From the NCBI GenBank assembly GCA_947172415.1, contig OX359189.1, forward strand, positions 7,702,501 through 7,766,500: 64,000 nucleotides of DNA, read 5' to 3'. The position numbers were made by a program, and so were the translations under genes. Shown in pieces: positions 1 to 64,000 of the stretch. The stretch's first letter is position 1. The number at the start of each line of letters is the position of its first letter. The notes beneath the pieces are model-generated. The model did no database searches. It was not told the origin of the DNA and saw only the letters and a list, made by a program, of their open reading frames with translations. The stretch comes from Chondrosia reniformis. Taxonomy: Eukaryota > Porifera > Demospongiae > Chondrillida > Chondrillidae.

Positions 1-1285
1 GGTTTGCCAGTTTCTGGTTAAAAGGAGCAAAAAATTGCTTAAGGAGGCGTACTGTTTTGTCAGCCACGTAAGAATACTCGTTATTATCTTTGTGAAGAAA
101 AGAAACAGAATTTGCCCTGCTACTGGCCATGGCTTGAAGGCTGGCAAGTTTCTGAGGTGTTAAAGGAGACATGTCTAAAAAGGAAAACATTTTGTGTACA
201 AGGGGAATTGGAGACTCCAATAATTCTTTGTTTGTAAACACAAAAAACTGTTCTGGAGGAAAGTACTTCATCCAAAATGAAAGTGACAAAAAGGGGACAC
301 TAAACTCCATAGAAAATATCCCACATTCTCGTCTCCGTAGCCATTTTTGGCGAAATTGCGTAAGAAGACACATCGTATCATTTCCATAGTAGGATATACA
401 ACCATTATAAGCTCTGATGTTGTCTTCGACCACGATATGAAGCCTTTCCATTTCAGTCTCGACATCTTTTTCAGAATTATATACTTTGCATTTACTTCTT
501 TGGTAGTAAAACTGTGACCGTACAACGTCAATAGGGTCTCGTACAACAACTATAAATTTAGTGTTTGGAAGCAGCTCTCTATACAACCTAGGTAGTCCAT
601 CAATTGGGGTCTTGTTTGAAGCAATCCCATAAGGTCTTAAAAACATGGTTGTCGGTGTACCATCTCCTGTTATTGCCTCGCTTGGCTCGTCACGAATCTT
701 TGTTACAGCTTTATCGAAGTGATTTAAGTAGTTTGTGATATTTTGAATAGGAGGAAATATATATTTGTAACTACCTATGTTTACTTCTTTACCTCTTGGA
801 AAAGCGAAATCTTGATGCGTTGACAAAATCTTCCATACCTTTGAAGAACCACACTTTGGTATTCCGAGAAGTATAAAGTATGGCAAGCAGTTTAATAGAG
901 TTGAATTTGTCCATGGACCTCTTATTCCATACCAGCAGGGATTTTTAAACGTCGGAAGGAATTTATTTGGAATTACTTGCCTCAAAGTTTCTAACAGATT
1001 GTTTAGGTTTTCTAACTGCTCTGTAGTTGTAGCAAAGGGGTTTGGTGTTGCACTAGCCATAGCCTTGTAGGAATCCAATTTCTCTCCGGCGTTAACGGTA
1101 GCAATTTCAGACTGTTCTGAAACTAGAGGTACTAGATTAACCTTCTGATTGAATAGTAAAAGTTTTCTTGAAACGAAATTCTGATTCACGAAAGACCAAC
1201 TGCAAAATAAGAAAATAGCAGCAAGGGAGACAATAAATGTGCGAGTAGCACGCCTACGACTCTGCCAACAAGTGAATTTCGTCAT
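1..1285 (-). CDS. Golgi-type carbohydrate sulfotransferase, partial (3' end beyond window)
   Basis: The reading frame runs from an ATG at 1285 to the left edge without a stop, giving at least 428 residues in one exon. The start MTKFTCWQSRRRATR is followed by a hydrophobic signal-anchor (about residues 16-30), as in type II Golgi enzymes. A 5'-phosphosulfate loop (LLGIPKCGSSKVWKIL) lies about 145 residues in, and the 3'-phosphate motif (FIVVVRDPIDVVRSQF) about 245 residues in. These are the two PAPS-binding signatures of the sulfotransferase fold. The spacing and the large stem resemble CHST15/GalNAc4S-6ST-like and related animal enzymes. The expected role is transfer of sulfate from PAPS to glycans in the Golgi; the acceptor sugar cannot be read from sequence. 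The C-terminus is missing because of the window edge. Confidence 0.85.
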   Translation of the reverse strand, partial: MTKFTCWQSRRRATRTFIVSLAAIFLFCSWSFVNQNFVSRKLLLFNQKVNLVPLVSEQSEIATVNAGEKLDSYKAMASATPNPFATTTEQLENLNNLLETLRQVIPNKFLPTFKNPCWYGIRGPWTNSTLLNCLPYFILLGIPKCGSSKVWKILSTHQDFAFPRGKEVNIGSYKYIFPPIQNITNYLNHFDKAVTKIRDEPSEAITGDGTPTTMFLRPYGIASNKTPIDGLPRLYRELLPNTKFIVVVRDPIDVVRSQFYYQRSKCKVYNSEKDVETEMERLHIVVEDNIRAYNGCISYYGNDTMCLLTQFRQKWLRRRECGIFSMEFSVPFLSLSFWMKYFPPEQFFVFTNKELLESPIPLVHKMFSFLDMSPLTPQKLASLQAMASSRANSVSFLHKDNNEYSYVADKTVRLLKQFFAPFNQKLAN

Positions 1286-1469
1286 TACAAGAGCTAGGTA
1301 TAATATTGAATGAAGTATTTCTTTGTCTCTTTGTCAATTGAACACCTATATGTAAGCCCCGCCAGTAGAAAATAGAAGCCAGTAGTAGCCAATAGAAAAT
1401 AGCCAGTAGAACCCTTATATTGTTTTCATTTGCCGATTACGTTGTACGGCTTCATGTTACGGAAAGATA

Positions 1470-1822
1470 TATTATTTTTATTATTATTATTATTATTATT
1501 TAACGTGCCACATGCATAGCACTAGGACAGACTGTCCTATGAGGCACACACCAATACATCATGACAAATAAATCAGTTCAACAAAACATCAAGTCATCAA
1601 TCAAAAAGGTCAACTAAATCTAGCAGTCCACATCTTCAAAATAATCTTAAGGATTGAGTGATGCTTGCATCCTTGATCCAGAATGGCAAATAGTTTATCA
1701 TCATCAGTCATCAAATCAAACCCCAGTGCTACCCGTGACAAAGACTGAAAAAGGTCCACCCGCTCATCCTTCCATCTCTCGCACTCCAGCAGCCAATGTT
1801 GTACATCTTCCACCTTCCCCAA
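1470..1822 (-). mobile_element. 3' end of a non-LTR retrotransposon, 5'-truncated
   Basis: On the minus strand a 70-residue frame (1822-1610) contains VEDVQHWLLECERW followed by a short tail, resembling the C-terminal Cys/His region of LINE reverse transcriptases. It is followed by about 130 bases of untranslated sequence ending in an (AAT)n tract at 1470-1500. A decayed coding tail, a short UTR and a simple-repeat tail is the usual form of a 5'-truncated LINE insertion. Function is lost. Confidence 0.55.
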
Positions 1823-1824
1823 AT

Positions 1825-1956
1825 CACATATATATATATATAATACGGGTTCATGCGCAACTATTATAACACTTATTTTATACGTCGATATATGTATAAT
1901 ACGAGTTCATACGTAACTATTGTTACACTTAATTTATACGTCAATACATCGTTTTT
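1825..1956. repeat. Two-copy tandem repeat, about 56 bp
   Basis: Two adjacent imperfect copies of a unit starting tataatacgRgttcatRcg and ending in tttatacgtc occupy this stretch, next to a TA run. No coding potential is seen. Confidence 0.6.
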
Positions 1957-3012
1957 GCAAATGGCGGCGTTCAGGAAGCTTTAGTTAACGAAGCTTTTCC
2001 ATCGTTATTTATAAAGTTCAGGACACTTAAGCGTCCTCAATCGTTAGTATTACGAATATATATAATAAATCCCAACGATGCAGCCAGTTAATTCGGGGGG
2101 CGGCAGCCCCACGAGTTTTTAAACTCGAAATACTTGTTTAGTTATTATCATGGCACTTACGAAAGTAGGGTGCGGGGCCATGCACCGAGTGGATGGGTGA
2201 CTATGCATGGTCTGAAATGTATGCTCACACACACCAAAAGTAGACTTATATGGTGGGATGTATGCACCAAAAGGCAATGGTGAGTGTTGCACACCAGTAA
2301 TTAGTGTGCTGACAGAGACACCATGCACTTTTGGTGTGTTAAACACACTGCTTTTTTAACAGTGTGCATGATGTTTTGATTTCCAAATGTGCTATTCAAT
2401 TTTGCAACACATGCCATCCCTACTTCTAACTTCGAATTCATTTTTTAATGTTTTTATTTTACTTTTATTTTAATGACAAAATGCACTCGTGTGCCTATAT
2501 GTATATAGTAAAAATGAGCACATATATAATATGTGAATGCAAAAACGTATACCACAGGATCAATAAGTTTCATGCAATTGGGAGCAATAAACAGATTCTT
2601 ATAATCTTTGTCTGGATCCTGTATATATGAATGTGTATTATATGAATTAATACACATTCATATATACATTAATACATGAAAAAATTAAAAAAACTGTATA
2701 TACATGTAAACCAAAAACAAAATACCAGACATATCTGTGAAAGTAATATAACAGAGCTAGAACCTTAGTGTTCTAGTATGTATAATGCTATTTATCAAAG
2801 TTAAAGATGTACTATATGTACAGTGCACGTGTAAATGTGTTAGGGTATCTTAGTACGAAATTGAACGTATAATATATTAAAAACTATTATTATATATATA
2901 GAACACTGAATTTTAATATAATAGTATAATTGATAATAAATTAATACTGTTAATTGTTAAAGAAATATGAAACAATAATTCAATTAATACGGCAGTGCCT
3001 CTAAACACTGCT
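1957..3012. other. Intergenic, AT-rich, no gene recognised
   Basis: Contains a short G/C-rich patch near 2090-2115 and short scattered repeats of cacaccaaaag and its complement (2220-2350). The rest is AT-rich with many TATA runs. No supported gene is seen. Confidence 0.5.
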
Positions 3013-3415
3013 CTAAATAGGAAGCCAGACAAATACATTGTCCATCAGGGATGAGGTCCCCAGAACTGCTGCAACATTGCCTCGCTGAATGGCAACTGCC
3101 GTGCCCTGCAGCAGGAACTGAAGGGAGCGTGGCTCCCCAGTCACCGCTCTGACCCGGTGCCCCAGCTCCCTGACAAAGGTCATGTCCTCCGGCCCAAAGA
3201 CCCCTGAAGTTTCAACAGCCACTGGGACAAAGTGATGGGTGGAGTTGAGGTGTGCATACTTCAGGGTCTTTGACCGCTCAGCTTGGCTAGCCACCAAAGC
3301 TGCTTCCCTTGCTGCAAGAGCCACATGTGATGGAGCAAAGGTGTCAGGACACGTGGCATCCCAAACCAACTGGCCACTTTTCCAGGGCGTAACAGAAATC
3401 CCATTCCTATTATTA
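3013..3415 (-). pseudogene. C-terminal remnant of a retroelement reverse-transcriptase polyprotein
   Basis: An open frame of about 134 codons has no in-frame start of its own at the left of the homology; the recognisable sequence begins with TPWKSGQLVWDATCPD and ends near AIQRGNVAAVLGTS. This pattern (WD.TC.DT.APSH, a helix-rich middle, then QRGN..VLG) is one I recognise from the extreme C-terminus of reverse-transcriptase ORFs abundant in sponge and cnidarian genomes. No upstream RT domain is present, so this is a 5'-truncated fragment. Its base composition (about half GC) stands out from the AT-rich surroundings, consistent with a comparatively recent insertion. Confidence 0.6.
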
Positions 3416-4295
3416 TTGAGATTCTATTTAACATTGTATTTATAAGGTCTTTAAAAGATAAAAGTTGTATATATCAAGATTCTTAATTGCAATTGTTTAT
3501 ACATAAACATAAAGACTATGTTTGTATATATTAATCTATATGCTGATACATAATATTGTATGGAGATTATTATAACTTTATTGAAACTATATAATATAAT
3601 TTGTACCCAATTCACTTTATTAATACGATGTTTATCAATTATAAATTATTTTTTATGAAAGGTCTATGTTTTTGTAGTAAAGCTATACATTGATCTCATT
3701 GACATTACATTATACTGTTTCAAGTTCCTGCATGGTAAAGTATATATATTATTTGGTAGGATAAAAAGTTTATTATATGTAATTGTATAAGAAGATTCAA
3801 AATTGCAAGTGACTCATTGAAAAGACTATATGTCAGCCCAGGATAATTTTAGGGTATTTAACATTAATATTGTATATTTACTGTAACAATGATGTATATA
3901 TATATATATAATATATAGTAAGCTATATACTAAAGCAAGAAAAGTTGAGTGCTGTCTATAGTCTTATAATTAAATAATGCATGTCATATGCTTTGCCAAA
4001 TGCATACGTATATATGCAAATTAATATACATGTAACAAATTAACCACTATATATATATATTGAAAGCTTTAAGCTGCAGAGCTATAACGTGCATAGTTTA
4101 TATGTGTGTTGTCCATAATTAAGTCAACAGTTATATGTAAAGCTTTGTCTCTATACATGCAAGTAAAATTTAATAATTATATAAGGTTTAAGACATCATG
4201 GAGTGTTTTAGTTATATATCATCATGTTTGTATAACACATCCAAAGTCTTATATATATATATAGATGTTATTTTCTTTAGTGTTTCATAGCCCCT
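3416..4295. other. Upstream region of the receptor gene, AT-rich
   Basis: Very AT-rich with repeated TATATA stretches. A TATATATATA run at about 4253-4262 lies 35 bases upstream of the first coding exon of the following receptor. No other gene is seen. Confidence 0.4.
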
Positions 4296-7200
4296 ATGAT
4301 TGGATTCTTCCTACTTACACTGGTTCTTTCCTCAAAGGGTAGGTTGTGGCAGCTGATTATATAATGTACATAACGCTAATTGTCACATTACAACTGTAGT
4401 TTTAATTGCTTCTTTCAGGATTTCCCTCTAATACATGATGTACATTTGTATATTAGCATAATCATTTGTCAGTTCTTGCCTGATTGTTATAAACTTCCAC
4501 ATTTCATTGTTTTGTAATTGTTCTCTGTTAGTTCAACTCTCCCAGTTAAACTCTACTGATGTATGTATTGGTGACAGTTACTGGATAAACTGCACACATC
4601 CACCATTTAATCCTGATGTTTACTTACCAGTTGGGTGGCTAAGGAATGGAGAACAGTTTAGAACAAATGGAATTGACAAAGAGAATCCCAATACTACTCT
4701 TACTAGATTAAGAATTCACATTGGGAGAAGAGAAGTGCTTCAGTCACCAACAAATTACACCTGTTACATTACAAGCAGAAGCAACTATAGAAGGGAATTC
4801 AGTAACACCATTCTAATAGAACCGCTTGCACTAAGTGAGTCTTGTATATATGCATGACATAATTTATTGTATATTGAATGCAGTAATCTGGGTCCACCGT
4901 AAATTATATAGCTCAAGGTAAATTAAGGGGATTTACTCAATATAAATAATGCAATCTATATATTCATGTACATGCAGAGTGAGTTTTATTATCGCTTTCG
5001 CTTCTACAGAGGAATACAGCTCAGAAAATTGAGAGTATTTTCGCGTCATACCATGTGTCATTTATATAACAAAATAAAATATTTAATCAATGGCCTTGGT
5101 TCAATTGCAATATCTTTAAAAGTTATAAAGGAGAGTTGTATATACTGAGGAAAATAATTGCATATTATGATGCAGCCAAGTGCTGTTTGAATAATACACA
5201 ATATAAGGACATTCTATACTTATAGCATTGGGCTCAATTAAATAGTCTATATACTAACTATATATATATAATAAGAATGTAATTCACAGGCGCATAGATC
5301 AGATAATACATATATAATGTGAAACATGCATGAATACAGCATATGAATATCTATGACTAATAATTTTTTAATTTAAAAGTAAAATAACTTGAATACGTAT
5401 AATATGGTATAGATTTGAATGGGGAATTGAAAGTACAAATGCAAGTCAAAGCAAAACATTTAGATCTAAACTGGAGTTATGATGAACCTTCTTGCTACAA
5501 AGATGTCTTCTTCAACATTACTCTTTGGCTCCTTGCCAATGGAACACCTGATCCATCTCAGTGTACATCATATACAACTACTAACATGACCATCACAGTA
5601 GAGTCATTAACACCAAGTACAAGTTACATCTTTATGATCAGGGCACAGAGCGTACAGTATCCAGATATTATCAGTGATACAGTGAAAGTGAATGCGACAA
5701 CAATAAGTAAATTCATTAAATGCACCGTTTACTTTTAATATTATATATACTGTTGGAGTCATAATATATTTTATTATAGTCATGCATGTTCCTTTACAGA
5801 AATACCTACACTTTCAGTCTCCCATAATCTAATCTGTTATGACAGACAAGTCCAACTCTCCTGTCACCATCATGATATAACTGATACTACATCAAGTGGA
5901 CCCATCTTCAATCAGACCAGTCCTGTAGTGTGGATGAAGGATGGAGAGAGGATTGATCTACCTGATACATACCATATGATATCAGCCTCTGACAATACCA
6001 AGACAATTTTGAGTATCACAACACAAAAATGTCCTTTTGAATTCCTCAATGGAGAGGCTAACTACTCTTGTGCTGTTGTATATGCCGACGGTAGTATGGA
6101 GGAGAGCGAACCTGTACATATTATTCCATGTACAGGTAATATATTAATTTTCCTGAGTCTATATGTATTAGTTATACCACGGCGTTGAGGTGTATATGGA
6201 TTTTAGACCCACGAGTCACAAGGACGCATATTGTCCGAGAGCAAGTGAGTCTAAAATCCATATACACCGAAGCGCCTTAATTGGTATGAGTGCATGATAT
6301 ATACTCTATCACCGGGGGTTATTGCTGTTTTGGCAGACTTTAAATTTCAATCGAATTCATGCAGGATGGCTCAGCTAGCATCTGGTTGTTTTTGCTTGTA
6401 CATGTACACAGAAGACTAAGTAAGCTTGGTGTTGTGCTTACTTCAGCTTATATAGCTTCTTATTGCTGTTATATCCCAGAATAGGCTTCAGTTATATAAG
6501 AAATTTAACCACATGCAGTTGCCCCGGCAACAAAGTATATATATCCATGCAGTACATTAATGATTATATAATATCATATATACCTGTTTGCAGTCACCCA
6601 CTCAGATCTCAGACTCTCAGATCTAGACCAAGGCAATATTTTCATAAATCGTTCCTATACAAGTGTATCTTTGATGTGGTATCACAATGGTGATTGTTTA
6701 GAAAACTGTACCTTTATGCTTGAAATAATGTGGCAAGAAAGCAAAGATGGATCTGTATTGAGGAATACAACCACTACTGAAGCCTCCTACACTATTGAAG
6801 ATCTAACTCCAAGTGCCACTTATGACATTCATATATTATATATAGTTATATGCAAGGGGGAACTAGTTTTGCCTCTCAGGAGCTCTCATTTTAGAATAAC
6901 CACAACTGGTGAGTCATATACTTATATATGTACAGTAAATGCAGCAAGCACACATGAATTATCTTTCCTGGATGAATATTATAATATGTATATAATTAAT
7001 GTGCATATATGAGGCTAAAGAAACATAGGGATGTATATAGTATAGACTCAAAACATGTTTTCTATGTATATTTATGCAGACAAATTGCAAGTAAAATATT
7101 ATAGAAAATAATTAATTAACTATATGAGTATTATATATGTAAAGTCAGCCTTTTATTTGAATTCCTTATGCACTGGACCAAATTACACGTGTATATACGT

Positions 7201-8060
7201 ATATGGAACAAGCAATACATGAGCTAAGGACTCACATGAGATCAACAAGATGACAAAGATTCCCATGCAGGGACACTGATGAAAGGTGGAATTACCAAAA
7301 ACAGCTATCTGCAATGGCCTAGTAGAGAAGAAGAGAAGAAGTTGGAGAAAACTCTTATACGTATATCCTCATCCAAAGCTCTAAATAGGTTTAGTTCCCT
7401 ATAGGCCTTTAATCTGTACATGCATGCGTCTAAATAAAAATGGTGTATTCGTGGTAATTAATTTAATATGTAACTTGTATTAGGCGACAATAGTGAGCCA
7501 AATCACCATTTGATGATCTTTTGGATAGTTACAGTACTGCTGATAGTAGTGATTATAATCATAACAATTGGATGGATCTTGACTGTCCTAAAGCATGCCA
7601 ATAAATGTATTCATAAGAAGCCACTAGCAAATGGTTTGTTATTTATATAATACATACCATATATATTACTATATATATAATTCCAAAGTATAGCATAATG
7701 CATGCAGAACGTGTATATACAGTACATCATATATGTGTGAAATGATTATTTGTGGCTTTCATATATATTATATATGGTAATAGGGCCTGGGTTAGTTGAA
7801 CCTCAGCAACACAAATTATCATCAGATTAAACATTTCGACCTGGAGGTCTTCTTCAGCAATGAAGTTTTACTACTAATACATGTGTGTACATATAATATG
7901 TATGTGTTTAATATATACATATTCTTTCATGAGTATATGTCAAAGTACGTTTATGTTGACAAATTTGCCCATTATATATGTCTTTGTAGAAATTGATTTA
8001 GCTGTTGATATGAAAGAAAATCCAGCTTACACTCCAATTGAGTTCAAATCAAGGAATTAA
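4296..8060 (+). CDS. Ig-FN3-Ig-FN3 single-pass receptor with NPxY tail (receptor A)
   Basis: Seven exons joined by phase-1 introns: 4296-4338, 4532-4834, 5413-5706, 5800-6135, 6594-6908, 7484-7633, 7990-8060, giving 503 residues. Exon 1 is a signal peptide (MIGFFLLTLVLSSK). Ig1 (about 15-115) shows YWINC, VGWLRN and NYTCYI. FN3-1 (116-213) has SLTPSTSYIFMI. Ig2 (214-325) has VQLSCHHH, VVWMKD and NYSCAVVY. FN3-2 (326-430) has DLTPSATYDIHI. The membrane helix is about 439-465 and the cytoplasmic tail is short. The tail holds ENPAY (Tyr494), an NPxY motif of the kind bound by PTB domains or endocytic adaptors. One domain per phase-1 exon is typical of animal Ig/FN3 receptors. The gene lies tail-to-tail with a near-identical inverted paralogue at 9494-12860. 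Intron 4 contains a hairpin element. The ligand is unknown. Confidence 0.85.
6174..6287. mobile_element. Hairpin MITE-like element in intron 4 of receptor A
   Basis: Inverted arms (left core gtgtatatggattttagac, right core gtctaaaatccatatacac) of about 35-40 bp flank a loop of about 40 bp. The matching intron of the inverted paralogue is only about 72 bp and lacks it, so it was inserted in this copy or lost in the other. Confidence 0.7.
7228..7415 (+). repeat. Dispersed repeat family H, decayed copy
   Basis: It matches the family with fuller copies at 30580 and 37130: gggacactgatgaaaggtgg, then a tract of gaagaagagaagaag, then cctcatccaaagctct and aggtttagttccctatagg. The ribozyme-like core is degraded here (AAAAC in place of GAAAC). 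Confidence 0.7.
7788..7875 (-). repeat. GAAGAAGACC..GGTCGAAATG repeat (family P copy)
   Basis: On the minus strand it reads ttgctgaagaagacctccag followed by gtcgaaatgtttaatctg, a small hairpin motif also found near 24460-24610, 35222-35264, 44080 and 58552. It lies in the last intron of receptor A. Confidence 0.5.
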
Positions 8061-8397
8061 GACTAAGGATATAATTAAAATACTATATACATGCAATTGA
8101 CAATTAACAATATGAGTTTGCAATAATATTATTATTATTAATGTATATATATGATCTAGAAATGATATCAATATCATGCATGCAGTACCAGTTGAAATTG
8201 AAGTTTGATGCCCCATCATAACACTAGCTGGTATGTATATATACATTTTGCAAAGTATACGTATATATGAGATCAGTGGATGCATAGCTATTCTCTTAGA
8301 TCAACTGTGAGTAGTCTTTACCTGTCATGTGAATAATGTAATATATACACCATGCATTTTTCTACATGCCTACTCACTGATAGTAATAAATTAAAAA

Positions 8398-8500
8398 GCC
8401 TATAGGGAAATAAACCTGGTGAGAGCTTTACATGGATGAGGATACAGGATTCTTCTTTTTCTTCTTTTCCCCACTGGGCCAGACAGCTGTTTTCTATATA
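8398..8500 (-). repeat. Dispersed repeat family H, partial copy
   Basis: Inverted orientation: cctatagggaaataaacctg, then gatgaggatacaggattctt, then ccactgggccagacagctgt. It lacks the upstream half that carries the CTGATGA core. Confidence 0.7.
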
Positions 8501-8574
8501 GGTTGGGTTTTTGTATATATACTGCTAATATTCTATACTTATAGTACATGAATGTACTAGCCTCTTTCCTATAT

Positions 8575-9010
8575 ATAAAGCTGGTCTCCTCTGGTCTCCA
8601 TTTGGTCTCTGCTGTTCTCCACGCATTGGTGTCCGTTGGTCTCCGCTGGTCTCCATTAGTCTCTGCTGGTCTCCATTAGTCTCTGCTGGTCTCCATTAGT
8701 CTCTGCTGGTCTCCATTAGTCGCTGGTCTCCATTAGTCTCCGCTGGTCTCCATTAGTCTCTGCTGGTCTCCATTGGTCTCCGCTGGTCTCCATTAGTCTC
8801 CGCTGGTCTCCATTAGTCTCTGCTGGTCTCCATTGGTCTCCGCTGGTCTCCATTGGTCTCCGCTGGTCTCCATTGGTCTCCGCTGGTCTCCATTAGTCTC
8901 TGCTGGTCTCCATTAGTCTCTGCTGGTCTCCATTGGTCTCCGCTGGTCTCCATTAGTCTCTTCTATATTCTCCACTGATCTCTACTGTTCTCCATTGGTC
9001 TCCGCTCTCT
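8575..9010. repeat. 20-bp minisatellite (ctggtctccattagtctctg)n
   Basis: About twenty copies of a 20-bp unit, each half a variant of gGTCTCc. Alternation of tta/ttg and tct/tcc between units shows higher-order variation. It lies at the centre of the inverted receptor pair. There is no spacer diversity, so it is not a CRISPR array. Confidence 0.95.
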
Positions 9011-9493
9011 ATAAAGCTTGCATGTGTTCAATGAGTTTTGAAATTTTGATGAATACCCATGCTTATATATATATAATATTTGTCCTATCTCTCACCATAC
9101 TTTGAGTTCGTATGCATATTATATGCATACAATTTTCGCAGGACATATATTTTGTGAATGTCCTATGATGAGGATTTTCACGATTTATTTTCATAGTCCC
9201 GTGTTATCAACACCTACAGTTGGAGAAATCAGACTTTTACCAAATTAAACGATCTGCCTCACTAGCTATACTGGCGCTTGGAGGAGCACTGCTGATGGGC
9301 TCTAGATATGCCTTAATTTTATATATCAAAACCTCTACAGTCTTAGATTGTCTTTGCGGGTATTCTACATCACACGAGATGGGGGCTGGGAATTTTCACA
9401 AACCTGTGCTGATTCATGAAAATCGCGAAATTTACGTCCCACGAAAATTTATTATGCATGGTCAATATGAATGCATGGGTATATAGTACATAG
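9011..9493. other. Spacer between the two convergent receptor genes
   Basis: AT-rich, with a short repeat-like patch carrying cacgaaaatttat-type sequence at 9420-9460 and ttttcgcaggac at 9133. These look like a decayed small element. An 88-codon open frame (9220-9486) has no recognisable homology. Confidence 0.35.
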
Positions 9494-12400
9494 TTATAAG
9501 GCAGCAATACATTTTGAATAGTCTACATTAAGGTTATCATTCTGAACATGTCTCGGCCTCTCTTCTTCTGGTAAAAACTGTAGATCTGCATAATATACTA
9601 TTGAATCCTACATGAATAACATAAGCACATGACATAATATATAACCTTTAAAAGCTTAATTAAGCACTATACCTACATGAGTTTCAATTATATGACTTGC
9701 AATACAAACCTGTATCTGAATTTTGTTAGTTTGTTTCTCACTGTTCCCTGTAGTTGGGTTTTGATAAACATTCTCTTGTTCCATTGTGTTTGTAGCATTA
9801 TGTCTTATTCTTCTTTTCCTCATAAATAAAGCTACTGTTGTCATAATACCAAGGAGTACCAGAAATACTGTACCTCCCACAGTAGTTCCGATAACATAAG
9901 GAAACGGCAAGTATGATTCATCAGATGGTGATGGATTTGTGGTAGTTGTACAATCTATGAGTAAAAAGTTATAAAGCTGATCATCAGAAAATTAAAAATG
10001 AAGATATATACATGCATGTATATATAAGGTTCAAGATTATGGTTCCATATATACGTACATATATCTTTGATCATGGCTTTCCTATACACACCATTATATG
10101 TACATGTTCCCTGATCAATTTGTGTGCATGTATAATCCATAGCACAAAAAAAGTTAACTGTCCTGTCATAAGATTCACCAATAAAGAGATACTTTAAATT
10201 TTCAGTGATATTTGGCTCATCTCCATTCTGTGGGCATGTTAATCCACACATGAAGGTACAGTTCTCTAAATATTCATCACTGTGTGACCACATCAAAAAG
10301 ATAATAGTGCATAAAGGTTTGATTGACACATTAACCTGATCTGATCTCAACTCTAGATCTAGATCTGCATAGTTAAATAATTAATAAAATAATGAAGAGA
10401 GTAATTCCATGGATCAGTATAATATATACATTTTACCTTCAGATATTGTCACAGGTTCGCTCTCCTCCATACTACCGTCAGCATACACAACAGCACAAGA
10501 GTAGTTAGCCTCTCCATTGAGGAATTCAAAAGGACATTTTTGTGTTGTGATACTCAAAATTGTCTCGGTATTGTCAGAGGCTGATATCATATGGTATGTA
10601 TCAGGTAGATCAATCCTCTCTCCATCCTTCATCCACACTACAGGACTGGTCTGATTGAAGATGGGTCCACTTGATGTAGTATCAGTTATATCATGATGGT
10701 GACAGGTGAGTTGGACTTGTCTGTCATAACAGATTAGATTATGGGAGACTGAAAGTGTAGGTGTTTCTGTAAAGGAACATGCATGACTATAATATAATAT
10801 ATTATGACTCCAACAGTATATATAATATTAAAAGTAAACAGTGCATTTAATGAATTTACTTATTGTTGTCGCATTCACTTCCACTGTAACACTGATAATA
10901 TCTGGATACTGTATGCTCTGTGCCCTGATCATAAAGATGTAACTTGTACTTGGTGTTAGTGACTCTACTGTGATGGTCATGTTAGTAGTTGTATATGATG
11001 TACACTGAGATGGATCAGGTGCTCCATTGACAAGGAGACAAAGAGTAATGTTGAAGAAGACATCTTTGTAGCAAGAAGGTTCATCATAACTCCAGTTTAG
11101 ATCTAAATGTTTTGCTTTGACTTGCATTTGTACTTTCAAATCTATACCATATTATATGTTATTTAGCTTTAACAAATTATTAGCCATATATTTATTTTCC
11201 ACAGTATATACAACTTTCCTTTAACTTTTAAAGACATTACAATTGAACCAAGGCCAATGATTAAATATTTTATTTTGTTATATAAATGACACATGGGGGT
11301 GCTGGTGGTCTGGAGCTAAAGCAGAAGATTCAAGATCAAGCTATTATGGGATGTCCCAAGTTCGAGCCCAGGCCATGGCAGCAGTTTTTCAGTGACAGCA
11401 CCCCCTTGACAACAAACATTGCCCACTGAACAAACTGATTATTGCTGAATGATTTACTGTATGTTGTGTTTATGTTGTTATGTTTATGTTGTTTGTACTA
11501 TTGTGGGTGCCTGGAAGAGTAGCCTCTTGGCTAAAGGCTTCCCACATTAAATAAGATTCCTAATGATTCCTAATGGTATGACTCAAAATTGTAATACATA
11601 CATATAAAACTCACTCTGCATGTACATGAATATATAGATTGCATTATTTATATTGAGTAAATCCCCTTAATTTACCTTGAGCTATAGACAGTGGACCCAG
11701 ATTACTGCATTCAATATACAATAAATTATGTCATGCATATATACAAGACTCACTTAGTGCAAGTGGTTCTATTAGAATGGTGTTACTGAATTCCCTTCTA
11801 TAGTTGCTTCTGCTTGTAATGTAACAGGTGTAATTTGTTGGTGACTGAAGCACTTCTCTTCTCCCAATGTGAATTCTTAATCTAGTAAGAGTAGTATTGG
11901 GATTCTCTTTGTCAATTCCATTTGTTCTAAACTGTTCTCCATTCCTTAGCCACCCAACTGGTAAGTAAACATCAGGATTAAATGGTGGATGTGTGCAGTT
12001 TATCCAGTAACTGTCACCAATACATACATCAGTAGAGTTTAACTGGGACAGTTGAACTATATAACAAAAAACAATTACGTAACAATGAATAATAATGACA
12101 GGCAGGAACTGACGATGTATATACATTTCATAATGATGCGCGAAGTCAAATGAAGAATGTCCGGTCGTTAACTTTAAATGCTTATATTTATTTTATTTAT
12201 GTATCATTTATTTATTTTATTTATTTATCATTTATTAAAGTGACACATGCACATAAGAAAAGAGCTTATATTAGTCAGAGATCGTTTTTTATTTTTAAAA
12301 CGGAATATACGTTGCTGTTGGCGAAGGAAGGCTTTTCAATTAACTACCGCGCGGACCGTATACGAAGGTGATACAACGTTGGGAAGCGGTAGAAGGATTA

Positions 12401-12860
12401 GTCGGCTACAATCGAATGGAAGACGCCGCAAGATAACAGCGAAGATCGAACTGTTTATATATAATGAACGCTGGAAAGAAGATACGAACTATATATTATA
12501 TTACATATTTTTTGCTTTTATATAGCGTATCTCCTTGGAGTTAAATTTCACATGGCTTTAAATTTACCGAATTTATATACGTGCTAAATCGCCACGAGGC
12601 CTCTCGAGTGGCTTCGAGACCTCGCACGACTCGGACAATACCTTCTATGTATTTTGAATAATACATGGCCTATAGGGAAGTAAACCTATATAGTTAGAGG
12701 TTTGGATATGATGAGGATAAAAGTTTTCTCCTACTTCTCTTCTTCTGTACTAGCTAGCATGGGTCAGCCAGGCATGCAGCTGTTTCTGGGAATTTTAGAA
12801 TTAATAATGCAACCTACCCTTTGAGGATAAAACTAGTGCAGGTAGGAGATATCCAATCAT
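9494..12860 (-). CDS. Ig-FN3-Ig-FN3 receptor with long tail, inverted paralogue (receptor A')
   Basis: Seven exons on the minus strand: 12860-12818, 12056-11754, 11141-10860, 10766-10437, 10364-10059, 9954-9710, 9577-9494, giving 530 residues. The signal peptide is MIGYLLPALVLSSK. Ig1 is identical in protein to receptor A as far as I can read. FN3-1 differs at a few residues and lacks four. Ig2 is near-identical until its last eight residues; FN3-2 is clearly diverged. The membrane helix (about 440-465) and tail are unrelated to receptor A. The tail contains NVYQNP (Tyr484, a YxN Grb2-type site). A last exon resembles the ITIM exons of the two receptors at 20348 and 23972: FLPEEERPRHVQ, then NLNVDYSKC, an ITIM-like motif with Cys at +3. 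The last exon's acceptor (ctacag) was chosen because it keeps phase 0 and this homology. A SINE sits in intron 2 and family H in intron 1. Confidence 0.83.
11297..11572 (+). mobile_element. tRNA-derived SINE inserted in intron 2 of receptor A'
   Basis: A 276-bp insertion flanked by a 4-bp direct repeat ATGG (11293-11296 and 11573-11576). The head has an RNA polymerase III B-box-like sequence (agttcgagcccagg) and a plausible A-box region (tggtggtctggagctaaag). The tail is a short tandem of gattcctaat. The uninterrupted site is preserved in receptor A (gtcataccatgtgtca, near 5045-5060), so the insertion boundaries are directly visible. Confidence 0.8.
12664..12795 (-). repeat. Dispersed repeat family H copy in intron 1 of receptor A'
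   Basis: It reads cctatagggaagtaaacct, gatgaggataaaag, cttctcttcttctg and gcagctgtttctgggaattt in inverted orientation. The matching intron of receptor A is about 190 bp and lacks it. Confidence 0.65.
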
Positions 12861-13869
12861 AGTGATTGTAAAACACTATAAAGAATTCGAAAATATACAA
12901 TTAATATATAACAATAAATCTCTAATGAAGATATTATATATATATAATATTATGTATTCAAGATATATAGGCATGCATATATATATGTACATAGGCCTAT
13001 AAGCTGATTCAACCAGCTTTGAAATTTCTGTGTATATAATAATTATATACCTACAAGTTTGAGATTTAAAAAATAAATACAACATTTAATCATGTTATAA
13101 TACCTTATTATTATAATCATTTGGACAATTCATCTCTTATTCAGCAACATAAACACTTTGAACCATTGATCGTGATCTAACATAGGAAATTGGTATGTAT
13201 TACTCAGTAACTGCTGCTGGGTTTGCTTATATATATATATACATACATTGAATTTCGAATTGTTTTTGAGTCTACATTGATTTTAAATCTGAAATTAAAA
13301 TTAACAATAGAACAATATAGTTATAGTATATATGAATTCATATTTTAGAGAATATAATATATATTGATTGATCACATGCACATGGAAAAACAACATTCTT
13401 ACTCTCTCTCTTTTTTACCTCCACATGCCTTTATATATTATAGTATTAACCATCTCATTACAAAAATATACAATGCATGGGTGGATGGGAGTGAAAAAAA
13501 GAAAAAAGTATATTCTCAAAAATTGTAATTACAGTCTGAAAAGAAAAAAAAGGAAAAATTACAATAGAGGGTGATGGGTGGAAGAAGCATATGAGGGCTA
13601 TGGGAGACCTAGACTCTGCTAAAAATGTCCTTCAAAAACATTACACAGTAGTCTTTAGTTAAACATATAGGTTATATTAGGTATAGGTTATAGTTAACAG
13701 TTAGATTATGTATATCAGCTATTAAGGTACATACGTACGGATCCTTCATGACAACTACTTTGCCAGTCTCTCATGCACCAGATCTTGTAGGATTCCTCTA
13801 TGCAAGTTCTTATTATTCTTTCCAGCTCATTTTTTTCCTTGCAGTTGGCAGTTGTTTGTACTAGATAGA
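12861..13869. other. Intergenic, AT-rich, no gene recognised
   Basis: Between the divergent 5' end of receptor A' and a retroelement fragment. Contains TATATA runs (12935, 13230) and an A-rich tract at 13493-13560. I see no supported exon. Confidence 0.4.
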
Positions 13870-14241
13870 GTTTGTTAAACCAGGCATATATTGATGAATC
13901 CCCTCTCAGTATAGTGATCAGCAGATAGAGCAACATGTTGGGGGAATTGATACTTGTGAGCTGGGAGGTCAACTGTGATGTTGCTGTTAAATTGTAGATG
14001 TCTCTTTACAAAGAGAAAGATACATTCCAAGATGGTATCATGTCTGCTGTTGTACCTCCTGTTCTTGAGTGCTACTTCACAACTGTTGAGGACGTGAGTT
14101 AGAGTCTGCCCTCCTGAACAAAGTTTGCACATTGCAATGGTATATCTTCTTCTACATGTGAAGGTTGGCATTCTGTGGGAGTGTTTGTTATAGAGTTCAG
14201 GGCAAACTTGACGATGTGTTCAGGCAGGGTAGTGATAGTGT
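13870..14241 (-). pseudogene. Reverse-transcriptase C-terminal fragment (left arm of a palindrome)
   Basis: Minus-strand frames contain LPEHIVKFALNSITNT, then LCSGGQTLTHVLNSCEVALK and RRYNSRHDTILECIF. This is the Cys-containing C-terminal region of a LINE-type reverse-transcriptase family common in sponges and cnidarians. The frame is broken near the palindrome centre. Part of the fragment is repeated in opposite orientation at 14266-14490. Confidence 0.6.
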
Positions 14242-14490
14242 TTGACCATTGCTCTGCTCCCCTATCACTATCACTACCCTGCCTGAACACATCGTCAAGT
14301 TTGTCCTGAACTCTATAACAAACATTCTCCCACACAATGCCAACCTTTACATGTGGAAGAAGATATACCATTGCAATGTGCAAACTTTGTTCAGAAAGGC
14401 AGACTCTAGCTCACGTCCTCAACAGTTGTGAAGTAGCACTCAAGAACAGGAGGTACAACAGCAGACACAATGCCATCTTGGAATGTATAT
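14018..14490. repeat. Large inverted repeat, about 220-bp arms
   Basis: Arms at about 14018-14241 and 14266-14490 are reverse complements at most positions, for example gacgatgtgttcaggcaggg against ccctgcctgaacacatcgtc. They are separated by about 24 bases. Both arms are copies of the same reverse-transcriptase fragment, so this is a head-to-head duplicated retroelement piece. Confidence 0.85.
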
Positions 14491-14560
14491 ATCATAACTG
14501 TGTTGAAAATGGCTACAGAAAGTGGATCTTGGAATACTCCAGTTTGCATTGGAAAAGGCT
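14266..14560 (+). pseudogene. Reverse-transcriptase C-terminal fragment (right arm of the palindrome)
   Basis: Plus-strand frames read TLPEHIVKFVLNSITN, then TLAHVLNSCEVALKNRRYNS and HNAILECIY, the same protein region as the left arm. The reading frame shifts between the segments, so it is not functional. Confidence 0.55.
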
Positions 14561-14599
14561 CAGTTGTCCACCATTTGGTTCTAACAATATATACCTGTG

Positions 14600-14781
14600 A
14601 GATTGGAGTACATGCAGGTCAGAAACAGTCGAGATAAATTCCTGCGGAGATTATGGTGGACACTTCCAAAAGCATTCACAATATCCAACCAGCATACATT
14701 CCCCCATTTATCAAAAGCTTGCATTTTTTGAAAATTGTTTGTAATGTATTTATAAAGGCATGATTTGCAAGCTGTATACAT
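14600..14781 (-). pseudogene. Reverse-transcriptase palm fragment (motif A)
   Basis: The minus-strand frame contains CWLDIVNAFGSVHHNL, matching the LDxxNAFGSVPH catalytic motif A of non-LTR reverse transcriptases. It is only about 60 codons and isolated from the rest of the domain. It has the same orientation as the left-arm fragment and probably comes from the same dismembered element. Confidence 0.55.
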
Positions 14782-15066
14782 CCTATTTAATTACGAGTGC
14801 TTCTGTACTCACTGATGTATAAATGATCCAATTGAGTAATACAGTATCACAAGAGACTATTACAATTATAAGTTAATCTGTTGTTTTCCCGCATTAGTTT
14901 GTCATGTGGGATCTACCTGATGCATGTGGCATGCTCATGCACAGTGTTTGTTATGGTAACTTTTTATTGTATACATTGCACAAAACTACAAAATATGGCC
15001 TGTTTAGCATATAAGTATATAATGTTTAAAGTTTCCTAAATGTAATTATTATAAAGAAAGTAAGTA

Positions 15067-15444
15067 TAATAGTAGAACGCTTTCTTTGGACAGTCAAGCA
15101 CGCCAACAAATCACGTACAGTACAATAGTACACATTGTGAACCAATCATTCACATTGTGAACCAATCATTCACATTGTGAACCAATCATTCACATTGTTC
15201 ACATTGTGTACTATTGTACTGTACGGTATTGTACTGTGTACTATTCTATTCACTTCCTACTTCATTAGTTGTGTATGATAAACGTATGCCACCCTGACAC
15301 AATTCATTGCCTGTTGCATGAGTATATAAGTTGACATTTTTCTATGCCTGATGAAGCCCATGAAGGGTGAAACGTTGCATTAAAAGTGATCGATACGTGA
15401 TTTGTTGGCGTGCTTGACCGTCCAAAGAAAGCGTTCTACTATTA
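15067..15444. mobile_element. 378-bp element with 51-bp terminal inverted repeats
   Basis: Terminal inverted repeats at 15067-15117 and 15394-15444 match at 50 of 51 positions (left end taatagtagaacgctttctt). Inside are three tandem copies of cacattgtgaaccaatcatt (about 15130-15195), an inner inverted repeat around tacaatagtacacattgtg, and the motif ctgatgaagcccatgaaggg then gtgaaacg. An imperfect duplication of attataaag..agtaagtata flanks both sides. There is no coding capacity, so it is a non-autonomous element. Confidence 0.8.
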
Positions 15445-15495
15445 ATTCCAGCATACCTAATAACTTTCATTATAAAGTAAGTATAAATTCTAATA

Positions 15496-17033
15496 CTATA
15501 TAGCCAAAAATACTATCAAAAACAGCATCCAGACAAATTGGATCAAAGATACCGATCCTGATTGACCTATATACATACATAAAGTTAAAATAGATGCATT
15601 AATTTAATATAATTGACTTGCATTTCACTTTCCATTCAATTCTCACCTAAAGTAGAATTTTGTGCTTCTTCACTCATTTCTTGTCTATCAGTAAAATCTA
15701 TGAATTGAAAAAACTTCAATAAATAATAATAATATGTGTATGCATGTGTGCATGCAAAAATCAAAAGATTTATTATATATACCAATAAAATATACATGCA
15801 TATAGGTTACTTTTATCGGGTATACTGTATATATATATATATGTACTATCCCTTTACACAGTACACAAAAATTAAACAAATATTGCAACTGCTCCTATTT
15901 GCTGATGACTTGATGTTTGTGGCAGAGGAGGATGAGAATGTGGAAGAATACTTGACAAAGTGATGGAAAAATGGAAGATGCAGATCGATTGGAGGAAGAC
16001 TAAAGTGCTGACAGTTAAAAGTGGCACATGTGACATATCAGTGAAAGGGGAGAAAATTGAGAAAGTGAAGGTGATGATCATGAAGTACCTAGGTGCATTG
16101 TTCAATGAGGAAGGGACATGTGAAGAGGAGATCAAATATAGAATTGGGCTACAGCAAAGGTAATTGGAGCAATGATATTGGAAGTCAGGTTTCGCACCCA
16201 TAAAATAGCATAGGAACTACCATTGCATTGAAGACTCTCATCTTCGTTACTCTGCTCAGTTCCCTAATTCTTTCCATGCAGCTGGACAATACAGAAAAGA
16301 CATGAGAGCAGATTGCAGGCAACGGAGATGAGGTGGAGGGAGTGAAGATAAGTTAGAAATGTGGACATCAGGCAAAGGTTGAAGCAGGAAGCAGTTGTGG
16401 AAACAGCCCTAGCTAGAAAGAAGCAGAGAGCATGGAAAGTTGAGGTACAGGATATGTTAGAATAAATACTGGTACAGCAAGTGTACAGTGAGGAGATAAA
16501 TGGCAGAAGGCCCAGGGGAAGACCGGCCCGCGAAAGCACTGGAATGAAAATGCCTAACTATATATTAACTATTACCACACTTTTTGTGTATATGTATGGG
16601 GCTATATACCTCCAGCCTTGGAGATAAAGCTGTCAGAGAAATTCAATTCTATATATATATGTATATATATTTTAATTTAGCATGCAGGGTATGTCAACAG
16701 CACCTGGTTTCTCTTTAGCTGTCACATTCAATTTGATAGTATTGCTCAGAATTTCCCTTCCATCCACAATGTCAAAAACATAGCAATTGTATGACACTGA
16801 TGACATATTTACTATAAATCTAGATCTGATATCAATTTTCAAGTTTGTGGTGACATCATCTAATACAAAGTCTAACTCCATTGGCCTTTCTAGGATATGA
16901 TTCTGATTATCCCTCTTCCAAAGTAGATCCGGATGATATCTGCTATTTCTCAGGTTTGGATGGTTACATACCAGCAGCACAGTATCATTGCTTGAACTAG
17001 CTTCTCTTAGTGCAATGTCCTGTGACAATGTCA
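15496..17033 (-). CDS. Ig-domain protein ending in a hydrophobic C-terminus (GPI-like), 5' end unresolved
   Basis: Three minus-strand exons in compatible phase: 17033-16704 (one Ig-like domain, VLLVCNHP, LLWKRDN, SYNCYVFD), 15697-15647 (DFTDRQEMSEEAQNSTL) and 15566-15496 (GQSGSVSLIQFVWMLFLIVF then AI and stop). All introns are phase 1. The protein stops directly after a hydrophobic run with no basic tail, which fits a GPI-attachment signal or a tail-less membrane anchor. A plus-oriented LINE remnant lies in the first of the two introns. No convincing signal-peptide exon was found between 17034 and 18798, so the start is missing. Joining of the two small exons rests on splice sites and phase only. 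Confidence 0.5.
15875..16550 (+). pseudogene. Decayed LINE reverse transcriptase, C-terminal half
   Basis: Frames shift between recognisable blocks: LLFADDLMFVAEEDENVEE (RT motif C, FADD), then IDWRKTKVLTVKSG and KYLGALFNEEGTCEEEIKYR, then RLQATEMRW and GRRPRGRPARKHW near the end. The order is that of a LINE polymerase palm, thumb and C-terminal arginine-rich motif. Stops and frameshifts make it non-functional. It lies inside an intron of the Ig gene on the other strand. Confidence 0.7.
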
Positions 17034-17040
17034 CTGCATA

Positions 17041-18030
17041 AATACAACCAATTCAGACTCATGATCAGGTTAATACAATTGGACCATATTATATAACCAT
17101 GGGAAAATGGCGTATTAGATTTTTTTGAGTATATAATTCTAAAGCACCATTTTATATAGATATTGTTGACATCAATATGAGGCAAATGAAAGTAATGATT
17201 ATTACTAAAAATCATGAAAATATTATATATATCCAATCTAGAGTTCAGACTAGTGACAAGGATTCATATATAGTCGTGCAATCTGAGAATCATGATCAGC
17301 GAATTCAAACTGTATATGTATATGAATATAGTTTATAGTCAATTTTCAAAATGCCATTCTGAGGTATATATTGCAATTTATATAGAGACTCTATATGAGG
17401 AACCTAAATATATAATCAGGTGATCATGACCTTAATTAGTGACTATTTTTATTAACGTACCATGTAATAAGTAGACACTGACCATCACCTTGTAATTGAA
17501 TGTCCATATATGATATGAACTGCATAATATAAGAATGAAATCATGTACTTAATATGGGCACTACACTTGTTACGGATACAACATATACAGTGTACCTAGA
17601 TGCAAAAGTTAAATTGCATGTATACTCAAGTATGCTGCAGCTAGAGTTCAGTGACTTTATTTGACTGTGACTAATATTTACTAATATTACCAATATTTCG
17701 ACACTCTATAATAAAATTAGAAGTAGGGGGTGGCATTGCCTAGCTGCAACAGTAACTGACATATCTGGAAAGAGTATATCGAAACAAGATAGATCATACT
17801 AGTATAAGGTTAACCACATGCAGAAGTGGCATACTAATATTAATTTCGACACTCGATAATAATATGCAGGTAACTTTATAGGCGACGTTCTTCATGCAGC
17901 GTATTTAACTGCATGGCTAAATAATTGGGCAAAACCGTCAAAAAAGGAACACAAAATGCGCGGCAAACAATTATATATAGCCATGTAGACTGATATAGCG
18001 CTAATCAAAAGGTATATAGGCGTTAGACTC
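17041..18030. other. Stretch upstream of the Ig exon, no confirmed exon
   Basis: It should contain the missing 5' exon(s) of the Ig gene at 15496-17033. Short minus-strand candidates exist (for example MDIQLQ before a phase-1 donor near 17484) but none is a convincing signal peptide. Otherwise AT-rich. Confidence 0.3.
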
Positions 18031-18034
18031 GCAA

Positions 18035-18604
18035 ATGGAAAATTTTTGGTTGCTCCTAATATTTCTAGTCTTCTTAGTTTCTCTCACGACAGGATGCACT
18101 AGGTATATATACTTTTAAATATCTGATCATATCTCTATTTAGCAGTACTTTCATGCCAGATTGATATAGTTATGATGCATGCACGCTTACCGTCCATTCT
18201 TTACACATGTTCTGTTCGCCATGTTTGAGCTTGCTGCACAGGCTTATGCAAGTGGGGGGTGGAAATATGTTATGATAAACGTCTGTAGTAATATGACCGA
18301 ACATGGACAAATACATGCATATATGTATTGTGATAATAGATATGCATGAATCATGAGCTGAGTCATACATCAGGTGATCATCTGATTGTAAGTAAACCGC
18401 ATAAATACAATAGTTATACTAATTATTATATCTGTGGGTGTCTGGACATTGTGCAAGCTGTATTATCCTCATAAATAGTATGTACATAAACCATATAAAT
18501 GTGCATATGCTGCAATTAATTATTCTGAATAAACAGACCTTCATTCTATACATTTTATTTGCAGGGTTAAAACAGCTAAATCTGGGTCCCTTTTAATTGA
18601 TTAA
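18035..18604 (+). CDS. Possible two-exon small secreted peptide
   Basis: Exon 18035-18102 encodes MENFWLLLIFLVFLVSLTT followed by GCTR, a textbook signal peptide ending at a gtatat donor in phase 2. An acceptor (ttatttgcag) opens exon 18565-18604, which continues in frame as VKTAKSGSLLID and stop, giving 35 residues. There is no family match. It could be a real secreted peptide, the orphan first exon of a receptor, or chance. Confidence 0.25.
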
Positions 18605-18798
18605 AGAAAGTCTTATATATTATTTTTGGGGCGCCTATATATGTTTTCAGAAATTATGTTAACTTATAATTATGGCTTCCTGTTCGTAACCTTGTATATC
18701 TGTCACCAAAATGGCGGACACCCGACTAGCTTTCGTTTTTCTAGCTTAAAATGAGCTTTCTCTTCCTTAGCGTCGAACGTTGAACCAACGAAAAGGAT

Positions 18799-19086
18799 TT
18801 AGAAACCACCTTTACTAATACGAGGGGAGAAATACCAATTATTGAATAGAATTTGAACAGATAGAAAATATATAAGAGAACTGAATGATTTGTGAAGTGC
18901 AATATCTTTATCATTAACAAAAAACCAAGTCTTTATCTTGTCTTCTAGAGTTTGAACTCGTTCACTCAAAAGATCAAGTTTCTGTCTCATCTCGTCCACT
19001 TCAGTTCCATGTTCAGTAACAGCTGCATCACTTGTAAGTAGATAAGAATTCAAAGGAATTAATATGAGGAGAAGCTTCGAATTCAT
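18799..19086 (-). CDS. Small secreted coiled-coil protein, hypothetical
   Basis: A 95-codon frame starts MNSKLLLILIPLNSYLLTSD (signal peptide). It continues with a heptad-like helix, EVDEMRQKLDLLSERVQTLE, and ends in a hydrophobic/aromatic stretch. Secreted or membrane proteins with a short coiled coil often use it for oligomerisation. No family assigned. It may be only the first exon of a longer gene, because a phase-1 donor-like site occurs early and the C-terminal part looks less protein-like. Confidence 0.35.
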   Translation of the reverse strand: MNSKLLLILIPLNSYLLTSDAAVTEHGTEVDEMRQKLDLLSERVQTLEDKIKTWFFVNDKDIALHKSFSSLIYFLSVQILFNNWYFSPRISKGGF

Positions 19087-20347
19087 TGTCCCTGAGACAG
19101 ATATCTCTACTAGCTAGCAGGATGTTGTCTTTTATAATGTTTGATCCAATTATATAGCAATATTATCAGTTACTATCTTTAACTTAAATAATAATACAAC
19201 TTTGTTAATTTGTACAAAGTTTGTCGACTTAGCATTTTTGTGGTAAACTATACATATAGTACAATAATATGTTATTCACTAAATACTATATAGGTAAATT
19301 CCCATGTGCCTATATGACATGTCACATTGTTATACACTTATAAGTTTATTTTACATATTATTAATAATTTAAAGACCATACACTCTAAAACTAGTAGAAC
19401 ATGTTAATGTGGCTCTCGCTGGTAGAACAAACTTCACACATGCAAGTCAAATGGTATTTTCAGTTAGTCAGCTGATCCCAATTAAGATCAGGCAGTTACT
19501 CCAAAGTCATTTATTAATGGATGTACATGAAGAAACAAACATTAATTGTTGTATATAAAGGTGATGTAATGTGTATACTTTATGCACATGTCCTTTTAAA
19601 AGGCCTATCTGTGACTGCTATAGGTAGAGAATTACTTTGTAGATTATGTCATTGACACTTTTCTGTCCAACTGTTTCACTGTAACAGCACATGACAGTGG
19701 TTGATGCAATAACATGTTTTGTCAGGATTTGTGTCTGAGCATGCACTAATTGAATAACAACTTTTTTAGGGTTACAATGTCGTCTTGTTATAAGTCTAGA
19801 AAAGCTTTTTATAACCCCCCTTAATCTATAGGATTATACAGTGCTCTATGTTGTGTGGGAAGATAGGTATATATAGCAACCTTAACTCACTGCACTATAC
19901 ATTGTACACCTTTATTTTTGTATGTCTCCTATATTTGCATATGCCTCTATAATCGGACATTCATACTGTATGAGACCCTGAATAAGCCCTTATCTATATT
20001 TAAACTGTATCAAGATGCATGACATATATGGAAGTTTCTAAGTAAACAGAATTATGTCTGAACTTTGCCTTCAGACTGAATCTGGTCCAAGCTACCACAA
20101 TTACTGTATAGTTTGTCGGCCATTTTGTATAAAACCTTCAGTCATATATCAACAGATTAATCTGTTGTTCTTCAATACATGTATAGAAAAGATTAACTTA
20201 TTATGACTGTGCCAGTACTATAGCAATAACAATATTAAATCAATTGCAACTTTTATAGTATTATTATATTGTAATACTATAAGTGTATATATATATATCA
20301 CACCAGGCAGACTGTAATTAGCATCACTGAAAGTATTATATATATGT
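19087..20347. other. Intergenic, AT-rich
   Basis: No exon with both splice sites and domain resemblance was found. It lies downstream (3') of the ITIM receptor at 20348-22524. Confidence 0.4.
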
Positions 20348-22524
20348 TCAATTGGTGATCCTTATGTTGGAATACTCCACATTCAGTGTGTCATTCTTCT
20401 TAATGTGTTGTGTAGAACCACTTGACTCATGTTGCAAAACAGCATATTGTAACTGCTCCTGTATTATGCATATAAAAGCAAAGCTAAAATTTACATTAAA
20501 AGCAAAATATGTAATATAATATTTTCAATATGAGAAAGAAACGGATATATTGTTTAATCTATATATATTGTGTTTTGTTTGAATTCAGTCCATAGTTTTT
20601 TGGAATATGGTACGTGTTTCAGATAATTCATGTATACATATTGTCTAGAATATATAGACACATACACTGTATTATAGTATTGTCAAAAGATTTAACAACT
20701 TATACCAGCTGCATGGGCCATCAGTGGAATTAATTATACCACTGAGGGCACAGCTGGTATACGTTAACAATTATATATATAGTTACTGTGAGTTAGATTG
20801 AAATATTGTGTGTGTGTATTATAAATCAATAATCAAAAGAAACTGAATAATGTATAGTTCATAAAGGGGAGTTAATTGTACTGAGCCATGCAAAGGCTAT
20901 GATGATACACTAAAATATGGCTGGTTTGGCATAATACTTTCCAGTGATTATAGTTATAATAATTATACATATACGTACGTATATATATATACCTGTTGTG
21001 CCGTAGATGTTTGTTTGTTAGGAATACTTTCATACATGTGTACATTCCTTTCTTCCATTTCATTTTTAATAGTTGGAGAACCTTTCTTTACCTCTTTCTC
21101 GTACTGTCTACATTTACAGCAGATAACACTACAAGCTGTGATCATCAGTAGAATAATGATAGTCAGTGAGAACGCTCCAAAAGGTATGCCGACTATGAAT
21201 CCAATTGGAGTACAATCACAATCCTGATCCACAGTTTCTACGGAAACTATAATTTATAGGAGAGGTACATACATATATGAGAGGTGTACATATAAGAAAT
21301 AAATATTTTGTAATGATCCTTATACAGTACTAGTAGAACCTCACTGAACGGACTCCTCATATCGCGGAAACCTATATTACGTGCACAATTTGTAGTCCCT
21401 ACTAACCTACTATTAAATTCAATGCTTAAGTACCTCTAGAAGTATAAACCTTTCGATTCATGTATTGTGAACACAGAAATGAGACACATGGGTTCAAGAT
21501 TGGAAGGAATGTGCCATACGTATATACGTACGGTGGCACATCAGACTTCATTATAGCTACATGTAGTGCTAGCCTGTTTGTTTTGTAGCTTTTAGGACGT
21601 ACGTAGACGTAAGTAACTTGTCCAATTATGCTAGGATCCCAATGGAAAATGTTTTAGTATTACTTCAGCTGCAATAATATTATGATGTATCAACTAAATA
21701 TACAATTAGTGTGAAAAACTGTAAGTTTGCACATTATAAAGTTTATGTGACAAAACCTCTAAATTGAGGAAACTTCTATAATAGGGAATTTTCTTTAGGT
21801 CCCCAGGAGATTCCGTTATACAGAGGTTTCATACTATGAAAATACACACATTGCCAAGTATACATACAGTGTTCAGTGTATATCTTACTGGTCAATTCAA
21901 GAATTTTATTGCCATCAAATATGCTTGTACAATTAGTGTAAACAGTACACATTTTCGTAACTGTTATGTTGTAGGAGTGACCAGGAATAAGTGATTCACA
22001 GGTTGTGTTGTTGGTGGTGTCAGGAGTCATCTGATCTTCAAGTAATTCTAGATCTGCAATGCTTACTTCATAAGTGCAACTAAAATAGGTGCAATTTGAG
22101 TCTGTTGTGCTACATTTGAATTCCTTCCTGCCTAATGTGGTACTTGCTTCTGATCATGAGCGGAATAGCAAGAGAATTTCAATGAATTACATACGTATAT
22201 ATGTATGTATGCGTTTTCAGCCTACCACATGTAGAGCCCTTTGATATAGGCATATAAGCAGTAAACATTATCAGGATAAACAGAGCTGTTACAACTGTTG
22301 AGTTCTGTATAGACCAATTAAAAGTGTTGTCGGATCACAAGTAGATATTAATCCATAGTTAGCCAATGTATATATGAATTATTATATATAATAGTTCAGC
22401 ATATATAATTATTATAAATGTATACACGTAATTATATACGTATATAGCTAGTATATACACATACTGGTCTTCTTCTTCCAGTCTTTGGGAATAGGTACGC
22501 TGCAGCTGGCCATGGGTCTTCCAT
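20348..22524 (-). CDS. Small single-pass receptor with two ITIM motifs (receptor C)
   Basis: Five minus-strand exons: 22524-22465, 22304-22226, 22149-21889, 21237-20993, 20458-20348, giving 251 residues. The N-terminus has about 20 hydrophilic residues (MEDPWPAAAYLFPKTGRRRP) before a hydrophobic segment (STVVTALFILIMFTAYMPI), an unusual delayed signal or signal-anchor. The outer part is one FN3-like, Cys-rich domain (SLIPGHSYNITV). The membrane helix is about 145-170 and is followed by CCKCRQYEKEVKK. The last exon carries LQYAVL (Tyr220) and VEYSNI (Tyr244), both fitting the ITIM consensus I/V/L/S-x-Y-x-x-L/V/I, 24 residues apart. In animals such motifs recruit SH2 phosphatases after Src-family phosphorylation; that role here is inferred. 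The same intron-phase plan and tail layout occur in the neighbour at 23972-25916. Confidence 0.78.
20698..20768. repeat. Short imperfect hairpin in intron of receptor C
   Basis: Arms of about 23-27 bp (left tataccagctgcatgggcca, right part cacagctggtata) are separated by about 10 bases. No further structure was recognised. Confidence 0.45.
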
Positions 22525-23971
22525 TGTAGAACACAAATGAAAAATAAACTACTGCACGCAGGAACGGTCAGAAACTATATATATATTTTACACACACATA
22601 CATTTAGTATAACTAATATACTGTATAACAGTTGATTATTAATTGTATTTAATACTTTGCACTGGCAATAATAACAGCATGTACATGTGAAGTTATTATA
22701 CTTAAAGGTAACACTACGTATATATTAAACACATAATTATGTGGTTGTTTTTATACATGCAAGCTCACATATATATTATATATACAAGTTTTTATTGTGT
22801 TATGGTACGTTTTGGGATGTGATTTCAAAATTAACATGTTATTAAAATCTACAATGTCATGCAAAAAGGAAATTGTTAGTAAGGATATAGTGTTATATAT
22901 ATAGTTATTAAACAACTGTAAAGTTATTTAATTTTGAGAGTGAAATTAGAAAAATAAGTTCCCACAAAATAAATTGTTTTATAATTATACGTACACAATT
23001 TTTTTAATGTACTTAAGGGAGAATCAATCCTCAATAAAGCACTATCTGTAGACACAGAATGGAATAGTCGATTCTTAAATTTCACTCTGATAAAATGAGT
23101 TTAGGATCATTAATTTGGGTATATAGCTGGGTAAATGGATGGGAGGATGGGTGAATGGATGGATGAATGGATGGGAGGATGGGTGAATGGATGGATGAAT
23201 GGATGGGAGGATGGGTAGGTGGGTAAGATTACAACTAAATATAAACCCAACAAAGCAGCCAAGTAATTCAACATGGGGGCAGCATTACTTGTTTCATAGA
23301 GTCTAGAATCAGAATAATACATGTACTGCATGTCTTTCATTAAATCAATATCAAATTGCTACATCAGGAATTGCAATATCACATTACACTGTGCCTTATA
23401 AGACCAATCACTGTGAGTTCTTGTGATGACAGAGATGTTCACCTGATGATCAGGAAAGATAGGGATTCTGATTACCTTTGTATTAATTAGTTTTCCTACT
23501 AGTGCAGTTCTGTATAACAACTATATATAATTGAAATTCCTTTCATTTTGAAAATCTATTGGTTGTACTTATATCCTTTTTGTTGCTCTTCAAAATGCAC
23601 ATTTTCGAAGTTCAATGATTTTTAATGATACTTGCCTTAGCTTAAACTTCCAACCAACATGTACACTGTAATTAACTATATCCATATCCCACCTGTCGCA
23701 CCTACTATATACGTATCTGTTGCAGTGAAATTTGTATAAAAAGTTGTGCATAAATTCACTGTGAATACTGTATTATATATAATGTATTGAACATGTAGAT
23801 GTACGTATACATATTACACTTTGTATAAGTATAATATATTGCACTAATTATCTGTATATACAAGCAATATCCAAAAAAGCAATATAGACAAAAATGAAGG
23901 GAACAGTTAATGTGTAAGAAGTTGCAATACATAATCACTGTATATACATATGTATACATGTTTACAGCTAC
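22525..23971. other. Intergenic between the two ITIM receptors
   Basis: AT-rich. Contains a ggatgggaggatgggtgaat minisatellite at about 23125-23225. No exon is supported. Confidence 0.45.
23125..23225. repeat. GGATGGATGAAT-type minisatellite
   Basis: About 32-bp units of ggatgggaggatgggtgaat followed by ggatggatgaat, repeated about three times. Confidence 0.85.
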
Positions 23972-25916
23972 CTATACTGGCGATCCAGCATGTGATGAGT
24001 ATAGGTTGTTCCTCACTGCTTTAGTTGGTATGGCCACATCCAAATATTCCACTTGGAGTAGTTGATTATCTATTCTTCGTGGCCTCTCTCCAATTGGTAG
24101 ATGTTCCAATTCAGCATAATCAATGGTATGCTATATATATATGGAAAATGAATTTGTACCATTGTATATAATTTCATTACTCTTACAGATATAATAACAG
24201 TGTGTATGCTAATAATGCATATTATATATATTTCATTTCAATTGTGTACGTGACCTTTTGAATCATATAAAATTATACAATGAGGTATACATATTAATTG
24301 TCAATGTGTATGTATCTATAGCTATGTATTTAATATAAAAAGCCAAATACAAATTCATGCACCTATGATATGGAGTATATAGTTGTTGTGATCATACTTA
24401 GTTGATGATTATTGAGCTATACATCATAATATTCTTTAGAATGACCCTAAGGTCTTTATCGGCAATGAAGACCTTATCATCCAAGACCATCATTGTTGAT
24501 GAAGACCTTATCATCCAAGACCATTATTGCTGATGAAGACTTTATCATCCAAGGCCATCATTGCTGATGAAGACCTTATCATCCAAGGCCATCATTGCTG
24601 ACGAAGATCTTAGGGTCAAAATGTTCAATTCTAAAGAATATTATACTGTTGCTGTAGCTCAATAATCATCAACTAACTAACACATATATATGTTCCTCCA
24701 TGCATAATATGTATGTACTCTAGCTATATATGGCTTATATACTTGTATGTCTGGTATTTGGTATTCACTAATTATGCCTTGCAATTGGTCCACATCGGTT
24801 TCCTTAACACTGGCACCATTATGCACTCCAGCTGAAGTTTCAACTTTCCTCTTTACTCTTTTGCAGCAACACTGTACACATGATATCATCAGTCCAAGAA
24901 GAAGCAGTATAATGATCCCTCCTAATCCTCCAATGATGTATAAGTAGTTGCGACCAATACATTCTATGACAAAAGCATTACCTTAGGATTGGAAAAATTA
25001 TTTTCAATGGAATTAATATTATATAGTACTAGTAAGTTACATATCACCAACTTTGAGTTGAAATAGTATTTGTGGATGTAAAATTTGACGTTATGTTTCC
25101 TACTAATGTCCAAAGACCACACTGGTGAGTATCCTTAAATGAATAGTTACATACAATTTCATGTACAGTTGATTTGCTAGTGCAAGAAATGTTCCAAACT
25201 TCATTTGCATCTAAGGATATATACAAAATTACACGGGTTTATCTACCATGCAGCGCAAATATATATATACCATATAGTGGGAGGGAGAAACTTTTGTGAT
25301 TTGATGAAAAATAAGAATTCGCCAAGAAACTTTCACAGATTTGCTGGAGCACAACCCCCAACCAGGAATGCCACGCCCCAAATTGTTTCCTTTTGCTGAT
25401 AGCAACAAATTTTAAATACACATAAAAGTCGTGAAGATTTTCTCCCTCAAAAGATTTCTGCCATATATATACATAATAATTTTGCTCTTTGCTTACTTGT
25501 ATACATAGCTGAGGAGTTTGTTGTGAAGAATATGAGACTCCATATGAAAAGATTAATCGCCTGTGCATGCACTGGTATACCTAAAATCTTAATATAGGTA
25601 TATATATTGTGAAAATCACTGATTGTATATATGTTGCATGCATATATTTAATATAAGTTATATATTGATTCAAGTGTTATATACATCTAGAGTGCAGAGT
25701 AACAATTGCAAGAATGCAAATTACTTCAGTTTGAGGTAATATATTAAGGTATACTGTATATAGATCTTAATTTCTGCATAAATAAGTTTTATTTGTATCC
25801 CTATAATAACTACACATTTTATGGGAAAGCTTTTGTATACGCATAATAAAGTCTAAGTATATACCTACCCATTTCTTAGAGTCGCTTTCAACAATATCTA
25901 CACTCAATTCTTGCAT
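23972..25916 (-). CDS. Small single-pass receptor with two ITIM motifs (receptor D)
   Basis: Five minus-strand exons: 25916-25865, 25580-25497, 25210-25052, 24963-24743, 24130-23972, giving 224 residues. A hydrophilic N-terminal piece (MQELSVDIVESDSKKWV) precedes a hydrophobic segment (AINLFIWSLIFFTTN), the same plan as receptor C. The outer domain is only about 55 residues with four cysteines and several N-glycosylation sites. The membrane helix (about 105-128) leads into SCVQCCCKRVKRKV. The last exon has IDYAEL (Tyr177) and VEYLDV (Tyr201), both ITIM-consensus and 24 residues apart as in receptor C. The donor after the outer-domain exon (gttggt) is weak, so that boundary is the least certain. 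A tandem-repeat/TIR element sits in the intron between the membrane and tail exons. Confidence 0.76.
24399..24675. mobile_element. TIR element with internal 39-bp tandem repeats
   Basis: The ends are exact inverted repeats (tagttgatgattattgagct against agctcaataatcatcaacta). A second inverted pair is ttctttagaat/attctaaagaa with ccctaag/cttaggg. Between them lie about four to five copies of a roughly 39-bp unit containing attgctgatgaagacctta. It is in the last intron of receptor D. Confidence 0.75.
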
Positions 25917-27054
25917 TTTCAAATGAAGACTTGTATCTCTAATTCACGGAATTTGTGTTTCACATACGAGAAGGATTTGGTCAAGGCAGATTGATTGTAT
26001 ACCAGTGAATGACTGGTATTTTTCGATCTGAAGTTGCGATTGTATGAAGGATCGAATCGAATGAGAGTCACTCGAGGACACTGGTAACTGGTTCACTCTA
26101 ACTTTGAATTGGAACATATATAGTAGTATTATATATGCAATACAGGCTACAATACATTACGTACATACTAATATGATCATGGTTATATAGACCATTTTCG
26201 ATAGCTATACACGTGTACAGAATAATATTGAAATTTAAACTTACAAAATATACCTTTAATTAGTGTGGCTAGAAGTCTATATAATGAAACTGTATTATAT
26301 CAACTCAGTTTTAACAGAATAAATGTCTCAGTATACTTATATATTTCATGTATAAGTGTATCTGAGAAAACACGTCTCATGCAGAGTAAAGGGAGTTATA
26401 ATTGCACTGAGCTGTGTAAAGGCTACATAATGGTAAAGCAATAAATCACTGGAAATGGTATGAGTCCAAAATATGATGGTGAAACAGCTGAATGTTTGTG
26501 GTTCTTAATTCAATAGTTTCTTTTTCCATCTTGGATGACTGGCATGGGAGGTGATCACTGGTTGCATATCAATTTAATTATAATAATAGGACTTCAGTCC
26601 CCCAGCCAAGATGATATATATAGACTGCATGTACGTTTGGCATAATCTATCTGTTCCCATGTAGCTGCAGCTGCAGTGATTATTTTCTTATCTTGCTAGA
26701 AACATAATATACTTGTCTTATAATATACGTAAAGTATTATATGTAGGTATATATCTAAGAGACACCGTGTAAGTACTGTAATATGTCTACCATTTGGGCC
26801 ATAAATTATCTGAAATGTTGATGAACTGGAACTTATGTCAAATACAATATTGTAAAATAATAGGCAGTTAATAAATAAATGAAAGCAACACTGAAAAAAA
26901 AATGTACAAATGACAAAATTGATTCAAAGTGATGGGAGCAGGCACTTGTGGCAAAAGAATAGCAGTAGTGCAGAGCAAGCATTAACCATTCTGTACACGG
27001 CAGGCTGTCTTCAAAAGAGACCTGCCTCTACCAGAAGTCCTCGACTGTTCCCAC
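25917..27054. other. Spacer between the receptor cluster and the kinase gene
   Basis: AT-rich. About 80 bases at 26383-26460 resemble 20861-20950 in an intron of receptor C (both contain a match to attgYactgagcYRtgYaaag), so they are dispersed or duplicated non-coding sequence. No exon is supported. Confidence 0.4.
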
Positions 27055-39808
<12,754 letters not shown>

Positions 39809-39827
39809 TGACGTCATGAAACACGTG
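39809..39827. promoter_or_regulatory. FBL: CRE (TGACGTCA) and E-box (CACGTG) just upstream of fibrillarin
   Basis: A perfect CRE palindrome (39809-39816) and a perfect CACGTG E-box (39822-39827) lie 45-63 bases before the fibrillarin ATG, between divergently oriented kinase and fibrillarin genes. These are known sites for CREB/ATF and bHLH-Zip factors; use here is inferred. The ubiquitin-L40 gene also has CACGTG close to its start. Confidence 0.5.
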
Positions 39828-39871
39828 TCTGCTCAATTCAATAACACGTTGCTGAAGCGCAAGTAGATCGA

Positions 39872-42800
39872 ATGGGTTGGCCAGGTATGAAAATAAAACT
39901 CATTTCAATTTCGTGTTTAGCGTATGAGAGATTTTATGGGCAGCGCAAATTTGATTACCATGAATAGTAAGATCAGGCAGCCCCTAATGTAGAATGTGAA
40001 ATTTACATTAAGTAGCAATTCTTAGGACTGTATAAGTATATAAATAGCATTTTTCCTATTGTTAAATGACTGAATGCTTTCATTATGAAGCGTGTGTTGA
40101 ATTCACAGTTTATCAGTGCGTTGGATATTAGGAAATAGGCGGTGCTAGTCCTGTGTACGTGGATCTAGACACCTCATGTTGGGGCATGCTGATATCTATT
40201 ACAGTGTGTTGGTACAGTTATATGCTATGCATGCAAGGATTCACAAAAGATCAAGAAAAGGACAAAGATTCCCAGGGTCACTAATGAAGAGTGGAATTCC
40301 CAGAAACAGCTGCCTGGTCCAGTGGAGAAGAAAGAGAAGACTCCTGTATTCTCATCCATAGCTCTCTCCAGGTTTACATATGTAGCTCCAGTTACAGAGT
40401 AGGCATAGCATGTAGGATAATAATTATTCATACAGTCTTTTCAGAGAGTACGGTACGGTCTTGTATTCATTACTTTTACACAGATTTTCAACAAGGAGGG
40501 CGTGGGCGTGGCGGGGGAAGAGGTGGGCGTGGTGGAGGGAGAGGTGGACGTGGTGGAGGTAGAGGCGGTGGACGAGGGGGTGGAGGAGGTGGATTCAAGT
40601 CTCCAAGAGGTGGGCGTGGTGGAATGCGGGGTGGGCGGGGAGGAAGAGGAGGGATGAGAGGTGGAAAGAAAGTCATTATTGAAGGTCACCGGCATGAAGG
40701 TCAGTCAATAGTTGTACAAAGATAGAAACTTCTACTGTCGTTCAAGAAAATTTTGCACAATATTTAATAGTGTGAATTGTACGAGGATTCTGGAGTTCTC
40801 TCTTTTGTGATAAGCATCAATTTCATTATTTAAAAGTTTTGAGTGCAGATTGGCACTATATATCCATAGATTATTGTTACCTGCATTCGCTATAAGCCTG
40901 TATGGAATTAGAAGAAGACTCTTTATGATAAATTGGTACTTCACAAGGGCTACAGCCTCAGAGAGGCCGCCAATAGCTGAAAAAACAATGAGTCAGAGAT
41001 CTAGAAGAAAATGAACAAGGCCAGGGCAATTGTATATACTTCAAGGAAGATCTCTTAAATATAATATGAATAACTTTGCACAATTAAAATTCACACTATA
41101 TTATTAAAATCCAGCAATTCACACTATTTTTAATGCACATAATATTTATGAACTCTGGAACGTATATAAAAGGTTTTCTTCTCAAATCAAAAGGAGTCTT
41201 CATAGCACGAGGCAAGGAGGATGCCTTGGTAACCAAGAATATGGCACCTGGAGATGCAGTCTACGGGGAAAAGAGGATTAGTGTAGAGGTAAGAACAATG
41301 TATTAGATACGATTGGGTCTGCCACTTTTGGGTCAGGTGCAATTGGGTCTGACACTTTTGGGTCAGGTGCGATTGGGTCTGACACTTTTGGGTCAGGTGC
41401 AATTGGGTCTGACACTTTTGGGTCAGGTGCAATTGGGTCTGCCACTTTTGGGTCAGGTGCAATTGGGTCTGCCACTTTTGAGTCAGGTGCAATTGGGTCT
41501 GACACTTTTGGGTCAGGTGCGATTGGGTCTGACACTTTTGGGTCAGGTGCAATTGGGTCTGACACTTTTGAGTCAGGTGCGATTGGGTCTGACACTTTTG
41601 AGTCAGGTGCGATTGGGTCTGACACTTTTGAGTCAGGTGCGATTGGGTCTGACACTTTTGAGTCAGGTGCAATTGGGTCTGACACTTTTGAGTCAGGTGC
41701 GATTGGGTCTGACACTTTTGGGTCAGGTGCAATTGGGTCTGACACTTTTGAGTCAGGTGCAATTGGGTCTGACATGGTTGGATCTGTTGTAGAAGATAAT
41801 GTGCACTACTAATTCTCAAGTTGAGCTGTGCATGAGTAGACAATGATGTTGTTATATCAGTCATAATCCACTGAATTCTGATGACAGTCAATCACTGAGT
41901 CTACCCCACCATCTATAGTCGCCCACCATCCACTCCTATACGTAGCAATGTCTATAGTCGCCCACCATCCACTCCTACATGTAGCAGTGTCTATAGTTGC
42001 CCACCATCCACTCCTATACGTAGCAATGTCTATAATCGCCCACCATCCACTCCTATACGTAGCAATGTCTATAGTTGCCCACCATCCACTCCTATACGTA
42101 GCAATGTCTATAGTCGCCCACCATCCACTCCTATATGTAGCAATGTCTATATTCGCCCACCATCCACTCCTATACGTAGCAATGTCTATAGTCGCCCACC
42201 ATCCACTCCTATACGTAGCAGTGTCTATAGTCGCCCACCATCCACTCCTACAGGTAGCAGTGTCTATAGTCTACTGGGATATGTAAGACTCCTGTACAGA
42301 TTCAAATTGATAACAGTTGCACCAGCCAAATGTATTAATAATTTATGTAATAAAATACTGATTATTAATTATACATAATTATATTACATACCTGGCCTAA
42401 TGAATCATGCATTAAATATATTGATAGCAGAAATGGCCCAAACTTTCAAGCCAAAGTAGACAAGCAATCGTGAAGAATACTTGAATAAGCAGTATGATCT
42501 TAATTATTTTTGTTCTTTTTTCTAATTCTAGGATGAGACAAATGTTAAAACAGAATACAGAGTATGGAACCCATTTAGGAGCAAGTTAGCAGCTGCTATT
42601 CTTGGAGGAGTGGACAAGATTTACATAAAACCAGGGGTGAAGGTCCTGTATCTTGGAGCAGCCTCTGGGACGACAGTTTCGCATGTATCAGACATAGTAG
42701 GACCTGTGAGTAAGCTTGCACAAGCCAGGTTGGTAGAGCCATTTGGTATAAATATTACTTCCAACAATTTGGGACTTTTTTGAAGCTTTGAGTACAAAGT

Positions 42801-44377
42801 TGTCTGCTGCGTAGCTCAATGGCAGATCACTGGTGGTCATAACCAGCTAAACTGGGTTTAATTCCAGCAATTACTTCTTTACTGTTTTACCTATTCATGA
42901 TATTTGCCAATGATTACTTGTGGGCTTTGATTTAGGACTGTTACTTCATATGAAACTCTTTTGAAAAGGATGCTGTATGTCTGTAGTATAGTTACAGTGA
43001 AGCACTAGTCATTACCTAATAGTAAAGTAGCTGACCAAGGAAATAGAAAACTTGGCCTCAATGGCCAAACTACCTTATCTCCCCAAACACATGTTTGATA
43101 TCCCAGGGTTTGTTTCTGTAGCTTCATTATGTGTCTGGTGCTACTTCTGCACTGTACACCCAGCATTGCACCTCCTTCAGTTGAGTGTGATGTGAATTGA
43201 GTACCAGTGCTACACCAGTTGAGACAGTTTGTCGCCTCTGCTGGAGCCACTCCTCCTCCTGCAGAGTGAAACCATTCTGTCACATCTCTACACAGCACTA
43301 CTTATATAATGCTACAATTATATGACACCTTGGCTGTATTATGTAATACCTAGTTCTATTATGTAATACATCTAGCTTTATTGTATAATACCTTGGTTGT
43401 ATTATGTAATACCTTGGCTGTATTATGTAATACCTAGTTCTATTATGTAATACATCTAGCTTTATTGTGTAATACCTTGGTTGTATTATGTAATACCTTG
43501 TAATACATCTAGTATTATGTAATATCTAGTTCAATTATGTAATACATCTAGTATTATTGTGTAATACCTTGGTTGTATTATGTAATACCTTTTTATTTAG
43601 GAGGGACTTGTATATGCAGTGGAGTTTTCCCATAGATCTGGTAGAGATCTTATCAATGTTGCCAAGAAACGGACCAATATAATTCCCATCATAGAAGACG
43701 CAAGACACCCACAAAAGTATAGAATGCTTGTGGGTACGTCTCTCTAATTAGCCAGTGGGTGTGACCAGCAATATGACAAGTATCTGATGTCTTACCTTAG
43801 GTATGGTAGATGTTCTATTTGCTGATGTTGCGCAACCTGACCAGGCAAGGATTCTTGCTCTCAATGCACACCACTACTTGAAGAACCAAGGACATTTCGT
43901 AATATCCATAAAGGTCAGTATAATAAAATATGGATTCCTTCTAGCTACATTAAACTTATCTCTTGGATGGTTCATCCTTTGACTCTTTGAGCTTCTAGAG
44001 ACACAGTTTTGTTGTTAAACTTTAGTCAGACATTTCAACACTGGGGGATTAGTCACTGGAAGACCTCCATGCAGGGTCGAAAAGTCTGACTAAAGTTAAC
44101 AACAAAACTGCGTCTCTAGACGCTCTAAAAGTCAAAGAATGAACCATCCAAAAGCAAGACCAAGGCCATGTGACTACTATAGTTCCTATGCTTTGTGTGA
44201 CAGGCAAACTGTATTGATTCAACTGCTGAACCAGAGAAGGTGTTTGCAGAGGAAATTAAGAAGCTTCAGGCAGAGAAGCTAAAACCACAAGAACAAATCA
44301 CTTTAGAACCTTATGAACGAGACCATGCCGTTGTCATAGGAACATACAGGGCTGTCAAGAAGGACAAGAAGGAATGA
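39872..44377 (+). CDS. FBL: Fibrillarin, rRNA 2'-O-methyltransferase
   Basis: Seven exons: 39872-39884, 40484-40699, 41194-41288, 42532-42705, 43601-43733, 43801-43913, 44204-44377, giving 305 residues against about 320 in vertebrates. The 13-base first exon encodes MGWP. Residues about 6-75 form the Gly/Arg-rich domain. The methyltransferase part is full length: [48 protein letters not shown]-binding [52 protein letters not shown] and [13 protein letters not shown]. Fibrillarin is the catalytic subunit of box C/D snoRNPs in the nucleolus. The introns are packed with repeats: family H in intron 1, two minisatellites in intron 3, a SINE and TAATAC repeats in intron 4, and a hairpin element in intron 6. 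Confidence 0.97.
40228..40425 (+). repeat. Dispersed repeat family H with mutated core (fibrillarin intron 1)
   Basis: aaggattcacaaaagatcaa, then gggtcactaatgaagagtgg (core CTAATGA) and gaaacagctgcctggtcc (GCC in place of GTC). Two core positions are altered, so it is a decayed copy. Confidence 0.8.
41308..41780. repeat. 30-bp minisatellite in fibrillarin intron 3
   Basis: About fifteen to sixteen copies of gattgggtctgacacttttg plus ggtcaggtgc. Because 30 is a multiple of 3, several frames stay open on both strands; these are not genes. Confidence 0.97.
41910..42265. repeat. 39-bp minisatellite in fibrillarin intron 3
   Basis: About nine copies of gtctatagtcgcccaccatc plus cactcctatacgtagcaat. 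The unit length is again divisible by 3, giving a spurious 112-codon open frame (repeating [13 protein letters not shown]). Confidence 0.95.
42805..42960 (+). mobile_element. tRNA-derived SINE in fibrillarin intron 4
   Basis: The head has gtagctcaatggcagatcac (A-box region) and gggtttaattccagcaatta (B-box region), followed by a tRNA-unrelated tail with ttgtgggctttgatttagg. The related copies at 44574 and 55184 confirm a family. Confidence 0.7.
43320..43590. repeat. TATTATGTAATACCT imperfect tandem repeats (fibrillarin intron 4)
   Basis: Roughly a dozen copies of a 19-22 bp unit, with alternating linkers ttggttg, tagttc and catctagctt. Confidence 0.9.
43973..44151. mobile_element. Hairpin element, about 65-bp arms (fibrillarin intron 6)
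   Basis: Left arm begins ttggatggttcat; right arm ends atgaaccatccaa. The arms also share agtcagac/gtctgact and gttgttaaacttt. The right arm contains aactgcgtctctagacgctc, identical to a 20-base block in the element at 56369-56500, so the two are related. Confidence 0.8.
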
Positions 44378-44829
44378 ACTACGTACTTGCACATAAAACA
44401 CATGCAATATATGTACTGAAAACCGAAGAATTCTTGTTTGTTATTTTTTTCATTTCAATCGTTCTTAAACCTATCAGTTCATAATTATCATTTTCCTTCT
44501 TAAACATGTTATCTACATGTGAGGCTAGGCTTTTTGATGCTTAACAAACAGGCTGCATGCATGCATATATAATGACGGAGCACTGGTAATAACCAGCTGC
44601 AGTTATATAGGCCTGGGTTTGATTCCCAGCATTGCTTCTTTTAATTGTTTGTCCCTCTTCATGCATGCATGTGAAAACCAATACGTACCATGTAAGAAAG
44701 CCTACTTTAGCTGTATTAAGAAACAATGCAATAAATATAACAGGTATACTTTTTCGATCTCTTTGTGTCGCATAAATGACGGCTACAGTTTATATAAAAA
44801 TATAGAAATGTTCAATGTCATGTGCTTTT
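44378..44829. other. Convergent 3' region between fibrillarin and the STELLO-like gene
   Basis: Contains a SINE-like segment at 44574-44670 (cggagcactggtaataacca and gggtttgattcccagcattg). No gene otherwise. Confidence 0.55.
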
Positions 44830-47067
44830 TCAAGAAATCCACTCCTCCTCTAATGCTCTCATTTGTTCCATCCAAAGCAACCTCTGCTCATTATTTGTTA
44901 ATTTAAAAGAATGTACTACATCACATTTTCCACTTACAGCATAGTCCCTTAGATTACTAGTTGTGCGTTGTTCTTCCCATAACAGACACTCCTCCAATGG
45001 AATCACATTAGGTCCACCTGCAATGTCTGCTATAATTGGTAGTGCAATCTCACAAAAGAGCGGAGGGTCTTCATAGGTTAGTGCTTTGGTAGCTTCTATA
45101 AACTTCTTTCTTGAGACCTGAGGAATATACACAAAATCTGCGAGGGCATGTGATCTGATGATGTCTGCACTTCCTGTTGCTTCTGCAACTTTATCTTTCA
45201 TGCTCTGCGGAAGTTTCTCCCAATGGTCGATCAAGGACTTGTATCCATACTTCCAGTACCACCAGCCCCAGTCATTGCCATTGAATTCTTCAGCATTCTT
45301 AATATTATACCTTTGACCTTCTTCAATCCATATTTTATTTAGTGGCATTTTAGACAACCTTGAAAAATCAATAAATGCATCATCAGCTATATACAGATAT
45401 CCCTCTTCACTTGGAAAAGACTCCAAATGAGCAACAATACATTTCTGTTGGAAATACCCAGTTTCACTTCCATTGCACTGAATGTATTCAATGTCCTTAC
45501 TAATGTAATATGGTCTAGGAATAGGGCCAGTATAGGAGATTCTATCAAAATATTGAGTGTAACGAGAATGAAGCAATTTTAAAGTTGAATTTACATTTTC
45601 CTCCAACAAGGGGAAGTTAGTATTAAATTGTACACACAGTCGAATATTCCTCCAATCCTCCTTCCTCCATCTTTGATTATTATGCATGACTGGGAATACA
45701 TATCCCATTGCAGATAAGTCATTCAACCAAGCAACCATATACCTTACATCCTCTTCTTTTAAAATTTCTACTTCAAACATATCTATATATAGTTGCAAAA
45801 TACACTCTTTTAGAAGATTTCTTTGACATTTCCACTTAGCTAAATATTTTGTCAAAATTCCTGCTTTTTGGTAAAGTGGCAACTCAGCTTGATAATCAAA
45901 GTAGGGCTTGTGAAAATTCCTACCTGTAGCATTGATAAAAGAAGGTAAAAACGCAACGCCTAGCCCGGCTTCCCACATTAATCTCTCTGCCAAGTATGCT
46001 CGCCATATGTCGGTTACTCTAGCGTGTACTGACAAGGGAAGGGACATGCTCCAGAAGGCATCGCGATGGAAAAGGGTCGACTGGGCATTGAACGGACTCA
46101 TAACACCAGGTGGAAGACTAGTTCCTCCTAGTTCACGGCTGAATGTTATGTTAGGTATACCACGTGTCAGTCGGTAAATAGCATCGACATCAGTGTCACC
46201 ATCTGAAAGCAGCTGCCATGCACCAACTCGCTCAACTCCATAACCTGCCACATTTTTGACAGGAGGTGCAGTTGTATAAGCTTTATTTATGAGGTCGAGT
46301 GGAAAGCCTCTTGGCCACGCATCCTTAAAACCATAAAATGGATAAGGGTTCCATAGATTTCCACGTACACGCGCTACATTAAGATTCCTGTTTAAAATTT
46401 CCTGGAAATTTAATTTACCTGAATTTAATTTATTGTCGTCATCAAAATCAAAGATTACTTCAGCTCCGTGTTGTATAGCATACAGGTAGCCAATGTTTTT
46501 ACGACTGAAGGTCCTCCAAGGTATGACTTGTACTGTTCTGTATGTTAGATGTTCCTGTTCACTGACTCCCAAATACACACTTCTCCGTCCAGCTAGTGTA
46601 AAGTTGTCGGGAGTGTCTTGATCTCCAACAACGACAAGACACCAGTCCTCGAGCCCTTCTATTTGCTTGATGGCCTGTGTGGGTGGGTTGATGGTGGTCA
46701 CTACAGCCCACTGTGAGCAGCTCTTTTGATGGAATGATCTCTTTGAAGTGTACGATGTTAAATGGGAAAATGGGTCCCATTTCAGATGTCTCACCGCTTC
46801 CAAGTCCTTTATATAGCCACTGAGAACTGTTTCGACAGGAATATCGTATTTCTTGCCTTCTAGCGCTGATTGATGCTGCTTTTTTATTGGTAGGTACCAC
46901 TTTGACTGTTCATTTTGGACGGTTATGGTGGACAAATAATTTGGTTTGTAAATTTCCGTGATTACTTTGAAGAAAGCCAATACGATGACAATTAATATGT
47001 ACATCGTTCTGAAGTGTCTGCTATTCCACACCCTATATATTTTTTTCCAAAATCTACTTATTGCCAT
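44830..47067 (-). CDS. STELLO-like (DUF288) type II membrane protein, intronless
   Basis: A single uninterrupted frame of 745 residues from the ATG at 47067. An upstream in-frame ATG at 47142 would add 25 residues; I prefer 47067 because the signal-anchor (FRTMYILIVIVLAFFKV) then starts about 20 residues in. The family signature is clear: WAVVTTINPPTQAIKQIE, DWCLVVVGDQDTP, IPWRTFSRKNIGYLYAIQHG and a DXD-like EVIFDFDDDNKL. DUF288/STELLO proteins are Golgi-located putative glycosyltransferases known from plants (where they assist cellulose synthase complexes), and are patchily present in animals and protists. Substrate here is unknown. Lack of introns contrasts with every neighbour, suggesting retroposition or a family that is naturally intron-poor. 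Confidence 0.88.
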   Translation of the reverse strand: MAISRFWKKIYRVWNSRHFRTMYILIVIVLAFFKVITEIYKPNYLSTITVQNEQSKWYLPIKKQHQSALEGKKYDIPVETVLSGYIKDLEAVRHLKWDPFSHLTSYTSKRSFHQKSCSQWAVVTTINPPTQAIKQIEGLEDWCLVVVGDQDTPDNFTLAGRRSVYLGVSEQEHLTYRTVQVIPWRTFSRKNIGYLYAIQHGAEVIFDFDDDNKLNSGKLNFQEILNRNLNVARVRGNLWNPYPFYGFKDAWPRGFPLDLINKAYTTAPPVKNVAGYGVERVGAWQLLSDGDTDVDAIYRLTRGIPNITFSRELGGTSLPPGVMSPFNAQSTLFHRDAFWSMSLPLSVHARVTDIWRAYLAERLMWEAGLGVAFLPSFINATGRNFHKPYFDYQAELPLYQKAGILTKYLAKWKCQRNLLKECILQLYIDMFEVEILKEEDVRYMVAWLNDLSAMGYVFPVMHNNQRWRKEDWRNIRLCVQFNTNFPLLEENVNSTLKLLHSRYTQYFDRISYTGPIPRPYYISKDIEYIQCNGSETGYFQQKCIVAHLESFPSEEGYLYIADDAFIDFSRLSKMPLNKIWIEEGQRYNIKNAEEFNGNDWGWWYWKYGYKSLIDHWEKLPQSMKDKVAEATGSADIIRSHALADFVYIPQVSRKKFIEATKALTYEDPPLFCEIALPIIADIAGGPNVIPLEECLLWEEQRTTSNLRDYAVSGKCDVVHSFKLTNNEQRLLWMEQMRALEEEWIS

Positions 47068-47377
47068 CTCTTCATTATATATAGTTATTGAGTAACTGTA
47101 CCATACCATCAGTTTGGATTGCTTATATGCATGAAGTGTCAAATATGCATGAGTGTCAATCTTATTTCAATACATTGTTATAGTTCCTTTTCTAATAGTA
47201 TGGTTGGCCGGAAAAAAATATCTAATTCTACTAAAAAAAGAAAAAAAAGAAAAAGTTGTAGACTGAGTAAAATATGTTTTCTCTTTTCGTTTCCCCCTTC
47301 AATTTCATTGTTAATTTTAAATAGCAATGCATGTCACATAAAAGATACAAGTTTTTCCTCCTGCTTTTTCTTCTTAA

Positions 47378-47452
47378 CAGCTGTTTCTAGGAATTCCACC
47401 CTTCATCAGTGACCCAGGGAATCTTTATCTTCTTATTGATCTTTTGTGAGCC
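47378..47452 (-). repeat. Dispersed repeat family H, fragment with CTGATGA core
   Basis: On the minus strand, gattccctgggtcactgatg then aagggtggaattcctagaaa and cagctgtt. GTC is replaced by GTT and the downstream stem is absent. Confidence 0.75.
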
Positions 47453-47694
47453 CATGTCAGTTTATATACAAAGTTAGAATTATTCTAAAGCGGTCAAGGT
47501 CTTCTTCAGCATCTGATGCACGAGCTCAGCTTGGTTGGTTATCACTGGAGGAAATCAGGAGCCTCCATCTTAGACGTCTTCTCCATTCAATACAGGACAA
47601 GAGTGCAACACCATACCTCTGTGATCTGGTTAAGCCTATTGCTGACTGTCATAATTATGCCACAAGAGCTCAGCAAATAACTGTCTATTTTTGA
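47453..47694 (+). pseudogene. Retroelement reverse-transcriptase C-terminal fragment
   Basis: A short frame contains AQLGWLSLEEIRSLHLRRLL then SATPYLCDLVKPI and YATRAQQ. This resembles the C-terminus of CR1-like LINE polymerases (LGWLTLEERR..L, ..YLSDLL). It is isolated and truncated. Confidence 0.5.
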
Positions 47695-47986
47695 ACAAAG
47701 TCCATACCAATTTTGGTATATCATATATACAGACTAGCTAAATTATCACTTAGTTACTGAATAGATTTTTCCTTTTCTATGGACTCTAGTTTTACTGCAT
47801 GCATATTTAACTTTTATTTTATGGAAACCCTGTAAAGTAGCCTCCACTGGCTAAGTGGTCCCATTATAATTCAATTCAGAGTTTTGATTAGCTCCATTTC
47901 CCCAAATATCACACATCACAATCAACATTGACATACTAAGTTATTATAATTGACTATGCAAAACTGTTAAAAGTAGTATTTAAAGA

Positions 47987-49841
<1,855 letters not shown>

Positions 49842-49849
49842 TCAGACAA

Positions 49850-49855
49850 CACGTG
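49850..49855. promoter_or_regulatory. UBA52: E-box CACGTG upstream of ubiquitin-L40
   Basis: A palindromic CACGTG about 20 bases upstream of the start codon, within the likely core promoter or 5' UTR. Fibrillarin has the same site in a similar position. Confidence 0.35.
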
Positions 49856-50109
49856 GAGTAGTGAAGTAAAAGAGTATAACCCTTTAATTTGTATACAAGA
49901 GGGCGTGGCTAAAGAAAAATGGCGACCAAAATAATGCAATGAGTGAGCTGAGTGATTTAAAAGCTATCCAATTAAGAATATTTGTTTGAGTAGAACAAAT
50001 CATCATATGTATAGTTGTTTATTTAATAGTATTACAAAATCCCATGCTGAAACCTATAGGTGGCTAGATACTTAGCATACGTTTGTTCACTACTAAATGC
50101 GTTGATAAA

Positions 50110-53100
50110 CTAAATGTTATCCAAAGCTTCTTCTAATGCATTGATCAATATTTCTTCTTTAATATCTACTTCGTCGTCTGGCTCGCTTGAGGATGTTTTA
50201 GTTTGCCAACTATTTTTGTTTCCGCGACACGTCCACTTCAGAGCAGTAGCTCTACCAGCTTCGCAGGACCGAAGAGATCGATAAATGCCATTTCCAGGGA
50301 TTAGACTAGCTACTGGCCAGTCGTTTTCATATCCATAATATCGTCTGGACCTTGGGAGACCCGTGTTTGAAGTTACCCAGCAGCCTCTTTCACTGGGAAC
50401 CACACGTACATTAGATTCTCGTGTTGGCGGACATACCCACTCTACGCAGACCTTATTTTGACCATCAATTAGCGATTTCTGACGACCAGGATCATCGTCA
50501 TTGCGTATGCTCACAGCGAGAAGAAAGCCCAAAGGAGCATTTCTCGCTGTTATCCTTGCCCAGCAATCTCCAGTTTGGGTATTTTCCCTCCACAGATTTA
50601 GATTTGGAGTGGGAATTGAATCACAACTCACCGAAGGATTGAATAGCTTGACCAATTTAAAAGCATTTTTCTGGATTTTGGGAAAATTGTCTGCATTGTC
50701 GCACAGCACCTTGGAGAGCGAACTTTGCCTTAGTGATGCCACTTGCTTGCATGTGAATGTACCCTGGTTCTGGTAGTAGAAGCGATCACCATTACGAAGG
50801 TTGTTAAAGGTGATGGAGAAGATACAAGCCATAGTGGGGCCGACTACAGATTCGCTGTTAGCAGAAGAGATATTTTTCTCTGCCAACATCCCAGAAAATG
50901 CATCAACTGTATCTAAGGAACCATACAAGGTGTAGAACTGCATTAGAGTGGCTTCATTGATTATGGCTGGAGCGTCAACATTCCTAGATCGAAGGTAGCT
51001 CTGACAGAAGTCTCTAATAATTGGATAAGGGGGAAGGCCGTGGTCTCTCCCTCGTTGAAGGTTGAGGGAGACTAGATCTCTGGCAAGACTAGTTGGGCTC
51101 TTAAAGAGTTCATTTGTAATTACAGAGTTCATGAACTCATCTACCATGCGAGTCGGAACAGAGAGAAAACCGCGAATAATTGGATCCGTGCCTTCGCCCT
51201 CAAAGAACTCTTCTGGATTGAAGAAGGCTTTATATAGAGGTAAGGCTCCTTTCTCAATAGGTTTACCGTTCTTCTGTAGTCGATCCAGTTCAGGTCTAAT
51301 TTGAGTGTGTCCAAACCTGAAGGCGGCCGTGGCAAATACAGATGAAATAGTGGGATCGGAGGTGTTATTGTATCCCTGATAAGGTCCTATTAGCTCCTTA
51401 TATAGGTCACGACCAAGGACCTCATGCAGGTACTCCTCGTAGGTGATGGCTTGAAGTTCGGCTATGACTATTGAGCGTGCTGTCTGGTAAAGGGTCTCAT
51501 CGTTCCAGTGAGGGTTAATGTTTCCAAGTCGCTTTGCTATGCGATTGTGTTCCCTCATCCAAATTGTATGCATGACAGTCAACCCAACCTGCATGGGGAG
51601 ATAGTGTAAAATGATCATTATAATCTCATATCTAATGGGAGCTGGCATACATGGAAATAGAGTTACGTAATTAAGGATTAGAGTTACGTAATTAAGGATT
51701 AGAGTTACGTAATTATGGATTAGAGTTACGTAATTAAGGATTAGAGTTACGTAATTAAGGATGGTAAGTCCTATTACACTATGTTTTCCCATATGTAATA
51801 CAATTAAGTATTATACATACAGGGATATTAGTAATATTATGGTGACATTATTTAAAGACAAGTTGGGAGTACTAAAACGACTACTGTTGTGCGGTGTCTA
51901 GTATCTTGTAAACATGTACGAGTTGATTGTGCAATGCCTGTGCAAGATTGTATTAAAATATGGATAATTAACAGTAATATTACACCAACCAACAAGTGGC
52001 CATGTTATATCTTAAGTCCTTCGGCCAATATAGGACTGGGGTCACTTGAAATATCCATATTTCTTGTAAACAGTGGTCCGGGGCTGCTTTTATAAAGCAT
52101 CACAAAGGGGGTTGGGGACAAAATACAGTATAGAAGGGCGACCTAGTTCATTATGTTTGTTTGTTTTTAAAAATTGGTAATTGTACATTCTTCATATTAT
52201 ACTTAGCTGCCCCTCCCCCTCCACTCCCCTAAAAGAACCCTGATTGGTATTTTCTATAGTTTTGTAATTTTGTGGATAATATGACACACTTTCTTGAAAG
52301 TATGCAATATTGATGCATAACTGTTTTTAGACAGGTTGCCTACCTACGTACTAGGAAAATGAATGTAACTGACATGCCTATTTGCAATTTGGGGCATCAA
52401 GATTTAGTTTCAAATGCAAGCATTTTAGTTTTCAACATTTAATTACCATAACATAGAAAATAAGGAAAGAGGGATCTGTCAGTTGTGCATTTGTATACGT
52501 ATGTATGTCATGAAACTCAATCTGGATGGAATGAACCAATTTCACCTTTGCTTTGAAAGGATGACATTAGCTCTTTACTTAGAAGTTGACCTAGCGAATC
52601 CAAAATTGAAGATTAATGGACATTCAGATACATACGTACATACGTATGCTCTATCATTAAATCATCTGTACAGTATACTTGCTTATGTAAGAGCTTCATA
52701 TGTAGTTTTGCTTGATATAGAGTGCCACTAGCATGCTATATAGCAACTTTAGCAACTACGTACGTACGTATGTAGGTAGTGAAATATTTGCCACATTTAG
52801 TGTTATTGAGGGGTAAGGTGACTTACATTTAGCAGTGTGTTGAAGGTGTGTCAAGTTGTTCATTCTTACCTGTTCATTTGTTCTTGGGTCTCCGCTGACA
52901 AAGCATCTTGATAGTCTCTCTGGACAGCCTGTTCCCTGTGCATTCCTCCTCTTCTCGTAAGGGAGAGATGGCTTGCCTCTTTTCAAGGCAGAGCGGCCAG
53001 TACGAAGCTTGCCTGAAGTGAAGCTTCTGAGAAAGGCAGCTTGTAGTTTGTCTGATCCGTAGATTTGTGACCCATCAATGTACGAAGTTAGAAGGTTAAG

Positions 53101-54494
53101 CTGGTTTCTAACACTGAACTCTCCATGGTTGTCGCATACGGGGATTGAACGGGGGAAGAAGAGACACTTGTCATCTCCAGTTATTGGTTCATTAGGCCTC
53201 ACTTGGATGGGGATACACTCCTCACTGAACTCACAGAGTGACTGTGGACAATCTTCTTCTGTAAACTCGGGGGCAAGAGTTATATCATGGTCCAAGAACT
53301 GTCCCCATTGCATCATCATGTGAGTGTGTATGGGATCATCAATTGGCTCGTCTGTGTGTACTGTTCGGCTGATGAGGCGAACACTTGGATTAGGAGCATC
53401 AAAAGGACCTCTATTTATAAAGTCCATGTTTCTAGCTTGAAAGTAACCTCGTGGCTGTTGGATCCCATCCTCGTAACGCTGTGGGAGAAGACGTCTGAAG
53501 GGGATCTTTGAGGCTCCCCAGAGCGGGTTTTGGAGATTGTTACATGTTCCGTCGATGCTTCTGAATTTTGCTTTAGGATCACATGTGGGCGGGTCTCTCA
53601 CCATCATACAGTTGTCCATCCCAACCTCATACTGGATGTGTAGCAGTTCTTCCTTATTTAGAAGCTGTCCCGGAATGTGAAATGCAGCTTTGGCTAGAGC
53701 TTGCACTTGAGCTTGTGTGTCTGTTCCATTGAGAGTGTCCCTATATCTGAACTTCACCAACTCTGCCTCTGCCAGTCTCACCACTCTCTCGTAATTGGCC
53801 CTAGCCCTCCCCATATCCAGAATATCACTGTCACTGACAAAATTGATGCTGATTGGTCTCTTTCTCCTGAGAGTCTCATTGGCCATTGCCAGCACCTGTT
53901 TCTCCAACTGATCCATCCTGTTCTTCTCTAAGACACTGTTGATGACTGTCATCCGATCTAACACAAGATGGAACAGGCCATGTCTAACAGTAGCCCACAT
54001 GTATATGTAGGAGAACAATTGCTGAAAGTTCTGATTTTGTAGATAATTATGAAAGTTGTATATATGTCTGTACATATACATGACGGTGAAATAGCAAGCT
54101 GGTGTGTGTGTGTGTGTGTGTGTGCTATGGTGTCATCAGTATAGCTGTGATGGGTCCATTAGGTGACTACATAGTCTACATACATACTCTACATGATATG
54201 ACATACATAGGTACATACATAATCTATGGGACCAATTTCAAGGAATTGCATTAATCTATGCTTATGCTAAAAATGTGATTATATCTTACATTAATTATAT
54301 TTTGTATCTATTTTTGGTGAACTATTTGAAAGACAAGTACATACGTGTTTGTGTGAACTACTGCATTTACCTCTTGCTGATAGTTCATCTGTGTCAGCGG
54401 TGTGTACTGCATGTAGTCCTTTGTGGTTGTCTCCGTGTCCATGACTACAAGTTGGAAAGACACTCAAAAGAGACAGTAGAAATACAACCTTCAT
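50110..54494 (-). CDS. Secreted animal haem peroxidase (peroxidasin/thyroid-peroxidase superfamily)
   Basis: Three exons on the minus strand: 54494-54371, 53957-52870, 51588-50110, giving 896 residues. The signal peptide is MKVVFLLSLLSVFPTCSHG. The peroxidase domain contains QWGQFLDHDITLAPE (distal His with the calcium-binding Asp), MREHNRIAKRLG, AAFRFGHTQIRPEL (proximal His) and LNLQRGRDHGLPPY. All hallmark motifs are intact, so an active haem enzyme oxidising halides or tyrosine with hydrogen peroxide is expected. There are no LRR or Ig domains before it, unlike peroxidasin. The roughly 180 residues after the domain form a Cys/Trp-containing extension I do not recognise, ending in an acidic tail. 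Exon 2's start (gtgttag acceptor) was chosen to match the phase-1 donor of exon 1. Confidence 0.93.
51655..51765. repeat. 21-bp tandem repeat in peroxidase intron
   Basis: About five copies of gagttacgtaattaaggatt plus a, immediately upstream of the exon starting at 51588. Confidence 0.9.
51793..52755. other. Peroxidase intron 2, no further feature
   Basis: AT-rich intron sequence between exons 51588 and 52870, with scattered tacgta microsatellites. Nothing coding is seen. Confidence 0.45.
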
Positions 54495-55183
54495 CTCTAC
54501 CCAATTTCTCTGTCTGGCAAGCTAGCTAACTATCCCAACTGAAAATACTGGTTTCAAATTGCACTTTAGCATTTATGACCATGAATACTATGAATATTAT
54601 AAAAAATTTAAATCTCATTAAGTAAAAATATGAATCTCATTAAGTAAAAATATGAATATCTTTAAAAAAGTGTTTTTCTAACAGGCTCCTCCTAGTCTCA
54701 GCCCCTCCACTTAGGGACTACTACTGAGCCTCTGGAGGTGTATGAATATGATTAACAAGCAAATGAATGTATTTGTAAGACTATGAATATTATCACCTCT
54801 CAGTACAAGTTTATATTCAATATCCTTTATGGATGCTTTAGTGTTGTTTTGTGTCTCCAGTGTGTGACAAAAAGGTTTAATTGTATTTAATCATATTCAT
54901 TGATACAGGTGCCAAAAATATGGAGTCCGCCCTGATCCCATTGTGAATTTCATCTTGGAATAGAATTTGTTTATTTGATTGAATTGGCTTCAAGGATTTG
55001 ATGTACGGACTACTGCGTACTTGTGTATAAAGTTTGTAGATGTGTATCATCATATTGTACACTTCTCTAACATTGACATGCCTGTATAGTATAGTATATG
55101 TCTCTCTTCACCATACATACATAGTAGTAATATGTAGGTATTATCATGTCATATTGTAGTAGTTGAAGGATAAATTGAACAAT
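54495..55183. other. Intergenic region between divergent peroxidase and acetyltransferase genes
   Basis: AT-rich. Contains a short tandem of gaatctcattaagtaaaaat near 54610-54655. No exon seen; any 5' UTR exon of the acetyltransferase is not identified. Confidence 0.4.
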
Positions 55184-55350
55184 GTTGTGGCAATTGTAGC
55201 TCAGTGGCAGAGCACTGGTGGTCAAAACCAGCTGTCCTGAGTTCAATTTCCAGCAATTGCTTCCTTTGTGTTTTCCCTCTTTATATTGTTTGGCTGTTAT
55301 TTGCGGGATGATTGTTACTTCATTTACTCTTGAATGTGGTATACCTGATG
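55184..55350 (+). mobile_element. tRNA-derived SINE with near-intact cloverleaf head
   Basis: gcaattgtagctcagtggca opens a tRNA-like fold: acceptor GCAATTG/CAATTGC, D-stem GCTC/GAGC, anticodon stem CTGGT/ACCAG with loop ggtcaaa, then gagttcaatttccagc as the T-arm. The tail (ttatttgcgggatgattgtt) matches the tail type of the copy at 42805. It ends just before the first coding exon of the acetyltransferase. It is a SINE rather than a tRNA gene because the T-stem is degraded and related copies share the tail. Confidence 0.75.
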
Positions 55351-55382
55351 TTGCCTTTTTGTTCCGCTGCAGGTGATTAAAA

Positions 55383-62276
<6,894 letters not shown>

Positions 62277-62299
62277 AGTTGCTCTGTATGTTTATCATA

Positions 62300-63715
62300 C
62301 ATGTGAATCAATTAGTCACCTTTTACATTGCTAACTATATACACAAAGCTAATAGTATTCATTGATTGGTTGCATTGCATCATTCATCACCTGGACAATT
62401 TTAAAAGGGAGTATACCATAGCCCATAGACTTCTAGGCACTCCATGTCCATGCACCAGAACATAATTACTCAGCCTTGGTCTCATAATATAATCCGGCTA
62501 CCCTCTGCACCTCTGGGCTATAACTTATACTTATATACATACCACTTTGGCCTCCATGTAAGATATATACACAACATTATAGTGGTAAAGTGTTAAATAT
62601 AAAAGTACAATTATGTATAGATAGTGTATGTTTGCAAGTGAATTAAACTATGTATATGTAGTTCCTTTCACTATTTTAAGTGATTTACAGATACATTATT
62701 TCAATATTCCTTGAGAAGAAAAACTTATAAATGACAAAAATAGAAAAATCAATATGCCTCAAAATACTCCAAAATGTATCAAATGAATCCTTATGAATAC
62801 AACCTATGTGGCTGTCAGATTTTTTAAATTTTATCACATAATAACTATGACATAATGCATAATATGAATACCATCAGTAATGTCCCAATAATAATAGCTG
62901 TAGGTGCAGGACCTGTATAAGAGTAATTATAAGCCACATGTATTGCTTGTGAGTAAAGATTTTAGTGTGAAAAAATGCCATACATACATGTAAACACATA
63001 CACATCAGTTATGCAGAGTCCTTTCTTATATAATTAAGGGGAGAATTAATTTAGGAATTATTAAGATTTCCATATGTATATAGCATATCCTATTGCTACC
63101 AATTTGTAGTATATAACATTGAAAGTGCATAAAAAGATCACCTGTACAAAATATATAGAGCTCGAGATAAGGCACCTTTCTTGAATCTGTATATAGGTGT
63201 CTTTATATAGGTTTTATACAGCAGTGATTGGAAATAACTTTAAATTTTGCTAAACCCTAGCTATATAGACAATATCCCAAAGGAAGATGTTTGCAATCTG
63301 ACTCCACAAACTATGGATACATCACAACACAACAAAAACTTACCTGAGTTTACAGAATTGGATGTTGTTGTTTCATGTATTTGGAATTGTACTTCACTCT
63401 CAATAGTTGTATTCTCTTTGCAAAAAGCCAATGTATTATTATATTTATTATATTTATCATACATATTATACCTGGCTGGTTAATTGTGGGGTCTATCTAG
63501 ATACAATTAGTCACCTTATAATAACTATACACAAAGCTAATAGTATTCATTGAACCGATCATCATTCATCATCTGGACAAGTTAAATAAGTGATTTACAG
63601 ATATGTAATTACTTTAATATGCTTTCAGAAGAAAAATCAACATAATACAAAAATATAAAAATCAATAATCAGTACGTACATATATGCCTTAAATAAAACT
63701 TTAAAACAAATGCTA
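62300..63715. repeat. Intergenic region with a direct non-coding duplication
   Basis: Segments at 62310-62400 plus 62680-62770 recur in the same order at 63505-63670 (agctaatagtattcattga, agtgatttacagata, agaaaaatcaata-type blocks), with a deletion between them in the second copy. No exon is seen between 62277 and 63772. Confidence 0.55.
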
Positions 63716-63772
63716 TACAAAAGGTATATGATGATGATGAATCTCTAAGATTGTATAATTATTTATTTTAAA

Positions 63773-64000
63773 TTAATTTAATTTTTTAGTTGTTTTTCTA
63801 TATGCATATAAAGTTGCAAGTATTCTCTTTCCACACAATATGACAATCCCTATTACTACTAGTACTGTGATGACTACTGCCAAAATATCAGCTGTACATG
63901 AGATAGATTAAACCACATAATTATAGTGCAGCACAAGAACAATCACAATCATAACTTACCCATATTATCAGGTGCAGGTAATGTTTCATAAACTCCTATT
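63773..64000 (-). CDS. 3' end of another single-pass receptor, short basic tail (partial)
   Basis: Two minus-strand exon pieces: one from beyond the right edge to 63960 (IGVYETLPAPDNM, donor gtaagt, phase 1) and the last exon 63891-63773 (phase 1), encoding a hydrophobic helix (ILAVVITVLVVIGIVIL) followed by CGKRILATLYAYRKTTKKLN and stop. The arrangement of outer-domain stalk, phase-1 intron, membrane exon and short tail matches the receptor cluster at 4-26 kb. No ITIM is present, and the cytoplasmic tail is about 20 residues, basic. The outer domain lies outside the window. Confidence 0.6.

What the first reader, a model, noticed from the sequence alone, without database searches (positions are those of the whole stretch)
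4296..12860. Inverted receptor pair: near-identical ectodomains, different membrane/tail modules
Seen: Ig1 is identical in protein between receptors A and A', FN3-1 and most of Ig2 differ by only a few residues, and intron sequence is also conserved. From the end of Ig2 onward the genes diverge, and the TM/tail exons are unrelated: an NPxY short tail in A, a long tail with YxN and an ITIM-like exon in A'. Known: vertebrate paired receptors (KIR, LILR, PIR, SIRP) share ectodomains while carrying opposite signalling tails, often maintained by gene conversion. Inferred: an analogous paired system in a sponge-grade animal.
Basis: partly seen in the sequence, partly recalled or inferred. Interest (0 to 1): 0.88.

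Follow-up and report, generated by a model that had tools for sequence, protein, structure and literature searches.

The report
Sponge receptors: shared heads, opposite tails
A sponge chromosome carries two neighbouring, oppositely oriented cell-surface receptor genes with almost the same outer part but different inner signalling tails, and they belong to a large gene family in which the same thing recurs, so the 'on/off twin receptor' design known from vertebrate immunity may also exist in sponges.

Summary
A (+, 503 aa) and A' (-, 540 aa) are intact convergent genes: Ig-FN3-Ig-FN3-TM-tail. Ig1 protein is identical (2 synonymous differences). A tract of about 1.6 kb, introns included, is about 98% identical where alignable and is bounded on both sides by older homologous sequence (exon 1, 81%; FN3-2, 66%), a signature of gene conversion. 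Tails differ: NPAY in A; a canonical ITIM (VYYADL) plus YQN in A'. Genome size and chromosome lengths point to Chondrosia reniformis.

The pair is not alone. Its Ig2 exon has 71 other copies at 71-81% identity, 51 of them in a 1.75-Mb stretch of chromosome 1. Of 53 such genes annotated, 25 have NPxY-class tails (13 of 26 tails read have ITAM-like spacing), 13 ITIM-class, 15 unresolved. Three further pairs share the ectodomain but not the tail: one inverted head-to-head (97.2% over 1,622 bp), two tandem. On the ectodomain tree 8 ITIM-class genes need 8 tail changes, the maximum, though 37% of label shuffles do too. SHP-2-like phosphatase genes are present.

Best reading: modular paired receptors analogous to CEACAM1/CEACAM3 and Siglec-11/16. 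Opposite signalling and shared ligand are inferred, not shown.

The parts
4296..4338 (+). Receptor A exon 1 (signal peptide MIGFFLLTLVLSSK)
   Evidence: 81% nt identity to A' exon 1; no other clear match in the fetched stretches, which may not hold exon 1 of every gene
4532..4834 (+). Receptor A exon 2, Ig1
   Evidence: Pfam Ig_2 below cut-off; profile of the Ig1 family matches solved Ig domains, best SYG-2 E 2.6e-6
5413..5706 (+). Receptor A exon 3, FN3-1
   Evidence: two fn3 stretches in the protein
5800..6135 (+). Receptor A exon 4, Ig2 (the most conserved and most copied exon of the family)
6594..6908 (+). Receptor A exon 5, FN3-2
   Evidence: PF00041 over cut-off
7484..7633 (+). Receptor A exon 6, transmembrane helix without charged residue
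7990..8060 (+). Receptor A exon 7, short tail ENPAYTPIEFKSRN, NPxY class
12818..12860 (-). Receptor A' exon 1 (signal peptide)
11754..12056 (-). Receptor A' exon 2, Ig1, protein identical to A
10860..11141 (-). Receptor A' exon 3, FN3-1
10437..10766 (-). Receptor A' exon 4, Ig2; identity to A ends 14 nt before the exon end
10059..10364 (-). Receptor A' exon 5, strongly diverged FN3-2
9710..9954 (-). Receptor A' exon 6, transmembrane helix plus ENVYQNP (YxN)
9494..9607 (-). Receptor A' exon 7, ITIM exon DSIVYYADLQF...NVDYSKCIAAL, stop
4503..6115 (+). Shared high-identity tract, A side (partner 12089-10451 on the minus strand), read as a gene-conversion tract; its first 29 bases are only 86% alike
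10451..12089 (-). Shared high-identity tract, A' side
20354..20461 (-). Tail exon of a further receptor-like gene: LQYAVL and VEYSNI (two ITIM-consensus motifs); TM exon within 20966-21253, FN3-like exon about 21890-22144
   Evidence: both the FN3 (E 9e-4) and the tail (E 4e-3) profile matches are weak
23975..24130 (-). Open frame holding the tail exon of another receptor-like gene: IDYAEL and VEYLDV; TM exon within 24680-24982; ectodomain not resolved

Best explanation
A and A' are two members of a large sponge family of single-pass IgSF receptors (Ig-FN3-Ig-FN3-TM-tail) built from one-domain-per-exon modules (phase-1 introns throughout in A; in A' all but the last). Gene conversion between inverted neighbours has kept the ligand-reading part (Ig1, FN3-1, Ig2) the same, while the membrane-proximal FN3, TM and tail were left different (the sequence pattern is shown; conversion is the inferred cause). 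The same ectodomain is thereby displayed on two outputs. A' carries an ITIM and a YxN motif; when phosphorylated it would recruit an SH2 phosphatase of the SHP-2 type, which this genome has (presence shown, recruitment inferred), and damp the response. A and its NPxY-class relatives would recruit PTB/SH2 adaptors or kinases and promote uptake or activation (inferred). The cell reads one ligand through a balance of the two: a paired-receptor system.
For: Inverted pair, identity tract and tail difference. Conversion pattern: 21/1219 mismatches inside against 16/77 at the exon 1/5' side (p = 2e-11; 38/1312 and p = 7e-9 with the worse-aligned ends included) and dS 0.025 against 1.26 in the next exon. 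Family: 73 Ig2-exon matches at 71% identity or more over about 80% or more of the exon, A and A' included, 53 of them in C1:7.70-9.46 Mb (my count). Further pairs with shared ectodomain and ITIM versus NPxY tails: C1:8830 (-, LTYAEL/VQYATV) with C1:8833 (+, NPAY...YVNL), inverted, 97.2% over 1,622 bp; C1:8816 (ITIM) with C1:8812 (NPAY), Ig1 98%; C1:8946 (VTYAEL/VQYTEV) with C1:8955 (NPAY), Ig1 88%. Two ITIM genes (8816, 8830) have tail exons 97% identical in protein but Ig1/FN3-1 closer to NPAY genes. Ectodomain tree: 5 changes for 5 canonical-ITIM genes, 8 for 8 ITIM-class genes with at least 6 forced by well-supported branches. SH2-SH2-PTP order twice in a row at C3:9106650-9116600; the first unit's N-SH2 exon matches human SHP-2 at E about 2e-30 (the second unit was not compared).
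Against: No expression or signalling data. Tails are scattered on the ectodomain tree but not more than chance: 368 of 1000 label shuffles also reach 8 changes, and 7 of 8 ITIM-class genes having an NPxY nearest neighbour is matched or exceeded by 1702 of 5000 shuffles, so selection FOR pairing is not shown; the tree program also warned of long branches. A's tail lacks the second tyrosine; 13 of 26 NPxY-class tails read have strict YxxI/L-x(6-12)-YxxI/L spacing. The six TMs checked, of three of the four pairs, have no charged residue for an ITAM adaptor. Four of 13 ITIM-class genes have no motif fitting the ITIM consensus (position -2). FN3-2 differs between A and A', so the ectodomains are not wholly shared.
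Confidence: 0.66

Rival explanations
1. Plain duplication in a fast-evolving receptor array: an inverted partial duplication copied the 5' half of a gene beside a different 3' half, with no functional pairing; tails are reshuffled neutrally.
For: Tail class has no phylogenetic signal on the ectodomain tree and is not over-dispersed; some neighbours are simple tandem copies with the same tail, e.g. C1:8805/8812, homologous through the tail; nine convergent NPxY/NPxY tail pairs lie in C1:9.30-9.44 Mb, and in the two that I fetched the ectodomains that could be read differ.
Against: In A/A' the tract of high identity is internal, with older homology on both sides, which a single recent duplication does not give. 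Both ORFs are intact. For the second inverted pair no older flanking homology was found, so there simple duplication is not excluded.
Confidence: 0.25
2. Endocytic or phagocytic decoy pair: A is an NPxY uptake receptor for a microbe or particle that engages A', as CEACAM3 is to CEACAM1.
For: NPAY is invariant in the 8 A-type tails aligned, and some other tails of the class read NPSY; many relatives add a C-terminal YVNL; gene conversion between ITIM and ITAM-like members is described for CEACAMs (PMC2832619, abstract).
Against: No ligand or microbe known; NPxY also occurs in adhesion and developmental receptors (recalled).
Confidence: 0.25
3. Allorecognition locus: the cluster encodes polymorphic self/non-self receptors in which matched ectodomains give opposing fusion/rejection signals.
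For: Large clustered array; an Ig1 version from another public sequence differs from A = A' at 4 of 101 residues; Hydractinia Alr and Botryllus FcoR use ITIM/ITAM-type tails (PMC12065747, passages).
Against: No genetic or fusion data; one 570-bp contig is thin evidence of polymorphism and could be a paralogue.
Confidence: 0.3
4. Assembly artefact: the inverted copy is a mis-joined second haplotype.
For: The assembly looks heterozygous (k-mer completeness 69% primary, 94% combined; PMC12181767, passages).
Against: TM and tail exons belong to different tail classes, exon 1 is only 81% alike, and similar pairs recur elsewhere in the cluster. Reads were not available to me.
Confidence: 0.03

Closest known systems
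Siglec-11 / Siglec-16 paired receptors (primates; PMC5701461, abstract)
   Same: IgSF receptors whose ectodomain exons are kept near-identical by gene conversion while the signalling differs (inhibitory versus activating).
   Different: The activating Siglec signals through an adaptor (recalled); here no charged TM residue was found in the TMs checked. Different Ig/FN3 architecture; no match to Siglecs among the solved-structure hits listed; function untested.
CEACAM1 / CEACAM3-type families (mammals; PMC2832619, abstract)
   Same: Large, lineage-specific families in which ITIM members and ITAM-like members share a ligand-binding domain, homogenised by conversion/recombination.
   Different: Here the non-ITIM tail is built on NPxY with or without YVNL, the ectodomain is Ig-FN3-Ig-FN3, and the host is a sponge.
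Hydractinia Alr and Botryllus FcoR allorecognition receptors (PMC12065747, passages)
   Same: Invertebrate IgSF recognition receptors with ITIM, ITAM or hemITAM-type tails, in gene families.
   Different: In the passages read, FcoRs are paired with Fester proteins rather than sharing one ectodomain between opposite tails, and have another domain plan (Ig, sushi, two Ig); sequences were not compared here.
Geodia sponge adhesion molecule with Ig-like domains (mentioned in PMC11999971, passages, as GSMS)
   Same: Sponge protein with Ig-like domains.
   Different: The passages read mention neither ITIM tails nor shared-ectodomain pairs for it; sequence not compared here.

Membership tests
Paired receptors (functional class) | Near-identical ligand-binding ectodomains in two genes | tested here: met
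   Ig1 identical, FN3-1/Ig2 few changes; three further pairs, Ig1 88-98%. That Ig1 binds the ligand is assumed
Paired receptors (functional class) | One member with ITIM-type inhibitory tail | tested here: met
   VYYADL in A'; 9 of 13 ITIM-class genes have a motif fitting [ILVS]xYxx[ILV]. Motif only, not phosphorylation
Paired receptors (functional class) | Other member activating (ITAM or charged TM plus adaptor) | tested here: inconclusive
   A has NPAY only; 13 of 26 NPxY-class tails have ITAM-like spacing; no charged TM residue in the six TMs checked
Paired receptors (functional class) | Homogenisation by gene conversion | tested here: met
   For A/A': internal identity tract with older homologous flanks; conversion inferred from the pattern in one genome. 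Not tested in this way for the other pairs
Paired receptors (functional class) | Shared ligand and co-expression | not testable with these tools
   no RNA or binding data held
KIR/LILR/PIR/SIRP/Siglec/CEACAM gene families | Closest sequence relatives lie in those families | tested here: not met
   Profile searches of solved structures: best matches are SYG-2, IL1RL1 and antibody domains (Ig1; 60 of 119 matches listed, none of these families among them) and titin/DSCAM-type domains at E 0.1 or weaker (Ig2; 9 of 9 listed). The large protein database gave one relative of A', which is an ORF of this same genome, but may hold few animal proteins. Analogue, not shown to be a member
Hydractinia Alr complex / Botryllus FuHC-FcoR | Homologous ectodomain and linkage to fusibility | not tested
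   no sequences of those families were compared and no genetic data are in reach
ITIM pathway | Tandem-SH2 tyrosine phosphatase (SHP) in the genome | tested here: met
   SH2-SH2-PTP order twice at C3:9.107-9.117 Mb; one N-SH2 exon matches SHP-2

The most novel reading that the evidence does not exclude
Sponges possess a megabase-scale recognition-receptor complex in which a shared, gene-converted IgSF ectodomain is repeatedly joined in the germline to opposing ITIM and ITAM-like (NPxY-YVNL) tails, so that activating/inhibitory paired recognition through SHP-type phosphatases dates to, or arose independently at, the base of animals, possibly as the sponge allorecognition system.
Probability: 0.35. 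Interest if true: 0.93.

Novelty: new variant of a known kind. Interest (0 to 1): 0.78.

Why it matters
The molecular basis of self/non-self and microbe recognition in sponges is open; a 2025 review calls the mechanisms of invertebrate allorecognition a complete mystery and finds ITIM/ITAM-type recognition receptors from cnidarians to mammals (PMC12065747, passages). A sponge cluster with ITIM receptors and ectodomain-sharing NPxY/ITAM-like partners would carry that logic to Porifera and makes it testable: defined genes, tails, and a candidate phosphatase are listed here. In the listings of searches (open-licence library; best 8-25 papers of each seen) I saw no report of ITIM-bearing or paired receptors in sponges.

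Tried and rejected
Haplotype/assembly artefact: rejected because the 3' halves are different exons and pairs recur. 'Unique tail in A'': rejected; the first search with the A' TM plus tail found itself and two weak matches, but a search with a relative's tail exon found nine ITIM-class places, A' among them. 'Selection for pairing shown by the tree': rejected by label shuffles. Adaptor-type charged TM: not found in six TMs (one search's pattern returned nothing for one TM because it holds an asparagine). tRNA-derived insert in A' intron 2: ARAGORN found none. Structure prediction of Ig1/Ig2: never ran, machine busy at every attempt. Other sponges: the protein searches gave hits on contigs whose sizes suggest an assembly of the same species (checked exactly for one hit only), so conservation across sponges is untested. 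The two C10 loci fetched for ITIM-like exons (L037, L038) gave fragments without the tyrosine motif.

Limits of the counts: the 53 annotated Ig2 genes are those in fetched loci, and ITIM loci were fetched on purpose, so 13 of 53 is not a frequency. 34 of 53 had both Ig1 and FN3-1 long enough for the tree; 27 of those had a tail label; 19 genes were left out. The tail of one gene (C1:8395) was labelled NPxY by hand from its ORF; the gene at C1:7821 counts as unresolved although its tail reads NPSY twice, and the gene near C1:8787 likewise although an ITIM-class exon lies just outside the fetched stretch (C1:8784120). The Fisher test left out the worse-aligned intron-1, intron-2 and exon-4 ends; one search puts them in. 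Genome search counts are lower bounds by the tool's own statement; several of the ITIM-class places are weak (E up to about 1) and not all were read.
Full report
WHAT IS THERE. The window lies at C1:7702501-7766500 of a 117,379,552-base genome in 15 contigs. Total length, number of sequences and the chromosome lengths seen (C1 10,409,357; C4 8,954,400; C5 8,804,818; C10 7,657,449; C11 7,633,987; C3 9,415,654) fit Chondrosia reniformis odChoReni1.1 (117.37 Mb, 14 chromosomes plus mitochondrion; chromosomes 1, 3, 4, 5, 10, 11 of 10.41, 9.42, 8.96, 8.8, 7.66, 7.63 Mb; PMC12181767, abstract and passages; chromosome 4 differs by 0.01 Mb after rounding). The species name is my inference from these numbers.

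THE PAIR. Receptor A (+) and A' (-) face each other tail to tail, 1.4 kb between their stop codons. Both have seven exons, GT-AG introns (all of phase 1 in A; in A' five of phase 1 and the last of phase 0), and intact reading frames of 503 and 540 codons. Pfam finds FN3 over its cut-off in A and below it in A', and Ig below its cut-off in A. The family profile of Ig1 matches solved Ig domains (SYG-2, E 2.6e-6), that of Ig2 only at E 0.1 and weaker; singly, 14 of 29 Ig2 exons and 5 of 32 Ig1 exons hit Pfam Ig_2 at E up to 0.01. In both alignments an additional cysteine nine residues before the first canonical one is invariant.

DIVERGENCE ALONG THE PAIR. Exon 1: 81%. Ig1 exon: 301/303 identical, no amino-acid change. 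Intron 2 alignable parts 96-99%, its last 64 bp 88%; intron 3 97.8%; the last 29 bp of intron 1 86%. FN3-1 97.5%, Ig2 98.4% up to position 6115. Over 300 codons dS = 0.025 (5 synonymous changes), dN = 0.013. After 6115 similarity collapses: FN3-2 66% (dS 1.26); TM and tail only by forced alignment. The recent tract is thus flanked by older homology at both ends: 21 mismatches in 1219 aligned bases inside versus 16 in 77 around exon 1 (p = 2e-11); with the worse-aligned ends counted in, 38 in 1312 (p = 7e-9). A single recent inverted duplication predicts one age throughout; conversion of the ectodomain between older neighbours fits better. An Ig1 version from another public sequence (P0066, a 570-bp contig) differs from A = A' at 4 of 101 residues, which agrees with A and A' evolving in concert, but it is one short contig and may be a paralogue.

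THE FAMILY. The Ig2 exon has 131 matches at E up to 1, among them 73 (A and A' included) at 71% identity or more over about 80% or more of the exon; the 71 others are 71-81% identical to A, whereas A' is 97% (my count of the listing). The remaining matches are partial or more distant. Of the 73, 53 lie in C1:7.70-9.46 Mb; the rest on C1:1.85 Mb, C3, C4, C5, C10, C11, C14. The Ig1 of A has no match above about 40% identity except A' among the matches scored. An NPAY...KPTYVNL tail exon has 80 matches, 62 at E < 0.001, 39 of these 62 in C1:9.29-9.46 Mb, where nine convergent plus/minus tail pairs stand within about 1 kb (my reading of coordinates); in the two of these that I fetched the ectodomains that could be read differ. 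ITIM-class tail exons: 9 places with one query, 20 with another, 2 further ones with a third, none new with a fourth; the weakest have E of about 0.1-1, and the two on C10 lack the tyrosine motif.

PAIRS BEYOND THE WINDOW. In fetched loci I annotated first 47, then 53 Ig2 genes: 25 NPxY-class, 13 ITIM-class, 15 unresolved. C1:8830 (-) and C1:8833 (+) are a second inverted pair, head to head: 97.2% over 1,622 bp covering Ig1 to FN3-2 and stopping before TM, with no similarity found on either side; tails LTYAEL/VQYATV versus NPAYVPIEMSQIEDKPTYVNL. C1:8816 (ITIM) and C1:8812 (NPAY) are tandem neighbours, Ig1 98%, 92-94% in DNA over the ectodomain; C1:8946 (VTYAEL/VQYTEV) and C1:8955 (NPAYACIQL) likewise, Ig1 88%, FN3-1 92%. 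Two NPAY neighbours (8805/8812) are homologous through the tail, whereas 8812/8816 are so only in the ectodomain; conversely the ITIM genes 8816 and 8830 share a 93.5% tail exon. Ectodomain and tail therefore have different histories.

TREE TEST. On an Ig1+FN3-1 tree of 31 genes the 5 canonical-ITIM genes need 5 changes of tail class (bootstrap 5-5). With the added loci, 34 genes, 8 ITIM-class genes need 8 (bootstrap 8-8; at least 6 forced by well-supported branches); three of these 8 have tails that lack the ITIM consensus, and the program warned of some long branches. This shows that tail class does not follow ectodomain descent. It does not show selection for pairing: 368 of 1000 shuffles also give 8, and '7 of 8 nearest neighbours are NPxY' is reached or exceeded by 1702 of 5000 shuffles.

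HOW IT MAY WORK. Shown: modules, motifs, and SH2-SH2-phosphatase domains in that order twice in a row on the minus strand of C3:9106650-9116600; the first unit's N-SH2 exon matches human SHP-2 at E about 2e-30. Inferred: ITIM phosphorylation recruits SHP to A'; NPxY/YVNL recruits PTB/SH2 adaptors or kinases to A-type receptors; the shared ectodomain makes them compete for one ligand. Half of the NPxY-class tails read (13 of 26) have YxxI/L-x(6-12)-YxxI/L spacing, as in NPAYVPIEMNQIEDKPTYVNL, reminiscent of ITAMs; A itself has no second tyrosine. From memory, insect Draper combines NPxY with an ITAM-type motif in a phagocytic receptor and has an ITIM-bearing isoform; this is a lead, not a test. 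Motif definitions (ITIM, ITAM, NPxY, YxN) are recalled.

COMPARISON. [quoted passage not shown] No closer sequence relation to those families was found; this is analogy. Invertebrate parallels are Hydractinia Alr and Botryllus FcoR with ITIM/ITAM-type motifs (PMC12065747, passages). I saw no sponge report of such receptors in the listings of searches, which cover an open-licence library only.

VERDICT. New variant of a known kind.

Noticed in passing
window 8564-9000: A tandem repeat array of about 20-bp units (CTGGTCTCCATTAGTCTCTG-like) lies between the convergent 3' ends of A and A'.
   Followed up: no
window 11297-11603: About 300 bp present only in A' intron 2, looking like an inserted repeat; no tRNA gene found in it.
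   Followed up: partly
window 14015-14493: Nested inverted repeat (167-nt arms, 93%, and 67-nt arms, 94%) forming a long potential hairpin.
   Followed up: no
C6:0.6-1.26 Mb and C13:1.65-1.96 Mb: Many tyrosine-phosphatase domain exons in two clusters (a capped listing), an apparent expansion of phosphatase genes in the same sponge.
   Followed up: no
window 16704-17033 (-): An Ig-like exon (TLSQDIALREASSS...) similar to Ig1 of the family (E 7e-20; no Pfam match) without an assigned gene.
   Followed up: partly
Ig1 and Ig2 of the family: Both Ig domains have an extra cysteine, invariant in the alignments, nine residues before the canonical first cysteine; partner unknown.
   Followed up: no
window 50110-54081 (-): Two ORFs that together cover an animal haem peroxidase domain (PF03098).
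   Followed up: partly
window 2-1285 (-), 44830-47142 (-), 55383-56408 (+): Sulfotransferase, STELLO-type glycosyltransferase and C2HC zinc-finger ORFs; kinase-like exons about 28-29.5 kb on the minus strand (by eye).
   Followed up: partly
C1:9.29-9.46 Mb: Dense array of 39 NPxY-tail exon matches (E < 0.001) with nine convergent plus/minus pairs (my count), possibly a birth-and-death hotspot.
   Followed up: partly
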